This document shows, one piece after another, positions 1 through 64,000 of a stretch of DNA of 64,000 bases; position 1 is the first letter of the stretch; each line of letters begins with the position of its first letter. The position numbers were made by a program, and so were the translations under genes. The notes under the pieces were generated by a model. That model did no database searches, was not told the origin of the DNA, and saw nothing but the letters and a program-made list of their open reading frames with translations. The DNA lies in contig NZ_JAHXDI010000001.1 in NCBI RefSeq assembly GCF_023091865.1, forward strand, positions 620,001-684,000, in the 5' to 3' direction. The stretch comes from Chromohalobacter moromii (lineage in GTDB: Bacteria; Pseudomonadota; Gammaproteobacteria; Pseudomonadales; Halomonadaceae).

Positions 1-72
1 GGAGACAGCACCAGCGGTTTTGGCCAAGCGGTCGCAAGAGACTCTAGCCTCGCCATCTCTCAATTGAGTTAA
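1..72 (+). CDS. possible 3' end of an upstream gene (partial)
   Basis: Frame 1 is open from the window edge to a TAA at 70-72 and would encode 23 C-terminal residues ending in SLAISQLS. A second frame is also open until about base 67, so the assignment is weak. No family can be recognised. The next gene begins 60 bases downstream on the same strand. Confidence 0.2.
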   Translation, partial: GDSTSGFGQAVARDSSLAISQLS

Positions 73-131
73 AAGCCGAGTGTCGAAAAATAAAATTTAT
101 AAATGCACGCCGATAAAATACAAGGATAATA

Positions 132-1586
132 ATGAATCATTCAATCAGTTCACGCCGAAATGTCGAAAGGCAAGATGGCCTTTCTAGTAAGAAAACTCCT
201 GAGTGCAACATGTTGAAGGTTGCCAAGATGAGCTTATTGGCAGCAGTCATCATGGCAGTCTCGTCCAACGCCTGGGCAAGGAACTCGGAAATATCGGAGC
301 GACTCGATGATAATCGAAACGCTTCACGCCTAACCCAAGGAGAGCCCCTTTTCAGCGAGCTGGGAAGAGAGCTAGAGGCTTCCGGAATCACCCCTCATTT
401 ATCGCTCTGGTCGCTGTGGGTCGGCAACCCTTCGACGGGGCCGAGGGAGGGGAGCCATGCTGTCACCAACAATATATTTGCCGGTTCTGACTTTGACTTG
501 GAAAATATTCTAAGCATTCCCGATGCCACCTTTCATCTAGAGTATACGTTCTTTCCTGGTAACCAGAATGTAGGGCAGCCTACGGGCCCTGCGTATGCCG
601 GTGCGGCGGGAAGTTATTTTGGGGGATCGCCGGCACGCAACGATATTTCCGGCGGTTACTTGTCGCAATTTTCTTATGAGCAAGACTATTTCGATGGCCG
701 ACTGCAGGCCGTGGTGGGGCGTACCAACGCCAGGCGCTATTTCTTCGAGAATAATTGCTCAAGTGTCGTGGCCTGCAATGATCCCATTTGGGATAACGCA
801 ACGGGATCGCTCCCGCCACCGTACGCGTCGTGGGGGGCATTTGGGCAGCTTCAGATAGGCAACCATAAGAGTCTGAAGCTGGGTGTCTTTGAATCCGACC
901 CTGGGCAGTATCTGGATGAGGGGCATGGCTTCGACTGGAATCCATCGGATTCCGCCGGGGAAAGTATCCTGGCCGCGATCGGGCACGAGACGACGTTCTC
1001 GGAAGAAGCCTACCCGGGCCGATACGAGCTCATCGGGTTCTACAACACCAGCGACCAGTACGATCCACGTACCGGCGAACGTGACGAGAGTGGCACCGCC
1101 GGCGTCATGTTCAAGTTTCGTCAGGCGTTATGGCGCCCGGATGGAGGGACACGAGGCATCAAGGATCCAGAATCTCTTCTTGTGTTTGGATCGATCGAAG
1201 CGGCGCCTGGTGACAACCAACCCTACCAAGGCTTTGTCGAAACGGGGCTAACCTATTTGAATCCCTTTGATAGGCCTACCGACATGGCCAATATCAAGGT
1301 GAGCTATGCCCGCCTGGGGAGTCGTCAGCTCAAGGCGCAGCGCGACGCACGCATGGCAAATGGAGGGTCGGCCGATACCGGATCCAGAAACGTGTATCGT
1401 ATCGAGACGAATTACCACCTTGGTTTGCCCGGTTATATATTCCTTGAGCCTTCGGTGCAGTATGTCATCAATCCCAGTAACTTCTATAACCCGACAGCGC
1501 GCCACCTCAATAATGACGGGCTCGTGGTCGCTTTGCAGTTTGGCATCAATCTCGGCAAGGCCATGGGCTTGACTCCGTCGGATTGA
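132..1586 (+). CDS. OprB-family carbohydrate-selective outer-membrane porin
   Basis: Encodes 484 residues. A hydrophobic signal segment at about residues 27-49 ends in AWA, a good signal peptidase I site. The mature part has the alternating aromatic/polar strands of OprB porins, including an early segment ITPHLSLWSLWVGNP, a two-cysteine loop (NNCSSVVACND), and a C-terminal LVVALQFGINLG strand. Members form outer-membrane channels for sugars and related small solutes. The start at 132 has a good AAGGA ribosome site 5 bases upstream. The internal ATG at 210 would give a conventional signal peptide without the 26-residue extension and cannot be excluded. A cupin gene follows on the same strand after about 90 bases. 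The true substrate cannot be told from the sequence. Confidence 0.8.
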   Translation: MNHSISSRRNVERQDGLSSKKTPECNMLKVAKMSLLAAVIMAVSSNAWARNSEISERLDDNRNASRLTQGEPLFSELGRELEASGITPHLSLWSLWVGNPSTGPREGSHAVTNNIFAGSDFDLENILSIPDATFHLEYTFFPGNQNVGQPTGPAYAGAAGSYFGGSPARNDISGGYLSQFSYEQDYFDGRLQAVVGRTNARRYFFENNCSSVVACNDPIWDNATGSLPPPYASWGAFGQLQIGNHKSLKLGVFESDPGQYLDEGHGFDWNPSDSAGESILAAIGHETTFSEEAYPGRYELIGFYNTSDQYDPRTGERDESGTAGVMFKFRQALWRPDGGTRGIKDPESLLVFGSIEAAPGDNQPYQGFVETGLTYLNPFDRPTDMANIKVSYARLGSRQLKAQRDARMANGGSADTGSRNVYRIETNYHLGLPGYIFLEPSVQYVINPSNFYNPTARHLNNDGLVVALQFGINLGKAMGLTPSD

Positions 1587-1677
1587 GAACGGGGGCATTG
1601 CAATTTCCAGTTATCCATTGCCTAAGGTCTCGCTGTCAGCGGTTCTTGAAAAAGAAGCTAACCATGAGGAGGTAATC

Positions 1678-2220
1678 ATGAAAAACAAAGAAATTATGGA
1701 CGTTCCACCATCGACAGCATTCAAGGTTGTCGATGTTCCGGACCCGTTTCGAGAGGTTTTTGAGCGTCGTGGTGGTCAAGGAACCTTCATTGGTCCGTCT
1801 GAAAAAGATAGCCCGTGGGTCCCGTTTGGGGAAAACGCAGCGATACGTCATCTGGCTTTTGATGTGAGCAATAATGTTTTCAGCAATGTCCTCTGGATAA
1901 AGAAACCCGGGGTGATAGGCACTCATTACCATCGAGGACGTATCGTGATGATATGTCTCGAGGGGAGTGCACGCTATCTTGAGTACGACTGGGTCGCCTA
2001 TCCAGGCGGTTTTATTCAGGAGGTTCCTGGTGAGGCTCACACACTAGTCACTGAGCATCCACAGGGAACGAAGCTCTTTGGCTGGATGCAGGGAGCGATT
2101 GATTTTTATGATGAAAATGCACAATTCGTGCAGACTGCGGATGTATGGTGGTTCATCAACCACTATGAAACTTATTGCCGTGAAAACGATATTCCTATTA
2201 ACCCACAACTCTATATTTGA
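1678..2220 (+). CDS. cupin protein related to 2,4'-dihydroxyacetophenone dioxygenase
   Basis: Encodes 180 residues. The start at 1678 is chosen over an upstream ATG at 1618 because a strong GAGGAGGT site sits just before it and the length then fits the family. A cupin barrel carries the metal-binding pattern GTHYHRG (H83 and H85) and a later histidine (H121, in GEAHTL), with an acidic residue near 102. This is the ligand set expected of DAD-type iron dioxygenases, which cleave the C-C bond of hydroxyacetophenones to a benzoate and formate. ChrR-like cupins of unknown function share the fold, so the substrate is inference. The gene lies directly downstream of a porin gene and upstream of an alcohol dehydrogenase, which could suggest a small catabolic group. 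Confidence 0.7.
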   Translation: MKNKEIMDVPPSTAFKVVDVPDPFREVFERRGGQGTFIGPSEKDSPWVPFGENAAIRHLAFDVSNNVFSNVLWIKKPGVIGTHYHRGRIVMICLEGSARYLEYDWVAYPGGFIQEVPGEAHTLVTEHPQGTKLFGWMQGAIDFYDENAQFVQTADVWWFINHYETYCRENDIPINPQLYI

Positions 2221-2326
2221 CTGACTTCCAAAGACTTGACCCTGATCAATCCCCATTCCCCAGCCCTTCCTATACTCAGTCGGAGTGCCTGCCGAGTCGC
2301 GGTGGGCGTTACCCGGGGAGGGTGAC

Positions 2327-3355
2327 ATGAAAGCGCTTGTCTATGAGGGAGTGGGGCAGCGGGCCTGGAAGGAGAAGGAGCGGCCCGCAATCGAGCAACC
2401 CACGGATGCCATCGTGCGGGTGACGCATACCACCATTTGCGGCACCGACCTGCACATCCTCAAGGGCGATGTGCCGGCGGTGACGCCGGGGCGCACCCTG
2501 GGCCATGAAGGCATCGGGGTGATCGAGGAAGTTGGCGGGGCCGTCAGCGGCCTCGCGGTCGGCGATCAGGTACTGATCTCGTGCATCACGTCGTGCGGGC
2601 ACTGCGATTACTGCAAGCCGGGCATGTATGCGCATTGCCGCGATGGCGGGTGGATTCTCGGTCACAAGATCGATGGCACCCAGGCCGAGGTCGTGCGCAT
2701 TCCGCATGCCGCCAACAGCCTGTACCGGTTGCCGCCGGGGTTGGAGCCCGCCGCGGCGCTGATGCTGAGCGACATCCTGCCCACCGGCCACGAGATCGGT
2801 GCGTTGAACGGCGAGGTCTCGCTGGGGGATACCGTGGCCATCGTCGGTGCTGGGCCCATCGGGCTGGCCGCCTTGTTGACCTCGCGCTTCTATTCGCCAG
2901 GGCGCATCATTATGGTCGACCCGGACGAGAACCGCCTGGCCGTGGCGCGGCAACTGGGCGCGACCGATACCGTCAGTGCCGATCCGGTGGAGACGGTCAT
3001 GTCGCTCACCGACGGCGAGGGCGTCGACGTGGCCATGGAGGCCGTGGGCATCCCCGAGACGTTCGATACCTGCCAGCGCATCCTGCGTCCGGGCGGACGG
3101 CTCGCCAACATCGGCGTGCATGGCCGCAGCGTCGAATTGCGCCTCGAGGAGCTGTGGATCAAGAACGTCACGGTCCGCACCGGGTTGGTGAACACCAACA
3201 CCATTCCCGTGCTCATGCGGTTTCTCGAGACCGGCGGCATCGATGCCGAAAGCCTGATCACCCACCGTTTCGCGCTGGACGAGATCGAAAAGGCGTACGA
3301 GGTGTTCTCGCGTGCCGCGTCGGAAAAGGCCATCAAGATGCTGCTGACCGCCTGA
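2327..3355 (+). CDS. zinc-dependent medium-chain alcohol dehydrogenase
   Basis: Encodes 342 residues. The start at 2327 is preceded by GGGAGGG; an upstream in-frame ATG at 2285 lacks a good site. Catalytic zinc ligands are visible as C38 (TTICGTD) and H60-E61 (GHEG), plus an aspartate in MLSDILPTG near 150, the ligand pattern of secondary-alcohol (isopropanol-type) dehydrogenases. A cysteine cluster CITSCGHCDYC binds structural zinc, and GAGPIGLA begins the dinucleotide fold. It oxidises alcohols or reduces carbonyls with NAD(P). The Pat-like acetyltransferase gene follows after 35 bases on the same strand, so co-transcription is likely. Substrate is unknown. Confidence 0.85.
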   Translation: MKALVYEGVGQRAWKEKERPAIEQPTDAIVRVTHTTICGTDLHILKGDVPAVTPGRTLGHEGIGVIEEVGGAVSGLAVGDQVLISCITSCGHCDYCKPGMYAHCRDGGWILGHKIDGTQAEVVRIPHAANSLYRLPPGLEPAAALMLSDILPTGHEIGALNGEVSLGDTVAIVGAGPIGLAALLTSRFYSPGRIIMVDPDENRLAVARQLGATDTVSADPVETVMSLTDGEGVDVAMEAVGIPETFDTCQRILRPGGRLANIGVHGRSVELRLEELWIKNVTVRTGLVNTNTIPVLMRFLETGGIDAESLITHRFALDEIEKAYEVFSRAASEKAIKMLLTA

Positions 3356-3390
3356 TGGCTGCCGCTCGCTGAACGGACCGGAGAGGCTCG

Positions 3391-6072
3391 ATGTCGATTC
3401 GCAATCTGGATGCGTTGTTCGCCCCGGCCACGATCGCCCTGATCGGGGCGAGCAACCGGCCGGGCTCGGTGGGGGCGGTGCTGGCACGCAATCTGCTGGA
3501 GGCCGGTTTCGCGGGGCCCATTCTGACCGTGAACCCGCACGAGCGGGCCATCCGCTCGACCCTCAACTACCACAGTATCGCCGAGCTGCCGCTGGCGCCG
3601 GACCTGGCCATCATCGCCACGCCGGCGGAGAGCGTGCCGGGGCTGATCCGCGAGCTTGGCGAGCGTGGCTGTCGCGCGGCGGTGGTGATCTCGGCGGGCT
3701 TCGGCGAGGGCGCGCGCCCTGAGGGCATGGCGCTCAAGCAGGCGATGCTCGATGCCGCCAAGCCTTATTTGATGCGCATCGTCGGGCCCAATTGCCTGGG
3801 AATTCTGGCGCCGCACGTGGGCATCAACGCCAGTTTCGCGCATCTCACGCCTGCCAAGGGCGACGTCGCCTTCGTGACCCAGTCCGGCGCGGTGGCGACG
3901 TCCATTCTCGACTGGGCCTCGGCGCGCGGCATCGGCTTTTCGCACGTCGTCTCGCTGGGGGCGATGAGCGATGTCGATTTCGGCGACATGCTCGACTACC
4001 TGGCCCTGGCCCCCAAGACCCGCTCGATCCTGCTCTACGTCGAGGCGGTGACCGAGGTGCGCAAGTTTCTCTCGGCAGCGCGCATGGCCTCGCGCAACAA
4101 GCCCGTGGTGGTGGTCAAGACTGGGCGCAGTACGGCGGGAGCCAAGGCGGCGCTGTCGCACACGGGGGCGCTGGCCGGGGCGGATGCCGTCTACGATGCG
4201 GCGTTCCGGCGCGCGGGGATGCTTCGGGTGTCAACGCTGGACGAGCTTTTCCAGGCCGCTGGCACCCTGGCGACCGGTATCCGCGTGAAGGGCGACCGGC
4301 TGGCGATTCTTACCAATGGCGGCGGCATCGGCGTGCTGGCGGTGGACGCGCTGGCCGCCGCGAACGGTCACCTGGCCGAACTCTCCGAGACGACGCTGGC
4401 ACGCCTGAACGAGGCGCTGCCCGAGGCGTGGTCGCATGCCAATCCCGTGGACATTCTGGGCGATGCGCCGGGGAGGCGCTACGCGCTCGCCCTCGAGGCG
4501 TTGCTCGACGAACGCGGCGCGGATGCGATTCTGGTCATGAACTGTCCGGCGGCGGTCGTCGATAGCCTGGATGCGGCCCGGGCGGTGGTCGAGACGCTCG
4601 GCACGCGGCAGGCGGCGGTGCTGACCTGCTGGCTGGGCGAGGGCGCGCCCGACCAGGCACGGCATCTGTTCGCCGCGCAGCGCCTGCCCACCTACGAGAC
4701 GCCGGAGCAGGCCATCCGAGCCTTCTCGCACCTGTTCAGCTACCGGCGCAACCAGCAGGCGCTGATGGAAACGCCCCCGGCGCTGGCCGAGGCCGTTACC
4801 CTCGAGCCGGCCAAGGCGGAGGCGGTCATCGACGGCGTGATCGCGGCGGGGCGCAGCGTGCTGACCGAGCCGGAGGCGGTGGCGGTGCTCGCGGCCTATG
4901 ACATCCCCACGGTACCCGCCATCGTGGCGCGGACCCTGGAAGAGGCCAGTCAGGCGGCGCAGCGGCTGGGCTTTCCGGTGGTGTTGAAGATCCTTTCGCC
5001 GGATATCTCGCATAAATCGGATGTCGGTGGGGTGCAGTTGAATCTGGCCTCGTCCGGCGCCGTGACGCAGGCCGCCGAGGACATGCTCGCGGCGGTGCGG
5101 CGTGCCCAGCCCGAGGCCCGTGTGGAGGGCTTCAACGTGCAACCGATGATCCGCCGGCCGGGCGCGCATGAGTTGATCGTGGGCGTCGCCGAAGACAGCC
5201 TCTTCGGGCCGGTGATCGTGTTCGGCCAGGGCGGCACGGCGGTCGAGGTCATCGGCGACCGGGTGGTGGGGCTGCCGCCGCTCAATCCACTGCTGGCGCG
5301 GGACATGATCGCCTCGACGCGCGTGGCGCGATTGTTGCGTGGCTATCGAGATCGCCCGGCGGCCGACCTCGAGGCCGTGACCGCGACGCTCATCAAGGTC
5401 TCGCAACTGGTCAGCGACCTGGCGCGCGTGGTCGAGCTCGACATCAATCCGCTGCTGACGGATGCCAGCGGGGTGATCGCCCTGGATGCGCGCATCGTGG
5501 TCCGCGCTGAGGGCGACCAGCGCAAACCCCTGGCGATTCGGCCGTACCCGCAGCAGCTGGAGGAAGAAATCGAGACGCGGGCCGGGCAGCGTTACTGCCT
5601 GCGCCCCATTCGCCCCGAGGACGAGGGCGCGCTGGTCGAGATGCTGCGCAATTCCACGCCGGAGGATGTGCGGCTGCGTTTCTTCGCGGCCATCAAGCTC
5701 TTCGATCATGCCTTCGCCGCGCGCCTGACGCAGATCGACTACGACCGCGAGATGGCCTTCGTGGCGACCTTGCCGGGGGATTCGGCCATCGTCGGCGTGG
5801 TGCGGCTCTCCGCCGACCCCGACAAGGAAAAGGCCGAGTTCGCGATCATGGTGCGGAGTGACATGAAAGGCACCGGCCTCGGTTATCGGCTGATGGAGCA
5901 GATTATCGGCTACGCCCGCGAGACCGGCATTCGCCAGATCTTCGCCGATGTCCTGCGCGACAACCACCCCATGCGGCAGATGGCGGCGGAGCTGGGGTTC
6001 GTGACGCAGCCCACCGGCGACACCGCGGACACCGTGACACTGAGTCTCGATCTGACACGATCCGGGCCGTAA
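3391..6072 (+). CDS. pat: Pat-type bifunctional acyl-CoA synthetase-like / GNAT protein acetyltransferase
   Basis: Encodes 893 residues, the length of enterobacterial PatZ/YfiQ proteins. In order it shows an N-terminal CoA-binding Rossmann domain (IALIGASNRPGSVG), a succinyl-CoA-ligase-like domain with SHTGALAGAD, an ATP-grasp domain (about 480-690, VVLKILSPDISHKSDVGGV), and a C-terminal GNAT domain (about 730-890; RVRSDMKGTGLGYRLME-like acetyl-CoA loop, read here as MVRSDMKGTGLGYRLM). Such proteins acetylate lysines, classically the active-site lysine of acetyl-CoA synthetase, thereby tuning acetate metabolism. A GGAGAGG ribosome site precedes the start. It probably forms an operon with the preceding alcohol dehydrogenase. 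Confidence 0.88.
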   Translation: MSIRNLDALFAPATIALIGASNRPGSVGAVLARNLLEAGFAGPILTVNPHERAIRSTLNYHSIAELPLAPDLAIIATPAESVPGLIRELGERGCRAAVVISAGFGEGARPEGMALKQAMLDAAKPYLMRIVGPNCLGILAPHVGINASFAHLTPAKGDVAFVTQSGAVATSILDWASARGIGFSHVVSLGAMSDVDFGDMLDYLALAPKTRSILLYVEAVTEVRKFLSAARMASRNKPVVVVKTGRSTAGAKAALSHTGALAGADAVYDAAFRRAGMLRVSTLDELFQAAGTLATGIRVKGDRLAILTNGGGIGVLAVDALAAANGHLAELSETTLARLNEALPEAWSHANPVDILGDAPGRRYALALEALLDERGADAILVMNCPAAVVDSLDAARAVVETLGTRQAAVLTCWLGEGAPDQARHLFAAQRLPTYETPEQAIRAFSHLFSYRRNQQALMETPPALAEAVTLEPAKAEAVIDGVIAAGRSVLTEPEAVAVLAAYDIPTVPAIVARTLEEASQAAQRLGFPVVLKILSPDISHKSDVGGVQLNLASSGAVTQAAEDMLAAVRRAQPEARVEGFNVQPMIRRPGAHELIVGVAEDSLFGPVIVFGQGGTAVEVIGDRVVGLPPLNPLLARDMIASTRVARLLRGYRDRPAADLEAVTATLIKVSQLVSDLARVVELDINPLLTDASGVIALDARIVVRAEGDQRKPLAIRPYPQQLEEEIETRAGQRYCLRPIRPEDEGALVEMLRNSTPEDVRLRFFAAIKLFDHAFAARLTQIDYDREMAFVATLPGDSAIVGVVRLSADPDKEKAEFAIMVRSDMKGTGLGYRLMEQIIGYARETGIRQIFADVLRDNHPMRQMAAELGFVTQPTGDTADTVTLSLDLTRSGP

Positions 6073-6094
6073 CGACACGATCCATGGGGAAAAG

Positions 6095-6113
6095 CGGCCG
6101 GGCACCCCGGCCG
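6095..6113 (+). terminator. GC-rich hairpin after pat
   Basis: CGGCCGGG and CCCGGCCG are perfect 8-base arms around a CAC loop, 22 bases after the pat stop codon. No T-run follows, so it is only a candidate terminator or mRNA-stabilising hairpin. The pseudogene on the opposite strand ends at 6230. Confidence 0.35.
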
Positions 6114-6229
6114 ATCCTCGAGGAGACAAGATGTAGACGACGCCAATCGCGAGGTGTTCGCCGGCATGGTCCCGAGGAGGGAAATGTCGTCGGCATTGCC
6201 TGCGTCTATGTTGCTATGCAGGCATCCAA

Positions 6230-7113
6230 TCAATACCCGAGCATCTCGTCCACGTGCTTGCGGTTATCTTTGATCCAGGCGGCGGCGGAGTCCTCAAATG
6301 ACACATTGTCGTTTTCGTACGCAGCCATCATCGCTTCCAGATCGTCCACGTTGATGCTCCAGCGGGACATGATGTCGTAAGCGCGCGGGTATTTATCTTC
6401 GATACCCTGATAGGAGAGGACGTAGACGTTGTCATATTTGAAGTGTCCTTCCGTATCTTCCAGGAACTTCAAATCGTATTGCGAGAACATGGAGTGCGGA
6501 CGCCAGCCGGTAATGATGAACGGCTCTTCGTTGGGCATCTTGTCCCTGATTACGCCCATCATGGCGGCTTCGCTGGTATAGGCAAGTTGATACCCATCGA
6601 GGTCATAGTCTTCATCCGCCATTACCTGCTCGGAGAGGTCGACGATGCCCGCTCCGGCGCCGATGGTCACTATTTGGCCGTCGAATTTATCCGCTTTACC
6701 TTCCAGATCGCCGATGGTCTCTTCTTCGACATAGGCAGGGACCACCCCACCCAGCCTAGCGGCACGTTTTCATAGCTGGTGGCAACTTTCTGCAGATCAT
6801 CCTGGTATTCACGCCACAGTGCCTGCTCGGTGTAGGGCAGCCAGGCGTCCATGAAAAAATCGATCTGTTTGGCCTGCATGCCCTGGAAGATGGCTGGTTG
6901 AGCAAGCAGTGTCTTTTCGACGTTGTAGCCTGCCTCTTCCAAAATCTGCTCGGCAATGGCCGTTGGTGCTTCGGTACTGGTCCAGGCCGGCATACCGAAG
7001 GTGATGGTGGCGTTTTCGACACCGTCAGCGGTCAGCGGAGGCTGGTCGGCGGCTTGGACGCCTGCCGTCATCAATGTGGCAGTCAGCAATGTCGATAATT
7101 GTGTGAACCTCAT
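6230..7113 (-). pseudogene. frameshifted glycine betaine/proline-type ABC substrate-binding protein
   Basis: Two minus-strand frames together make one ProX/OpuAC-type binding protein. The first part starts at 7113 (AGGAG upstream) with a signal peptide (MRFTQLSTLLTA...VQAA) and runs to ...ENVPLGWVG. The second part continues VVPAYVEEETIGDLEGK... to the stop at 6230. The break lies at about 6745-6765. Removing one GGGTG unit of a tandem pair there restores LGWVVPAYV in a single frame, so a 5-base tandem duplication is the simplest cause. The protein would bind quaternary ammonium compounds in the periplasm. No permease or ATPase gene is adjacent, so it is also an orphan. A sequencing error or phase variation are alternatives to decay. 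Confidence 0.75.
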
Positions 7114-7141
7114 GTTGTTCTCCTGTGTTCGAGTGTTTCGA

Positions 7142-7816
7142 TCACTGCTTGTTGGCAGCAGCGGTAAGCGTGGCGAAGGTCTCGCGCAGGGTTTCCGGCG
7201 TGAACTGCAGGGCATCGGCGTCATCCGCTTGCCAGGCGGCATACGCGTGCCCTTCCACGCAGTTGATCATGTTGTCGGTATTCAGCACTTCCAGGGAGTA
7301 GACCCAGTTGGCCATGTGGAGCATCGCGGCCATGTGGGCGCCTTCGTTGGAGGCGGTGCACATGTCGTGAACCAGTTGGATGCGGTAGTCGCGGAAGTAG
7401 GCGTCGAAGACCGAGGTCATCAGGCAACCGTCCGTCACCACGCCGCCGATGATCAGGTTCTTCACGCCGAGGCTTTTCAGCATCAGGTCCAGGCTGGTTT
7501 CGAAGAAGGCGCTCCAGCGGTATTTGTCGATCACGATGTCGGTTTTCTGTGGCCGGATCTCGTCGACAATCTCGATGCTGTCACGGTTGTCGGCGTAGAA
7601 ATGCGGTTCGCCGCTGGCCTGGCGGGGCTCGTCGAGCGAGAGGCCGATACCGTCACGGCGATTGATTTGGCGCGTGTAGATGACCGGGATGCCGGCCGCT
7701 CGGCAGGCTTCGATCATGCGCTGGGTGTTGCGCACCACGCCGTCCATCCCGCGCAGGCTGAAGCCGCTTTCCTTCTGCACATCGATCACGACCAGGGCGG
7801 TTTCACTTGTCTTCAT
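7142..7816 (-). CDS. isochorismatase-family cysteine hydrolase
   Basis: Encodes 224 residues. The catalytic triad of the family is visible: D12 (VVIDVQ), K98 (VIDKYRW) and C131 (VVTDGCLMTS). The family hydrolyses amides or ethers such as nicotinamide, N-carbamoylsarcosine or isochorismate; which applies here cannot be told. The start at 7816 lies inside the 3' end of the regulator gene (14-base overlap), indicating translational coupling. The betaine-binding pseudogene follows after 28 bases. The regulator-hydrolase-binding protein order suggests uptake and hydrolysis of a quaternary amine derivative, but this is inference. Confidence 0.82.
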   Translation of the reverse strand: MKTSETALVVIDVQKESGFSLRGMDGVVRNTQRMIEACRAAGIPVIYTRQINRRDGIGLSLDEPRQASGEPHFYADNRDSIEIVDEIRPQKTDIVIDKYRWSAFFETSLDLMLKSLGVKNLIIGGVVTDGCLMTSVFDAYFRDYRIQLVHDMCTASNEGAHMAAMLHMANWVYSLEVLNTDNMINCVEGHAYAAWQADDADALQFTPETLRETFATLTAAANKQ

Positions 7817-8399
7817 GCTTGATGTTCTCTTGGGGGGAATGGCGGTCCGACAGCGGCGTATCGCGCTCGGGCCGGGGGAAATGCTCGAAGATGTCTCCCG
7901 ACTCCATGGCATTGGCCAGCTGTGTGATCCAGGTCAGGTACGTTTTCGAACCGCTGATCAAGGCCTGGTCTTTTGCAGCCATCTCCCTGGTCTCGCTGTC
8001 CGCCCCGTGATCCGCGATCTCACGCATCACCGGCTCGGTCTGTTCGACCGCCTTATGAATGATGCCGCGTTCCAGGCGCAGCATCCTGACCATGAAGTTC
8101 AGGAAATTCTTGAAGAAGTCCTTCTCGGCGATGTAGTGGTCCTTGCGGTCGCCCTTCTTCCACACCTTCGACACCATGCCGGTGTCGATCAACTCGCGGA
8201 CACCGGTACTGACGCTCGCCTTACTCATGGCGACCTCGTCCTTGATGTCGTCCAGTGTCAGCGGTGAGGCGGAGAAATAGAGCACGGCGTAGATTCGTCC
8301 CACCGAGGGCGTAACGCCGTAGGCCACCATGCTTTGGGCAAGGGCGCTGATCATGACATCGCGCGCTTCTTCCAGGCGCTGTGTGTCGGTTTTCTGCAT
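7803..8399 (-). CDS. GbsR/MarR-family transcriptional regulator
   Basis: Encodes 198 residues with a winged helix at about 40-85 (LTLDDIKDEVAMSKASVSTGVRELIDTGMVSKV) and a C-terminal helical part, matching the GbsR branch of MarR-like regulators that repress choline and glycine betaine genes in Bacillus. It heads a minus-strand operon with the isochorismatase-like hydrolase and the broken betaine-binding protein. A perfect 22-base palindrome lies 21 bases upstream of the start, a likely autoregulatory operator. The ribosome site is weak. Confidence 0.82.
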   Translation of the reverse strand: MQKTDTQRLEEARDVMISALAQSMVAYGVTPSVGRIYAVLYFSASPLTLDDIKDEVAMSKASVSTGVRELIDTGMVSKVWKKGDRKDHYIAEKDFFKNFLNFMVRMLRLERGIIHKAVEQTEPVMREIADHGADSETREMAAKDQALISGSKTYLTWITQLANAMESGDIFEHFPRPERDTPLSDRHSPQENIKHEDK

Positions 8400-8419
8400 G
8401 GCACGCTCTTTTGTTCAGT

Positions 8420-8441
8420 TTGTTCAAAATGTTTTGAACAA
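8420..8441. promoter_or_regulatory. perfect 22-bp palindromic operator of the GbsR-like regulator
   Basis: TTGTTCAAAA and TTTTGAACAA are perfect 10-base arms around a central TG, positioned just upstream of the regulator start codon at 8399. A further TTGTTCA half-site lies at 8411-8417. Position and symmetry fit a dimeric winged-helix repressor site; binding by the adjacent regulator is inference. Confidence 0.6.
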
Positions 8442-8500
8442 TTTAGACAAATAGATGAGTGCCGTCAAATTGCCTATTTGGTTTGACCGCATCGACGATC

Positions 8501-8537
8501 ATGGCCAACTGGGTCTATTCCCTGGAAGTGCTGAAAT
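8501..8537 (+). pseudogene. relic fragment of a second isochorismatase-like gene
   Basis: Bases 8501-8535 match the reverse complement of 7281-7315, inside the isochorismatase gene, at 34 of 35 positions. Read on the plus strand they encode MANWVYSLEVLK then TAA; the intact gene encodes MANWVYSLEVLN. There is no ribosome site. It is best read as a leftover of a duplicated or inverted gene copy. Confidence 0.55.
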
Positions 8538-8581
8538 AAAAGCTTCCTGCGGAATGAACCAGCGAGCACGGCGCGAGGCAC

Positions 8582-8605
8582 AAAAAAGGGGCCCGCAGGC
8601 CCCTT
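8582..8605 (-). terminator. Rho-independent terminator of the DUF7282 gene
   Basis: AAGGGGCC and GGCCCCTT form an 8-base stem around a 4-base loop. On the minus strand the stem is followed by a T-run (AAAAAA at 8582-8587 on the plus strand). It lies 27 bases after the DUF7282 stop codon. Confidence 0.8.
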
Positions 8606-8631
8606 CCGTCTCTCGGCATGCCGGATGACGT

Positions 8632-9066
8632 TTACTGCGCGGTGATGGTCTCGGTCACGAGCTTGCCGTCCATCTTGATGGGGCCGTCTTCCTTGGCGCC
8701 GAGGGTGTACTCGAACACGCCGGGCTCCATGCCACCTTCTTCGCTATGGACCATCAGCATCAGGTGGTCGCCGGCCATGACGTCTTCGGTCAGTAGCGCG
8801 GTGACGTCCATGTTTTCGCCTTCCTTGAGCGGGGCGTGACCGACCACGGGGCCGGGTTTCATGCTCTCGTCGGTGCGATGGACCACTAGCCAGCCGTTGC
8901 TGTTCGCCGTGACCTTTTCCGCTGTGACCGTGCCGTCGGCGACGGACTGATCGTCGGCCCAGACTTGTGGGTGCATGTCACCGTTCATGTCCGCCTGGGC
9001 CAGAGAGGCGCCGGCGAGCAGGGTGGCGGATACGAATGCGCTTGCCATGAGCTTGGTCATCATCAT
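8632..9066 (-). CDS. secreted DUF7282-like protein
   Basis: Encodes 144 residues with a clear signal peptide (MMMTKLMASAFVSATLLAGASLAQA, cleaved before DMNGD). The mature part is small, acidic and all-beta in appearance, with the DQSV...VTVEKV-like opening and LVVHR...GPVVGHAPLKEG pattern of DUF7282 proteins, which have no assigned biochemical role. AAGGAG precedes three consecutive ATG codons, so the exact start (9066, 9063 or 9060) is uncertain. It follows the ECF sigma/anti-sigma pair on the same strand, separated by a large hairpin. By analogy with other RskA-linked secreted proteins it may be a target of that sigma factor. Confidence 0.7.
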   Translation of the reverse strand: MMMTKLMASAFVSATLLAGASLAQADMNGDMHPQVWADDQSVADGTVTAEKVTANSNGWLVVHRTDESMKPGPVVGHAPLKEGENMDVTALLTEDVMAGDHLMLMVHSEEGGMEPGVFEYTLGAKEDGPIKMDGKLVTETITAQ

Positions 9067-9082
9067 TCTCTCCTTGAGTTCT

Positions 9083-9126
9083 GAGCACGCCCCATCTTGT
9101 GCGAAGTCGTTGCGATGGGCGTGCTC
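9083..9126. repeat. large inverted repeat between anti-sigma and DUF7282 genes
   Basis: GAGCACGCCC-C-ATC at 9083-9096 pairs with GATGGGCGTGCTC at 9114-9126 with one bulged base and a 17-base spacer. No T-run follows on the minus strand. It may stabilise or separate transcripts of the two genes. Confidence 0.5.
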
Positions 9127-9176
9127 CTAGTTACGCAAGGAGCGCGGGCAAGGTTTCACCTCGACGCGAAAAAAAT

Positions 9177-9950
9177 TCACAAATGCTGCGATACCGCGTC
9201 CTGATCGGTGGCGTAGAGGTAGCCGTGAATCGCGGGACCCGTCGGCTGGCCGGTGGGGGAGCCGCCCGGTGGCTCGATGCTGATGCCGAAGGTGGCCTGC
9301 TTGAGCAGCTCGGGGTCGTAGTCGCTCAGGGCGTCGGCCGGCAGGCTCAAGTTATCGTTGAGCACGCCCACGGAGCGAGGATTGGATCCCAGCGCCTCGG
9401 CCTTGATCCATAGCTGATAGCTGCGGTCCGGCAGTGGCTTGGCGGTCACCGGTCGCACGTTGAGCCGGCGGCTGTCGAGGTCGACGGACAGCATGAAGGC
9501 CGGCTGCTGGTCGTCCTGTTGGAAAACAGCCACCAGGGGTGGGGCGTTCGGTGTCTCATTGAACGGCACGATCAGCACGACGGCGAGTATCAGCGCCGCA
9601 GCCGTGGCCAGGCCGGCGCACCCGCGCCAGAAGCCGAGGCGGCGACGCAGCGCGATCACCTGGGCGGTGCCGTCTGTGTTGCCGGTTTCGCGCCTGTCGT
9701 CGGTGGTGTCGTCCGGCTGGGTCTCGAGCGCGTCGATGCGACGCTCGATCCGGACCAGCAGGTCCGGCCCCGGGGCGATGGTCTCGACCTCGTCGCCGAG
9801 CGGGGCGAGGCGTGCTTCCCAGGCGAGAATGCGCGCGTCCAGATCGGCGTCGTGCCGCCGACGCCGGGCCACCTCGGCGCGTTCCTCGGCGTCGAGGGTG
9901 CCCAGTACGTACTCGGCGGCCAGCATGTCGATGTCGTCGTGGTCGGTCAT
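9177..9950 (-). CDS. RskA-type anti-sigma factor
   Basis: Encodes 257 residues. The N-terminal cytoplasmic domain has the LAAEYVLGTLDAEER motif of RskA/anti-sigma-K domains. One transmembrane segment lies at about 113-133 (GLATAAALILAVVLIVPF). The periplasmic C-terminal domain carries RSYQLWIKAEALGSNPRSVGVL and FGISIEPPGGSPTGQPTGP, typical of the RskA domain. It would hold the upstream ECF sigma factor at the membrane until a signal releases it. The start overlaps the sigma stop by four bases (ATGA), so the pair is translationally coupled. Confidence 0.85.
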   Translation of the reverse strand: MTDHDDIDMLAAEYVLGTLDAEERAEVARRRRHDADLDARILAWEARLAPLGDEVETIAPGPDLLVRIERRIDALETQPDDTTDDRRETGNTDGTAQVIALRRRLGFWRGCAGLATAAALILAVVLIVPFNETPNAPPLVAVFQQDDQQPAFMLSVDLDSRRLNVRPVTAKPLPDRSYQLWIKAEALGSNPRSVGVLNDNLSLPADALSDYDPELLKQATFGISIEPPGGSPTGQPTGPAIHGYLYATDQDAVSQHL

Positions 9951-10561
9951 GGTGCCAGGCACCCCTTGAGTTGCTTCAAGGCCCGATGGAGCCAGGTCTT
10001 GACGGTATTCACCGGCTGCTCGAAATGCGTGGCCAGATCGGCGCGCGACCAGCCGTCCAGATACGCGAGGCGGACCATGTCCCGGCGCTCGGCCTCGAGC
10101 GCTTCCAGGCACGCATGCAGCCGCTTGGCGTCCTGCTCGTGCTCTAGGTGCTCACGGGCGCTGGGCCCACCGGCGGGCGTGTGGGCCAACGTCTCTTCCG
10201 GCTCGTGAGGCGCGCGGGGCTGGCGCCGCAGCTCGTCGATGGCGGCATGGCGGGCGATGGCGACCATCCAGGCAATCGGCGAGGCACGCCCGGTGTCGAA
10301 CTGTGCCGCCTTTTGCCAGATCGTGACGTAGGCTTCCTGAACCACGTCATCGGCCCGACCCCGCTCCTTCAAGATACGCAGTACCGTGCCATAGAGTTTC
10401 GCCGACGTGGCCGCATACAACTGCTCGAAGGCGCGGCGATCACGCTGGGCCACGCGCCGAAGCAGTTCGGGCAGGCGTTCTCCTGCAGTGGAAGGCGCGG
10501 CGGAGGCATCATCCGCCGCTATCGAGGAGCGCCTCGGAGAGCGTCTTGAGGCATCGGACAT
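9947..10561 (-). CDS. ECF-family RNA polymerase sigma factor (SigK-like)
   Basis: Encodes 204 residues. Region 2 runs at about 45-110 (AFEQLYAATSAKLYGTVLRIL, ADDVVQEAYVTIWQKA, WMVAIARHAAIDELRR) and region 4 at about 145-200 (VRLAYLDGWSRADLATHFEQPVNTVKTWLHRALKQL). It is paired with an RskA-type anti-sigma factor through a four-base overlap. Such pairs respond to envelope or oxidative signals. The first 30 residues are low-complexity, so a later start is possible. Confidence 0.88.
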   Translation of the reverse strand: MSDASRRSPRRSSIAADDASAAPSTAGERLPELLRRVAQRDRRAFEQLYAATSAKLYGTVLRILKERGRADDVVQEAYVTIWQKAAQFDTGRASPIAWMVAIARHAAIDELRRQPRAPHEPEETLAHTPAGGPSAREHLEHEQDAKRLHACLEALEAERRDMVRLAYLDGWSRADLATHFEQPVNTVKTWLHRALKQLKGCLAP

Positions 10562-10937
10562 ACCACGTTCCCTGTTGTCGTCGTTGGGGCATGCTGTCGG
10601 CGGCGCATCTGTATCCGCGCCATCGCGAGGCAGTTTGCAAAACCCCCGTGGTCATTACAAGCAGGGCGTGTGCGCCTGACGCTTGCGGTGCTGTAGGCCT
10701 GGCACCACAACCGGGCGCGATCAGGCGTACGGCCTAAAGTTTACTTATGACATGCCGATACGCGTGGGTACGGGGCATCGATTCCATGCTCCTTCCCAGT
10801 TCGAACCCTCTCCCAAACGAGATCGTTTCCATGTTGTCTTGCTTGACCATGTGCTTCCACGTGGCGGGCGGTGCCGTATCGGCGTCGCCACGCCTTGCAT
10901 GTTCCTTTACCGAGCCGTCACGGCGGGAGGTATGAGC
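10562..10937. other. intergenic region between ECF sigma and chemoreceptor genes
   Basis: This 376-base gap separates divergent genes. The only clear element is the sigma-28 promoter at 10735-10761. No promoter for the sigma factor gene was recognised. Open frames crossing this region toward the chemoreceptor lack ribosome sites. Confidence 0.6.
10735..10761 (+). promoter_or_regulatory. sigma-28 (FliA) promoter for the chemoreceptor
   Basis: TAAAGTTT (10735-10742), 11 bases, then GCCGATAC (10754-10761). This matches the FliA consensus TAAAGTTT-N11-GCCGATAA at all but the last base. Transcription would start near 10770, about 170 bases before the receptor start codon. Confidence 0.8.
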
Positions 10938-13031
10938 ATGCATTTCAAATCGATTCGCACCTTGGTCGCGACGCTTGTCGGGGCCTGCATCGTGGTGCTG
11001 GTGGTGGCCTTGGTCGGCTATGCGACCTTTGCTAATTCTCGGTCGGCGGAGTTCGTCGAGAAACAAACGCGAGGACTGCTCGAGCAAAACATCGAGCAAC
11101 GTTTGGACGCGGTGGCCTCGACCCAGGCCGAGCGGATCAAGGCGCGGCTGACCCAGGCACTGGATCAGGCGCGCAACCTCGCCTCGCTCAACGAGCTGAT
11201 GGGCGAGGACCGGGGTGTCTCGTTGTCCCGTGAAGAGATGTCGAACGTCGTCCGCGACACGGTGGCTGAAAACCCCGATCTTTTGGATGCCTTCATCGGT
11301 TGGGAGCCCAACGCCTTCGGCGATGACAGCGAATACACGGGCCGTGAAGACGCCGGCTACGGCCCGAATGGCCGTTTCATGCCGTGGTGGTATCGCACGG
11401 AGTCCGGCGATATCGAGGTGCTGCCCCTGGGCGAGACCATGGAAAGCCAAACACTTCAGGACAGCGGCATCCGTGAGGGCGAATACTATCTCTGCCCCCG
11501 CGAGACCCAGAAGCCTTGCGTCATCGACCCGGCCCCTTACGACTATAACGGCAAGACCTTGATGGTGACGTCGTTCAACGTGCCGGTAATGGTCGATGGC
11601 GAGTTCCGGGGTAGCGCCGGGGTCGATCTGTCAGTGGATTTCATCCAGACCTTGTTGAGCGACGCCAACGAGACGCTGTTTGACGGTGCCGGGGAAATGG
11701 CGCTGATCGCACCGCGCGGTGGGATTACCGCCTCCACCGGCCATGCCGAGGCGGCGGGCCAGCAGGCGGAAGATGTTTTCGACGAGACGGTGGTTTCGCA
11801 GTTGCAGCGGGCCAAGGCCGGCGACCCGGTACGCGACGATTCGGGCGAGATGATCGAGCTGTATTGGCCGTTTAAGTTGATGGAAGACAGCGAGCCGTGG
11901 ACGGTGATGATTCGTCTACCGGCCGATGTGGTCATGGCGGGGGCCGATACCCTCCAGGGGGATCTCGAGGATCAGCGCCGGGCCGATATGTTTGGCATGA
12001 TCGCGGTCGGTGCGGTCATCGCGGCATTGGGGCTGCTGGTCAGCTGGCTGCTGGGCGGCAGCCTGTCACGGCCGCTGCGCCAGTTGGCCGGCCGTATGCG
12101 TGACATTGCCTCCGGTGGCGGCGACCTGACACAGCGTCTACCGGTACGCGGTCGCAACGAGATCGCCGAGCTGGCGACGCAGTTCAACGCCTTCGCCGAC
12201 AAGATGAACGATGTGCTGTTGGATGTCCGCGATAGCAGCGATTCGGTCCGCGTGGCGTCCTCGGAGATCGCCTCGGCGAGCCAGGATCTTGCCGGACGAA
12301 CGGACACTACGGCCTCCAGTCTGCAGGAAACCTCGGCCTCGATGGAGGAATTGACCAGCACCGTTTCGCATACCGCAGACTCGGCGAGTCAGGCCAGCGG
12401 CCTGGCCCAATCGGCCAGTCAGTCGGCGACGCGCGGTGGCGAGGTCGTCGGGGATGTGGTCAAGACCATGGACGAGATCGAGACGGCTTCGCAGCAAGTC
12501 GCCGAGATCGTCACCACCATGGATGGTATCGCCTTCCAGACCAACCTGCTGGCTCTGAACGCCTCCGTCGAGGCGGCGCGTGCCGGTGAGGAAGGGCGTG
12601 GCTTCGCAGTGGTCGCCAGCGAGGTGCGCCAGCTCGCCACGCGCAGCGCCGACGCCGCCCGTGAGATCAAGTCGCTGATCGACAACGCCTCGAGCAAGAC
12701 CCAGAGCGGCGCCGAACTGGCGCGCAGCGCAGGCACGGCGATGAACGAGATCGTCGATGGCGTGACACGCGTCACGGATGTGCTCAACGAGATCAGCGCC
12801 GCGACCAGCGAGCAGCGTGACGGCATCGGCCAGGTCAACGTAGCGGTGACCGATCTGGACAACATGACGCAGCAGAATGCCGCCATGGTCGAACAGAGCG
12901 CCACCGCCGCCGCCGAGCTCAAGGCCCAGTCACAGCGCCTTGCCGAGACCGTCGGCGCCTTTACGCTGCGTGAGCGTGGCGAAGGGGAAAGCCAGCCGGC
13001 TGCGTTGCCGAGCGACTCGCACGCGCGCTGA
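10938..13031 (+). CDS. methyl-accepting chemotaxis protein with dCache sensor
   Basis: Encodes 697 residues. The start at 10938 is chosen because GGGAGG sits 7 bases upstream; an ATG at 10932 is only one base from it. Order: transmembrane helix (about 8-30), a periplasmic double-Cache sensor (about 35-350, with GRFMPWWYRT and GEYYLCPRETQKP), a second transmembrane helix (about 350-375), HAMP, and the signalling domain with the conserved hairpin tip GIAFQTNLLALNASVEAARAG. The ligand is not predictable from sequence. It is a single gene driven by a sigma-28 promoter, placing it in the flagellar/chemotaxis regulon. Confidence 0.93.
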   Translation: MHFKSIRTLVATLVGACIVVLVVALVGYATFANSRSAEFVEKQTRGLLEQNIEQRLDAVASTQAERIKARLTQALDQARNLASLNELMGEDRGVSLSREEMSNVVRDTVAENPDLLDAFIGWEPNAFGDDSEYTGREDAGYGPNGRFMPWWYRTESGDIEVLPLGETMESQTLQDSGIREGEYYLCPRETQKPCVIDPAPYDYNGKTLMVTSFNVPVMVDGEFRGSAGVDLSVDFIQTLLSDANETLFDGAGEMALIAPRGGITASTGHAEAAGQQAEDVFDETVVSQLQRAKAGDPVRDDSGEMIELYWPFKLMEDSEPWTVMIRLPADVVMAGADTLQGDLEDQRRADMFGMIAVGAVIAALGLLVSWLLGGSLSRPLRQLAGRMRDIASGGGDLTQRLPVRGRNEIAELATQFNAFADKMNDVLLDVRDSSDSVRVASSEIASASQDLAGRTDTTASSLQETSASMEELTSTVSHTADSASQASGLAQSASQSATRGGEVVGDVVKTMDEIETASQQVAEIVTTMDGIAFQTNLLALNASVEAARAGEEGRGFAVVASEVRQLATRSADAAREIKSLIDNASSKTQSGAELARSAGTAMNEIVDGVTRVTDVLNEISAATSEQRDGIGQVNVAVTDLDNMTQQNAAMVEQSATAAAELKAQSQRLAETVGAFTLRERGEGESQPAALPSDSHAR

Positions 13032-13056
13032 TGCGCGGCCCTCGGGCCACTACGAA

Positions 13057-13086
13057 AACCCGCCGGACATCGCCGGCGGGTTTCTT
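13057..13086 (+). terminator. Rho-independent terminator of the chemoreceptor gene
   Basis: AACCCGCCGG and CCGGCGGGTT are perfect 10-base arms around a 6-base loop, followed by TTCTT. It lies 25 bases after the stop codon. Confidence 0.8.
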
Positions 13087-13232
13087 GCGTAGGGTAGAAA
13101 AGCGCGCTTTACCACATGACGATTGCGTTGATGTGACGCATGGCGGAACTTCGCTCTTTGAACTAAAGTCGTATAAGTAGCCGTGAGTTACACACAACAA
13201 GCGAGACAGCAAATGTATCGGGAGGTTGGGAG

Positions 13233-13478
13233 ATGATTACCCAGGAAGATGTCGAGCTGGCGCGCAATGCGCCGTGGTTGGACACCCCACGTGTGGATGA
13301 CACCAGCCCTGAAAACAGTGCCTTGTTCACGATCGGGACCATCATCGAAGCGAAAGTTCGCGAGGCATCACGTCCGCTGCGCGATGTCATCGATGAGATG
13401 GTGCGGCGTTTTTCGCCTTGGGGGCTTGATTCGCGCCTGGCGGAAACGGCCTATCGCTACGTGTATTGCTGGGGTTGA
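13233..13478 (+). CDS. small hypothetical protein
   Basis: Encodes 81 residues, soluble and mostly helical in appearance (ENSALFTIGTIIEAKVREASRPLRDVIDEMVRRF), ending in YRYVYCWG. A GGGAG ribosome site precedes the ATG. No family is recognised. It stands alone between the chemoreceptor terminator and the riboswitch upstream of terC. Confidence 0.5.
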   Translation: MITQEDVELARNAPWLDTPRVDDTSPENSALFTIGTIIEAKVREASRPLRDVIDEMVRRFSPWGLDSRLAETAYRYVYCWG

Positions 13479-13544
13479 GGTGATCCAGGCATGCCGCCGC
13501 GACGATAAACGTTGCGTTGTGGCATGCCTCGCCCCACAATGCGC

Positions 13545-13682
13545 CGCAGCGGAAGGGGAGTATTCCCGAAGCGGGTCGCCAGGCCTGTAGCTTCGCGCTG
13601 TCATCGTCAGCACGGGCGCAACGCCCCGGTGACAGCGGCTCGGCATTCATGCCAAGCGGGAGAGACCTTCGGCAACGTTGAC
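13545..13682 (+). ncRNA. yybP-ykoY manganese riboswitch upstream of terC/alx
   Basis: Two hallmark blocks of the yybP-ykoY family are present in the right order: GGAAGGGGAGTA (13551-13562) and GCGGGAGAGACCTTCGGC (13656-13673), which bring together the L1 and L3 loops that bind Mn2+. Helical segments between them include CACGGGCGC and ACGCCCCGGTGACAGC. The RNA sits directly before a TerC/Alx-type gene, the classical partner of this riboswitch. The regulatory mode (translational or terminator) is not clear; the end lies about 20 bases from the start codon, which favours translation control. Confidence 0.75.
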
Positions 13683-13702
13683 CGTTGACCGGAGGTAGAC
13701 CT

Positions 13703-14692
13703 ATGCACGTCCCCCTGTGGGTATGGCTGGCCACTGTGGCCGGCATCATCGCGCTGTTCGTTTTCGATTTCTTCTCACATGTCCGCAAGCCGCATGCGCC
13801 GAGCTTCAAGGAGTCGGCGGCATGGAGCTGTGTGTACATCGCCTTGGCCATGGTGTTCGGGGCAGGACTGTGGCTGGTTTGGGGGCCGCAGCACGGCGCC
13901 GAGTATTTCGCCGGCTTCATCACCGAGAAAAGTCTGTCGGTGGATAATCTGTTCGTGTTCGTGATCATCATGAGCAAGTTCGCGGTGCCGCGTATTCACC
14001 AACAGAAAGCGCTTTTGATCGGCATCGTCATCGCCTTGATCATGCGCGGCATTTTCATCGCCGTGGGCGCGGCGGCGATCCATCAGTTCAGTTGGGTATT
14101 CTATATCTTCGGTGCCTTCCTGCTGTGGACGGCCTACAAACTGGGTAAAGAAAGCTTCGAGGAGCATGACGAAGAAGAGGAATACCGCCCCAATCTGGCG
14201 GTGCGATTGGCACAGCGCTGGCTACCGGTAACCGAGGAGTATCATGGCCAACGCTTGATCGCGAAGATCGGCGGTAAGCGGTTGGTGACGCCACTTTTCA
14301 TGGTGATCGTGGCGCTGGGCTTCACCGATCTTTTGTTCGCGCTGGATTCCATTCCGGCCATCTATGGGCTGACGCGTGAGCCCTATATCGTCTTTACGGC
14401 GAACGCTTTCGCGTTGTTGGGATTGCTGCAGCTCTATTTCCTGCTGGGTGGCTTATTGTCGCGCTTGGTTTATCTGGGGCTGGGGCTGTCGGTGATCCTG
14501 GGTTTCATCGGCGTCAAGCTGGTGATGGAAGCGCTGCACGAGAACACGCTGCCGTTCATCAACGGCGGCCATCCCATCGAGTCGATTCCCGAGATCCCCA
14601 TCTGGTTGTCGATGACCATCATCGTTGGCGCGCTGGTGAGCACTGGCGTGGCGAGCTTGATCAAGGATCGCCGCGACCGGGCGCGTGCCTGA
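13703..14692 (+). CDS. alx: TerC/Alx-family membrane protein (probable Mn2+ exporter)
   Basis: Encodes 329 residues with about 8-9 transmembrane segments. Family motifs include ESAAWSCVYIALAMVFG, FAGFITEKSLSVDNLFVFVIIMSKF (the acidic ESLSVDN-type motif) and ALGFTDLLFALDSIPAIYGLT. E. coli Alx exports manganese; a preceding yybP-ykoY riboswitch supports the same role here. The ATG at 13703 is chosen because GGAGGT precedes it; an upstream ATG at 13685 overlaps the riboswitch 3' end. Confidence 0.88.
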   Translation: MHVPLWVWLATVAGIIALFVFDFFSHVRKPHAPSFKESAAWSCVYIALAMVFGAGLWLVWGPQHGAEYFAGFITEKSLSVDNLFVFVIIMSKFAVPRIHQQKALLIGIVIALIMRGIFIAVGAAAIHQFSWVFYIFGAFLLWTAYKLGKESFEEHDEEEEYRPNLAVRLAQRWLPVTEEYHGQRLIAKIGGKRLVTPLFMVIVALGFTDLLFALDSIPAIYGLTREPYIVFTANAFALLGLLQLYFLLGGLLSRLVYLGLGLSVILGFIGVKLVMEALHENTLPFINGGHPIESIPEIPIWLSMTIIVGALVSTGVASLIKDRRDRARA

Positions 14693-14717
14693 TCGTATGA
14701 TGGTAGGGCGGCGGGCG

Positions 14718-16295
14718 TCAGTTGGCCTCGACGCCATAAAGCCGGTGCAGTAGCCCGCGCAGCTCGGCCATCGAGCGCGCGGGCTTGTCGTGGGACGGTT
14801 GCATTCCACGCTGGAATCCGTGCTCGAGGAGTGGCGCGATCAAGTCGGGGTCGCCGCTGATGACGTGCACCGGTACTTCGCGGTCGGGCGTGAAGCCGAG
14901 CATCCCCGGCGCGGCCTGGTGATCGCCAAGCAAAATCATCAGGGTCTCGTCGTTCACGTAACGCGCGGCGTATTCGCCGGCGACTGCCAGCGAATAGGCC
15001 AGCGCAGGGCCGTAGCGTTGCCGCATGCCGTCGTTGTCCCCCCAAAGTTCGAGGAAGTCGCTGCCTTCGCCTTCCCAGCGCGTGAAGGCGTGGCCGTCGT
15101 CGAGTGCGTCCCATGGCAGCGGTTCGATCACCGGTACCCAAGGCGCATGGCTGCTGATCAGGGCCAGTTCGGCGAACAGCGGATTGCGATGTTCGCGGCG
15201 TACCTGGCGCAGGCGATGCCAGACGAACTGATCGGGTATCGTCACCCAGCCCAGGCGCGGACCGCGATAGTCGAGCCGCGCGTCGTCGTGGATCTCGTCA
15301 TAGCCCAGTCGACGTCCCGCCGGCCAATCCCGATAGATCGCCGGCATCATGGCCACGCTGGTGTGTCCTGTGCGCTCGAAGTCGTCGATCAAGGTGGCGC
15401 GCGGGCTCTCGAGCAATCGTGCGTAGCGTAGCGGTGAACTTACCCATAAGCCGCTGAGCACGCTGGCATGCGCCAGACGTGACTGCCCGCCGAGCGTGGG
15501 TGAAGTGATCCGGCCGCTGGCCACGCTGAGCCCTGCTTGTGCGAAGGCCTCGGCCATGGCGTCGAGGCGTGCGTTCACGGGGCCGGCAAAGGGAGCACGT
15601 TCGAGCGCGGCCATGCCGTAGGATTCCACGAACGCCAGAATGACATCGGTCTTGGCGAGGCCGGGCAAGGGCTGACCGCCCGGCGCGTCGAGCGGAGATT
15701 CACGCGTCGATAGGCGTGCATCGAAATCGCGCAACGACGCACGCGTTTCATAGGCACGGGTGGCCTGCTCGGTGAGCAGGGTGATGCCGGGCGTGCCGAT
15801 GGGCGCCATGTCGCGCCACAGGCCGAGAAGTGCCAGCCCCACGCCAAGCACCAGCGTGCCCCAGGCGCAGCGGCTAGGTGCGCCGTGGCGTGGCAGGCTC
15901 GCCAGCAGATGGCCCAAGCCCAGGCCGATGGCCAGCAGCGCGAGAAGCGTCGCGGTCACCAGGGCGATACTCACCGGCAGGCCCAGATTGTCGCGCAACA
16001 GCTCCAGCAGGATCGGTACCTGCGAGGCATCGAGATAGAGATTGAGCGGCCGGCCCTGGATCTCCTGGGTGATCGCATCGCCCAACGCGCAAGCCAACGC
16101 CAGCACGATCAGCACGGCGCTGGCGTACGACAATAGCCGGCGCGCCAGGCGCTGCCGGGGCCATAGGCTCAGCACGCCGACCAGTATCAGCCCCTCCAAC
16201 GCCAGCCAGGGCATGGCGGCGCTGCCGAGGCGGGGAAGTGCCGTGGCGATGAGCGCGGCATTGACGAGTAGCAGTGTCAGCCACCAGCGAACCAT
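14718..16295 (-). CDS. membrane-anchored sulfatase/LTA-synthase-like phosphotransferase
   Basis: Encodes 525 residues. Four or five transmembrane helices fill the first ~165 residues, followed by an alkaline-phosphatase-superfamily domain: DVILAFVESYGM, then SPTLGGQSRLAHASVLSGL, and a late LLGDHQAAP metal site. Relatives move phosphoglycerol or phosphoethanolamine groups onto envelope glycans or lipids. The exact substrate is unknown. It converges with terC, with 25 bases between stops. Confidence 0.75.
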   Translation of the reverse strand: MVRWWLTLLLVNAALIATALPRLGSAAMPWLALEGLILVGVLSLWPRQRLARRLLSYASAVLIVLALACALGDAITQEIQGRPLNLYLDASQVPILLELLRDNLGLPVSIALVTATLLALLAIGLGLGHLLASLPRHGAPSRCAWGTLVLGVGLALLGLWRDMAPIGTPGITLLTEQATRAYETRASLRDFDARLSTRESPLDAPGGQPLPGLAKTDVILAFVESYGMAALERAPFAGPVNARLDAMAEAFAQAGLSVASGRITSPTLGGQSRLAHASVLSGLWVSSPLRYARLLESPRATLIDDFERTGHTSVAMMPAIYRDWPAGRRLGYDEIHDDARLDYRGPRLGWVTIPDQFVWHRLRQVRREHRNPLFAELALISSHAPWVPVIEPLPWDALDDGHAFTRWEGEGSDFLELWGDNDGMRQRYGPALAYSLAVAGEYAARYVNDETLMILLGDHQAAPGMLGFTPDREVPVHVISGDPDLIAPLLEHGFQRGMQPSHDKPARSMAELRGLLHRLYGVEAN

Positions 16296-16415
16296 GGGCT
16301 TTCCTTGTCTGTATAGATCAAAAAGTATCTAAGGCCATTCCCACAAATAACTTCCTGGAATATTCGCGGTTCGTCACAATGCGGGCATCGTATCTCTTGT
16401 TAGGACACTGGCGGT

Positions 16416-18185
16416 ATGCCATTCGATGCTTGGCTGACGCTGGCCATTGTGGCGGCGTCTTTTCTGTTGATGGCGACGAGTCGCCTTGGCCCGGACGTGA
16501 TTCTCATGGGCGCGGTGATCGCGCTGTTCGGTGCTGGCGTCATCAACGCCGACGAGGCCCTGGCCGGCTTTTCCAACACCGGCCTTTTCACCGTGGCCTT
16601 CATGTACATCCTGGTGGCCAGCATACGCGAGACGGGCGGTATCGACCTGCTCATCCGCTACGTGCTGGGGCGTCCGCGCCATGAGCTGGGCGCTCAGGTG
16701 CGATTGCTGCTTCCGGTCTCGGCGACCAGCGCCTTTCTCAACAACACGCCGGTAGTGGCGACGTTTCTGCCGGCGGTGCTGAGCTGGAGCCGGCGTCTAC
16801 GTTTGCCGGCACACCGCTTGCTGATGCCGCTGAGCTTCGCCTCGATTCTGGGCGGTACCTGTTCGCTGCTCGGTACCAGTACCAACCTGGTGGTCGATGG
16901 CTTGCTGCGCGAGCGTTATCCCGAGCGGGCCCTGCATCTGTTCGACATCGCCTGGGTCGGCGTGCCCGTGGCGTTGGTGGGGCTGACGTATTTGATGTTG
17001 GTGGGGCGCTGGCTGCTGCCCAAGCGTCGCACGGCGGCGGATGTATTCGAGAACCCGCGCGAGTACACCATCGAGATGCAGGTCGACCCGCAAGGCCCCA
17101 TCGTCGACAAGAGCGTCGAAGAGGCGGGACTTCGCCACCTTGATGGGTTGTTTCTGGTCGAGATCGAACGTGAGGGTAATATCGTCTCGGTCGTGGGGCG
17201 CGGCGAGCGTCTCAAGGCCAATGACCGCCTGGTGTTTGCCGGTACCACGGAAGCGGCGGTGGAGCTGCAGCAGATTCGCGGTCTGCGGCCTACCGGGCAG
17301 GGGCAGTCGAGTCTCAAGAAGTCCTTCGCCGAGCGGCGCCTGGTCGAGGCGGTGGTGTCCGAGCAATGCCAGTTTTTGGGACGACGGCTGCGCGAAGGGC
17401 ATTTCCGTACCTTCTACGGCGCTTCGGTACTGGCGGTTTGTCGCCATGGGGAGCGGGTTTCCGGCAATCTTGGGCAGATCCAGCTACAGCCGGCGGACGT
17501 GCTGCTCATGGAAGTACGCCCGGCGTTCATCGAGCGCCATCGCCAGTCGCGAGATTTCCTGCTGATCAGCGAGCTCAACGGCCAGGCGCGCCCGCACCAT
17601 GAGCGTGCCTGGTTGGCGTGGTCGATCATGCTGGGGGTGGTCGCCCTGGCGGCGTTCGGCGTGTTGAGCCTGCTCAAGGCGGCGATGCTCGGCGCCGCCT
17701 TGGCGTTGATGACCGGTTGCTGCACGATCAGTGCCGCGCGGCGGGGGCTGGATACGCAGGTGTTGCTGACCATCGCCGCTGCATTCGGCCTGGGGGCGGC
17801 GATGGAAAGTTCCGGTGCCGCTTCGGCCTTGGCCCAAGTCGCCTTGGCACTGGCCGATGGCAACCCGTACCTGCTGCTGATCGGTACCTATCTGGTCGTG
17901 GCGCTGCTCACCGAGATCGTCACCAACAACGCGGCGGCGGTGATCAGCTTCCCCATCGTCACCGGCGCCGCACAGCAACTGGGGGTGGATGTCATGCCGT
18001 TCGTGATCGTGGTGATGTTCGCCGCCTCGGCGAGTTTTTTGACGCCCATTGGCTACCAGACCAATTTGATGGTCTATGGGCCCGGCGGGTATCGCTTCAG
18101 CGATTATCTGCGTGTGGGCGGTGGATTGAGTGTGTTGGTGGGCATGATGACACTAGTACTGACCCCGATGGTCTGGCCTTTCTAG
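16416..18185 (+). CDS. SLC13-type permease with two TrkA-C domains
   Basis: Encodes 589 residues. Two membrane halves with repeated ion-transporter motifs (FLNNTPVVATFLPAV and TEIVTNNAAAVISFPIV) flank two cytosolic RCK/TrkA-C domains at about 205-375. A TSTNLVV motif follows the first NNTP motif, as in SLC13 anion symporters. Family members take up sulfate, dicarboxylates or other anions with Na+. The substrate cannot be named. The initiation site has only a weak ribosome sequence. Confidence 0.8.
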   Translation: MPFDAWLTLAIVAASFLLMATSRLGPDVILMGAVIALFGAGVINADEALAGFSNTGLFTVAFMYILVASIRETGGIDLLIRYVLGRPRHELGAQVRLLLPVSATSAFLNNTPVVATFLPAVLSWSRRLRLPAHRLLMPLSFASILGGTCSLLGTSTNLVVDGLLRERYPERALHLFDIAWVGVPVALVGLTYLMLVGRWLLPKRRTAADVFENPREYTIEMQVDPQGPIVDKSVEEAGLRHLDGLFLVEIEREGNIVSVVGRGERLKANDRLVFAGTTEAAVELQQIRGLRPTGQGQSSLKKSFAERRLVEAVVSEQCQFLGRRLREGHFRTFYGASVLAVCRHGERVSGNLGQIQLQPADVLLMEVRPAFIERHRQSRDFLLISELNGQARPHHERAWLAWSIMLGVVALAAFGVLSLLKAAMLGAALALMTGCCTISAARRGLDTQVLLTIAAAFGLGAAMESSGAASALAQVALALADGNPYLLLIGTYLVVALLTEIVTNNAAAVISFPIVTGAAQQLGVDVMPFVIVVMFAASASFLTPIGYQTNLMVYGPGGYRFSDYLRVGGGLSVLVGMMTLVLTPMVWPF

Positions 18186-18306
18186 GTGCTTTTCAGACGC
18201 GATCTAGGCCGTGGCGGCTAAACATCGTCGCCGGCATGGACAGCGCTGGGCGTTTTGCACATCCTGAGTCTTTGTATCTTCGAATGCCTTTCAAGGAGCC
18301 GAGCCG

Positions 18307-18981
18307 ATGGCCGATTCTGCGCCACTGATCATCGAACCCCAGCACCGCACCGCCGATGCGACAGTGATTCTGTTGCATGGGCTGGGTGCCGATGGCCACG
18401 ATTTCGAGCCGCTGGTGCCGGCCTTGCCGTTGGATGACGCGCTGGCGGTTCGCTTCATCCTGCCGCATGCGCCACGCCTAGCGGTGACAGTGAACGGCGG
18501 CATGGAGATGCCGGCGTGGTATGACATCCTCGACATGAACCTTGGCCGACGCATCGACGAGGCTCAGCTCAAGGCCTCGGCGGACAGAGTGCATGCGCTG
18601 ATCGATGCCGAGATCGCCAAGGGTATCGATAGCCGCCGCATCGTCGTGGCCGGATTTTCGCAGGGCGGGGCGGTGGCCTACCACGCGGCGTTGACCTACC
18701 CCCAGCCACTGGCGGGCCTGTTGGCACTTTCGACCTATTTCGCCACGGCTGAGTCGATCCAGCCCAGCGAGGCCAATCGCGCGCTGCCCATTGAGGTGCA
18801 TCACGGTAGCTTCGACCCGGTGGTGCCCGAAACCTTGGGCCACGAGGGCGCCGAACGGGCCGAGGCGCTGGGGTACGCGGTGAATTACCGTACTTACCCC
18901 ATGCAGCATGCGCTGTGCCCCGAACAGATCGGTGATATCGGCCCTTGGCTGAACGCTCGCCTGGGCGCGAAGGAGGCGTGA
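18307..18981 (+). CDS. alpha/beta-hydrolase carboxylesterase
   Basis: Encodes 224 residues of the phospholipase/carboxylesterase family. Nucleophile S118 (GFSQGG), D170 (SFDPVVP) and H201 (MQHAL) form the triad, and LLHGLGADG supplies the oxyanion hole. Small esterases of this group cleave short acyl esters. AAGGAG precedes the start. Its stop overlaps the next start by one base (TGATG), so it is co-translated with the DUF938 gene. Confidence 0.88.
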   Translation: MADSAPLIIEPQHRTADATVILLHGLGADGHDFEPLVPALPLDDALAVRFILPHAPRLAVTVNGGMEMPAWYDILDMNLGRRIDEAQLKASADRVHALIDAEIAKGIDSRRIVVAGFSQGGAVAYHAALTYPQPLAGLLALSTYFATAESIQPSEANRALPIEVHHGSFDPVVPETLGHEGAERAEALGYAVNYRTYPMQHALCPEQIGDIGPWLNARLGAKEA

Positions 18982-19613
18982 TGCAGAGCATGGAAACGCC
19001 CGAGAATGGTGACGGCGTGCGCCTTTCCACGCCCGCCGCGAAGCGCAACCGCGAGCCGATCCTGGCTTTGTTGCATGAGGTGTTGCCCGCCACGGGGCGT
19101 GTGCTGGAGATCGCCAGTGGTAGTGGCGAGCATGGCGTGTATTTCGCGACGCATCTGCCCGCGCTCGTCTGGCAACCCAGCGATCCCAGCGCGCAGGCCC
19201 GGCGCTCCATCGACGCCTGGCGGCGTCACGTGGGTCTGACGAACCTCGAGGCGCCGCTCGCGCTGGACGTCACCGGGGCTTGGCCCGAGTCGGCTGACGA
19301 GCCGTCGGCCATGGTCTGCATCAACATGCTGCACATCTCGCCCTGGGCGGCGACCCAGGCGCTCTTGCGCGAGGCGGGGCGTCGCTTGCCCGAAGATGGC
19401 GTGCTGGTCGTCTATGGCCCGTTCATGCGCAATGGCGAACATACCGCTGCGAGCAATGCGGCCTTCGATGCTGACCTGCGCCGCCGCGATCCGGCCTGGG
19501 GCATCAGGTCGCTCGAGGACGTCACGGCCGAGGCAGAGGCGTGCGGGCTCGACCTGCAGCGTGTCGACGAATTGCCGGCGAACAATCTGGGCGTGGTCTT
19601 TCGGCGGCGCTAA
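18981..19613 (+). CDS. DUF938 SAM-dependent methyltransferase-like protein
   Basis: Encodes 210 residues. The opening KRNREPILALL and VLEIASGSGEHGVYFA glycine-rich loop are the standard start of DUF938, a class I methyltransferase-like fold. INMLHISPWAATQALLREAGRRL and LVVYGPFMRNGEHT follow. No substrate is known. Translationally coupled to the upstream esterase. Confidence 0.8.
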   Translation: MQSMETPENGDGVRLSTPAAKRNREPILALLHEVLPATGRVLEIASGSGEHGVYFATHLPALVWQPSDPSAQARRSIDAWRRHVGLTNLEAPLALDVTGAWPESADEPSAMVCINMLHISPWAATQALLREAGRRLPEDGVLVVYGPFMRNGEHTAASNAAFDADLRRRDPAWGIRSLEDVTAEAEACGLDLQRVDELPANNLGVVFRRR

Positions 19614-19746
19614 CGACGGTTGCACGTTTCTGCCTTGATTTCTCGCCCACGGCCCCAAACACTAAGGGAAGTACATGGATTGTGGCGGCGTCGGCGCAAG
19701 CGGCGTGGGTCTCGATCCCTTTCCGCAGGCTCATGGAGGAATGGCG

Positions 19747-19989
19747 ATGAACGAGGACTTTTCCGTCGAGTTGCGTTTGCCCAAGGCATGCCCGAATTGC
19801 GGTAGCCACAAGGTGACGGTCTCCCAGGCACAGAAGCCCGATGACCGTGTGTTCTGCAGCTCATGCAATACCGAGATCGGCGATTACCAGACCGCCAAGA
19901 AGATGCTCGACGAGATGCCGCGCAGCGAGAACGAGCAGCTCATTGAGGACGTGGTCAACAACCGCAAGCCGTCCTCTACCGAAGAATAG
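19747..19989 (+). CDS. small zinc-ribbon protein
   Basis: Encodes 80 residues with two CxxC knuckles (CPNC and CSSC) spaced for a single zinc ribbon, followed by an acidic helical tail. GGAGGA lies 6 bases before the ATG at 19747, favouring it over the ATG at 19741 or the longer frame. Function unknown; such ribbons often bind nucleic acid or protein. Confidence 0.65.
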   Translation: MNEDFSVELRLPKACPNCGSHKVTVSQAQKPDDRVFCSSCNTEIGDYQTAKKMLDEMPRSENEQLIEDVVNNRKPSSTEE

Positions 19990-20066
19990 ATCCACTGCGT
20001 CGTTGCATGATCCGATGCTCGCTTAGGTCATTGTAAGAATTAGCGGTAACGACAGTTTAAAAGCGC

Positions 20067-20092
20067 GCGCCCCGGCCTTGTGGCCGGGGCGC
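20067..20092. terminator. strong GC hairpin between convergent genes
   Basis: GCGCCCCGGCC and GGCCGGGGCGC form an 11-base stem with loop TTGT, in the gap between the zinc-ribbon gene and phoH. T-tracts are poor on both sides. Probably a bidirectional terminator. Confidence 0.55.
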
Positions 20093-20138
20093 GTTACGTT
20101 GAGAGGGAGGAAAGAGACGTCGTGTTAGCGACGCGGTG

Positions 20139-21551
20139 TCAGAGCAGTTCCTCCGCGGCGAGGGCGAGGCGTGAGCGTTCGACGCTTTTCAGCGTCACGT
20201 GACCGGCATGCGGCCAGTCGCGGAAGCGTTCCACAGCGTAGGCCATGCCGCAGGTGTTGGCAGTGAGGTAGGGCGTGTCGATCTGCCCGACATTACCTAG
20301 CAGTACCAGCTTGGTATTGCGCCCCGCCCGCGTGATCAGTGCCTTGAGTTGCTTGGGGGTGAAGTTCTGTGCCTCGTCGATGATCAGGAAGGTATCGCTC
20401 AGGGTGCGCCCGCGCATGAAACTCGGCGAGCGGATTTGCACGCGGGAACCGATCAACTGACGGGTGGCGCCGTCACTCCAGCTTGAGCTGCCGTGTTGTT
20501 CATCGCGCAGCAGGTTGTCCATGTTGTCGTGGAAGGCGCCCATCCAGGGCGACATCTTTTCTTCCTCGGTGCCGGGGAGGAAGCCGATATCCTCACCCAT
20601 GGGAATCGGTGCACGGGTAAAGACGATACGCTCGAAGTGTTTGCTATCCAGGGTTTGCTGGAAGGCCGCCGCCAGTGTCATGTAGGTCTTGCCGGTCCCG
20701 GCGTTGCCGGCGATGGTGACCAGGTCGATTTCGGGATCCATCAGCAGGTTGAGGGTGAAGTTCTGTCGGCTGTCGTGGGCATGCACGCCCCATACGCCGT
20801 CGTGATGGCGGTAGTTGGTCAGCAGTTGCAGCGTGGCACGGCTCGGCGCGAGCGAGCGTACGATAGCCTCGAAACCGGCGCCGTTGTCGCTGTCCGATAC
20901 CAGCATGCCGACGTGCCAATCCTTGGGGAGCTCGCCAGCGAGGTGGTAGAAGGTGCCGTCTTCGGTGCGCTCGACATCGACTTCGACGTTGAGTCGATCC
21001 CACAGTCCTCGGCCTTCCACACCGGCCTCTGCGTAGACCTTGGCGCCCTCGATCATGGCGTCGAGATCGTCGAAGGCGCGATCGTTGAGGTAATCCTCCA
21101 CCGGAACGTTCAACGCTGCCGCCTTGACGCGCAGGTTGATGTCCTTGGTGACCAGAATCACCGACGCGTCGGGACGTTCGTCACGCAGGCGGCAGGTTTC
21201 GGCGAGCAGACGGTTATCGGGGGAGTCGACCAATGGGTCGAGCGTCTTGAGGTCGGTGTAGCACAGGAAACGCAGGCGGCCGCTAGGGCCGTTGCTCACG
21301 GGTAATGGGATGCCCTCTTGAATTTGCTCGGGGGTGAAGCGAGACGTCAGGTCGGACAAGGTGCGGCTGATTTGTCGCGCGGTCTGGGCGATTTCACGAA
21401 TCCCATTCTTGTGCTTGTCGAGCTCCTCGAGCACCGTCATGGGAATGACGACATCATGTTCCTCGAAGTGGTACAGGGCTGCGGGGTCATGGATCAGGAC
21501 ATTGGTATCCAGCACGTAGAGCCGGGTCACTTTCTTGTCGAGTCTCACCAT
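20139..21551 (-). CDS. PIN-domain PhoH-family ATPase
   Basis: Encodes 470 residues from the ATG at 21551, the usual length for PIN-PhoH (PhoH2/YlaK-like) proteins; a longer upstream extension in frame has no family similarity. The N-terminal PIN RNase domain begins LYVLDTNVLIHDP and carries the acidic residues typical of the fold. The C-terminal PhoH domain has Walker A GNAGTGKTYM and Walker B FLIIDEAQNFTP. These are RNA helicase/ribonuclease proteins. AAGGAG lies about 12 bases before the start, rather distant. Confidence 0.85.
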   Translation of the reverse strand: MVRLDKKVTRLYVLDTNVLIHDPAALYHFEEHDVVIPMTVLEELDKHKNGIREIAQTARQISRTLSDLTSRFTPEQIQEGIPLPVSNGPSGRLRFLCYTDLKTLDPLVDSPDNRLLAETCRLRDERPDASVILVTKDINLRVKAAALNVPVEDYLNDRAFDDLDAMIEGAKVYAEAGVEGRGLWDRLNVEVDVERTEDGTFYHLAGELPKDWHVGMLVSDSDNGAGFEAIVRSLAPSRATLQLLTNYRHHDGVWGVHAHDSRQNFTLNLLMDPEIDLVTIAGNAGTGKTYMTLAAAFQQTLDSKHFERIVFTRAPIPMGEDIGFLPGTEEEKMSPWMGAFHDNMDNLLRDEQHGSSSWSDGATRQLIGSRVQIRSPSFMRGRTLSDTFLIIDEAQNFTPKQLKALITRAGRNTKLVLLGNVGQIDTPYLTANTCGMAYAVERFRDWPHAGHVTLKSVERSRLALAAEELL

Positions 21552-21783
21552 CGGGGGAAGCACTCCTTGGTTAACGGCTTCTCCGACCCTGACAGGATGA
21601 TGTTGCGCCTCTATGGCGCTCGACACCCCCTGGCAGCGTCGCCTGCGAAACAGTCCGGTCGAGGTGGGGTGTCGGGCATTCTCCTTTCGCGTGTCATATG
21701 GCTTAAGCATGGTCGAGCGACAAAAAAATGCAATTTTTGAGGCGCTAGTCGTTTGCGTGCCGAGCTTGATACTGACGACGACT

Positions 21784-22692
21784 CTATTTGTTTCGTGGGT
21801 CGGCGACATAATGCCGCCACGCATGCGCTTCACGGAATCCGAGCATGTCGCGGATCTTGCGATTCGAGTACAGCGCCTCGTATTCGCCCAGTTCGCGGCT
21901 CACGGGGACTTCGGGATAGAAGCGCTCGATGATCTCCCGCGTCGTCAGATTGACGGAATTATCGTCGTTGCCGGCGTTGAAGATCTGATAGCCGAGGCCG
22001 TCGGTCGTCAGGCAGCGATCGACGATCTGGCCGAGATCACGCGCATCGATGTAGCAGAAGACATTGCGCCGCCGCAGCGACGGATCGGCGAAGTAGGCCG
22101 GGAAGTTCTCCGCGTATTCGTGGGGCTCGACGACATTGCCGATCCGCAGGCCGTAGATGTCGACGCCCGTGCGCTTCTGGAACGCCTGTGCGGTGCGCTC
22201 GTTGACGACCTTGGACATGCCGTAGCTGTCCATCGGCTCGGTCGGGTGTTCCTCGTCCACCGGCAGCACATGCGGCTGGACGACACCATCGGCAAAACAG
22301 ACGCCATAGGTGGTCTCGGACGAGGCAAAAACGATCTTGCGGATGCCGAGCTTTACGGCGGCTTCGATGACGTTATAGGTGCCCATCGTATTGACGCGGA
22401 ACGTCTCGTTGTCCGGCTTGATGAGAATGCGCGGCACCGCGGCGAAGTGCACGACAGCGTCGAAGTGCGGGACACCGGTGCCGGGTTCCAGTTCGTCTAA
22501 GGCGGCATAGCCGCTCAATGCGTTGAACATCTGGCCGCTGTCGGTGACGTCGGCGATGATGTTATCGACACCGGGATGGTCCAGCGGCGTCAGGTCGACG
22601 TTGACGACCCGGTGCCCGCGCTCCAGCAGATAGGGGACGACATGTCGGCCCGCCTTGCCACTACCGCCGGTAAACAAAATACGTTGGGTCAT
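21784..22692 (-). CDS. NAD-dependent epimerase/dehydratase
   Basis: Encodes 302 residues of the extended short-chain dehydrogenase family. ILFTGGSGKAGRHVV is the dinucleotide loop; SSETTYG and Y-x3-K (DSYGMSK) supply the active site. GAGGAGG precedes the ATG at 22692. The substrate, often a sugar nucleotide or an acid, is unknown. It follows the CocE-like hydrolase gene on the same strand after 159 bases. Confidence 0.8.
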   Translation of the reverse strand: MTQRILFTGGSGKAGRHVVPYLLERGHRVVNVDLTPLDHPGVDNIIADVTDSGQMFNALSGYAALDELEPGTGVPHFDAVVHFAAVPRILIKPDNETFRVNTMGTYNVIEAAVKLGIRKIVFASSETTYGVCFADGVVQPHVLPVDEEHPTEPMDSYGMSKVVNERTAQAFQKRTGVDIYGLRIGNVVEPHEYAENFPAYFADPSLRRRNVFCYIDARDLGQIVDRCLTTDGLGYQIFNAGNDDNSVNLTTREIIERFYPEVPVSRELGEYEALYSNRKIRDMLGFREAHAWRHYVADPRNK

Positions 22693-22851
22693 ACCGTTCC
22701 TCCTCGAGATCGGATCAATATGCACTGTACTGCATGGCCGGTAGGCATGAGTAGGTCAGAATAGAGGCTGAGGAATGGCCGGTGGAGCGGCGCGTGATGT
22801 ATCGCGCCACCCCGGATGGCGGAGGAATAGGGGGGAGGCTCAGGCAACGTA

Positions 22852-24894
22852 CTAAACGAGGTCGCGTGGAATCTCCTCATCCCAACTCTTGGCGAAGACT
22901 CGACTGTCGTCTTCGTAGGCATCCAGCGTGGCACGCAATCGAAAGCTTTCCGCGGTGGAGGTCATCAAGGTGCGGGTCACGCTGCGTACCATCCAGTCGC
23001 CTCGCCGGAAACAACGCTCCCATTGCGTCCAACCGCTGATGCTGTCGTAGTTGCCGTAGGCGTAGGTGTAGCGCTCGGTGATACGCACCGAGAGTTCAAG
23101 ATCGATGTCATCAAGGCGGAAGGTGCCCTCGTCGTTGATGACTTCGAGCGTGGTCTGGTCATTGGCGAGATCGCGTATCACCCGCCACGTTTCCTGGCTG
23201 GGCTGTACCAGCGTCTTGGCGAGCGGCGGGGCGGCCTCTGGTGGCGCAAATGCGGGCAGCGCGGCTTCTTCTTGGGGCTGAGGCGAGCGACACGGCAATA
23301 GCAATCGGCTGCCGGCGGGATGAATCGTCAGCTTGACGGGCGCTGGTGCGGGCCAAGCTAGCGGCCAGTAGCTGCTCGAGATCGATAGCCGAATGGCGTT
23401 GCCTGCGGGGAACTGCTGGGCGATATGCTTGAGTAGCACGCGCACGTGATAGCGCTCGCCCGGTTCCAGTGGCTGAGGATGTTCGTCGCTGTCACGGTGG
23501 GTCAGGTTGAGCAGGCCATAGGAAATTCGCGTGGCTTTGTCGTCCTCGGCGATGTCGCTGAGGCGTATGGCGACCATCGCCACCGGTTGGTCGGCCTCAA
23601 TCTCGAGTTCGACCACGGGCTGCCCGCAGATCTCGATGTCCTGGTCGAGCCGTGCCGTCTGGAAAACCAGCGCGCCGCCGTCTTCGTCGCGTTGGTCGTG
23701 CGGTAGATCCGGCGGTGCGTTGTAGGAGCACCACTTGCCCGCAAAAAGTCCCACCGATAGCGGTGAGCGTATCGTCAGCGGCGTCTCGTCGTGGTTCTCG
23801 GGCAGAGTGGATGCCGTCGTCATCGGCAGCAGGTCGTGGCCGCTGGTCAGGCGAAAGGGCTGCATATCGATGCGCGGTGACGGCCAACTGGGCTCTGATA
23901 CCCAGCGCCCGGGGCGTGTCTCGTAGCGGGCCGAGGGCGGCACCGACTCCTGCATCCAGACGCGCAGCATAGGCTCGTCCATGATCCCGGTGTCTTTGTC
24001 CTTCAGCCAGTGATCCCACCAGCGCAGCGATTCCTGTAGAAAGCCGATGGCGGGGCCCGGTACGCCGAGATGGGGATACTTGTGCGACCAGGGGCCCACT
24101 AGGCCTTTGCGGGGGACCTCGAGCCCCGCGAGTAGGCGAAACACGGCGTTGCAGTAGCCATCGGCCCAGCCGCTGACAGCGTAGACGGGGCAGCGAATGC
24201 GCGAGAAGTCCTCGCACACCGAGCCATGTTTCCAATAGTCGTCACGACGTTGATGCTTAAGCCATTTTGCCAGCCACAAGCCGCTGCCCTCGAGGCGCTC
24301 CTGCCACATCTCGCGCCAGCGCTCGCCGACGAGCATTGGATCGGGTGGACATGTATTGGCATCGAACATGGTCGAGGCCCATGACAAGTTGTCGCCGAGC
24401 AGACAGCCGCCCATGTGATGGACGTCGTCGGCGTAGCGGTCATCGGTCGAGCACAGGGTGATGACCGCCTTGAGCTCAGGGGGCTGCAATGCCGCGATTT
24501 GCAGGCCGTTGAAGCCGCCCCAGGAAATGCCGATCATGCCGACATCTCCGGTACACCACGTTTGTTGCCCCAGCCACTTCAGAATTTCGACGCCATCGTC
24601 GAGCTCTTGCTGTAGGTATTCATCACGCAGCACGCCATCCGATTCACCACTACCGCGAATGTCGACGCGCACCCCGGCGTATCCGTGGCCGGCCCAGTAG
24701 GCATGCGACTGAGCGTCGCGCATCGCCGTCAGGTCGCGCTTGCGGTAAGGCAGATACTCGAGTATCGCCGGTACGGGCTCGCGTTCGGCATCCATTGGGC
24801 GCCAGATACGCACGGCCAGCCGGCAACCATCGGCGAGCGTGATCCAGTCTTCCTCCTCGTGAATCTGGCGGGGAAAATGGCGAACGATGTGCAT
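22852..24894 (-). CDS. CocE/NonD-family serine hydrolase
   Basis: Encodes 680 residues. The S15 alpha/beta-hydrolase core shows VRVDIRGSGESDG and nucleophile S124 in GISWGG; a beta-rich C-terminal domain follows (about 360-680, FETARLDQDIEICGQPVVELEIEA). Relatives are X-Pro dipeptidyl peptidases, alpha-amino-acid ester hydrolases and cocaine esterase. No signal peptide is seen, so it is probably cytoplasmic. It lies 42 bases after an ATP-grasp gene and diverges from the cyanophycin operon, which raises the possibility of action on a peptide. Confidence 0.83.
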   Translation of the reverse strand: MHIVRHFPRQIHEEEDWITLADGCRLAVRIWRPMDAEREPVPAILEYLPYRKRDLTAMRDAQSHAYWAGHGYAGVRVDIRGSGESDGVLRDEYLQQELDDGVEILKWLGQQTWCTGDVGMIGISWGGFNGLQIAALQPPELKAVITLCSTDDRYADDVHHMGGCLLGDNLSWASTMFDANTCPPDPMLVGERWREMWQERLEGSGLWLAKWLKHQRRDDYWKHGSVCEDFSRIRCPVYAVSGWADGYCNAVFRLLAGLEVPRKGLVGPWSHKYPHLGVPGPAIGFLQESLRWWDHWLKDKDTGIMDEPMLRVWMQESVPPSARYETRPGRWVSEPSWPSPRIDMQPFRLTSGHDLLPMTTASTLPENHDETPLTIRSPLSVGLFAGKWCSYNAPPDLPHDQRDEDGGALVFQTARLDQDIEICGQPVVELEIEADQPVAMVAIRLSDIAEDDKATRISYGLLNLTHRDSDEHPQPLEPGERYHVRVLLKHIAQQFPAGNAIRLSISSSYWPLAWPAPAPVKLTIHPAGSRLLLPCRSPQPQEEAALPAFAPPEAAPPLAKTLVQPSQETWRVIRDLANDQTTLEVINDEGTFRLDDIDLELSVRITERYTYAYGNYDSISGWTQWERCFRRGDWMVRSVTRTLMTSTAESFRLRATLDAYEDDSRVFAKSWDEEIPRDLV

Positions 24895-24936
24895 GCAGTG
24901 CTCCCGTGAGTGAGGTTTAGGACGACGGTAAGAACG

Positions 24937-26238
24937 CTAGCCGATGATCTCCTCGAACTCGAAATGTAGCTGCTCGGCGAGCCGCGCGTAGTTTTCTTCC
25001 AGTGAAGTATCGTCGTCCGCGCCCATCCATATATAAGCCAGGGCGAAACTATAGCTATCTTGCTCGGGAAGGGAGGACAGGCGCGTGCCGGTCTCGGCTT
25101 GCAGTGTGATGACGGTACCGGGAAATGCTTGCTCCAAGGCATCTATTTCTTCTTCCGTCGGCACGCGGCTAATAGTGGCATCGACGAAGAACACCCGGTA
25201 GAAGAATTTCGCCGCGACTTTGAAATCTCCTTTCCGATAAGGCATGTCGGGTAGTTGGCCTAGCGCCAGGTCGACCGTTATCTGTTGGTGACTGACCCCG
25301 TCGACCTTTTCGAAAAGATCGCAATGCGATTGCGCGATACGCGTATTGATCTCCAATAGCCAGATGCGATCTTGTACTTCATCCCAGAAATACTCGATGT
25401 TGAAGGCGGCGTTGTCATAGCCGATATGTTTCATTACTTGGCGAGTGAGTTCTCGCATTTTTTCTTGAATATGATCGGGAAGGCGTGATGGGTATCGATA
25501 ATAGAAGAAGCTTAATACCTGAGGATAGCGAATCGAGTCGACGACGCCGTAGGGAATGACTTCGCCCTGAAAGACATACCCTTCCACCGTGCATTGCCAG
25601 CCCCCTATGATCTCTTCAGCCATGCAATGGCCACCGTCGATGGCGCGCACGTCATCGGGTAGTTTGGCGTGATCTAGGACAAAATTGAAAGGCTCGGAAA
25701 TCGTCCCGATGTCTTCACAAAGTCGTGAGATGGCCTGTTCGAAATCTTCAGGGCTCTCGATACGAAACCCCAGGCGTGAGCCCGATGACTTGATCGGCTT
25801 GACAAAGAAAGGGAAGTAAAGACCCTCTTCACCTATTTTGTGTAGCGCCTCAGAGTCGAAGGGATCAAATGCGGTAAAGCGGGGAATGTAGTCGCCGATG
25901 ACCTCACGTTGTACGCACCGGCTCCAATATTTGTGTTCACATTTGAGCAAGCTTTCCAGGCTGGTGGAGCGCGTACCAAAACGCTCGCAGAGTAAGGGCA
26001 GCATGGTCGACACGGGGAAGTCCATGTAGCCGACGATGGCGTCGATCGAATCATGGAATTCATTCAGCTGCGTCTCGGCCCGGGACAGCATATCTTCGAT
26101 GGGGAAGATCTCCGTGTCGTAAACCTCCGATGGTTCGATCACACCATGGAACCGGTAGTTTTCGGCACCGCGCAGATGTTCAAGGCGTTTCCTATTGAGT
26201 TCATCCAACCCGACAACGAACACGTTCTTGTCGCTCAT
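24937..26238 (-). CDS. ATP-grasp domain ligase
   Basis: Encodes 433 residues. FPFFVKPIKSSGSRLGFRI is the ATP-grasp nucleotide loop, and a late IWLLEINTRIAQSH carries the E-x-N metal ligands. Such enzymes couple ATP hydrolysis to joining an acyl group and an amine. The specific reaction is unknown. AGGAGGC precedes the ATG at 26238. It shares a 350-base divergent promoter region with cphB, and the CocE-like hydrolase follows in a probable operon. Confidence 0.75.
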   Translation of the reverse strand: MSDKNVFVVGLDELNRKRLEHLRGAENYRFHGVIEPSEVYDTEIFPIEDMLSRAETQLNEFHDSIDAIVGYMDFPVSTMLPLLCERFGTRSTSLESLLKCEHKYWSRCVQREVIGDYIPRFTAFDPFDSEALHKIGEEGLYFPFFVKPIKSSGSRLGFRIESPEDFEQAISRLCEDIGTISEPFNFVLDHAKLPDDVRAIDGGHCMAEEIIGGWQCTVEGYVFQGEVIPYGVVDSIRYPQVLSFFYYRYPSRLPDHIQEKMRELTRQVMKHIGYDNAAFNIEYFWDEVQDRIWLLEINTRIAQSHCDLFEKVDGVSHQQITVDLALGQLPDMPYRKGDFKVAAKFFYRVFFVDATISRVPTEEEIDALEQAFPGTVITLQAETGTRLSSLPEQDSYSFALAYIWMGADDDTSLEENYARLAEQLHFEFEEIIG

Positions 26239-26588
26239 AATCGCCTCCTGGCGCAAGCTCGGCTGCTGGTTTCCTTGTAGCCGAAGCGCAATGGTTCGTA
26301 CCGCTCTTGGTTGTCCTGCCCTTTTAGGCTGGGAATGGGAGGTGCCAATGTCTGAAGAATAGCGTGTTGTGACGAATGCGCTGGACCAATATGGGGGTAA
26401 ACGGGAATCTCATTGTTTTACGGGAAAAGAATAGTCCGTGCCGGCGGGGTGTCATTAATCTGGCGGGGATGAGGTAAGGCTGTTATAAGTGAAGAACCGG
26501 GTTCGATTGTCACGCGATACAACATTACCTGTATAAGAGGTAATGGTTCAGTATTTCCTAAAAAGCGTTGCGAGGCGACGAGAGGAAT
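26239..26588. promoter_or_regulatory. divergent region between the ATP-grasp gene and cphB, with palindrome and possible promoter
   Basis: CATTACCT (26523-26530) and AGGTAATG (26538-26545) are perfect 8-base arms with a 7-base spacer. A TATAAG -10-like hexamer lies inside the spacer (26532-26537), with TTGTCA at 26507-26512 as a possible -35 (19-base spacing, rather long). The palindrome therefore straddles a candidate cphB promoter and could be an operator. Nothing else is clear in this 350-base gap. Confidence 0.4.
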
Positions 26589-27443
26589 ATGACGTCACGA
26601 CCCCCTGCCGTATGCGGCCACATCGTGGCCATTGGTGGTGCCGAGGACAGGTCTTCGGAGCTTGCCATTCTCAAGCGCGTTTTCGAGCTAGCGCCCGAGG
26701 ATAATCACGAAGTTGCCGTCATCGCGACGGCCAGCAGTATTCCCGAGCAGGTTCTTCCCAGCTATGAAGCCGCCTTCGAGCGCTTGGGCGCGACCCAGGT
26801 CCATGCGCTGGATATTCAGGATCGCCAGCAAGCTGCCGATGCCGACAATGCCCAGTTGATCAAACGTAGTGGGGTGATCTTCTTCACCGGGGGCGACCAA
26901 CTGCGCCTGACCACCGTGCTGGGAGGCTCCGCCACGTTGCGTGCCATCCGCGAGCGCTTGCGAGCGGGCGCCGTAGTGGCGGGTACCAGTGCCGGGGCGG
27001 CGGCGATGCCCAGCACCATGATCTACAACGGATCGGCCTCGGATGCGCTGCGCAAAGGCGCGGTGAACATGACCTTCGGCCTTGGTTTCGTGCGCGGCAT
27101 GGTCATCGACAGCCATTTTCTCGAGCGTGGTCGCTTCACGCGTCTCATGGAAGTAGGGGCCAGCAATCCCGAGCAGTTGGGGGTCGGCCTGGGCGAAGAC
27201 GCCGCCGTCATCATCTATCCCAATCGTATCCTCGAAACCATCGGACCCGGGCATGTGATCATCATCGATAGCCGGGATCTGGCGAGTTCCAACATTGCGG
27301 AACTGGAAATGGGCGAGCCGGTCGCCATCGAGAACATGATCCTGCACGCCATGGTCAGCGGCCACGGCTACGATCTCGATGCGCGTCGCTATCTGGTGGC
27401 CGAGGAACTGAAAGCGGTATTGGCAGGGAGGCACCAAGAATGA
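26589..27443 (+). CDS. cphB: cyanophycinase
   Basis: Encodes 284 residues, the usual cyanophycinase length. The nucleophile S134 sits in AGTSAGAAAM; FFTGGDQLRLT and VIDSHFLERGR are further family motifs. It cleaves the polymer multi-L-arginyl-poly-L-aspartate (cyanophycin) into beta-Asp-Arg dipeptides in the cytoplasm. GAGAGGAAT precedes the ATG at 26589. The stop overlaps cphA by four bases (ATGA), and cphA overlaps iadA the same way, so synthesis and degradation enzymes are co-translated. Confidence 0.92.
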   Translation: MTSRPPAVCGHIVAIGGAEDRSSELAILKRVFELAPEDNHEVAVIATASSIPEQVLPSYEAAFERLGATQVHALDIQDRQQAADADNAQLIKRSGVIFFTGGDQLRLTTVLGGSATLRAIRERLRAGAVVAGTSAGAAAMPSTMIYNGSASDALRKGAVNMTFGLGFVRGMVIDSHFLERGRFTRLMEVGASNPEQLGVGLGEDAAVIIYPNRILETIGPGHVIIIDSRDLASSNIAELEMGEPVAIENMILHAMVSGHGYDLDARRYLVAEELKAVLAGRHQE

Positions 27444-30079
27444 AGATTCTCGAGCATCGTGCATTGCGAGGACCGAACTACTACAGCCGTTATCCGGCGA
27501 TTTTCATGCGTCTGGATATCGAGGAACTCGAGGCGCGGCCAAGCGATACCGTGCCCGGTATCGTCGAGCGCATCACCCAGCTGTTGCCGACACTGGAGGA
27601 ACATCGTTGCTCGGTGGGGCGTCCAGGGGGCTTTCTAGAACGACTAACGCGTGGTACCTGGGCCGGCCATGTCGTCGAGCATGTGGCGATCGAGTTGCAG
27701 AACCTGATCGGCTTCTCGGTCGGGTATGGAAAGACGGTCGATTCCTACGAGACGGGGATCTATAACGTCGTCTATCGCTACCGCGACGAGGCATGTGGAC
27801 TGGCGGCTGGGGTCGAGGCGGTGGAGATCGTCACTCGGCTTTTCGCCGGTGAAGATAGCGATATCGATGCGATCATCGCCCGCCTCAAGGATGTACGTGA
27901 CGCACACATGCTGGGGCCATCGACCGCTTCGATCGTGGCGGCCGCGCAGCGCCGTGGAATTCCCTATGCGCGCCTTGACGAAGACACCAGTTACGTACAA
28001 TTAGGGCATGGTTATCGCCAACAACACTTTCAGGCGACGGTGACCTGTCGCACGAACCTGCTCGGCCATGGCATCGCCCACGACAAGGATTGGACCAAAC
28101 GGATTCTTGGCGAGGCGGGTATCCCTGTACCGCGTGGACACGTTTGCCATTCACGCGACGAGGCGCTCGAAACCGCACATGAAATCGGCTATCCAGTCGT
28201 CGTTAAACCGTTGATCGGCAATCACGGTCGCGGTGTCAGCACGGACATCGAGGATGACCAGTCCTTGGAGAATGCGTTTGCGGTCGCGTCCGGTCACAAC
28301 GCGGCAGTCATCATCGAGCAGTATATACGGGGAGAAGATCACCGGCTGCTGGTGATCGACGGCAAGCTCGTGGCGGCGGCCAGGCGGCGTCCGGCCCATG
28401 TGGTCGGCGATGGCAAGAGCACGCTGCGGACCTTGATCGATAACGAGAACCACGACCCGCGCCGTGGCATCGGCCATGAAAACCTGCTGACGCAGATCGA
28501 TGTCGATGCACAGACGCTTCGGCTACTGGCGCAGCAGAACCTGACGCTGGACAGCGTCATCTCAAGCGACGAAATCGTCTATCTCAAGCCCACCGCGAAT
28601 CTGAGCACCGGTGGCACGGCGACGGATGTCACCGAAGACGTCCATCCCGATGTGATCTACACGGCGGAGCGCATCGCGCGCCTGGTGGGTCTCGATATCA
28701 TCGGCATCGACCTGCTTGCCGAGACGTTGACGCGTCCGCTGGAGGAACAATCGGCGGCCGTGGTCGAGGTCAACGCCGGACCGGGCTTTCGCATGCACCT
28801 GTCGCCGACTCATGGCATCGGTCGCGATGTCGGTGCACATGTGGTCGATATGCTATTCCCGGATAGCGAGGATAACGGCCGTATTCCCATCGTGGCGGTC
28901 ACCGGCACCAACGGCAAGACGACCACGGTGCGCCTGATCTCGCATTTATTGCGCCAGGCGGGGCGCAGTGTCGGTACGGCGTGCACCGGGGCCATCGAGA
29001 TCGACAATCACGTCATCATGCGCGGCGACTACAGCGGCCCGCAGGCCGCCACGACGGTTCTGCGCGAACCCACCGTCGAGTATGCCGTGCTCGAGGTCGC
29101 CCGTGGCGGCATCATGCGCCGGGGGCTGGGGTTCGATGAATGCCAGGTCGGCGTGCTGCTGAACATCGCCAGCGACCACTTGGGCGAGAGCGACATCCAT
29201 ACCTTGGACGAGTTGGCGCGTTGCAAGAGCGTGGTGATCGATGCGGTCGGTGAGTCCGGCACGGCGGTGCTCAATGCGGATGATCCGCGCGTTCTGGCGA
29301 GTGGTGAATGGGCGCGTGGCGATATCATCTATTTCGCGCTGGACCCCGACTCGCCGGTCGTGCGCGAACATGTGCGTGAGCATGGCGTCGCTTTCACGGT
29401 GCATCACGGCCATATCGTGATGCTGCAAGGCCAGGTGGTGGCTGAGGTACTTCCCGTGGCCAACGCGCCGATCACCTTCGATGGGTTCGCGCGCTTCAAT
29501 ATCGCCAACGCCCTGGCGGCAAGTGCTGCCGCGCATGCACTGGGGCTCAGTATCGCCGATATACAGTTGGGCTTGCAGACCTTCCATCCGACGCCGGGGC
29601 AGAATCCAGGGCGCACCAACCTGATCGATGCCGGGGGCGTGAAGGTGTTGATCGACTACGGCCACAATGTGCCGGCACTCGAGGCCTTGAGCGAGCTGGT
29701 CAGCCGTATCCCGGCGCAACGGCGTATCGGCGTGGCCAGCGCGCCAGGCAATCGGCGTGACGAGGATCTGGTTGCGCTGGGGGCGCTGCTTGCGCATATG
29801 CATGACGTCATATTCTTCTGCGAGACCGCGCCGCGGGGTCGTCCCGAGGGGGAAACCATCGATTTGCTGTGCGAGGGGGCGGCGTCGGTGCCAAATGAGT
29901 GTCGGGTCGAGACCGTTATGCAAGAAGTCGATGCAGTTGATCGGGCGCTCGACGAGGCCGCCGAGGGTGATCTACTGGTGTTGCTGGTGGATGATGTCGA
30001 TGCCGTCACCGAGCGTTTGCGTGGGCAGCGTTTCGAGCCCCCGATGCCCTCAAAAGGTGGCGTGGGAGTTCGTCCATGA
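27440..30079 (+). CDS. cphA: cyanophycin synthetase
   Basis: Encodes 879 residues, standard for CphA. An N-terminal domain is followed by an ATP-grasp domain (about 215-480; YPVVVKPLIGNHGRGVST and VVEVNAGPGFRMHL) that adds aspartate, and a Mur-ligase-like domain (about 485-879; P-loop VTGTNGKTTT) that adds arginine to the side chain. It builds the nitrogen-storage polymer from Asp and Arg with ATP, starting from a primer. Coupled by four-base overlaps to cphB upstream and iadA downstream. Confidence 0.95.
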   Translation: MKILEHRALRGPNYYSRYPAIFMRLDIEELEARPSDTVPGIVERITQLLPTLEEHRCSVGRPGGFLERLTRGTWAGHVVEHVAIELQNLIGFSVGYGKTVDSYETGIYNVVYRYRDEACGLAAGVEAVEIVTRLFAGEDSDIDAIIARLKDVRDAHMLGPSTASIVAAAQRRGIPYARLDEDTSYVQLGHGYRQQHFQATVTCRTNLLGHGIAHDKDWTKRILGEAGIPVPRGHVCHSRDEALETAHEIGYPVVVKPLIGNHGRGVSTDIEDDQSLENAFAVASGHNAAVIIEQYIRGEDHRLLVIDGKLVAAARRRPAHVVGDGKSTLRTLIDNENHDPRRGIGHENLLTQIDVDAQTLRLLAQQNLTLDSVISSDEIVYLKPTANLSTGGTATDVTEDVHPDVIYTAERIARLVGLDIIGIDLLAETLTRPLEEQSAAVVEVNAGPGFRMHLSPTHGIGRDVGAHVVDMLFPDSEDNGRIPIVAVTGTNGKTTTVRLISHLLRQAGRSVGTACTGAIEIDNHVIMRGDYSGPQAATTVLREPTVEYAVLEVARGGIMRRGLGFDECQVGVLLNIASDHLGESDIHTLDELARCKSVVIDAVGESGTAVLNADDPRVLASGEWARGDIIYFALDPDSPVVREHVREHGVAFTVHHGHIVMLQGQVVAEVLPVANAPITFDGFARFNIANALAASAAAHALGLSIADIQLGLQTFHPTPGQNPGRTNLIDAGGVKVLIDYGHNVPALEALSELVSRIPAQRRIGVASAPGNRRDEDLVALGALLAHMHDVIFFCETAPRGRPEGETIDLLCEGAASVPNECRVETVMQEVDAVDRALDEAAEGDLLVLLVDDVDAVTERLRGQRFEPPMPSKGGVGVRP

Positions 30080-31245
30080 GCCCTAACAAGGCACGCCCTG
30101 CCGATACGCTGACCCTGCTGCGTGTCGGCGAGACGTTTACCCCCGAGCGATGCGAGGCGACGGATATTCTCATGGCCGGTGGGAAAATCGTGGCGCTGGG
30201 ACAGGATCTTGCCGTACCTCATGGTTGGCCTGTGCGAGAAGTGGATGCGCGCCATCTGATCGCCGTGCCCGCCTTCATCGACCAGCACGTGCACGTCACC
30301 GGGGGCGGAGGCGAGGGCGGTTGCGGTACGCGCTGCCCGCCGATCAGCGCCCATGACATTGCGTCGATGGGCATCGGCACGGTGGTGGGCGTGCTGGGCA
30401 CCGACAGCATCAGCCGCTCGCCGGCCGACTTGCTGGCCGCGGTGCGAGGACTGGCGGCCGACGGACTGGCCGCCTACATGTACACGGGGGCGTATCGAGT
30501 GCCGGCGCCGACCCTCACCGGCGATATCCAGCGCGATCTGGCCTGGATTCCCGAGGTCATCGGGGTGGGCGAAATCGCCATTTCGGATCACCGCTCGAGC
30601 CAGCCGCGTCAGGATGAACTCGAACGGCTGGTGAGCGACGCGCGGGTCGGCGCCATGCTGGCCGGCAAGCGGGGGATCTGTCATTTCCATCTCGGCGACG
30701 GCAAGCGAGGCCTGGCGCCTCTGAGGCGCCTGCTTGAAGAGACCGAGATTCCTGCCGATCAGATCATCCCCACCCATGTGAACCGCCGTCCTGAGCTACT
30801 CGAGGAAGCGGCGGATTTCGCGCTGGCGTTCGATGCCAGCGTGGATGTCACCGCGTTCGAGGATGCCGGCGATGGGCTTTCCGCGTTCGAGGCGGTGTCG
30901 CGCCTGCTGGCGCGTGGCGTATCGCCGGCACGCATCACCCTGAGTTCGGACTGCAATGGTAGCCTGCCGGAATTCGATGCCGATGGTGCCTATGTGGGCA
31001 TGCAGGTGGCGCGCAATACGGCGCTGATCGCGGATTGGCAGCGGCTCGTGCATGACGAGGTATTGCCACTCGAAGCGGCGCTGGGGCTGCTGACCGCTAA
31101 CGTTGCCCGCGTGTTGGGTCTGCATGCTCACAAGGGTCGCCTGACGCTGGGGTTCGATGCCGATATCACGCTGCTCGACAAGGCCTTGCGTCCCCAGCGT
31201 ACCTTCGTCGCGGGGCGCTGCGTATACGGCGATGTCGACGCCTAG
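30076..31245 (+). CDS. iadA: isoaspartyl dipeptidase (beta-aspartyl peptidase)
   Basis: Encodes 389 residues of the amidohydrolase superfamily. The metal-binding H-x-H lies in FIDQHVHVTGGGGEGG, a signature of IadA; further metal histidines appear in HFHLGDG and IPTHVNR. It hydrolyses beta-Asp-X dipeptides, completing cyanophycin breakdown to Asp and Arg after CphB. The start overlaps cphA by four bases. It ends 14 bases from the convergent nirD gene. Confidence 0.92.
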   Translation: MSPNKARPADTLTLLRVGETFTPERCEATDILMAGGKIVALGQDLAVPHGWPVREVDARHLIAVPAFIDQHVHVTGGGGEGGCGTRCPPISAHDIASMGIGTVVGVLGTDSISRSPADLLAAVRGLAADGLAAYMYTGAYRVPAPTLTGDIQRDLAWIPEVIGVGEIAISDHRSSQPRQDELERLVSDARVGAMLAGKRGICHFHLGDGKRGLAPLRRLLEETEIPADQIIPTHVNRRPELLEEAADFALAFDASVDVTAFEDAGDGLSAFEAVSRLLARGVSPARITLSSDCNGSLPEFDADGAYVGMQVARNTALIADWQRLVHDEVLPLEAALGLLTANVARVLGLHAHKGRLTLGFDADITLLDKALRPQRTFVAGRCVYGDVDA

Positions 31246-31259
31246 ATGATCGGTAGACG

Positions 31260-31622
31260 TCATGCTCTGATCATGACGTCGTCGCCGTCGATCTTGATCT
31301 CCCAGGTATGCAGGCGAACGCTTTCGTCCTCGACGCAGACGCCGTCGCTCAAGCGGAAGTGCTGCTTGTAGAGTGGCGAGGCGATGACCGGCTCGCCTTT
31401 TATATCGCCGACGATGCCGCGCGCGATGACGTTGGCGTTGGAAAACGGGTCGTGGTTGTCCACGGCGTAGGCCTCGGGCGTCCGGCCGGGCAGGTACAGA
31501 AGCGCGACTTGCGTGTCGGTGCCGTCCAGCCAGGCGGCCACGCCGGAATGGGCCACCAGATCGGCCTTTGAGCACAGCGTCTGCCAGGCCACTTCGCTCT
31601 TGAGGGCTGTTGCAGTGTTCAT
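31260..31622 (-). CDS. nirD: nitrite reductase (NADH) small subunit
   Basis: Encodes 120 residues with a Rieske-like fold lacking cluster cysteines, as usual for NirD (VALLYLPG, YAVDNHDPFSNANVIARGIVGD, VIASPLYKQHFRLSDGVC). The ATG at 31622 is preceded by GAGGAAA. It follows nirB by 28 bases. With NirB it reduces nitrite to ammonium in the cytoplasm. Confidence 0.92.
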   Translation of the reverse strand: MNTATALKSEVAWQTLCSKADLVAHSGVAAWLDGTDTQVALLYLPGRTPEAYAVDNHDPFSNANVIARGIVGDIKGEPVIASPLYKQHFRLSDGVCVEDESVRLHTWEIKIDGDDVMIRA

Positions 31623-31650
31623 GGTGTTTTCCTCATTAGTGTCCAATAGC

Positions 31651-34194
31651 TTAGGCGGGCCTTAGCTGGCCGCGCTCCTCGGTGGCAATGATGTCCGGGT
31701 CGGGGCGACTGTCATTGACGAAGGTGCGAAAGCGCTTGAGCTTCTCCGGATTGGAGAGGGTGTTGGCCCATTCGCACTCGTAGGTGTCGATGACGTGCTG
31801 CATCTGTGCCTCCAGCTCGTCTGCGAGGCCGAGACTGTCGTCGAGCACCACGTCCTTGAGATAGTCGAGTCCCCCTTCGAGATTCTCGCGCCATACCGAG
31901 GTGCGCTGCAGGCGGTCGGCGGTGCGGATGTAGAACATCAGGAAGCGGTCGATGGTGCGGATCAACTGCGCGTCGTCGAGATCGGTGGCGAAGAGTTCGC
32001 CGTGGCGCGGGCGCATGCCGCCGTTGCCGCAGACGTAGAGGTTCCAGCCGTGTTCGGTGGCGATCACGCCGACGTCCTTGCTTTGCGCTTCGGCGCACTC
32101 GCGAGTGCAACCTGAGACGGCGAACTTGAGCTTGTGCGGTGAGCGCAGCCCCTTGTAGCGCTCCTCGAGCCGGATCGCCATGCCCACGCTGTCCTGCACG
32201 CCATAGCGGCACCAGGTACTGCCCACGCAGGACTTCACGGTACGCGTGGCCTTGCCGTAGGCGTGGCCGGTCTCGAAGCCGGCCTCGATCAGTTCGCCCC
32301 AGATGTTGGGGAGCTGATGCAACTGGGCGCCGAACAGGTCGACGCGCTGTCCGCCGGTGATCTTGGTGTAGAGGCCGTATTTCTTGCCGACTTCGCCCAG
32401 CACGATCAGCTTCTCGGGCGTGATCTCGCCGCCCGGGATGCGCGGAACGACCGAATAGGTGCCGTTTTTCTGCATGTTGGCCATGAAGGTGTCGTTGGTG
32501 TCTTGCAACGGCACGTGAGCAGCATCGGTGATCGGCTCGTTGAAGCAGGCGGCGAGGATCGAGGCCACGGCGGGCTTGCAGATATCGCAGCCAAGTTTCG
32601 GGGCTGATGAAGAGCCGAGGCCGTGACCGGTGGTCGTGCCGTGTTTTTCGAGCAGTTCGCTGAAGGTCTTGATGCCCTCCACGCGAACGAGGGAGTAGAG
32701 CTCCTGGCGGGTATGCGCGAAGTGCTCGCAGATCGACTGGTCGACCTCGACCCCGCGGGCCGCCAGCTCGTGGTCGACGACGCTCTTGAGCAGCGCCGCG
32801 CAGCCGCCGCAGCCGGTGCTGGCCCTGGTCTCGTCTTTGACGCTGGCCAGGTCCAGGGCGCCGGCGTCGAGCGTCGCGCAGACGTCCCCCTTGGTGACGT
32901 TGTGGCACGAGCACAGGGTGGCGGTGTCCGGCAGGGCATCCGGCCCCAGCGTCGGCGCGCCGTCGCTGGATGGCAGGATCAACGACGCGGGGTCGTCGGG
33001 CAATGCCAGCCCGTTGGCGTAGTACTGCATCAGGGTGTCGTAGGTGGCGTTGTCGCCCACCAGCATGGCACCCAGCAGCTTCTTGCCGTCGCTGGAGACC
33101 ACCAGCTTGCGGTACTCCTGCTTGAGCTCGTCCAGGTAGCGGAAGGTGCGAGCGCCGGGCGTGCGATCGCCATGGGCATCGCCGATGGCACCGACATCCA
33201 CGCCCAGCAGCTTGAGCTTGGTGCTCATGTCGGCGCCGGTGAAGGTCGCATTGCCCTCGGTCAGCGTGGCGGCGGCGACTTTCGCCATCTGGTAGCCCGG
33301 TGCGACCAACCCGAAGATACTTTGATTCCACAATGCGACCTCGCCGACGGCGAGGATCGCGGGGTCGCTGGTCAGGCAGCGATCGTCGATGACCACGCCG
33401 CCGCGTTCGCCGATTTCCAGGGCGCAGTCACGCGCCAGTTGATCGCGGGGCCGGATGCCGGCGGAGAACACGATGAGGTCGGTTTCCAGCATCTTGTCGT
33501 CCTGGAAGACCATGCGGTGAAAACTCGTCTCGCCGGCCTCGATGCGCTGCGTGGCGCGATCGGTGAGGACCTGCACGCCCAGGGCTTCGATCTTCTCGCG
33601 CAGCAACGCGCCGCCTTCGGCGTCTACCTGCATGGGCATCAAGCGGGGCGCGAACTCGACCACGGCGGTATCCAGGTTCAGACCGCGCAGGGCGTTGGCA
33701 GCCTCCAGGCCCAGCAGGCCACCGCCGACGACCACGCCGGTGGTGGCATCCTCGGCGGCCTCGCGAATGGCGTCGAGGTCGTCCAGGGTGCGATAGACCA
33801 GGCATTTCTCGCGGTCGTTGCCGGGAATTGGCGGCACGAACGGATAGGAGCCGGTCGCCAGGACTAGGCGATCATAAGGATGACGTCCGGACTCGGTGAC
33901 GACCTCGTTGGCGTTGCGGTCGATGGCGGTCACCGTGTCGTGCAGGCGCAGGTCGATGCCGTGCGCGGCGTAGTCGTCGGCGCTGGCAAGCGCCAGCGAG
34001 TCGGCATCGCGCCCGCTGAAGTACTCGGACAGGTGGACCCGGTCATAGGCGATGTGACGTTCCTCGCCGAACACGGTGATGGCGTAGTCGCGGGGCGCAC
34101 CGCATGCGATGAGCTGCTCGACCAGGTGGTGGCCGACCATGCCGTTGCCGATGATGATCAAGCGCGGTGCGTTGGGGGACGTGGGCATGCTCAT
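31651..34194 (-). CDS. nirB: assimilatory nitrite reductase (NAD(P)H) large subunit
   Basis: Encodes 847 residues. Order: FAD-binding loop (IIGNGMVGHH), NAD-binding loop (VVGGGLLGLEAANAL), BFD-like [2Fe-2S] domain (LCSCHNVTKGDVCATL), ferredoxin-like and siroheme/[4Fe-4S] domains (SCVGSTWCRYGV and SGCTRECAEAQSKD). It catalyses six-electron reduction of nitrite to ammonium. The start overlaps the upstream flavoprotein stop by four bases. Expression is probably governed by a sigma-54 promoter, NtrC site and attenuating leader upstream of that flavoprotein. Confidence 0.95.
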   Translation of the reverse strand: MSMPTSPNAPRLIIIGNGMVGHHLVEQLIACGAPRDYAITVFGEERHIAYDRVHLSEYFSGRDADSLALASADDYAAHGIDLRLHDTVTAIDRNANEVVTESGRHPYDRLVLATGSYPFVPPIPGNDREKCLVYRTLDDLDAIREAAEDATTGVVVGGGLLGLEAANALRGLNLDTAVVEFAPRLMPMQVDAEGGALLREKIEALGVQVLTDRATQRIEAGETSFHRMVFQDDKMLETDLIVFSAGIRPRDQLARDCALEIGERGGVVIDDRCLTSDPAILAVGEVALWNQSIFGLVAPGYQMAKVAAATLTEGNATFTGADMSTKLKLLGVDVGAIGDAHGDRTPGARTFRYLDELKQEYRKLVVSSDGKKLLGAMLVGDNATYDTLMQYYANGLALPDDPASLILPSSDGAPTLGPDALPDTATLCSCHNVTKGDVCATLDAGALDLASVKDETRASTGCGGCAALLKSVVDHELAARGVEVDQSICEHFAHTRQELYSLVRVEGIKTFSELLEKHGTTTGHGLGSSSAPKLGCDICKPAVASILAACFNEPITDAAHVPLQDTNDTFMANMQKNGTYSVVPRIPGGEITPEKLIVLGEVGKKYGLYTKITGGQRVDLFGAQLHQLPNIWGELIEAGFETGHAYGKATRTVKSCVGSTWCRYGVQDSVGMAIRLEERYKGLRSPHKLKFAVSGCTRECAEAQSKDVGVIATEHGWNLYVCGNGGMRPRHGELFATDLDDAQLIRTIDRFLMFYIRTADRLQRTSVWRENLEGGLDYLKDVVLDDSLGLADELEAQMQHVIDTYECEWANTLSNPEKLKRFRTFVNDSRPDPDIIATEERGQLRPA

Positions 34195-35456
34195 GCGGCT
34201 TCCTCCGATAGAGTGTCGGGCTTATCGAGTAACGGTTGCGCGTCGCTGGCGCCGAACAGCAGGGCCTGGCGACAGGCGCTCAGATCCTCGCCGGCCAGGG
34301 CGCACTGGAAGTACCAGGGCCCGTCGCCGGTGTCGCCGTACAGCACCGCACCGTCGATGACCCCGTCACGCAGCAGCAGGCGGCGGTAGTCGCCGTGCTG
34401 CGGATCGTGATAGGTCAGCACCTCGTGCGCCGAGGTGGGCGCGATCGGGCCGAAGGCGTACAGCGAGATACCGCTGACCTTGAGCTTGGTGGCGCAGGGG
34501 CGTTCGCGATAAGGCGCGGGCGTGTCGCCGCATAGCCGGGCGGCAAGGACCTCGGCCTGGCGCCAGATGGGTTCGACGAGACCGTAGGTGGTGCCCTCGA
34601 ACTCGCAACATTCGCCGAGCGCCGAAATGTGCGGATCGGACGTGGTCATGAAGGCATCGACCTGGATGCCGCGCGCGGTCGCCAGACCGGCGCGTTCGGC
34701 GAGTGAGGTGTTGGGCACGATGCCGATCGCCGCGACGACGCAGTCGGCCGTGAGCGTGGTCCCGTCGCTCAGGACGACGCCGGTGGCGCGCTGGCCGTCG
34801 GCATCCGGGGCATAGGCCGCGAGATCGGCGCCGGTGTGGATTTCGAGGCCTCGGGCGCCCAGCTCGGCGGCGAGCATGTCGGCGGCGGTGGGGTCGAGTT
34901 GACGATTCATCAGGTGCGTTGCGCGGTGCACGACGCTGACCGTCATGCCGCGCTTGCGCATGCCTTCGGCAGCCTCCAGGCCGAGCAGGCCGCCACCGAT
35001 GACCACGGCGCGGCCGCCCGCGTCGGCCAGGCTGGCCAGCCGCTCGCCGTCCTCCAGATCACGAAAGGCGTGGATGCCGTCGAGGTCGCTGCCCGGCACC
35101 GCGGGGCGTGCGGCACGCGATCCGGTGGCGAGCACCAGCCGGTCGTAGGCGAGTCGGCGCCCCTGGTCGGTGGTCAATGTCCGGCACTGCCGGTCGATGG
35201 CGGTGACGCGCTCGCCGACGATCAGCGAAACGCCCTGCGCGGCATACCAGTCGGGGTGGCGCAGCGTCAGGGCCTCGCGGTCCATGTCGCCGGCCAGCCA
35301 GGGCGAGAGCAGGATACGGTTGTAGGCCGTTGCCGGCTCGTCGCCGAGAATCGTGATATGGCGCGGGCGGTGAGGGTGCGCCAGCACGGTCTCGAGCAAC
35401 CGGTGCCCGGCCATGCCGTTGCCGACGATCACCAGATGTTCGTCGTATGCACTCAT
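34191..35456 (-). CDS. NAD(P)/FAD oxidoreductase, nitrate reductase electron-transfer type
   Basis: Encodes 421 residues. Two dinucleotide folds appear: LVIVGNGMAGHRLLE (FAD) and AVVIGGGLLGLEAAEG (NAD). It resembles the N-terminal half of NirB and the NasB-type electron donor of assimilatory nitrate reductase. The ATG at 35456 has GGGAGG upstream; the longer in-frame extension overlaps the leader terminator. First gene of a minus operon with nirB and nirD. Role as NasA reductase is inference. Confidence 0.8.
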   Translation of the reverse strand: MSAYDEHLVIVGNGMAGHRLLETVLAHPHRPRHITILGDEPATAYNRILLSPWLAGDMDREALTLRHPDWYAAQGVSLIVGERVTAIDRQCRTLTTDQGRRLAYDRLVLATGSRAARPAVPGSDLDGIHAFRDLEDGERLASLADAGGRAVVIGGGLLGLEAAEGMRKRGMTVSVVHRATHLMNRQLDPTAADMLAAELGARGLEIHTGADLAAYAPDADGQRATGVVLSDGTTLTADCVVAAIGIVPNTSLAERAGLATARGIQVDAFMTTSDPHISALGECCEFEGTTYGLVEPIWRQAEVLAARLCGDTPAPYRERPCATKLKVSGISLYAFGPIAPTSAHEVLTYHDPQHGDYRRLLLRDGVIDGAVLYGDTGDGPWYFQCALAGEDLSACRQALLFGASDAQPLLDKPDTLSEEAA

Positions 35457-35487
35457 GCCGTCTGCCTCCCTGACAGTGTGAAGCAGA

Positions 35488-35538
35488 AACGCAAAAGCGC
35501 CTGACACCCGGCGGGGAAACCGGATGCCAGGCGCCTTT
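35488..35538 (-). terminator. leader terminator (attenuator) of the nirB operon
   Basis: On the minus strand AAAGGCGCCTGGCATCCGG (35538-35520) pairs with CCGGGTGTCAGGCGCTTTT (35511-35493) around an 8-base loop, with one bulge, and is followed by GCGTTT. It lies 32 bases before the start codon and inside the transcript, as expected of an attenuator. Confidence 0.65.
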
Positions 35539-35584
35539 GCCTGAAGAGAATCGTGTTGTCGCGAGCCCTGTGTCGGCTCCGGCC

Positions 35585-35632
35585 GGCGCGAGACATGTGT
35601 GCGTCTCACGCCCAAGGGGTCGACGTTGACCC
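35585..35632 (-). promoter_or_regulatory. two leader stem-loops of the nirB operon (candidate NasT/ANTAR target)
   Basis: On the minus strand the first hairpin is GGGTC-AACGTC-GACCC (35632-35617), with a six-base loop having A1 and G4. The second hairpin pairs GGCGTGAGAC with GTCTCGCGCC (35612-35585) around an 8-base loop and does not show A1/G4. They precede the leader terminator, so NasT-controlled antitermination is plausible but less certain than for nasA. Confidence 0.45.
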
Positions 35633-35648
35633 GCCTTGCCATGATTTA

Positions 35649-35664
35649 TGCCAGAGGCATGCCA
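35649..35664 (-). promoter_or_regulatory. sigma-54 promoter of the nirB operon
   Basis: On the minus strand TGGCATG-CCTC-TGGCA matches the -24/-12 consensus TGGCACG-N4-TTGCW with GG and GC at the correct spacing; the -12 block has one mismatch. Transcription would begin near 35638, a few bases before the first leader hairpin. Confidence 0.6.
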
Positions 35665-35772
35665 ATCGTCTGCTAAGGCTTTCTTTTCAGTCGTTTGGGC
35701 GGTTTCGGTAGCACGCGTCGATGGCGATGGATGGCGAGACGTGCGCACTGGCTGTGCGAATGGTGCGCGGAT

Positions 35773-35789
35773 TGCACCAGGCTGGTGCC
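35773..35789. promoter_or_regulatory. NtrC-type enhancer palindrome shared by nir and nas operons
   Basis: TGCACCA-GGC-TGGTGCC matches the NtrC consensus TGCACCA-N3-TGGTGCA except at the final base. It lies 77 bases upstream of the nasA -24 element and about 110 bases from the nirB -24 element. Confidence 0.7.
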
Positions 35790-35865
35790 TTTGGGTATGG
35801 GTAGGTGTGTGATGGACAGCCAGGTGTCAGCCCAAGTGGTTGTTTAAAAGGAATTAGATCCAAGA

Positions 35866-35881
35866 TGGCGCTGGATTTGCA
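35866..35881 (+). promoter_or_regulatory. sigma-54 promoter of nasA
   Basis: TGGCGCT-GGAT-TTGCA fits TGGCACG-N4-TTGCW with invariant GG and GC in register. Transcription would start near 35892, eight bases before the first leader hairpin. Confidence 0.7.
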
Positions 35882-35899
35882 GGCATGGTGTACGTCATC

Positions 35900-35937
35900 T
35901 TTTCGGCCACGGTGCGCCGAAAACGCCAACGGCGGCG
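35900..35937 (+). promoter_or_regulatory. tandem stem-loops in the nasA leader (candidate NasT/ANTAR target)
   Basis: Hairpin 1 pairs TTTTCGGC (35900-35907) with GCCGAAAA (35916-35923), with a C-C mismatch below a six-base loop ACGGTG. Hairpin 2 pairs CGCC (35924-35927) with GGCG (35934-35937) around loop AACGGC. Both loops have A at position 1 and G at position 4, the established signature of ANTAR-binding RNA. A terminator follows 50 bases downstream. Confidence 0.6.
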
Positions 35938-35987
35938 AGACGCAATTCATCATTGGCGGGCGGCCTGCACGGTCGTCCTACCAGGCA

Positions 35988-36030
35988 AAGAGGCCTGATC
36001 CTGCTGCGGCGGGGTCGGGCCTTTTGCGTT
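35988..36030 (+). terminator. leader terminator (attenuator) of nasA
   Basis: A 17-pair stem (including G-T wobbles) joins AAGAGGCCTGATCCTGC (35988-36004) to its partner at 36009-36025 with a 4-base loop, ending in TTTTGCGTTT. It stands 23 bases before the nasA start codon, so readthrough is needed for expression. Confidence 0.7.
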
Positions 36031-36052
36031 TGCAGGTGGAGGGCGAGACAGC

Positions 36053-38740
36053 ATGCAGCAGCACACGACCTGCCCATATTGCGGCGTCGGTTGCGGCGTC
36101 GCGGCAACCATCGAGAACGGCGTCATGACGGGCGTCGAAGGCGACCGGGCGCATCCCGCCAATTACGGCCGGCTATGCGTGAAGGGCTCGGCATTGCATG
36201 AAACGCTGGGCGACCACGGGCGTCTGCTCGCGCCCCGCGTCGATGGGCGCGAGGTGAGCTGGGACGCTGCGCTCGACCAGGTGGCGACACGCCTGGCGGC
36301 GGTGCGCGATGAACATGGCGGCCAGGCGATTGCCGGCTATCTCTCCGGCCAGTTGCTCACCGAGGACTATTACGCCGCCAACAAGCTGTTCAAGGGCTTT
36401 TTGGGGTCACCGCATCTGGATACCAACTCGCGGCTCTGCATGGCGTCCGCGGTGGCGGGCTACAAGCGCGCCTTCGGCGCCGATGCCGTGCCGTGCAATT
36501 ACGAGGACCTGGAAGAGGCCGAGCTGGTGGTGCTGGTGGGCAGCAACCTGGCCTGGAACCATCCGGTGCTTTTCCAGCGCTTGCGCACCGCCAAGCAGCG
36601 CAACCCGTTGATGCGCGTGGTGGTGATCGATCCCCGGGTGACCGACACCTGCGAGGTTGCCGATCTGTATCTGCCCATCGCCCCCGGCAGCGACGCGCGG
36701 CTCTTCAATGGACTGCTGGCCTTCATGGCCGACAAGGGCAAGCTGGATGCGGTCTATCTGGAACGCCACACTCAAGGGTTAGACGATGCCTTGGCGGCGG
36801 CCCGTGACGAAGCGACGACGCTTGCGGGTATCGCCGACGATTGCGGCTTGGACATCGAGGCCCTGGAAACCTTCTATTACTGGTTCGCTTCGCAATTGCA
36901 CGTGGTGACGCTGTATTCCCAGGGCATCAACCAGTCCACCAGTGGCACCGACAAGTGCAATGCCATCATCAATTGCCATCTGGCGGGCGGCAAGCTGGGC
37001 CTACCGGGTGCGGGGCCGTTCTCGATCACCGGCCAGCCCAACGCCATGGGCGGTCGCGAGGTGGGCGGATTGGCCAATCAACTGGCGGCGCACATGGACT
37101 ACCACACGCCGGGGGCTCAGGCGCTGGTCACGGCGTTCTGGGATGCGCCCCACCTGCCCGAGGAGCCGGGCCTGAAGGCCGTCGAGCTATTCGCGGCGGT
37201 AGAGCGCGGCGAGATCCAGGCGCTGTGGATCATGGCCACCAACCCGGTGGTCAGCTTGCCCGACGCGGATCAGGTCAAGCGTGCGCTGGCGGCCTGCCCG
37301 TTGGTGATCGTCTCCGAATGCATGGCGGATACCGACACCCTGGCCTATGCCGACATCGTGCTGCCGGCCAGTTCCTGGTCGGAAAAGGACGGCACCGTCA
37401 CCAATTCCGAGCGGCGTATTTCGCGCCAGCGCGGCATGCTGCCACCGCCCGGTGAGGCGCGCCACGACTGGTGGATCATCGCCCAGGTCGCCAAGCATCT
37501 GGGGTATGAAGAAGCGTTCGAATATAGCCATCCTCGCGATATCTTTGTCGAGCACGCGCGACTCTCGGGGTATGGCAACCACGCCGGGGGGATACCGCGG
37601 CTGTTCGATATTTCCGCCCTGAGTGATCTGGACCGTAACGCCTATGACGCGCTGGTGCCGCTGCAGTGGCCGGTGACCGCCGAGGCGCCGCGTGGCACCG
37701 CCCGGTTATTCGAGACGGGGCGCTTCGCCACCCCGGACGGCCTGGCACGCTTGGTGCCGGTGCGTCCGGTGACGCCCGAGCAGGCGTTGGAAGCTTGCTA
37801 CCCGCTACGCCTCAACAGCGGTCGCGTGCGCGATCAATGGCATACCATGACGCGTACCGCGCGCGCGCCTCGCCTGCTCAATCATCGCGCCGAACCCTAT
37901 ATCGATATCCACCCGCAGGATGCCCAGGCGCACGCCCTCGTCGACGGGGGGCTGGCGCGGGTCTTCAACCGTTGGGGCGAAGCCCGGGTACGGGTGCGTG
38001 TCGCCACGTCGCAGCGGCGTGGCGATGTCTTCATCCCCATCCACTGGAACGCCCAGTTCACCGGGGCCGGGCGTGTCGGCACGCTGTTCGCGCCGCTGAC
38101 CGATCCACTCTCGGGACAGCCGGAGACCAAGCACGGCGCGGTGGCCTGCGAGCCGCTCGACGTGGCCGAGGAGGCGACCCTCCTGCTGGCGCCGACGTGC
38201 GCTCGAGATCCCCTTCGGAGCGACGATGCCTACTGGGCGCGAATGCCGCTGAATCACGCCCAGCGCTGGCAGATCGCCAGCGCCACGTCGCGCGACTGGC
38301 TGACCTGGTGCGCCGCGCGGTTCGGCGTCGAGGCGACGCTGTGGTGCGAGGACGCGACCGGCGGCCGCCTGCGGGCCGCGGGGCTTCGCGATGGGCGTCT
38401 GGTGTGGTGGCTGATGGTCGGGCCGCCCAGTGAACTGCCGGGCTTGGCCTGGCTCGATGCGCGGTTCGGCGATGCCGCGCTGACCGACGAACAGCGTCGC
38501 CGCGTCCTGGCGGGCAGCGCCTCGGGGGAGGCCGATACGGGCCCGGTGGTGTGCAGTTGTCACCAGGTCGGCGCCAAGACGATTCGCGAGGCCATTCGGC
38601 GTGGCGATGCGAGTGTCGATGCGCTCGGCGCGCGCCTGGCCTGCGGGACGCAATGCGGCTCCTGCATTCCCGAACTCAAGTCATTGCTCGAAGAGGAGGT
38701 GGCGCATGCTGGGACTGATGAAGCGCTGGAAACGGCCTGA
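36053..38740 (+). CDS. nasA: assimilatory nitrate reductase catalytic subunit
   Basis: Encodes 895 residues. The N-terminal [4Fe-4S] motif TTCPYCGVGCGV, with a further cysteine in GRLCVKGS, leads into the molybdopterin-bis-MGD domains (SRLCMASAVAGYKRAFG, GINQSTSGTDKCN, ITGQPNAMGGREVGG), a C-terminal dinucleotide-binding domain (LRLNSGRVRDQWHTMTRT), and a final BFD-like [2Fe-2S] domain (VCSCHQVGAKTIREAI and ACGTQCGSCIPEL). It reduces nitrate to nitrite in the cytoplasm. GGAGGG precedes the ATG. cobA overlaps its 3' end by 35 bases. Confidence 0.95.
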   Translation: MQQHTTCPYCGVGCGVAATIENGVMTGVEGDRAHPANYGRLCVKGSALHETLGDHGRLLAPRVDGREVSWDAALDQVATRLAAVRDEHGGQAIAGYLSGQLLTEDYYAANKLFKGFLGSPHLDTNSRLCMASAVAGYKRAFGADAVPCNYEDLEEAELVVLVGSNLAWNHPVLFQRLRTAKQRNPLMRVVVIDPRVTDTCEVADLYLPIAPGSDARLFNGLLAFMADKGKLDAVYLERHTQGLDDALAAARDEATTLAGIADDCGLDIEALETFYYWFASQLHVVTLYSQGINQSTSGTDKCNAIINCHLAGGKLGLPGAGPFSITGQPNAMGGREVGGLANQLAAHMDYHTPGAQALVTAFWDAPHLPEEPGLKAVELFAAVERGEIQALWIMATNPVVSLPDADQVKRALAACPLVIVSECMADTDTLAYADIVLPASSWSEKDGTVTNSERRISRQRGMLPPPGEARHDWWIIAQVAKHLGYEEAFEYSHPRDIFVEHARLSGYGNHAGGIPRLFDISALSDLDRNAYDALVPLQWPVTAEAPRGTARLFETGRFATPDGLARLVPVRPVTPEQALEACYPLRLNSGRVRDQWHTMTRTARAPRLLNHRAEPYIDIHPQDAQAHALVDGGLARVFNRWGEARVRVRVATSQRRGDVFIPIHWNAQFTGAGRVGTLFAPLTDPLSGQPETKHGAVACEPLDVAEEATLLLAPTCARDPLRSDDAYWARMPLNHAQRWQIASATSRDWLTWCAARFGVEATLWCEDATGGRLRAAGLRDGRLVWWLMVGPPSELPGLAWLDARFGDAALTDEQRRRVLAGSASGEADTGPVVCSCHQVGAKTIREAIRRGDASVDALGARLACGTQCGSCIPELKSLLEEEVAHAGTDEALETA

Positions 38741-39605
38741 TACATCTATCGCAAGCGTGAGTGCCTTGCTGGCGAGTTGGTGGCCCGGTATGCGGGAAGA
38801 TCGCAGCGGGGCATCGCTCGCTCGCACACCAGCGGTGGGTCGTGCCACGCGACCCGGCCATGTCTATCTGGTGGGAGCAGGGGCGGGCAGTGCGGACCTG
38901 CTGACCCTGCGTGCCTGGCGTCTTCTTACGCAAGTCGATGCCATCGTCTATGACCGCCTGGTCGGCGACGATATCCTGGCCATGATTCCCCCGTCGCGCG
39001 AACGCTATTACGTCGGCAAGGCCCGCGGGCATCACAGCGTGCCACAGGCCGAGATCGGCGCCTTGCTGGCTCGGCTGGCGCGGGAAGGGAAGTCGGTCGT
39101 GCGTCTGAAGGGCGGCGATCCCGGAATTTTCGGTCGCATGGGCGAGGAACTCGCAATTCTCGGCGAGGCCGGCCTGCCCACGGAGGTCGTTCCCGGCATC
39201 ACAGCGGCCTCCGCCGTCGCCGCCACCCTCGGCATGCCGCTCACCGACCGTGCCCATGCACAGCAGTTGCGTCTGGTGACCGCCCAGCACTGCCGCGAAG
39301 GTGGCGAGCCGAACTGGCACGATCTGGCGCGGCGTGACGAGACGCTGGTGTTCTACATGGGGCTTTCCAAGGTCGACGCGATCTGTCGCGGATTGCGCGA
39401 CGCCGGCCTGCCCGACGACTGGCCGATCATGCTTGCCGCCAACGCCTCGCTGCCCGAACAGCAAACCCTGATCGGCACGCTCGGCGACATGCCCGAAAAG
39501 CTCGCCGCCACGCCGCTGCCCTCACCGTGCCTGATCGTCGTGGGCAGCGTGGTCACGATGGCCGACACGACCCGCCACGCAGACTGCGTCGTTACGCAGG
39601 CATGA
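38706..39605 (+). CDS. cobA: uroporphyrinogen-III C-methyltransferase
   Basis: Encodes 299 residues. Motifs of the SUMT family are YLVGAGAGSADLLTLRAWRLL, VYDRLV, VVRLKGGDPGIFGR and VPGITAASA. It methylates uroporphyrinogen III to precorrin-2, the precursor of siroheme required by NirB. A 45-residue N-terminal extension precedes the fold. GAGGAGG precedes the ATG at 38706, which lies inside nasA. Its position makes siroheme supply part of the nitrate operon; the oxidase/ferrochelatase (CysG N-terminal) functions are not here. Confidence 0.9.
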   Translation: MLGLMKRWKRPDTSIASVSALLASWWPGMREDRSGASLARTPAVGRATRPGHVYLVGAGAGSADLLTLRAWRLLTQVDAIVYDRLVGDDILAMIPPSRERYYVGKARGHHSVPQAEIGALLARLAREGKSVVRLKGGDPGIFGRMGEELAILGEAGLPTEVVPGITAASAVAATLGMPLTDRAHAQQLRLVTAQHCREGGEPNWHDLARRDETLVFYMGLSKVDAICRGLRDAGLPDDWPIMLAANASLPEQQTLIGTLGDMPEKLAATPLPSPCLIVVGSVVTMADTTRHADCVVTQA

Positions 39606-39621
39606 CGCTGACATTGGTGTG

Positions 39622-40560
39622 TCAGCCAATGCCGCCGTCTCGAAACCTGGCCGCTTCGTCGAGCAACCAGTCGATGAAGTGCTGGATCGCAGGTGGGGCT
39701 TGACCGGTGTCGGGGAGGATCAAGTCGTAGGTGAACGGTGAGTCGATCACGTGGCGATCTCCGAAGGGGCGTACCAATACGCCGCTGGCGAGGCGGTCGG
39801 CGACGATGGCAGGGTTGGCGAGCATCACGCCGCGCCCGGCGATCGCTTGGTCCAGGGCCAGGCCGTAGAGGGAATATCGCTGCTGGATCGGCAGGGTCTT
39901 GCCCGGTAGTCCGGCGGCGTCGAACCAGTCTCGCCAGCCGGGGAAGTCGACGTTCTGTCGCGATTGCCAGACCACCTCGAGCAAGGGGTGGGCAAGCAGG
40001 TCGACGGGGGTGTCGATGGGGGATCGTTCCAATAGGGCGGGCGAGCAGACGGGGAATAATGCGTCCTCGAGCAGCCGCTCGCTGTGAACGCCGGGCCAGG
40101 GGCCGCGTCCGTAGCGCAGGGCGAGCCGTGCGCCATCACCGTGCCATATCGGGTCGCTCAGGTTCTGGTCCGCGTCCAGGGAGATCTCGACGTGACTTTC
40201 CAGTGCTTCGAATGCCGCCAGACGCGGGAGTAGCCAGAATTGAGTGAAGGAGGGCGGTGCGCTGAGAGTCAGCGTGGTGGCCGCATAGGCGCGTTCATGT
40301 ACGGCTTGTACGCCGTTGGCGATGCGTGCCAGACCGGCATCGACATCCTCGGCCAGCAGGTGGCCGGCATCGGTGACGTGCACGCCCTTGGCATGACGCT
40401 CGAACAGCGCCACGCCTAGCCGTTCTTCGAGCTGCTTGATTTGTCGACTAACCGCGCCGGGTGTCACGGCCAAATGCTCCGCCGCTGTTTTGAAGCTTCC
40501 CGCTCGTGCGGCTTCCGAGAAGGCGCGCAGCGCGTTAAGAGGCAATCGCTCTATCTTCAT
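39622..40560 (-). CDS. LysR-family regulator (GcvA-like)
   Basis: Encodes 312 residues from the ATG at 40560. The N-terminal helix-turn-helix reads LNALRAFSEAARAGSFKTAAEHLAVTPGAVSRQIKQLEERLG; the remainder is a periplasmic-binding-like effector domain. It diverges from an EamA transporter gene 96 bases away, which it probably controls. A weak hairpin GCTGAC/GTCAGC (39607-39626) marks the junction with the convergent cobA gene. Confidence 0.88.
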   Translation of the reverse strand: MKIERLPLNALRAFSEAARAGSFKTAAEHLAVTPGAVSRQIKQLEERLGVALFERHAKGVHVTDAGHLLAEDVDAGLARIANGVQAVHERAYAATTLTLSAPPSFTQFWLLPRLAAFEALESHVEISLDADQNLSDPIWHGDGARLALRYGRGPWPGVHSERLLEDALFPVCSPALLERSPIDTPVDLLAHPLLEVVWQSRQNVDFPGWRDWFDAAGLPGKTLPIQQRYSLYGLALDQAIAGRGVMLANPAIVADRLASGVLVRPFGDRHVIDSPFTYDLILPDTGQAPPAIQHFIDWLLDEAARFRDGGIG

Positions 40561-40656
40561 GAGTTGAGTTTTCCTGAGCCTGAGGCTGAAGATTAATCGT
40601 TTGGATCGCAGCGCGGCAAATGCTCCACTGAGTCTCGATTCAATGGAGGTGCGATC

Positions 40657-41601
40657 ATGACGGAGTCGACTTCGGAAGCTGTCGTGGGAAGGTCGGGGGA
40701 GGCGTCGCCTCGATTGCGCCGCGGCCTGGATATGCCTGCCGGCATCGCGATGACCGGGTTTTGCTTGGTGCTGGGACTGCAGCAGGTGGCCATCAAGGCC
40801 GTGGCCGACGATATCACGCCCTTGAGCCAGATCGCGTTGCGCTCGCTGCTGGCGGGGGTAATGGTGCTGATCGTCGCGCGTATTCAGGGCATCGGCCTGG
40901 CGGCGTTTCGCGGTCGGCTGGGTGCAGGCATTCTCGTCGGCCTGGGCTTTGCGGGGGAGTTCGGTTTCGTCGCCTGGGGGCTCAACTACACCCTGGCATC
41001 GCACATGTCGGTGTTTCTGTACACGGCGCCGGTGTTCGCCGCTCTGGGACTGCATCTCTGGGTGCCGGGCGAACAGTTGGCGCGGCACCAATGGTGGGGG
41101 ATCGGCGTGGCATTCGTGGGCATGCTGGTCGCCATGGCGCCCTCGGCCGCGCCCGGGGCGCCGGCCGGCGACATTCTCCTGGGCGACGCGCTGGGCTTGC
41201 TGGCGGGGCTGTCATGGGCCGCCACCACCCTGGTGGTGCGTCGCTCCTCGCTCTCCGAAGCGCCCCCCGTGCAGACCCTGACGTACCAACTCCTGACCGC
41301 GGGCGCGCTGTTGTTGCCCATCACCCTATGGCTGGGCGATTGGCAGCAGGCCACGCCCAGCGCCATGGCCGTGGCGAGCATGACCTTCCAGACGCTGGTC
41401 ATCTCGTTCGGTGCCCTGCTGTTGTGGTTCGCCCTGCTGCGCCGTTACTGGGCCTCGCAACTGGGCGTGTTGTCGTTCTTGTCACCGATCTTCGGGGTGC
41501 TCTTCGGCGCCGTGCTGCTGGGCGAGCCCTTGAGCTGGAACTTCCTGCTCGGCGGGGCGGCGATTCTGCTGGGGATCGTGCTGGTCAGTCGCCAGGCGTG
41601 A
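40657..41601 (+). CDS. EamA/DMT-family transporter
   Basis: Encodes 314 residues with ten predicted transmembrane helices in two EamA repeats (AVADDITPLSQIALRSLLAG and AGLSWAATTLVVRRS). Members export amino acids or metabolites. GGAGGT precedes the ATG. Its 3' end overlaps the convergent LysR gene by 17 bases. Probably regulated by the divergent LysR protein. Confidence 0.85.
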   Translation: MTESTSEAVVGRSGEASPRLRRGLDMPAGIAMTGFCLVLGLQQVAIKAVADDITPLSQIALRSLLAGVMVLIVARIQGIGLAAFRGRLGAGILVGLGFAGEFGFVAWGLNYTLASHMSVFLYTAPVFAALGLHLWVPGEQLARHQWWGIGVAFVGMLVAMAPSAAPGAPAGDILLGDALGLLAGLSWAATTLVVRRSSLSEAPPVQTLTYQLLTAGALLLPITLWLGDWQQATPSAMAVASMTFQTLVISFGALLLWFALLRRYWASQLGVLSFLSPIFGVLFGAVLLGEPLSWNFLLGGAAILLGIVLVSRQA

Positions 41602-42526
41602 TGGCAGATGTCTGGGTCAGGCGTCCCAGTTCCTCGAGGTAGCTTTCCACGACCAGGTTGGGGGGCGCGCCCTTGCGGGTGATGGCGCTGTAGTGGGTCA
41701 GGTAATGCCAGCGCTCGGGATTCAAGGCACGCATGCGGCCGTCGCGCACCCAGCGTTCGGCATAGTGGGTCGGCAAGTAGCCGATATAGCGGCCGGACAA
41801 GATCAAGAAGGCGATGCCTTCGCGGTCGGTCGCCGAGGCGGCGGCCTTGAGCGGAGCATGGCACGCCTTGACCTCCGGGGTCTGGGCGTAGGCGGGTACC
41901 ACGGCGTCATGTATCGCGAGTCGCTCCTCGTCCACGTCCTCGACGTCGAAGAGTGGATGATCGGCGGCGCAGTAGAGCCGCGACGCTTCCTCGTAGAGCG
42001 GCAGATACGCAAGCCCCGGCAATGTCTTGAGCGCCGGGATCACGCCGGTATGCAAGCGACCGTCCAGCACGCCCAGTTCGATGTCGCTGGGCGGAATCAT
42101 GCGGATATTGATGCGCACCTCGGGCCCCCGCGCCTTGAGCGCGCTGAGGGCATCGGTGATATACATCTCGGGCATGGTCACCAGGTTATCGGTGATGCCG
42201 ATGCTGAGCTCGCCCTTGAGACGGGCATGCAGGCCATTGACACGTGTCCGGAATCCCGCCACGGCCGTCTGCAGCTGGAGGGTGGCATCGTAGACCTCGG
42301 CGCCCTCGTCGGTGAGGGCAAAGCCGCCGCGTCCTCGCTGGCAGAGCCGCAGGCCGAGCCGTGTCTCCAGGTCGCTCATCGCCATGCTGATCGCCGCACG
42401 GCTGATGTTGAGTTCCACTTCGGCGGCGGAGAACCCGCCGCACTCCACGACCTTGCGGTAGATCCTCAGCAGGCGCAGGTCGGCATCGCTCGGCTGCCCC
42501 ATCAGGGTCTCGCTGCGGGAAGGCAT
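41585..42526 (-). CDS. LysR-family regulator
   Basis: Encodes 313 residues from the ATG at 42526, which has GAGGA 8 bases upstream; ATG and GTG starts up to 42556 are also open. The helix-turn-helix reads RIYRKVVECGGFSAAEVELNISRAAISMAMSDLETRLG. It diverges from the beta-alanine-type aminotransferase operon and is its likely activator, an arrangement common for beta-alanine catabolism. Confidence 0.85.
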   Translation of the reverse strand: MPSRSETLMGQPSDADLRLLRIYRKVVECGGFSAAEVELNISRAAISMAMSDLETRLGLRLCQRGRGGFALTDEGAEVYDATLQLQTAVAGFRTRVNGLHARLKGELSIGITDNLVTMPEMYITDALSALKARGPEVRINIRMIPPSDIELGVLDGRLHTGVIPALKTLPGLAYLPLYEEASRLYCAADHPLFDVEDVDEERLAIHDAVVPAYAQTPEVKACHAPLKAAASATDREGIAFLILSGRYIGYLPTHYAERWVRDGRMRALNPERWHYLTHYSAITRKGAPPNLVVESYLEELGRLTQTSAITPGD

Positions 42527-42695
42527 GGCGGGATTCCTCATCTCGACGACGGACACCTGCGAGGATAGCCCTGTCAGCCCGTAAAGTTAACCGGTGACTT
42601 GAATGAGATTCAGTATTTCTGGATTTAACTTATCCGCCGACCCGCCTAGCTTTTTCGATAGCACCATCCATCACCGTCTATCGGCAGGAGAAGAC

Positions 42696-44039
42696 ATGTC
42701 GGATCGCGAGTTTCCCCCCATGGCGGGTTTGAGCCCGGAGCAGCTGGACGCCTACTGGATGCCGTATACCGGCAATCGGCAATTCAAGCGCGATCCACGC
42801 CTCATCGTGGGCGCCAAGGGCAGCTATCTTACCGATGCCCAGGGTCGCCAAGTCTTCGATGCGCTCTCGGGGCTGTGGACCTGCGGCGCGGGGCATTGCC
42901 GCCCCGAGATCACCGAGGCGGTCAGCCGTCAGCTCGGCGAGTTGGACTACTCGCCGGCCTTCCAGTACGGCCACCCCAAGGCCTTCGAGCTGGCCCATCG
43001 TCTGCGGGAATTGACGCCTCAGGGCCTCGATCACGTGTTCTTCACCGGCTCGGGCTCGGAGAGCGCCGATACCTCGCTGAAGATAGCGCGTGCCTACTGG
43101 CGCAAGAAAGGCAAGCCGAGCAAGACCAAGCTGATCGGGCGTTCCAAGGGGTATCACGGCGTCAACTTCGGCGGTTTCAGCCTGGGCGGCATCGGCGCCA
43201 ATCGCACCATGTTCGGCCAGGGCGTGGATGCCGACCACCTGCCCCATACCCTGTTGAAGGAAAACGCCTTCACCCAGGGCATGCCCGAGCGGGGCGCCGA
43301 GCGCGCCGATGAGTTGCTGGAGCTGATCGCGCTGCATGATGCCTCCAATATCGCGGCGGTGATCGTCGAGCCGCTGGCCGGCTCTGCGGGAGTGATTCCG
43401 CCGCCCAAAGGCTATCTCAAGCGCCTGCGTGAGATCTGCGATAAGCACGACATCCTGCTAATCTTCGACGAGGTCATCACCGGCTTCGGGCGCATGGGAT
43501 CGATGACGGGGGCTGAGGAGTTCGGCGTGGTGCCGGACCTTCTCAACGTCGCCAAGCAGTTGACCAATGGTGCAGTACCCATGGGGGCGGTGATCGTGCA
43601 GGGCGAGATCTATCGGACCTTCATGGAGCAGGGCGGCCCCGACTACATGCTCGAGCTGCCCCACGGCTATACCTATTCGGGACACCCGGTGGCTTGTGCC
43701 GCCGCCTTGGCCGCACTGGATGTGCTCGAGAACGACCGCCTCATCGAGCGAGTCAAAGAGATGGCGCCGATCTTCGAAAGTGCGCTGCATTCTCTCAAGG
43801 GGACGCGCTACATCAGCGACATCCGCAATTACGGCCTCGCCGGCGCCTTGCAGATCGAACCGTATCCCGGCGAACCGGGGCGGCGTCCTTTCGAGATCGC
43901 CATGAAGTGCTGGGAAAAGGGCTACTACGTGCGCTATGGCGGCGACACCATCCAGCTCGGCCTGCCGTTCATCGTCGAGCGCGAGGAGATCGATCGCCTC
44001 GTCAATGTGCTGGGCGACACCATCGGCGAACTGGAATAA
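42696..44039 (+). CDS. omega-amino acid (beta-alanine):pyruvate aminotransferase
   Basis: Encodes 447 residues, a class III PLP aminotransferase. FFTGSGSESADTSLKIARAYW, LIFDEVITGFGRMGSMTGAEEFG and the PLP lysine (about K287, NVAKQLTNGAVPMGAV) are visible, with YVRYGGDTIQLGLPFIVE near the end, as in beta-alanine-pyruvate transaminases. It would convert beta-alanine to malonate semialdehyde. AGGAG precedes the ATG at 42696. mmsA follows and can oxidise the product. Beta-alanine is also the product of the pyrimidine genes at 50-55 kb. Confidence 0.85.
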   Translation: MSDREFPPMAGLSPEQLDAYWMPYTGNRQFKRDPRLIVGAKGSYLTDAQGRQVFDALSGLWTCGAGHCRPEITEAVSRQLGELDYSPAFQYGHPKAFELAHRLRELTPQGLDHVFFTGSGSESADTSLKIARAYWRKKGKPSKTKLIGRSKGYHGVNFGGFSLGGIGANRTMFGQGVDADHLPHTLLKENAFTQGMPERGAERADELLELIALHDASNIAAVIVEPLAGSAGVIPPPKGYLKRLREICDKHDILLIFDEVITGFGRMGSMTGAEEFGVVPDLLNVAKQLTNGAVPMGAVIVQGEIYRTFMEQGGPDYMLELPHGYTYSGHPVACAAALAALDVLENDRLIERVKEMAPIFESALHSLKGTRYISDIRNYGLAGALQIEPYPGEPGRRPFEIAMKCWEKGYYVRYGGDTIQLGLPFIVEREEIDRLVNVLGDTIGELE

Positions 44040-44090
44040 ATCAGACGACGCCTGTCGAGATGCGCGCCGGGGATAAGGCGCAGCGAGGGT

Positions 44091-44112
44091 CATCCGTCAT
44101 GGATGACGGATG
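44091..44112. repeat. 22-bp perfect palindrome between aminotransferase and mmsA
   Basis: CATCCGTCAT and ATGACGGATG are perfect 10-base arms around GG. No T-run follows. It may be an operator or an mRNA-stabilising hairpin. Confidence 0.5.
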
Positions 44113-44224
44113 TAGCGCCCAGGGAAGGGTCTACAGCGCCCTCGCGAAGACTTGTCCACGGAAAAGCGTATCGGAACGCCGGCACTCAAGCATTTCTCTT
44201 ACGGTTGCATTCAAGAGGTGATAC

Positions 44225-45715
<1,491 letters not shown>

Positions 45716-45719
45716 CGCT

Positions 45720-45748
45720 CGATGGCCCCGTTTGAAACGGGGCCATCG
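45720..45748. terminator. hairpin terminator between mmsA and GFA gene
   Basis: CGATGGCCCCGTTT and AAACGGGGCCATCG form a 13-14 base stem with a tiny loop, immediately after mmsA. The T-tract is poor (CTTCC). Likely serves the convergent genes on both strands. Confidence 0.6.
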
Positions 45749-45770
45749 CTTCCTTGGCTAGCAGCAGTAC

Positions 45771-46202
45771 CTAGCTGCCGGCACTGCCCGCGAATTGCGC
45801 GAAGACCTCGTCGCCGGTCAGGCTCGGAGTGTCGTTGGCGAAATCGTAGAAGCTCGGTTTTTCGTCGATGAAAATTTGCTGGCCGATGGTCCAGGGTTCG
45901 CCGGCATCCAGCAAACCGACGGGGAAGGCGTAGTGCTGCCCCTGGGTGAGACGATAGAAAAGGTGCGTACCGCACTGGCGGCAGAAGCCGCGCTCGGCCC
46001 AGTCCGAGGAAGCATAGACGCCGACGTTTTCCTCGCCCTCGAGGGTCATGGGCGCGTCGCTTTCGAGGGCGAACATCGGACCGCCGCTCCAGGTCTGGCA
46101 CATGCGGCAGTGACAAATGCTCACGTCATGACGCTCGAGCGTGACACGGATGCTGACGGCGCCGCACAGGCAGGTACCTCGGCTCTCTTGGGATGCTGAC
46201 AT
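45771..46202 (-). CDS. GFA/CENP-V-type zinc protein
   Basis: Encodes 143 residues. Zinc ligands are seen in GTCLCGAVSI, ICHCRMCQTWSGG and FCRQCGTHLFYR, the GFA-domain pattern. Members include glutathione-dependent formaldehyde-activating enzyme, but most have no proven activity. AAGGAGC precedes the ATG at 46202. Confidence 0.85.
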   Translation of the reverse strand: MSASQESRGTCLCGAVSIRVTLERHDVSICHCRMCQTWSGGPMFALESDAPMTLEGEENVGVYASSDWAERGFCRQCGTHLFYRLTQGQHYAFPVGLLDAGEPWTIGQQIFIDEKPSFYDFANDTPSLTGDEVFAQFAGSAGS

Positions 46203-46261
46203 GGTGGGCTCCTTCTGGTGAGGGTCGATGAAGACCGGCAATGTCGTCAGGAATGGGGGAG

Positions 46262-47275
46262 TCAGTCAATGGCCTCGATGGCATCGGCGACGGCCGTCTT
46301 GACGCGATTCAAGTAATCGCTGCCGTTGGAGGGCGGCGTGGGGTCGCTGGTCATGACAAGGGTGGCGTCATGCGCCGGCACCACGAAGAGCAGTTGCCCG
46401 CCATACCCCCAACCATAGTAGACCGGGGTCTCGGCGAGCTCCGTCATGAACCAGCCATAGCCGTAGTCGTCCTGATTGAAGTGCGAGCGGGTACGCGGCT
46501 GCCAGGAACGCTCGATCCACGAGGCGGGCAACACGCGCTGGCCGTCATGCATGCCCTGCTGCCGGTAGAGTTCACCGATCTTCAACAAGGCGCGTGGCGT
46601 GAGCCCCATTTCGTTGCCTCCGAAATAGATGCCTTGCGGGTCACGCGTCCAGGGCGGTATCTCGATGTCCAAGGGCGTCCCCAGCCACTCGCGCATCAAC
46701 GAGAGCGTATCGCGGCCACTGGCGTCGGTCAGCGCGGCCGACAGCAGGTGGCTGTTGCCGGTCGAATACAGCATGCGACCGCCGGGATCGGCGACGAAGG
46801 GGCGCGACAAGGCATTGCCGACCCAGTCGTCGCTGGCCACCCAGCCACCGTAGTTGGCGCCGGAGGTGCGCTCGAGTCCGGCCTGCATCGACAGCAGGTG
46901 GCCGACCTCGATGTCCTGGACACGAGGATCGGCGTCACGAGGCACCCGGCCATCCAGCAGCTCGGTGATCGGCTGGTCGACGCCCTGGATGACGTCACGG
47001 GCGATAGCGGCGCCCACCAAAGCCGAGATGAGTGTCTTGGAGAGCGACTTGATGTTGGTGATGTCGTCGGGGGAGTGGCCGCGCCAGCCACGGGCGACGA
47101 GAGTTTCGCCGTCGACGGCGATGAGCAGGGTATGCGTGCGCGGCAAGTCGCCGAGCCGTTGCGCGGCGTCCTCCAGGGCCGGACGATCGATGGCCGCCAT
47201 GGCATGCGGTGTCATGACGGCGAAGGCGAGGGCAAGGACCGGCAGGCGCCAGGGATGCATGAATCGGGATAGCAT
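46262..47275 (-). CDS. periplasmic serine hydrolase (beta-lactamase/EstB family)
   Basis: Encodes 337 residues from the ATG at 47275. A signal peptide (LPVLALAFAVMTPHAMAA) precedes a class C beta-lactamase-like fold with SxxK (SLSK) and a YST catalytic tyrosine motif. YYGWGYGGQLLFVVP replaces the third motif. Such proteins are esterases or peptidases of cell-wall or small substrates. The start is uncertain (47335, 47290, 47275, 47260 are all possible); GAAGG favours 47275. Confidence 0.78.
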   Translation of the reverse strand: MLSRFMHPWRLPVLALAFAVMTPHAMAAIDRPALEDAAQRLGDLPRTHTLLIAVDGETLVARGWRGHSPDDITNIKSLSKTLISALVGAAIARDVIQGVDQPITELLDGRVPRDADPRVQDIEVGHLLSMQAGLERTSGANYGGWVASDDWVGNALSRPFVADPGGRMLYSTGNSHLLSAALTDASGRDTLSLMREWLGTPLDIEIPPWTRDPQGIYFGGNEMGLTPRALLKIGELYRQQGMHDGQRVLPASWIERSWQPRTRSHFNQDDYGYGWFMTELAETPVYYGWGYGGQLLFVVPAHDATLVMTSDPTPPSNGSDYLNRVKTAVADAIEAID

Positions 47276-47632
47276 GCGGCAAGCCTTCATTGCAGACAAA
47301 GCAATAGTGTGGCCGATGCCAAGCGATATCCCCAACGTATGCGGCGCAAAAAAAAGTCCCCAAGAAGGGGACTAGGGGAGCACGCCAGCTCACTCGGTTC
47401 ATCGCTGTCATCAGCGACGTTGAAAAAGGGGAAGAAGGCGCCGGATTCGATGGTTGGCGTTCTTCGTATCTTATAGATAGCGAAGTACGTGCCACTTTTT
47501 ATAAAAAGTATATATAACAATTACTTAGTAATGTAAGCATCATTGTCGAATACCGAGATGACAGTGGTGCGGGAAAACGATGCGTCAAGACGGAGAATTG
47601 CATGGGATTGGCGCACCATGAGTGAGCAGCAA
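47276..47632. other. gap between serine hydrolase and lysE genes
   Basis: This 357-base gap holds the minus-strand terminator and candidate small RNA described separately. It also has an imperfect inverted repeat at 47463-47486 (CTTCG-TATCT with AGATA-CGAAG) that overlaps a possible promoter. No credible protein gene is seen. Confidence 0.5.
47347..47510 (-). ncRNA. candidate small RNA (or leader) ending in a canonical terminator
   Basis: On the minus strand AGTCCCC-TTCTT-GGGGACT is followed by eight T bases (47373-47347). It lies 72 bases before the start codon of the downstream gene and 260 bases after the end of the nearest upstream minus gene, so it does not end a coding gene. Upstream is a second hairpin, TCGCTG-ATGA-CAGCGA (near 47405-47420), and an AT-rich promoter-like stretch at about 47495-47540. 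The 5' end is a guess. Confidence 0.35.
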
Positions 47633-48232
47633 TTACCCGCCGATGCCCAACACCGGATAGAGCGAGGCTACGAGCAATGCGGCCATGGCGATATTGAACG
47701 CGCGCCGCCGCCGAGCGCTTGAGAGCCACTGGCGAACCACCGTGCCCAGCCAGGCCCAAATGGAAATCGCCGGGAAGCAGACCAGGGCGAAGGCAGCCGC
47801 CACCAGCATGATGGACAGTAGCGAGCGGTCGGGCGCGTAGAGCGTGATCGCCGACAGGCCCATCGCCCATGCCTTGGGATTCACCCACTGAAAAGCCGCG
47901 GCTTGCCAGAAGGTCATCGGTTGACCACCGGTCGCCGTGTCTTTCAGCGGCGCGGCCGTAGCGACTTTCCAGGCCAGCCAGAGCAGATAACCGATGGAGA
48001 TGACTTCCAGAACGTTACGCAGGAGGGGGAAAGCGTCAAACAGCGCCATCAGCCCGATACCAGCCATCAAGGTCAATACGGTCAAGCCACCGACGATGCC
48101 GATCATGTGCGGCACTGTCCTGCGAAATCCGAAGTTGGCACCGGACGCCATGAGCATGAGGTTGTTCGGTCCCGGGGTCGCGGTGGTGACCAACGCGAAG
48201 CCCAGCAGGGCGGCGAGGGTGGGGAAATTCAT
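47633..48232 (-). CDS. LysE-family amino acid exporter
   Basis: Encodes 199 residues with about six transmembrane helices. The family signature ATPGPNNLMLMASGANFGFRRTVPHMIGIVGG is present, with QWVNPKAWAMGLSA later. It exports amino acids or homoserine lactones. It diverges from an Lrp-type regulator 105 bases away, the usual arrangement in which the regulator controls export. Confidence 0.9.
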   Translation of the reverse strand: MNFPTLAALLGFALVTTATPGPNNLMLMASGANFGFRRTVPHMIGIVGGLTVLTLMAGIGLMALFDAFPLLRNVLEVISIGYLLWLAWKVATAAPLKDTATGGQPMTFWQAAAFQWVNPKAWAMGLSAITLYAPDRSLLSIMLVAAAFALVCFPAISIWAWLGTVVRQWLSSARRRRAFNIAMAALLVASLYPVLGIGG

Positions 48233-48337
48233 GGACGATCCTCTCTTTGCACGTGGCGTGAAATTTTAAGAGAATCGTGGCGCAATATTGGCCCTTATAT
48301 CGTCGTTTTTGCGCGTTTCATGCAATGAAGGAATGAA

Positions 48338-48781
48338 ATGGATGCTGTAGACCGCAGGATATTGCAAGAGCTCACACAGGATGGTCGTATCAGCAACGTG
48401 CAGTTGGCCGAGCGTGTCGCATTATCGCCTTCGGCATGCTTGCGTCGTGTCCAGGAACTCGAGCGCACGGGCGTGATTCGCGGCTATCGTGCGGTGACCG
48501 ATCCCCAGCAAATGGGGCGCGGGTTCGTCGCCTATGTCACGGTGGGACTGTCATCGCATACCAAGGCTGCTCAGGAAACCTTCGAGCGTGCCATGTATGT
48601 CGCCTCCGACGTGGTCGAATGTCACAACATCGCCGGCACGTTCGAGTATCTCCTGCGAGTCGAAAGTCAGGACTTGGCAAGCTACAAGCGCTTTCATACC
48701 GAAATGCTGGGGACGCAGCCCCATGTCAGTGCGATCACGACGCATATCGTGATGAGTTCACCGAAAGACGAGCGGCGTTGA
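48338..48781 (+). CDS. Lrp/AsnC-family regulator
   Basis: Encodes 147 residues. The N-terminal helix-turn-helix reads MDAVDRRILQELTQDGRISNVQLAERVALSPSACLRRVQELE, and the C-terminal RAM domain follows (SHTKAAQETFERAM, VVECHNIAGTFEYLLRVESQD). It likely senses amino acids and controls the divergent lysE gene. Confidence 0.92.
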   Translation: MDAVDRRILQELTQDGRISNVQLAERVALSPSACLRRVQELERTGVIRGYRAVTDPQQMGRGFVAYVTVGLSSHTKAAQETFERAMYVASDVVECHNIAGTFEYLLRVESQDLASYKRFHTEMLGTQPHVSAITTHIVMSSPKDERR

Positions 48782-48786
48782 TCGAG

Positions 48787-48811
48787 CGGCCGGTGCCCGA
48801 TGCACCGGCCG
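48787..48811. terminator. hairpin between convergent lrp and peroxiredoxin genes
   Basis: CGGCCGGTGC and GCACCGGCCG are perfect 10-base arms around a 5-base loop. No T-run follows on either side. Candidate bidirectional terminator. Confidence 0.45.
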
Positions 48812-48854
48812 AGGGAGGTAGGAGAAGGCATCGGCAGGACGCCGATACATAGTC

Positions 48855-49331
48855 TTATAGATTGGCGAGGATGGTTTCGGCGCTGCTCTTCTCGACGCCC
48901 TTTTCATCGACGCCCAGATAGCTCACCACGCCATCGTCGACGATCATGGCGTAACGCTGGCTGCGGGTGCCCATGCCAGCGCCGCTGGCGTCCTTTTCCA
49001 TGCCGATGGCGTGAGTGAAGTCGGCGTGGCCGTCGGCAAGCATGGTGATCGCCTGGGCGTTTTGATCCTGCTGCCAGGCGCCGAGCACGAAAGCGTCGTT
49101 GACGGCCAGGCAGGCGATGGTATCCACCCCCTTGGCGAGAATGTCGTCAGCATTGATCACGAAGCCCGGCATATGGGTGTTGGAGCATCCCGGCGTGAAC
49201 GCGCCGGGCACCGCGAACAGCACCACACGCTTGCCGGCGAACAGTTCGCCGGTATCGAGGTCTTCGGGGCCGTTGGCACCGTTGGTCTTGAGGGTGACGC
49301 TGGGCAGCTTGTCGCCTTGCACGATGGTCAT
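48855..49331 (-). CDS. peroxiredoxin (Prx5-type)
   Basis: Encodes 158 residues. The peroxidatic C49 lies in VPGAFTPGCSNTHMPGF, the Prx5/hybrid context, and C72 may be its partner. It reduces peroxides, probably with glutathione or thioredoxin. AAAGGAG precedes the ATG at 49331; the ORF could extend to 49364 without a ribosome site. Confidence 0.9.
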   Translation of the reverse strand: MTIVQGDKLPSVTLKTNGANGPEDLDTGELFAGKRVVLFAVPGAFTPGCSNTHMPGFVINADDILAKGVDTIACLAVNDAFVLGAWQQDQNAQAITMLADGHADFTHAIGMEKDASGAGMGTRSQRYAMIVDDGVVSYLGVDEKGVEKSSAETILANL

Positions 49332-49505
49332 GGTCAACTCCTTTAGATGATCGATCCTGATCATTCACAGTGCGCTATCAAGTCGGCATACCGCAACCCT
49401 CGAGCATCAGGCGGTCTTGCCGGTTGGGGTGCATGACGCCAAGTGTGGTGAGAGCAGTGGTAGACTCGCACAACAGCGTGAGGATTCAATCGGATAGAGA
49501 GAACA

Positions 49506-50126
49506 ATGGCCAGACGAAAGGGATGGATTCGTCAGCAGAACGTGGAGAAGATCCTGCTGGCGGCGGAGCAGGTGTTTGCAGAGAAAGGGTATGCCGGCGC
49601 CTCGATGGGGGAGATCGCGCAATTGGCGGGGCTTCCCAAGTCCAATGTGCACTACTACTTTTCCACCAAGGAAGAGCTGTACCGTGACGTCCTGCTCGAA
49701 CTCCTCGAGGTGTGGAAGCAGGATGCGCTGTGCTTCGAGCTTTATGATGATCCGCGCATCGTGCTCTCAACTTACATTCGCGCCAAGATGAACCATTCGC
49801 GCGGCCGCGCGGCAGGATCCAAGGTCTGGGCAGCCGAAGTCATGCAAGGGGGCGCGGTCATCGGCGATTCACTTCGCGATAACCTCTATGAATGGGCCAA
49901 GCTCAAGGAGGCGAAGATACGTGAATGGGTCGAGGCAGGGCAGATCTGGCCTGTCGAGCCGTCCTATTTGCTGTACATGATCTGGGCATCGACCCAGCAT
50001 TATGCCGATTTCGATTACCAGATTTATCTCCTCAACGATGATGCACCCCTCGACGACACTCAGTTCGAGCATGCGGTGCAGTCGGTGACTAGCGTTATCT
50101 TGCGTGGGATAGGGTTATCGCCGTGA
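49506..50126 (+). CDS. TetR-family regulator, RutR-like
   Basis: Encodes 206 residues. The helix-turn-helix is ILLAAEQVFAEKGYAGASMGEIAQLAGLPKSNVHYYFSTKEELYRDV. The C-terminal part (VWAAEVMQGGAVIGDSLRDNL, IWPVEPSYLLYMIWASTQHYADF) matches the RutR/YcdC-type ligand domain, which senses uracil or thymine. It is adjacent to and convergent with the pyrimidine-degradation genes, consistent with this role. Confidence 0.85.
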   Translation: MARRKGWIRQQNVEKILLAAEQVFAEKGYAGASMGEIAQLAGLPKSNVHYYFSTKEELYRDVLLELLEVWKQDALCFELYDDPRIVLSTYIRAKMNHSRGRAAGSKVWAAEVMQGGAVIGDSLRDNLYEWAKLKEAKIREWVEAGQIWPVEPSYLLYMIWASTQHYADFDYQIYLLNDDAPLDDTQFEHAVQSVTSVILRGIGLSP

Positions 50127-50200
50127 CATGACCGTCCTATGAGCGGAAGACGCCCCCAGCATTGTTGCCAGGGGTACCGCTCGAGTGGGCAGGAACGTGT

Positions 50201-51499
50201 TCAGGCGGACTCACGAAACGGATTGCGCGGGTCCTCGTTCCAGCTCATGTAGGGTTTGTCGCTTGGCTGCGGCACCATGCTGATGCAATCTTCGACCGGG
50301 CAGGTGATCTGGCACAGGTTGCAGCCCACACACTCCTCCTCGATCACCTCGTAGCGCCGCGCGCCGCTGGCGTCGATCAGCTTGGCGATCGACTGATGCG
50401 AGGTATCCTCACAAGCGATATAGCAGCGCCCGCATTGGATGCACGTGTCCTGATCGATGTGCGCGATGGTCTGGAAGTTCATGTCCAGATACTTCCAGTC
50501 GGTGGTATTGGCCACCGCCTTGCCGGAGAACTCGGCGAGACTGCGATAGCCCTTCTCGGCCATCCAGCGCGCCAGACCGTCCTGCATTTCCTCGACGATG
50601 CGAAAGCCGTGGAGCATGGCGGCGGTACATACCTGCATCGCGCCGGCCCCCAGCGCGGCGAACTCCGCGGCGTCGCGCCAGTTGGAGATGCCGCCGATAC
50701 CGCAGATCGGCAGGCCCTGGGTTTCCGGATCGCGGGCGATCTCGGCGACCATGTTCATGGCGATCGGCTTGACCGCTGCCCCGCAGTAGCCGCCGTGGGT
50801 GCTCTGGCTGCCCACGGTGGGTTTGGCGACCATGTTGTCGAGGTCGATGGAGGTGATCGAGTTGATGGTATTGATTAGCGAAACCGCGTCGGCGCCGCCG
50901 CGCATTGCCGCCCGCGCGGGTACACGGATATCGGTGATGTTGGGCGTCAGTTTGACGATCACCGGCTTGGAGTAATACTGCTTGCACCAGCGTGTGACCT
51001 GTTCGATGAGATCGGGATTCTGGCCTACCGCGGCGCCCATGCCGCGCTCGGGCATGCCGTGCGGGCAACCCAGGTTGAGTTCGATGCCGTCAGCGCCGGT
51101 GGCCTCCACCAGCGGCAGAATCGCCTTCCAGCTCTCCTCGACGCAGGGCACCATCAGCGAGACGATCAGCGCGCGGTCGGGCCAGCGCTTCTTGACCTCG
51201 GTGATCTCGCGCAGGTTGATCTCCAGGCTTCGGTCGGTGATCAGCTCGATGTTGTTGAAGCCCAACACTTCACGATTCTTGCCGAAGTGCGCCGAGTAGC
51301 GCGACGACACGTTGACCGCCGCCGGATCCTCACCGAGGGTCTTCCAGACCACGCCACCCCAACCGGCCTCATAGGCGCGCTCGACGTTGTAGGCCTTGTC
51401 GGTGGGCGGGGCGGATGCCAGCCAGAAAGGGTTGGGCGAGCGGATGCCGGCGAATTCGATACTCAGATCGACGTCGGGCTTTTTCGCGAATGCTTTCAT
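50201..51499 (-). CDS. preA: NAD-dependent dihydropyrimidine dehydrogenase subunit PreA
   Basis: Encodes 432 residues. A dihydroorotate-dehydrogenase-like FMN domain (DLSIEFAGIRSPNPFWLASAPPT, ELNLGCPHGMPERGMGA) is followed by two [4Fe-4S] motifs (CIQCGRCYIAC and CVGCNLCQITCPV). With PreT it reduces uracil and thymine to dihydropyrimidines. Its start overlaps the preT stop by one base (TAATG). Confidence 0.93.
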   Translation of the reverse strand: MKAFAKKPDVDLSIEFAGIRSPNPFWLASAPPTDKAYNVERAYEAGWGGVVWKTLGEDPAAVNVSSRYSAHFGKNREVLGFNNIELITDRSLEINLREITEVKKRWPDRALIVSLMVPCVEESWKAILPLVEATGADGIELNLGCPHGMPERGMGAAVGQNPDLIEQVTRWCKQYYSKPVIVKLTPNITDIRVPARAAMRGGADAVSLINTINSITSIDLDNMVAKPTVGSQSTHGGYCGAAVKPIAMNMVAEIARDPETQGLPICGIGGISNWRDAAEFAALGAGAMQVCTAAMLHGFRIVEEMQDGLARWMAEKGYRSLAEFSGKAVANTTDWKYLDMNFQTIAHIDQDTCIQCGRCYIACEDTSHQSIAKLIDASGARRYEVIEEECVGCNLCQITCPVEDCISMVPQPSDKPYMSWNEDPRNPFRESA

Positions 51500-52875
51500 T
51501 ACGCGACCTCCTGCTGGGCCATGATCTCGTTGTGGATGGCCTGGGCGGCCAACTTGCCGTGCTGCACAGCCTGTACGGTAAGATCCTGTCCGGCTGCGAT
51601 GCAGTCGCCGCCGGCAAACACGCCGGCCAGAGAGGTGCGAAAGTTGCCGTCGACCTCGATCTTGCCGGCTTCGTGGCCGAGCTGGCTGGCTCTGGCGTCG
51701 CTCAGGCTGGCGGCCTCGAAGGCTTGACCGATTGCCGTGAACACCGCATCGGTGGGGATGTCCAGGGTCTCGCCGGTGGTGACCAGTGCCCCGCCGCGGG
51801 ACTCGGTGCGCGCGAAACGCATGCCGGCCACGCGTCCGGCATCGTCGAGCAGAATCCTCTCGGGCTGGGCCCAGGTAACGATGCGTACGCCGTTGGCCTT
51901 GGCGATTTCCTGTTCGTGGCCGGTGGCGGCCATCGACTCGACCCCGCGCCGGTACACCAGGGTGACTGCGTCGGCACCCAGGCGGGCCATCTGCACTGCC
52001 ATGTCGATGGCGGTATTGCCGGCGCCAATCACCACGCAGCGCTTCGCCAGCGGCAACTCGCTCAGGTCATCGGTCTGGCGCAGCTCCTTGATGTAGTCGG
52101 TGGCGGGCATCAAGCCCACGGCGTGTTCGCCGCTCAAACCGAGCTGGCGGCTGGTGCCGAGGCCCAGGCCCAAAAATACCGAATCATAGCCATGCTGCAG
52201 GGTCTCGAGGTCGAGGTTGTCACCCAGGCGCTGGCCGTGACGGATCTCGATGCCACCGATCTCGAGCAGGAAGTCGATTTCCTTTTGTGCGTAGTCGTCG
52301 ACCAGCTTGTAGCGGGCAATGCCGTATTCGTTGAGGCCGCCGGTCTTGGCTTCGGCCTCGAAGATCGTCACCCGGTGGCCGTAGGTGGCCAGGCGATGCG
52401 CGCAAGACAGTCCGGCCGGCCCAGCGCCGACGATGGCAATATGCTTGCCGGTGTCGGCGGCGCGCATGAATGGATGGCCGTCGAAGTGCATGTGATCGAC
52501 GGCGTGGCGTTGTAGCAGGCCGATCAGCACCGGTTGGCACTCGGCGTCGTGATTGCGCACGCAACTCTGCTCGCAGAGGATCTCGGTGGGGCAGACGCGG
52601 GCGCAGCTGCCCCCGAGGATGTTCTCTTCGAGGATGGTCTGTGCGGCGCCGTTGATATTGTCCTCGGCGATCTCGCGGATGAAGCGCGGGATGTCGATGT
52701 CTGACGGGCAAGCTTCCACGCACGGTGCATCGTAGCAGTACAGGCAGCGCTGGCTCTCGATGAATGCCTGGCGCTGGGTCAGCGGCGGGTGCAGGTCGCT
52801 GAAGTTGGCCTCGAGCGAGGCGCTATCGCGGGTGTCGTCACCGGCGCGGGATAGATGATCCAGGGGATGAGTCAC
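51499..52875 (-). CDS. preT: NAD-dependent dihydropyrimidine dehydrogenase subunit PreT
   Basis: Encodes 458 residues from the GTG at 52875, which has AAGGAG at ideal spacing; an ATG at 52920 in a repeat-rich stretch lacks one. N-terminal iron-sulfur ligands (CLYCYDAPCVEACP, CARVCPTEILCEQSC) precede FAD (IVGAGPAGLSCAHRLA) and NAD (VVIGAGNTAIDMAVQ) domains. It supplies electrons from NADH to PreA. Confidence 0.92.
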   Translation of the reverse strand: MTHPLDHLSRAGDDTRDSASLEANFSDLHPPLTQRQAFIESQRCLYCYDAPCVEACPSDIDIPRFIREIAEDNINGAAQTILEENILGGSCARVCPTEILCEQSCVRNHDAECQPVLIGLLQRHAVDHMHFDGHPFMRAADTGKHIAIVGAGPAGLSCAHRLATYGHRVTIFEAEAKTGGLNEYGIARYKLVDDYAQKEIDFLLEIGGIEIRHGQRLGDNLDLETLQHGYDSVFLGLGLGTSRQLGLSGEHAVGLMPATDYIKELRQTDDLSELPLAKRCVVIGAGNTAIDMAVQMARLGADAVTLVYRRGVESMAATGHEQEIAKANGVRIVTWAQPERILLDDAGRVAGMRFARTESRGGALVTTGETLDIPTDAVFTAIGQAFEAASLSDARASQLGHEAGKIEVDGNFRTSLAGVFAGGDCIAAGQDLTVQAVQHGKLAAQAIHNEIMAQQEVA

Positions 52876-52921
52876 GGTAGAACTCCTTCGGCTCTTCTGA
52901 AAATGGCTGCGCTCGGTCATA

Positions 52922-52990
52922 CGGCGTTAAAAATTGGCTTAAATTGCTCATTTACTTCAGTAAACTCCGCATTTTTCGCCAATTTTTGCC
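52922..52990. repeat. nested inverted-repeat element upstream of preT
   Basis: AAAAATTGGC (52929-52938) and GCCAATTTTT (52978-52987) are perfect 10-base arms, flanked by GGC and GCC. Between them TTTACT-TC-AGTAAA forms an inner hairpin. A separate repeat, CCGAGAA/TTCTCGG, lies at 53027-53057. The 186-base gap between preT and the dihydropyrimidinase gene holds these structures. Confidence 0.45.
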
Positions 52991-53061
52991 TTGTCTGACC
53001 TTCGCTCGCCTGATTTTCAGCATCAGCCGAGAATTGTTATTGGATGACGGTTCTCGGCGAT

Positions 53062-55408
<2,347 letters not shown>

Positions 55409-56031
55409 CAATCAATCCTCATCTTGTGCTTGTTGTTAACGCTCGTCATGCGTCGGCGTGTATTGATTCGCTTTTCCTAAAACCTGTCTGTAGAGTCAGG
55501 ATAGTAAAAACCTAGTCGCTATTTAGGTATTATTTCAAGGTTTTTTTAAATTTTTTGTAATGGCTTTAAAATAACGTAACTCATTAATTAACAACGAATT
55601 CCCTATAAGGATGCAGGGCATGCACCAAGCCTTTCATTAAAAATATGAGTTATTTTTTTACTTTTAAAACATATAGATATGATATTTATCAAGACAAATG
55701 GGCAGCCTGATTAGCGTTGTTATGCACCATTGTAGAAATTGTCTAGAGTGTCAGGGTGCTTGCCAACCAGCCCGATAAGGCATGTTTAATTTTCGTAGTG
55801 ATGATATCGATCAAAAGTTGACGATATGGGCAGGATTGATTGATTTATTGAAATCAATGACTTGTTGCAAGCGGCCAGGGTCGCCGAGGGCGGCTTTCAA
55901 GGGTGCTCCTTCATCAAAACGTCAATTTGGGCACGCTTTTTGCGGGAAAGTGGCAGGCGACAGTCAGTATTCAACACAACGCACGGCTTCCCGGTGCGGG
56001 GAGTTGGCGGCCGCATGAGGAGATAACAACA
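55409..56031. other. divergent AT-rich control region of the pyrimidine genes
   Basis: A 623-base gap, AT-rich around 55500-55720. It holds a weak minus-strand sigma-54-like element (TGGTGCA-TGCC-CTGCA, 55627-55612), a strong plus-strand element at 55929-55944, and two similar short sequences, TGTCTGTAGAGTCAGG (55485-55500) and TGTCTAGAGTGTCAGG (55740-55755), that may be regulator sites. No gene is seen; the frame 55782-56018 lacks support. Confidence 0.5.
55929..55944 (+). promoter_or_regulatory. sigma-54 promoter of the NCS1 permease
   Basis: GGGCACG-CTTT-TTGCG matches the -24/-12 consensus TGGCACG-N4-TTGCW with GG and GC in register and only the outermost bases differing. Transcription would begin near 55955, about 75 bases before the start codon. 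It implies nitrogen-limitation control of pyrimidine uptake. Confidence 0.65.
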
Positions 56032-57537
56032 ATGACGGCAAACACTTCACGCTCGGTACAGCGTGGCGATCTCGTCGAGCTCGAGGTCGGTGACGATGTT
56101 CGGGAAAGTTCACGCTTCAATGAGGATATCGCCCCGACACGACTCGAAGAGCGTACTTGGTCGCGTTGGAACGTCGCGGCTTTGTGGGTCGGTCTGTCGA
56201 TTTGCGTACCGACCTACACGCTGGGCGGCATCCTGACCGCTTACTTCGGCCTCTCGGTGAGCGAGGCGCTGGTCACGATCTTGATTGCCAATATCGTGAT
56301 CCTGGTGCCCCTGACGCTGAACGCCTTCCCTGGCACCAAGTTCGGCATTCCATTTCCGGTGGTATTGCGCTCGTCGTTCGGTATTCGTGGCTCCAACGTT
56401 CCCTGCCTGATCAGGGCGCTGGTCGGGTGCGGCTGGTTCGGTATTCAGACGATGTTCGGTGGGCTGGCGATTCACCTATTACTGTCGGCGATCTTTCCGC
56501 CGTGGCGGACGCTGGACGGGCTCGGCGAGGTGATCGGCTTCTTCCTGTTCGGTGCCATGAATCTTTATGTAGTGATCCGCGGTGCTGAGTCGATCAAGTG
56601 GCTGGAAACCCTTTCGGCGCCGCTGCTGTTGGCGGTCGCTGTTGGCTTGATGGCCTGGGCCATGCCGCACGTGTCGATGACTGAGCTGTTGAGCCAGCCG
56701 CCATCGCGTCCCGAGGGCGAGCCGGTATACGGATACTTTTTTGCCGGGCTTACGGCCATGGTGGGCTTCTGGGCGACCCTGTCGCTCAATATTCCCGACT
56801 TCAGCCGTTTTGCCAAGAGTCAGAAGGACCAGATCGTCGGCCAGATCATCGGATTACCGCTGACGATGTTCTTCTTTGCCTCGCTCGGCGTTGTCATGAC
56901 GGCGGCGTCGGCGTCGCTGGTGGGTGAAACGATTGCCGACCCGGTGAACTTGATCGGGCGTATCGACAATCCTTTTTGGGTGGTCATCGCCATGGTGCTG
57001 ATCATCATCGCGACGATCTCGACCAATACCGCCGGCAATATCGTGTCGCCGACCAACGACTTTCAAAACATCGCGCCCAAGCTGATCAACCAGACGCGCG
57101 GCACGCTGATGACCGGTCTGGTGGGTGTGCTGCTGATGGGGTATGACCTGCTGCAGAAAGCCGGCGTGATCGTTTCCGACGTGACCCTCGAAAGCCTGTA
57201 TTCCAACTGGTTGCTGGGATATTCGAGCCTGTTGGGGCCGATCGCTGGGATCATGATCGTCGATTACTTCCTGATCAAGCGCCAGAAACTCGATGTCGCC
57301 AGCCTGTACAAGGACGGTGCGGCCTATCCGGCTTACAATCCGGCCGGTTTCATCGCCTTCTTCGTGCCGGTGGCGCTGACTGTCTTCTCGCTGACGACGG
57401 GCGCCTGGACCTGGTTCTACGATTACGGCTGGTTCACCGGATCGGCGTTGGGGGCAGCGATCTATTATGTGGCGAGCCACCGACTCGCCAAGTCAGTGCG
57501 CCAGGATGATGTCGTGTCCGACAAAGTGGGCACCTGA
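56032..57537 (+). CDS. NCS1-family cytosine/uracil/hydantoin permease
   Basis: Encodes 501 residues with about 12 transmembrane helices. NCS1 motifs include WNVAALWVGLSICVPTYTLGG, FGIPFPVVLRSSFGIRGSNVPCLIRALVGCGWFGIQTMFGG and LSLNIPDFSRFAKSQKDQ. It imports pyrimidines or hydantoins with Na+ or H+. GAGGAG lies about 10 bases before the ATG at 56032. It diverges from the pyrimidine catabolic genes. Confidence 0.9.
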   Translation: MTANTSRSVQRGDLVELEVGDDVRESSRFNEDIAPTRLEERTWSRWNVAALWVGLSICVPTYTLGGILTAYFGLSVSEALVTILIANIVILVPLTLNAFPGTKFGIPFPVVLRSSFGIRGSNVPCLIRALVGCGWFGIQTMFGGLAIHLLLSAIFPPWRTLDGLGEVIGFFLFGAMNLYVVIRGAESIKWLETLSAPLLLAVAVGLMAWAMPHVSMTELLSQPPSRPEGEPVYGYFFAGLTAMVGFWATLSLNIPDFSRFAKSQKDQIVGQIIGLPLTMFFFASLGVVMTAASASLVGETIADPVNLIGRIDNPFWVVIAMVLIIIATISTNTAGNIVSPTNDFQNIAPKLINQTRGTLMTGLVGVLLMGYDLLQKAGVIVSDVTLESLYSNWLLGYSSLLGPIAGIMIVDYFLIKRQKLDVASLYKDGAAYPAYNPAGFIAFFVPVALTVFSLTTGAWTWFYDYGWFTGSALGAAIYYVASHRLAKSVRQDDVVSDKVGT

Positions 57538-57581
57538 GCGAGCGCGATGCGGTCATCGTGATGTCCTTGCTCTCTACACGC

Positions 57582-57611
57582 AAACCACCGCCCAAGGGCG
57601 GTGGTTTTTAC
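57582..57611. terminator. bidirectional terminator between permease and nitrate transporter
   Basis: AAACCACCGCCC and GGGCGGTGGTTT form a perfect 12-base stem around AA, followed by TT on the plus strand and GTTTG on the minus. It separates the convergent NCS1 and MFS genes. Confidence 0.8.
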
Positions 57612-57635
57612 GTGGGTCAATAAGGAAGATGTGGT

Positions 57636-58991
57636 TCAGCGCGCCGCGATGGCATCGACGGGGGTTGCGTTGCCTGCGGCGGCGTCGCGATAGGCGGCAT
57701 CTTCTTCGGCGAGGACCTGCGGCGAGAAGCGCACCAGCAAGGCACAGAACGATGCCAGCAGTACGGCTAGGCCAAGATAAAACAGCCCTTGCTGATAACT
57801 CAGCGATTCGCTGCGGAACAGAAAGCCCGCCGCCACGGCGCCAGCGTTGCCGCCGGCTCCCACGATGCCGGCCACGGCGCCGAGCGCCTTCTTGTTGATG
57901 AAGGGGACGACGCCGAAGGTGGCGCCTTCCGCCATCTGGGTGAACAGGCTGAAGACCAGCATGATGCCGATGGCGAGTGCCAGCGTCTGCATCTGGGCGA
58001 AGCCCATCAGCGCGATGCCTTCGCAGAACATGGCGATGAACAGCCAGCGCACGCGGCCCTTGAGACCACCCTGGCGGGCAAAAAGATCCGAGAAGATGCC
58101 GCCCAAGGTACGAGCGAACAGGTTCATTAGCCCAAATAGCCCGGCGATGAGTCCGGCAGTGGCCAAGTCGAGCTCGAAGTTATCGAAGAAGTAAATGGCG
58201 GCGATATTGTTGATGGTCAGCTCGACGCCGAAGCAGGCCGCGTAGACGATGAACAGCGCCCAGACGCGCACGTCCCGCATGGCGGCGCCGAAGCTGTGCG
58301 CCATACCGTGTTCCTTTTCGGGATAGGGGAGTTCTCCGCGCGCCCGCAGTGCGTCGAAGTTGCCGTTCGGTGCGTCCTGCGTGAAGACGTAATAGGCAAT
58401 GCCGGTCAGGAACAGCACGATACCGGGCACGACCATGGCCAGACGCCAGCCGAGCGCTTCGTTGACGCCCAGCATCAGAATGCCGGAGAAGACCAGTGGC
58501 ATCAGGATCTGCGTGGTGCCGCCCCCCAGGTTGCCCCAGCCGGCCGTGGTCGCGTTGGCGGTGCCGACGACATTGGGCCCGAACATGATCGAGGAATGAT
58601 ATTGAGTGATCACGAAAGAAGCGCCGATGGCCCCGATCGCCAGTCGTGCCAGCAGGAAGGTCTCGAAGCTGTCGGCCAGGCCGATCAACATCACGGGAAG
58701 CGAGCCGAGGCATAGCAGCCAGGTGTAGGCCTTGCGTGGCCCGATCTTGTCGCAGAGCAGGCCGATGACCAGGCGGACCAGCACCGTGATGGCGACGGAA
58801 GCGATGATGGTATTGCCGATCTGGGCCTTGCTCAGGTCGAGATCTTCGCGCACCACGGCCATCAAGGGCGCGATACCGAACCAGCCGAAGAAGCAGACAT
58901 GGAACGCGAACCATGACATGTGGAAGGCGCGCATCTGCGGTGTCTTGAGGCTGAAAAGCCGTATCTTGTTGGCTTTGTTGCGGATTTCCAT
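57636..58991 (-). CDS. nitrate/nitrite transporter of the MFS NNP family
   Basis: Encodes 451 residues with 12 transmembrane helices. The nitrate signature motifs are clear: GAIGASFVITQYHSSIMFGPNVVGTANATTAGWGNLGGG and, in the second half, VAGIVGAGGNAGAVAAGFLF. It brings nitrate to the cytoplasmic nitrate reductase. It diverges from nasT-nasS. A sigma-54 promoter lies about 140 bases upstream, with an NtrC-type site further up. Confidence 0.92.
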   Translation of the reverse strand: MEIRNKANKIRLFSLKTPQMRAFHMSWFAFHVCFFGWFGIAPLMAVVREDLDLSKAQIGNTIIASVAITVLVRLVIGLLCDKIGPRKAYTWLLCLGSLPVMLIGLADSFETFLLARLAIGAIGASFVITQYHSSIMFGPNVVGTANATTAGWGNLGGGTTQILMPLVFSGILMLGVNEALGWRLAMVVPGIVLFLTGIAYYVFTQDAPNGNFDALRARGELPYPEKEHGMAHSFGAAMRDVRVWALFIVYAACFGVELTINNIAAIYFFDNFELDLATAGLIAGLFGLMNLFARTLGGIFSDLFARQGGLKGRVRWLFIAMFCEGIALMGFAQMQTLALAIGIMLVFSLFTQMAEGATFGVVPFINKKALGAVAGIVGAGGNAGAVAAGFLFRSESLSYQQGLFYLGLAVLLASFCALLVRFSPQVLAEEDAAYRDAAAGNATPVDAIAAR

Positions 58992-59126
58992 GGCTCATCC
59001 TCTAACGTTGGCGTAGCGGTGGTCGAACGAGACGTCGGCAACCTTCGTCATGAAGGGCCGGTCCTGGGGTTCGACGCACTCGTACTCACCTGGTGAGCCT
59101 GGTCCACGTCTTGCTGTCCTATAAAA

Positions 59127-59142
59127 AGCAAAAGGCATGCCA
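59127..59142 (-). promoter_or_regulatory. sigma-54 promoter of the nitrate transporter
   Basis: On the minus strand TGGCATG-CCTT-TTGCT fits TGGCACG-N4-TTGCW with one mismatch outside the invariant GG and GC. Transcription would start near 59115, giving a leader of about 124 bases in which no terminator is evident. A partly complementary copy lies at 59191-59206 on the other strand. Confidence 0.65.
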
Positions 59143-59251
59143 ATGAAGCAGGGCGAGGATGCATGTCCCGGCTTAGCGGTCCATGACGACTCACTGGCAT
59201 GCTTTTGGTGCGTCTTGAAGCGCTATCGCACCGTAGTAATGCACCGATGAC

Positions 59252-59266
59252 GCACTGCTGATGTGC
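59252..59266. promoter_or_regulatory. NtrC-type site between nitrate transporter and nasT
   Basis: GCAC-TGCTGAT-GTGC has the NtrC half-sites at the correct 7-base spacing, though the inner bases deviate from the full consensus. It is about 110 bases upstream of the transporter's -24 element. Confidence 0.45.
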
Positions 59267-59354
59267 AGAGTCCGTGTGGTATGGGCTGCCGAAGGGCATT
59301 ACCTGGCATGTAACCTGCATTACAAATCGACAAGCACCCAGGAGAGGAAAGCGC

Positions 59355-59933
59355 ATGACCGTGAAGGTGCTGATCGTGGATGCGCGTCCGGAACGTTCGC
59401 GAGCACTCGAACATGCGTTGCGTGACGCGGGATTCGAGGTCGTGACGCGTGCCGACGAGCATGACGATCTCTACGCCATCATGACGCGCGTCAAACCGGA
59501 TGCGGTGATCATCGATGCGGCGCTGCCCAGTCGCGATACCTTGGAGCACATGGGGCAACTGGGTCGCCGCTTCCCGAAGCCGATGATCATGCTTGCCGAG
59601 GAAGAAACGCCGGACTTGACGCGCGAAGCGACGAGTGCAGGCGTCAGCGCCTACGTGGTCGAGGACGTGCAACCGGCGCTGGTGCGTTCGATGGTTAACG
59701 TGGCGATTGCGAGCTTCGAAGCGCATCGCGCTCTCAAGGGCGAATTGACCAAGACGCAGACCACGCTCTCTCAGCGACGCACCATTGAGCGCGCCAAGAG
59801 CCAATTGATGGAAATGCACGCGTTCAGTGAAGACGCCGCCTATCAATGGCTACGCAAACGCGCCATGAATCGTCGGCTGACCATTCACGAGGTGGCTCAG
59901 GCCGTCCTGGCCAGCGATGACGTCGAGTCGTAG
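59355..59933 (+). CDS. nasT: NasT, ANTAR-type antitermination regulator
   Basis: Encodes 192 residues. The N-terminal receiver-like domain (KVLIVDARPERSRALEHAL) is followed by a coiled linker and an ANTAR RNA-binding domain at about 130-185 (RRTIERAKSQLMEMHAFSEDAAYQWLRKRAMNRRLTIHEVAQAVL). NasT binds tandem hairpins in nitrate-assimilation leaders to prevent termination, and is held inactive by NasS without nitrate. GGAGAGG precedes the ATG at 59355. nasS follows after 9 bases. Matching leader hairpins are found upstream of nasA. Confidence 0.92.
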   Translation: MTVKVLIVDARPERSRALEHALRDAGFEVVTRADEHDDLYAIMTRVKPDAVIIDAALPSRDTLEHMGQLGRRFPKPMIMLAEEETPDLTREATSAGVSAYVVEDVQPALVRSMVNVAIASFEAHRALKGELTKTQTTLSQRRTIERAKSQLMEMHAFSEDAAYQWLRKRAMNRRLTIHEVAQAVLASDDVES

Positions 59934-59942
59934 GAGACAATG

Positions 59943-61157
59943 ATGAATGAGCCCCAAACGCCTCGAAGCGAGTGGCCCTTGCCCGAGCGCGATACATTGA
60001 CCCTGGGCATGTTGCCGCTCAACGATGCTGCGCCACTGGTGGTGGCGCTAGAACGCGGCTTCTTCGCGACGCATGGGCTAGATGTGTCGCTGCACGTCGA
60101 GTCGTCGTGGGCGGGCTTGCGCGATGGTATGCAGCTCGGACTCCTCGATGGTGCGCAGATGCTGCCCTTGATGCCGCTGGCCTCGACATTGGGACTCGAT
60201 GGACGCTCTACACCGATGCTTTCGGCGCTGACGCTGAACCTCGGGGGTAATGCCATCACTGTGTCCAATGCGTTGTATGCCAGCATGCAGGCAGCCGACC
60301 CTGAGGCCATGGCGCAGTCACCGATCTCCGCCCGTGCATTGGCAGCGGTGGTGCGCCAACGACGGGCCGCCGGCGAGCCGGCGTTGCGTTTCGCTAGCGT
60401 GTATCCATTTTCTTCGCACCGCTATCAGCTACGCTATTGGCTGGCGGAAGGCGGTGTCGACCCCGATCGTGATCTCGAGTTACGCGTGGTGCCCCCGCCC
60501 TTGGTAGCGGAGCAACTCGAGGCCGGTTGGCTGGATGGCTATTGTGTCGGCGAACCCTGGAATACGCTCGCGGCGCGTCGGGATAGCGGCCGCGTGCTGA
60601 TCGGCAGTCATGCCATTTGGCAGCATGGGCAGGAAAAGGTCTTTGCGGTACGCGAGGCATGGGCCGATGCCTATCCGGCCACGCACCGCGCAGTGCTAAG
60701 AGCGCTACTCGAGGCTTGCGCCTGGCTGGACACTCCGGCGCAGCGTATCGAGGCGGCACGTTTGATGTGCGAAAAGGGCTATCTGGACGTGCCCCCCACT
60801 GTGGTGGAGGAAAGCATGGCGGCGGAAGGTACACCGGCGCCGCATGGCGCGAGTGTATTCTATCGGTATGCCGCGAACTTCCCCTGGCGGTCTCATCTAC
60901 GTTGGTATGCTGAACAGATGCGGCGTTGGCAGCACCTGGATGTCAGCGAGCCGATACTTGAGGAATGCCTGGTCCGTTGTGTTCGACCGGACCTGTTTCG
61001 TGAGGCCGCCGATGATCTGGGCGTCAATTACCCGCTGGTGGATACCAAAAGCGAGGGCGAGCATGGGAGCGACTGGGTGATGGAAGGGCGGCATGGTCCG
61101 CTCGATATGGGCGGCGACCGACTGCTGGGCGGTGCCCGGTTCCATCACGCCCCTTAG
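59943..61157 (+). CDS. nasS: NasS, nitrate-binding regulatory protein
   Basis: Encodes 404 residues of the NrtA/SsuA-type periplasmic-binding fold but without a signal peptide, as expected of cytoplasmic NasS. LTLGMLPLNDAAPLVVALERGFFATHGLDV and LDGYCVGEPWNTLAARR are NrtA-type motifs. It binds nitrate or nitrite and releases NasT. GGAG lies 6 bases before the ATG at 59943; a first ATG at 59940 is less well spaced. Confidence 0.9.
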   Translation: MNEPQTPRSEWPLPERDTLTLGMLPLNDAAPLVVALERGFFATHGLDVSLHVESSWAGLRDGMQLGLLDGAQMLPLMPLASTLGLDGRSTPMLSALTLNLGGNAITVSNALYASMQAADPEAMAQSPISARALAAVVRQRRAAGEPALRFASVYPFSSHRYQLRYWLAEGGVDPDRDLELRVVPPPLVAEQLEAGWLDGYCVGEPWNTLAARRDSGRVLIGSHAIWQHGQEKVFAVREAWADAYPATHRAVLRALLEACAWLDTPAQRIEAARLMCEKGYLDVPPTVVEESMAAEGTPAPHGASVFYRYAANFPWRSHLRWYAEQMRRWQHLDVSEPILEECLVRCVRPDLFREAADDLGVNYPLVDTKSEGEHGSDWVMEGRHGPLDMGGDRLLGGARFHHAP

Positions 61158-61170
61158 CCATGACGCCCCA

Positions 61171-61210
61171 TAAATGCCACGCCCCACCATTAGGTGGGGC
61201 GTGGCATTTA
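61171..61210. terminator. bidirectional terminator between nasS and the M23 peptidase gene
   Basis: TAAATGCCACGCCCCACC and GGTGGGGCGTGGCATTTA form an 18-base perfect stem around a short loop (61171-61210). The A/T bases flanking the GC stem serve as tails on both strands. It separates the convergent nasS and peptidase genes. Confidence 0.85.
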
Positions 61211-61233
61211 TTGCTCGAAAATCGTTGCCGGGA

Positions 61234-62895
61234 TCAACCTTCGTCGCCGGTGTCCTCGTCGAGATGCACGCTGGCGATGGCCGGAGTATCGGCGTCGTTT
61301 TCCAGCTTGGCGAGTAACGGTTTGGATTCCTTCTGGAATGCCGCCAATGCCTTGCCTTCCAGACTCTGGTTTTCGGGCAACTTGACGCGCATAGCGTCCA
61401 CGGAACGGTTGTTGACCATTACCTCGTAGTGCAGGTGTGGGCCCGTGCTACCGCCCGTGTTACCGGATAAGGCGATTTTTTGACCCATCTCGACACGATC
61501 ACCTTCAGAGACGAGGCGTTTGGAGAGATGCATGTAGCGCGTCTTGTAGCCGTTGTCGTGGCGAATGACGAGGTAGTTGCCGGCGCCACCCGCCTGATAG
61601 GCGGACTTGATGACGCGGCCGGCAGCCGGTGCATCGACGGGCGTGCCGGTACGCATGGCGAAGTCCGTGCCCCGGTGCGGGCTGATGCGTCCGGTGATCG
61701 GATGCGTGCGTCGCAGGTTGAACGGCGAGCTTATGCGATAGTGGCCTTCGAACGGATACCGGTTGAAGGCGGGATCGAGGCTCTGGCCGTCGGGTGTATA
61801 AAACTGGTCGTCGGCGTTATTGCGTACGACGGTCAGATTCATACGATCGCCTTGGTACTGAGCGGCGAGAATCCGTGAATCGACGCTTTCGCCTTCCAGC
61901 ATGTCGGATTCGACGAGTACCTGGAAATGATCGCCAGCACGCGTATTACGGCGGAAATCCAGTTTCTTCGAGAGTAGGCTCGTCAATTGGGCGACTTCGG
62001 CGCGAGAAAGCCCTGTGGATTCCGCCGACAGAGTGAAGCTTCCGTTGACCGTGCCGGCAAAAAGGCGTTGAGACGGTTCGGTGGCCTTGAGGATGTTGGA
62101 GACGTCGAAATCGTCTTGGGGAGACTTACGCTCGATCAAGTAGCCTTCACGTGCATTTTTCATGACACGCAGTGCGAGCAGGTCGCCTTCCTGATCGAGC
62201 TTGTAATCGAACGAGCGCCCGACACGCCAGCGGGTCAAAGCGCTCTTGTCGGGAATGCTGTCCAGAATGTGCATGACATCGCTGTATCCCAGGCCCAGGG
62301 TACGCTCCGCCGTCAAGGCGAACGTATCGCCTTTCTGTACCGTATAGGTTTCCCATTCCGGCACGAATTCCTGCTGTGTAGCGATCTCGCGCTCAAGATC
62401 GGGGGGGCCGTCCTCGTCGTGCAATTCCGTCGGGTCGATGGAAAAGTCTTCGTAGGACGTTCCGCCTAATGTTGCATCGTCGAGCTCGTCCTCGGAGAGA
62501 AGTCCAGGTAACTGGATGGCCACGTGAAGGGCATCGGCGGCGAGGTAAGGAGGAGCTGCGTGCGCCTTGAAAGCGGGCGCCTCGGCCACGGTGTCATCAG
62601 CCGCATGCGCCTTGTCGACGAAGTCGACATCGACGATTTCCTGAGCCTTGAGCTCACTCAGCGGAATGTCGTGCGTGGTGACGGTTTCCAGGGTGTCGAG
62701 GGCATTGCTCGCCAGCGAAGGAGACGACGAACGAGAAGTGTCGACGTCCTGAGTGATCTGGTGAGTGGCTGAATTGCCACCATTATCGTCGATGACGGTA
62801 ACGATTTTGTGCGCGCCCAGCACGGTCACCATGGTGGCGACCGGTAACAGAATTAATTTATGTGTGCGGGGCAGCGAATGAAGAATCCGCAGCAT
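61234..62895 (-). CDS. M23-family peptidoglycan endopeptidase
   Basis: Encodes 553 residues. An N-terminal segment KLILLPVATMVTVLGAHKIVTVI anchors it to or exports it across the inner membrane. A LysM-like/OapA region (YTVQKGDTFALTAERTLGLGYSDV, about 190-235) precedes the LytM domain with HPITGRISPHRGTDFAMRTGTPVDAPAAGRV and HLHYEVMVN, bearing the zinc ligands. It resembles MepM/YebA, which cuts peptide crosslinks for wall growth. The ribosome site is poor. Confidence 0.88.
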   Translation of the reverse strand: MLRILHSLPRTHKLILLPVATMVTVLGAHKIVTVIDDNGGNSATHQITQDVDTSRSSSPSLASNALDTLETVTTHDIPLSELKAQEIVDVDFVDKAHAADDTVAEAPAFKAHAAPPYLAADALHVAIQLPGLLSEDELDDATLGGTSYEDFSIDPTELHDEDGPPDLEREIATQQEFVPEWETYTVQKGDTFALTAERTLGLGYSDVMHILDSIPDKSALTRWRVGRSFDYKLDQEGDLLALRVMKNAREGYLIERKSPQDDFDVSNILKATEPSQRLFAGTVNGSFTLSAESTGLSRAEVAQLTSLLSKKLDFRRNTRAGDHFQVLVESDMLEGESVDSRILAAQYQGDRMNLTVVRNNADDQFYTPDGQSLDPAFNRYPFEGHYRISSPFNLRRTHPITGRISPHRGTDFAMRTGTPVDAPAAGRVIKSAYQAGGAGNYLVIRHDNGYKTRYMHLSKRLVSEGDRVEMGQKIALSGNTGGSTGPHLHYEVMVNNRSVDAMRVKLPENQSLEGKALAAFQKESKPLLAKLENDADTPAIASVHLDEDTGDEG

Positions 62896-62992
62896 GATGA
62901 ATAGAAGCCGTATACGTGAACGTTAAATAAATAAAAGGCATCGAAACGATAACTCATGCTAAATGAAATGCCTATCCTGTTCATGCATACAG

Positions 62993-63025
62993 TATAGGCA
63001 AGCCGATGTTATCCGCTTGCCTATA
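62993..63025. terminator. hairpin between pirin and M23 genes
   Basis: TATAGGCAAGC and GCTTGCCTATA are perfect 11-base arms around an 11-base loop, 60 bases after the pirin stop codon. No T-run follows. Candidate terminator or regulatory hairpin. Confidence 0.45.
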
Positions 63026-63084
63026 ACGTGGCTATGTTGGTAGTCCTTTACCGGTGCCACGCGATGTACCGTAGCGACATGACT

Positions 63085-63933
63085 TTAGTCGGTCAAGCTG
63101 CCGTCTCGATAGGCCTGCATGGCGGCCTCGAGCTCGTCGCGTGAATTCATCACGAAAGGTCCATAGTGAGCGATGGGCTCGCGATGCGGAGTGCCACGCA
63201 AGAGTAAGGCACCGGCCTTACCGTCAGCTTCCAGAGTGAGCGTATCGCCTTCCTCCAGTACTGCGAGATGACCAGTATTTACCACTTGGTTACCAATCTT
63301 TACCGTCCCTAAATAGGTATATACCAGCAGAGTCTCGTCACCGAGCTGCGTCAGCGACACGGTGCCCGATTCGACCCGCACATCGGCGACGCCGGCATTA
63401 CCCGCCAAGGCATCGAGAGGGCCGTCGACGCTGGCCGTGGCGTTTTGCCAGCGACCGCCGAGAGCGATCAAGTGCGCGGCTTGCCCTTCAAGGTGTGGCA
63501 TGTCCCGCGCGCGTATATCGCGGTAAGTGGCTGTGCTTAGTTTGTCGCGTGCCGGCAGGTTGATCCACAACTGAAAGGCGTGGAGTCCTTGGCTGTCGGT
63601 CAGCGGCATCTCGGAATGAATCATCCCGCGTCCGGTGTGCATCCATTGCGCATCGCCGGCATGAATGGTGCTGCTGTGGCCGAGGTGGTCTTCGTGCGTT
63701 AGCCCCCCGTGAATGACATAGGTGAGCGTCTGCATGCCTCGGTGTGGGTGCGGAGGAAAGCCTCCGATATAGTCATCGGGACGATCGGAGCCCAGTTCGT
63801 CGAGCATGAGGAACGGATCGAGCCCACCCTCGAAGTCGTGGAGGCGTTTGATCTTGACGCCATCGCCATCCTGGCTTGGGTGGCTGGGGCGAATGTGTTT
63901 GATCTGGCGGTCAGTCCGCGTCGTATGTGTCAT
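63085..63933 (-). CDS. pirin-family bicupin protein
   Basis: Encodes 282 residues. The N-terminal cupin holds the pirin motif FPPHPHRGMQTLTYVIHGGLTHED and QWMHTGRGMIHSE, supplying the metal histidines and glutamate; a second cupin follows. Pirins can act as quercetin dioxygenases or redox-sensing partners. GAGGG precedes the ATG at 63933. It follows the window edge, so its upstream neighbours are unknown. Confidence 0.9.
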   Translation of the reverse strand: MTHTTRTDRQIKHIRPSHPSQDGDGVKIKRLHDFEGGLDPFLMLDELGSDRPDDYIGGFPPHPHRGMQTLTYVIHGGLTHEDHLGHSSTIHAGDAQWMHTGRGMIHSEMPLTDSQGLHAFQLWINLPARDKLSTATYRDIRARDMPHLEGQAAHLIALGGRWQNATASVDGPLDALAGNAGVADVRVESGTVSLTQLGDETLLVYTYLGTVKIGNQVVNTGHLAVLEEGDTLTLEADGKAGALLLRGTPHREPIAHYGPFVMNSRDELEAAMQAYRDGSLTD

Positions 63934-64000
63934 GGTGAGCCCTCTTGATGACCATGCCTGGCATTCTAGTTCGTATTTTTCGAAAATTAATCGCATATTT

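Follow-up and report, generated by a model that had tools for sequence, protein, structure and literature searches.

NasT is said to mediate antitermination of the assimilatory nitrate reductase operon in Azotobacter vinelandii, and antitermination of assimilatory nitrate genes has reportedly been described also for the nirBD-PA1779-cobA operon of Pseudomonas aeruginosa. Judged by their titles, these reports concern one operon each, whereas in the locus described here the nitrate and nitrite reductase genes lie on opposite strands and have leaders of their own.

For Paracoccus denitrificans, the accessible parts of the reports state that NasT binds the nasA leader once nitrate dissociates NasS-NasT, and that cascaded control by NtrC and NasTS is proposed by the authors (PMC3795266, PMC5424462); nasA is preceded by the leader hairpins HI and HII at distances of 137 and 91 bp (PMC5424462, in part). 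As far as those parts go, the locus analyzed here resembles the Paracoccus system in its two-hairpin nasA leader, its NasS-NasT pair and its NtrC logic. However, Paracoccus has one operon, nasABGHC, with one leader, whereas here there are two divergent leaders, and the named conserved NtrC site of Paracoccus precedes nasT, whereas here one NtrC-type site lies between the two leaders.

The definition of ANTAR-target leaders given in the accessible part of PMC3369931 comprises two stem-loops of at least 3 bp, hexaloops with A1 and G4, and a linker of variable length. The EutV leaders of Enterococcus faecalis, in the accessible parts of PMC3369931 and PMC8934654, are similar to those described below in that they consist of two small A1/G4 stem-loops, with the second (P2) overlapping a terminator, but differ in the linker, which is 5-12 nt long in EutV leaders (PMC3369931), where an extension by 20 nt abolishes antitermination (PMC8934654), compared to 44 and 73 nt here. 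The Klebsiella nasF leader with NasR is likewise a case of nitrate-responsive ANTAR antitermination of nitrate assimilation genes, although, in the accessible part of PMC3369931, NasR is a one-protein NIT-ANTAR sensor, whereas the DNA analyzed here encodes NasT and NasS. NasST and NasR genes are mentioned for Halomonas genomes, and leaders are not described, in the accessible part of PMC8014003. Among the titles and abstract openings listed in searches of an open-access collection, none concerned Halomonadaceae ANTAR leaders or divergent NasT leaders.

Gene content of the nasA locus

We analyzed a stretch of 64,000 nucleotides (hereafter the window) from the 3.47 Mb genome of Chromohalobacter moromii. 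The NasA protein encoded there is 85-95% identical to NasA in Chromohalobacter records (95% for the best match, C. israelensis, followed by 94% for C. marismortui) and at most 74% identical to proteins from outside the genus, e.g. those of Halomonas and Vreelandella, both of which we take to be Halomonadaceae. The product name of nasA is based on the best-matching families and the context, none of the families shown being over its NCBIfam cut-off. The genes of nitrate assimilation and their regulators are as follows.

31260..31622, minus strand: nirD, nitrite reductase small subunit
31651..34194, minus strand: nirB, nitrite reductase large subunit
34191..35456, minus strand: FAD/NAD(P) reductase, a relative of the NirB N-terminal region, first gene behind the divergent leader
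36053..38740, plus strand: nasA, assimilatory nitrate reductase with molybdopterin and BFD-like domains
59355..59933, plus strand: nasT, receiver and ANTAR domains, 192 aa (domain scan)
59940..61157, plus strand: nasS, NMT1-like protein, presumed nitrate-sensing partner

Thus, nasA is divergent from the FAD reductase-nirB-nirD genes, which run on the minus strand from 35456 down to 31260. The initial annotation had placed NasT and NasS in the same window, and both genes are found at 59355-61157, about 21 kb past the end of nasA, with nasT 23 kb from the leader. The receiver-ANTAR gene adjoins the NMT1-like gene, as in a NasS-NasT pair; the latter gene we take to be nasS from its position and from family knowledge. 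NasT is the sole ANTAR match of the genome (34 of 34 candidates scored), in which one sigma-54 gene (rpoN) and one NtrC above the curated cut-off are also present.

The ORFs at 26568-31245 of the window resemble cyanophycinase, cyanophycin synthetase and isoaspartyl dipeptidase, presumably a nitrogen storage cluster beside the nitrate genes, whereas those at 50201-57537 resemble dihydropyrimidine dehydrogenase, dihydropyrimidinase, ureidopropionase and a permease, which we take to be a pyrimidine catabolism cluster, i.e. another nitrogen-scavenging cluster. A good match to the sigma-54 element (TGGCATGCCTTTTGCT, 59127-59142, minus strand) precedes a NarK-type transporter gene (57636-58991, minus strand). 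A NasT leader was sought before this gene, and neither an ANTAR hairpin pair nor a terminator leader was found; the transporter may be under NtrC without a nitrate gate.

An NtrC-type site between two sigma-54 elements

Within the intergenic region, the following putative promoter elements were identified.

35774..35788, no strand assigned: NtrC-type palindrome GCACCA-GGC-TGGTGC, a perfect GCACCA-N3-TGGTGC
35866..35881, plus strand: sigma-54 -24/-12 element of nasA, TGGCGCTGGATTTGCA, inferred +1 at about 35892
35649..35664, minus strand: sigma-54-like element of the divergent leader, TGGCATGCCTCTGGCA, inferred +1 at about 35638

The palindrome and the nasA element had both been read in the initial annotation and are borne out here; the start predicted there, at about 35892, is the same +1 that follows from the position of the sigma-54 element. 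The palindrome, defined by what we take to be the NtrC-type consensus, is exact in 8 of the 9 nasA regions of the genus and has one mismatch in the ninth. With at most one mismatch, it matches twice in the window compared to 0.35 matches expected (4 of 100 shuffles reach 2), and 29 times in the genome compared to 9 times for the backwards control. Among the sites with one mismatch, there is one about 90 nt before ntrB and another 288 nt upstream of glnA, both genes being above curated cut-offs. Two further exact palindromes in the genome (L100 and L101), located among presumed prophage ORFs and within an amylosucrase-like ORF, are probably due to chance. The single NtrC-type site between the two leaders is centered at about −111 relative to the putative nasA start and at about −143 relative to its putative divergent counterpart.

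The −24/−12 spacing GG-N10-GC is present at 35866-35881 on the plus strand and at 35664-35649 on the minus strand, where the −12 box is TGGCA rather than TTGC(A/T). The sigma-54 pattern alone is not significant in the window (4 matches with at most one mismatch vs. 2.4 expected), so that the weight of the nasA element comes from its position and conservation. The other components of an NtrC/sigma-54 promoter, i.e. an upstream NtrC-type palindrome and, in the genome, rpoN and ntrC, are present as well. With these elements, NtrC would be expected to bind between the two leaders and transcription to start at or near the two indicated positions.

The nasA leader

Downstream of the putative start, the nasA leader contains five predicted structural elements.

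35900..35923, plus strand: hairpin P0, abutting P1, no ANTAR hexaloop (predicted fold)
35924..35937, plus strand: ANTAR hairpin P1, CGCC-AACGGC-GGCG, 4 bp, loop AACGGC
35958..35978, plus strand: linker hairpin between P1 and P2, loop TGCAC, no A1/G4 (predicted fold)
35982..35997, plus strand: ANTAR hairpin P2, CAGGC-AAAGAG-GCCTG, 5 bp (comparison of nasA leaders)
35988..36025, plus strand: intrinsic terminator stem-loop, 17 bp, −29.9 kcal/mol (predicted fold)

In the initial annotation, P0 and P1 were described as two adjacent hairpins with six-base A1/G4 loops. This description holds for P1 but not for P0, in which a loop ACGGTG would require closure by a C-C pair, the predicted fold having instead a 3-nt loop and a bulge. 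The second true A1/G4 hexaloop of the leader, that of P2, which overlaps the terminator, had been overlooked; it was spotted as a recurring second hairpin when 86 Halomonadaceae nasA upstream regions were scanned for A1/G4 hexaloops. The NasT target best supported by the sequences is P1 together with P2 rather than P0 together with P1, so that the first hairpin after the +1 is unlikely to be an ANTAR loop. That P0 and P1 would be the target, with the terminator freed indirectly, appears extremely improbable: P0 is conserved within the genus without a gap to P1 and its tip holds the letters ACGGYG (by eye), but it cannot close a six-base loop, the hairpins that directly adjoin P1 in some other genera (seen by eye in G005, G029, G014 and G113) have other loops without the A1/G4 pattern, and P0 and P1 do not overlap the terminator, whereas P2 does so in 74 of the 80 genomes encoding an ANTAR protein.

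The comparative evidence comes from leaders of the type A pattern, found in 39 genomes. Alignment A1 comprises 37 rows, without G039 (assigned to type B instead) and G119 (masked past the terminator arm); alignment A2 comprises 26 rows, after 11 further rows were left out (6 of genus g6, two ill-fitting, and three near-duplicates from the Chromohalobacter genus). P1 is present in 34 of the 39 type A-like leaders compared to 56 of 1950 mononucleotide shuffles; its loop is AACGGC in 20 of the 34. As this occurrence is far above chance, and as the stem varies in sequence while pairing is kept, P1 is probably under selection. In P2, the loop A1 and G4 as well as the inner two base pairs are invariant in the 37 aligned leaders (30 distinct rows), and the outer pairs covary, with 96.7% of the cells paired and 8 double-changed cells compared to 1.6 in shuffles (0 of 500 as high); one of the five covariation measures, the number of further pair types, was not raised (3 vs. 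3.9 in shuffles). In the terminator consensus of 26 leaders, 9 of the 13 pairs are double-changed at least once. Taken as a whole, the sequence comparison shows that the nasA leader is real and conserved, and it is most likely functional.

Two observations concern individual elements. The P2 loop starts with G instead of A in the nasA leaders of G012 and G071 (L011 and L018; gacGACGACgtc), which depart naturally from the A1 rule, and the stem of the linker hairpin is kept through changes, by eye, within the genus (L003 to L010; 35958-35978 in the window).

The intrinsic terminator before nasA, also part of the initial annotation, is present as the 17-bp hairpin ending in CCTTTTGCGTTT, with a short, interrupted U-run, and was not flagged by a strict terminator scan. 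A weak U-run would be compatible with a sigma-70 promoter closer to the gene that drives nasA and bypasses the leader, but a simple consensus scan of 35400-36200 found no sigma-70-type site, and such a promoter is hardly to be expected. The 3' arm of P2 is identical to the 5' arm of the terminator. In simulated folding of growing transcripts, the pairing probability of P2 was 0.99-1.0 up to position 36012 and 0 from 36020, at which point the terminator pairs reached 1.0; for P1, it was 0.72-0.91, except for 0.01 at 36012. P2 and the terminator are thus predicted to be mutually exclusive, an arrangement of the attenuation type. A search of the whole window against Rfam gave no match reaching the gathering scores and, at E values up to 5, three sub-threshold matches in 35700-36100, all to unrelated families.

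A second leader before FAD reductase-nirBD

On the minus strand, the initial annotation had overlooked a complete second leader.

35617..35632, minus strand: ANTAR hairpin P1', GGGTC-AACGTC-GACCC, 5 bp
35528..35543, minus strand: ANTAR hairpin P2', CAGGC-AAAGGC-GCCTG, 5 bp, 3' arm shared with the terminator
35491..35540, minus strand: intrinsic terminator of the divergent leader, 22 bp

Accordingly, the layered control proposed initially for nasA would not be confined to this gene, because the opposite leader before FAD reductase-nirBD bears the same elements. Both leaders have two stem-loops of at least 3 bp with A1/G4 hexaloops (AACGGC and AAAGAG in one, AACGTC and AAAGGC in the other). The strict terminator scan flags the minus-strand terminator (1 found vs. 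0.8 in shuffles). Better sigma-54 matches than the divergent element here, TGGCACGCTTTTCGCT among them, occur in several other genera, about as far from P2'.

A covariance model, R1, was built on the 26 nasA leaders of alignment A2. In the C. moromii genome, the nasA leader scored 66 bits (E = 1.9 × 10−13) and the region 35543-35487 on the minus strand scored 36.7 bits (E = 8.3 × 10−6), followed by matches with E from 0.03 (an antisense mirror) to 0.83, among the 150 of 2683 first-look candidates that were scored. R1 matches antisense to each terminator were disregarded as a mirror effect. Because R1 matches of 30-34 bits occur also away from nasA, even in G061, which lacks an ANTAR protein (E = 5.2 × 10−5 and 5.2 × 10−4), the score of the divergent leader alone is not decisive; the leader is credible because of its conserved place, P1' and the promoter. 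Both R1 matches are present in all 9 genomes of the genus that have nasA, and the tenth genome of the genus lacks both a close NasA and an ANTAR match. By pattern, the divergent leader was found in at least 43 of the 86 regions, a lower bound given that 55 regions reach only 800 bases upstream. P1' is present in 38 of these 43 leaders compared to 46 of 2150 mononucleotide shuffles, and its stem shows many compensating changes with pairing kept. Across the order, searched with stricter filters, R1 matched 11 of 293 genomes at E values up to 10−4, 5 of them from the same family.

In G110, a type B genome, R1 matches at C2:16320-16369 with 40.6 bits (E = 1.1 × 10−6), about 1.2 kb past the nasA match; this is possibly a further ANTAR leader.

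Leaders and ANTAR proteins across the Halomonadaceae

A survey of 121 Halomonadaceae genomes for relatives of NasA provided 86 nasA upstream regions; an ANTAR protein is encoded in 80 of the 86 corresponding genomes. P2 overlapping a terminator was found upstream of nasA in 74 of the 80 genomes with an ANTAR protein and in none of the 6 without (Fisher p = 2 × 10−6, for a criterion written after the leaders had been inspected by eye and hence fitted post hoc). The 6 ANTAR-less genomes fall in two genera, so that the number of independent events may be only two. Among the 6 ANTAR-bearing genomes that missed the criterion (G002, G004, G008, G032, G054 and G056), a P2-like hairpin is visible by eye in G008, G032 and G054, whereas the other three were missed by eye, too. 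In control sequences, the type B pattern matched none of 86 reverse complements and none of 430 mononucleotide shuffles, and the type A pattern matched 1 of 1720 mononucleotide shuffles. Two automatic finders of the P2-terminator element were set aside. The first one performed poorly (54 of 80 genomes with and 0 of 6 without an ANTAR protein, but 9 of 258 shuffles and 7 of 86 reversed sequences), and the second one was discarded as unspecific (59 of 80 and 1 of 6, respectively, but 21 of 86 reverse complements and 19 of 86 shuffles).

Two genomes of genus g19 that lack NasT, G038 and G091, still have a one-mismatch form of the NtrC-type palindrome and, to either side of it, sigma-54-like elements (that on the nasA side read by eye), and neither leader was found in them. 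In these two genomes, the match to the divergent gene begins 69 and 77 nt past the start of the sigma-54 element, whereas the same distance is 238, 219 and 251 nt in the ANTAR-bearing G019, G104 and G113 of the same genus. In the other ANTAR-less genus, g15, the leader space is partly kept, and no P2-terminator element was found.

This distribution bears on the reading that both hairpins are ordinary terminators insulating the divergent operons from each other, without NasT control. Both are strong and located near gene starts, but each is placed between its sigma-54 element and the genes that follow, where an ordinary terminator would silence these genes, and the invariant A1/G4 hexaloops and the joint absence of leader and ANTAR protein would be left unexplained; we regard insulation as very unlikely.

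At least 9 type A genomes (G007, G015, G027, G031, G055, G072, G090, G101 and G119) have a NIT-ANTAR (NasR-like) protein as their sole ANTAR match. Since these genomes carry type A leaders, sensors of two kinds seem to act on a single leader type, an apparent exchange of regulators, NasT or NasR-like, on a conserved RNA target.

Length of the P1-P2 linker

The linker between P1 and P2 is 44 nt long in the nasA leader and 73 nt in the divergent leader, and ranges from 22 to 127 nt among type A-like nasA leaders. Neither leader of C. moromii thus has the short linker of EutV, although the published definition allows a variable one. Among type B leaders of other genera with a canonical P1 within 60 nt (n = 16), the linker is 3-9 nt in 14 and 22 nt in 2; a canonical P1 was not found within 60 nt in 20 of the 36 type B leaders. 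Long spacing may be common to NasT systems, given the positions of the two P. denitrificans hairpins, 137 and 91 bp upstream of nasA.

Linker hairpins that would draw P1 and P2 together were considered for a chosen subset of leaders with P1 (17 of 34 nasA and 16 of 38 divergent leaders). In this subset, folding energies were mildly better than in shuffles (mean z of −0.9 for nasA and −1.4 for the divergent leaders), but exterior unpaired bases were more numerous than in shuffles (11.6 vs. 9.8 for nasA and 15.2 vs. 12.6 for the divergent leaders); hence, in these leaders, the gap is not shortened beyond chance, and the idea was dropped.

Alternatively, NasT, as a dimer or oligomer, could act via P2 alone, with P1 serving only for recruitment or upstream stabilization at a freely variable distance from P2. 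The linkers of 22 to 127 nt, in excess of the EutV spacing rule, the 5 of 39 type A-like leaders in which P1 was not found, and the similar affinity with which isolated hexaloops bind EutV (PMC8934654, in its accessible part) would fit such a mode of action, and the severe loss of activity upon mutation of HI in P. denitrificans, as given in the accessible part of PMC5424462, points to a need for P1 and leaves its mode of action unsaid. However, P1 is far above chance and keeps its stem pairing, suggestive of selection, and we consider action via P2 alone unlikely, albeit the least unlikely of the alternatives to a joint P1-P2 target.

Proposed mechanism and implications

In our preferred reading, which we hold to be very probably correct, the locus comprises a divergent pair of ANTAR (NasT) antitermination leaders around one NtrC-type enhancer, with initiation dependent on NtrC and sigma-54 and readthrough dependent on NasT freed by nitrate. 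Under nitrogen limitation, NtrC and sigma-54 would initiate transcription of nasA rightward and of the FAD reductase-nirBD operon leftward. By default, the strong terminator would form in each leader, taking up the 3' arm of P2. Nitrate would release NasT from NasS, and the freed NasT would bind P1 and P2 at their A1/G4 hexaloops as soon as these are transcribed; with P2 held by NasT, the terminator would be blocked and the polymerase would pass. The succession of NtrC/sigma-54 and NasT proposed in the initial annotation fits the comparative evidence and resembles the Paracoccus scheme, whereas the hairpin anatomy given there, P0 and P1 instead of P1 and P2, was wrong.

The control logic itself is already known; what is new is the twin layout and the P1-P2 linkers of 44 and 73 nt. 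A more general proposition, which we put forward tentatively and with slightly less than even confidence, is that the Halomonadaceae have long-linker ANTAR leaders (22 to more than 100 nt) that occur as divergent twins at one NtrC enhancer, are lost jointly with NasT, are served by NasT or NasR, and do not require bridging by a single dimer. The last point would follow from long-linker leaders being functional even though EutV leaders fail when extended by 20 nt. The family provides a natural dataset on ANTAR antitermination, with two leaders per genome at one enhancer-like site, linkers both long and short among related genomes, two sensor proteins for one type of RNA, and natural leader-less controls; the permissible distance between the two hexaloops is therefore directly testable.
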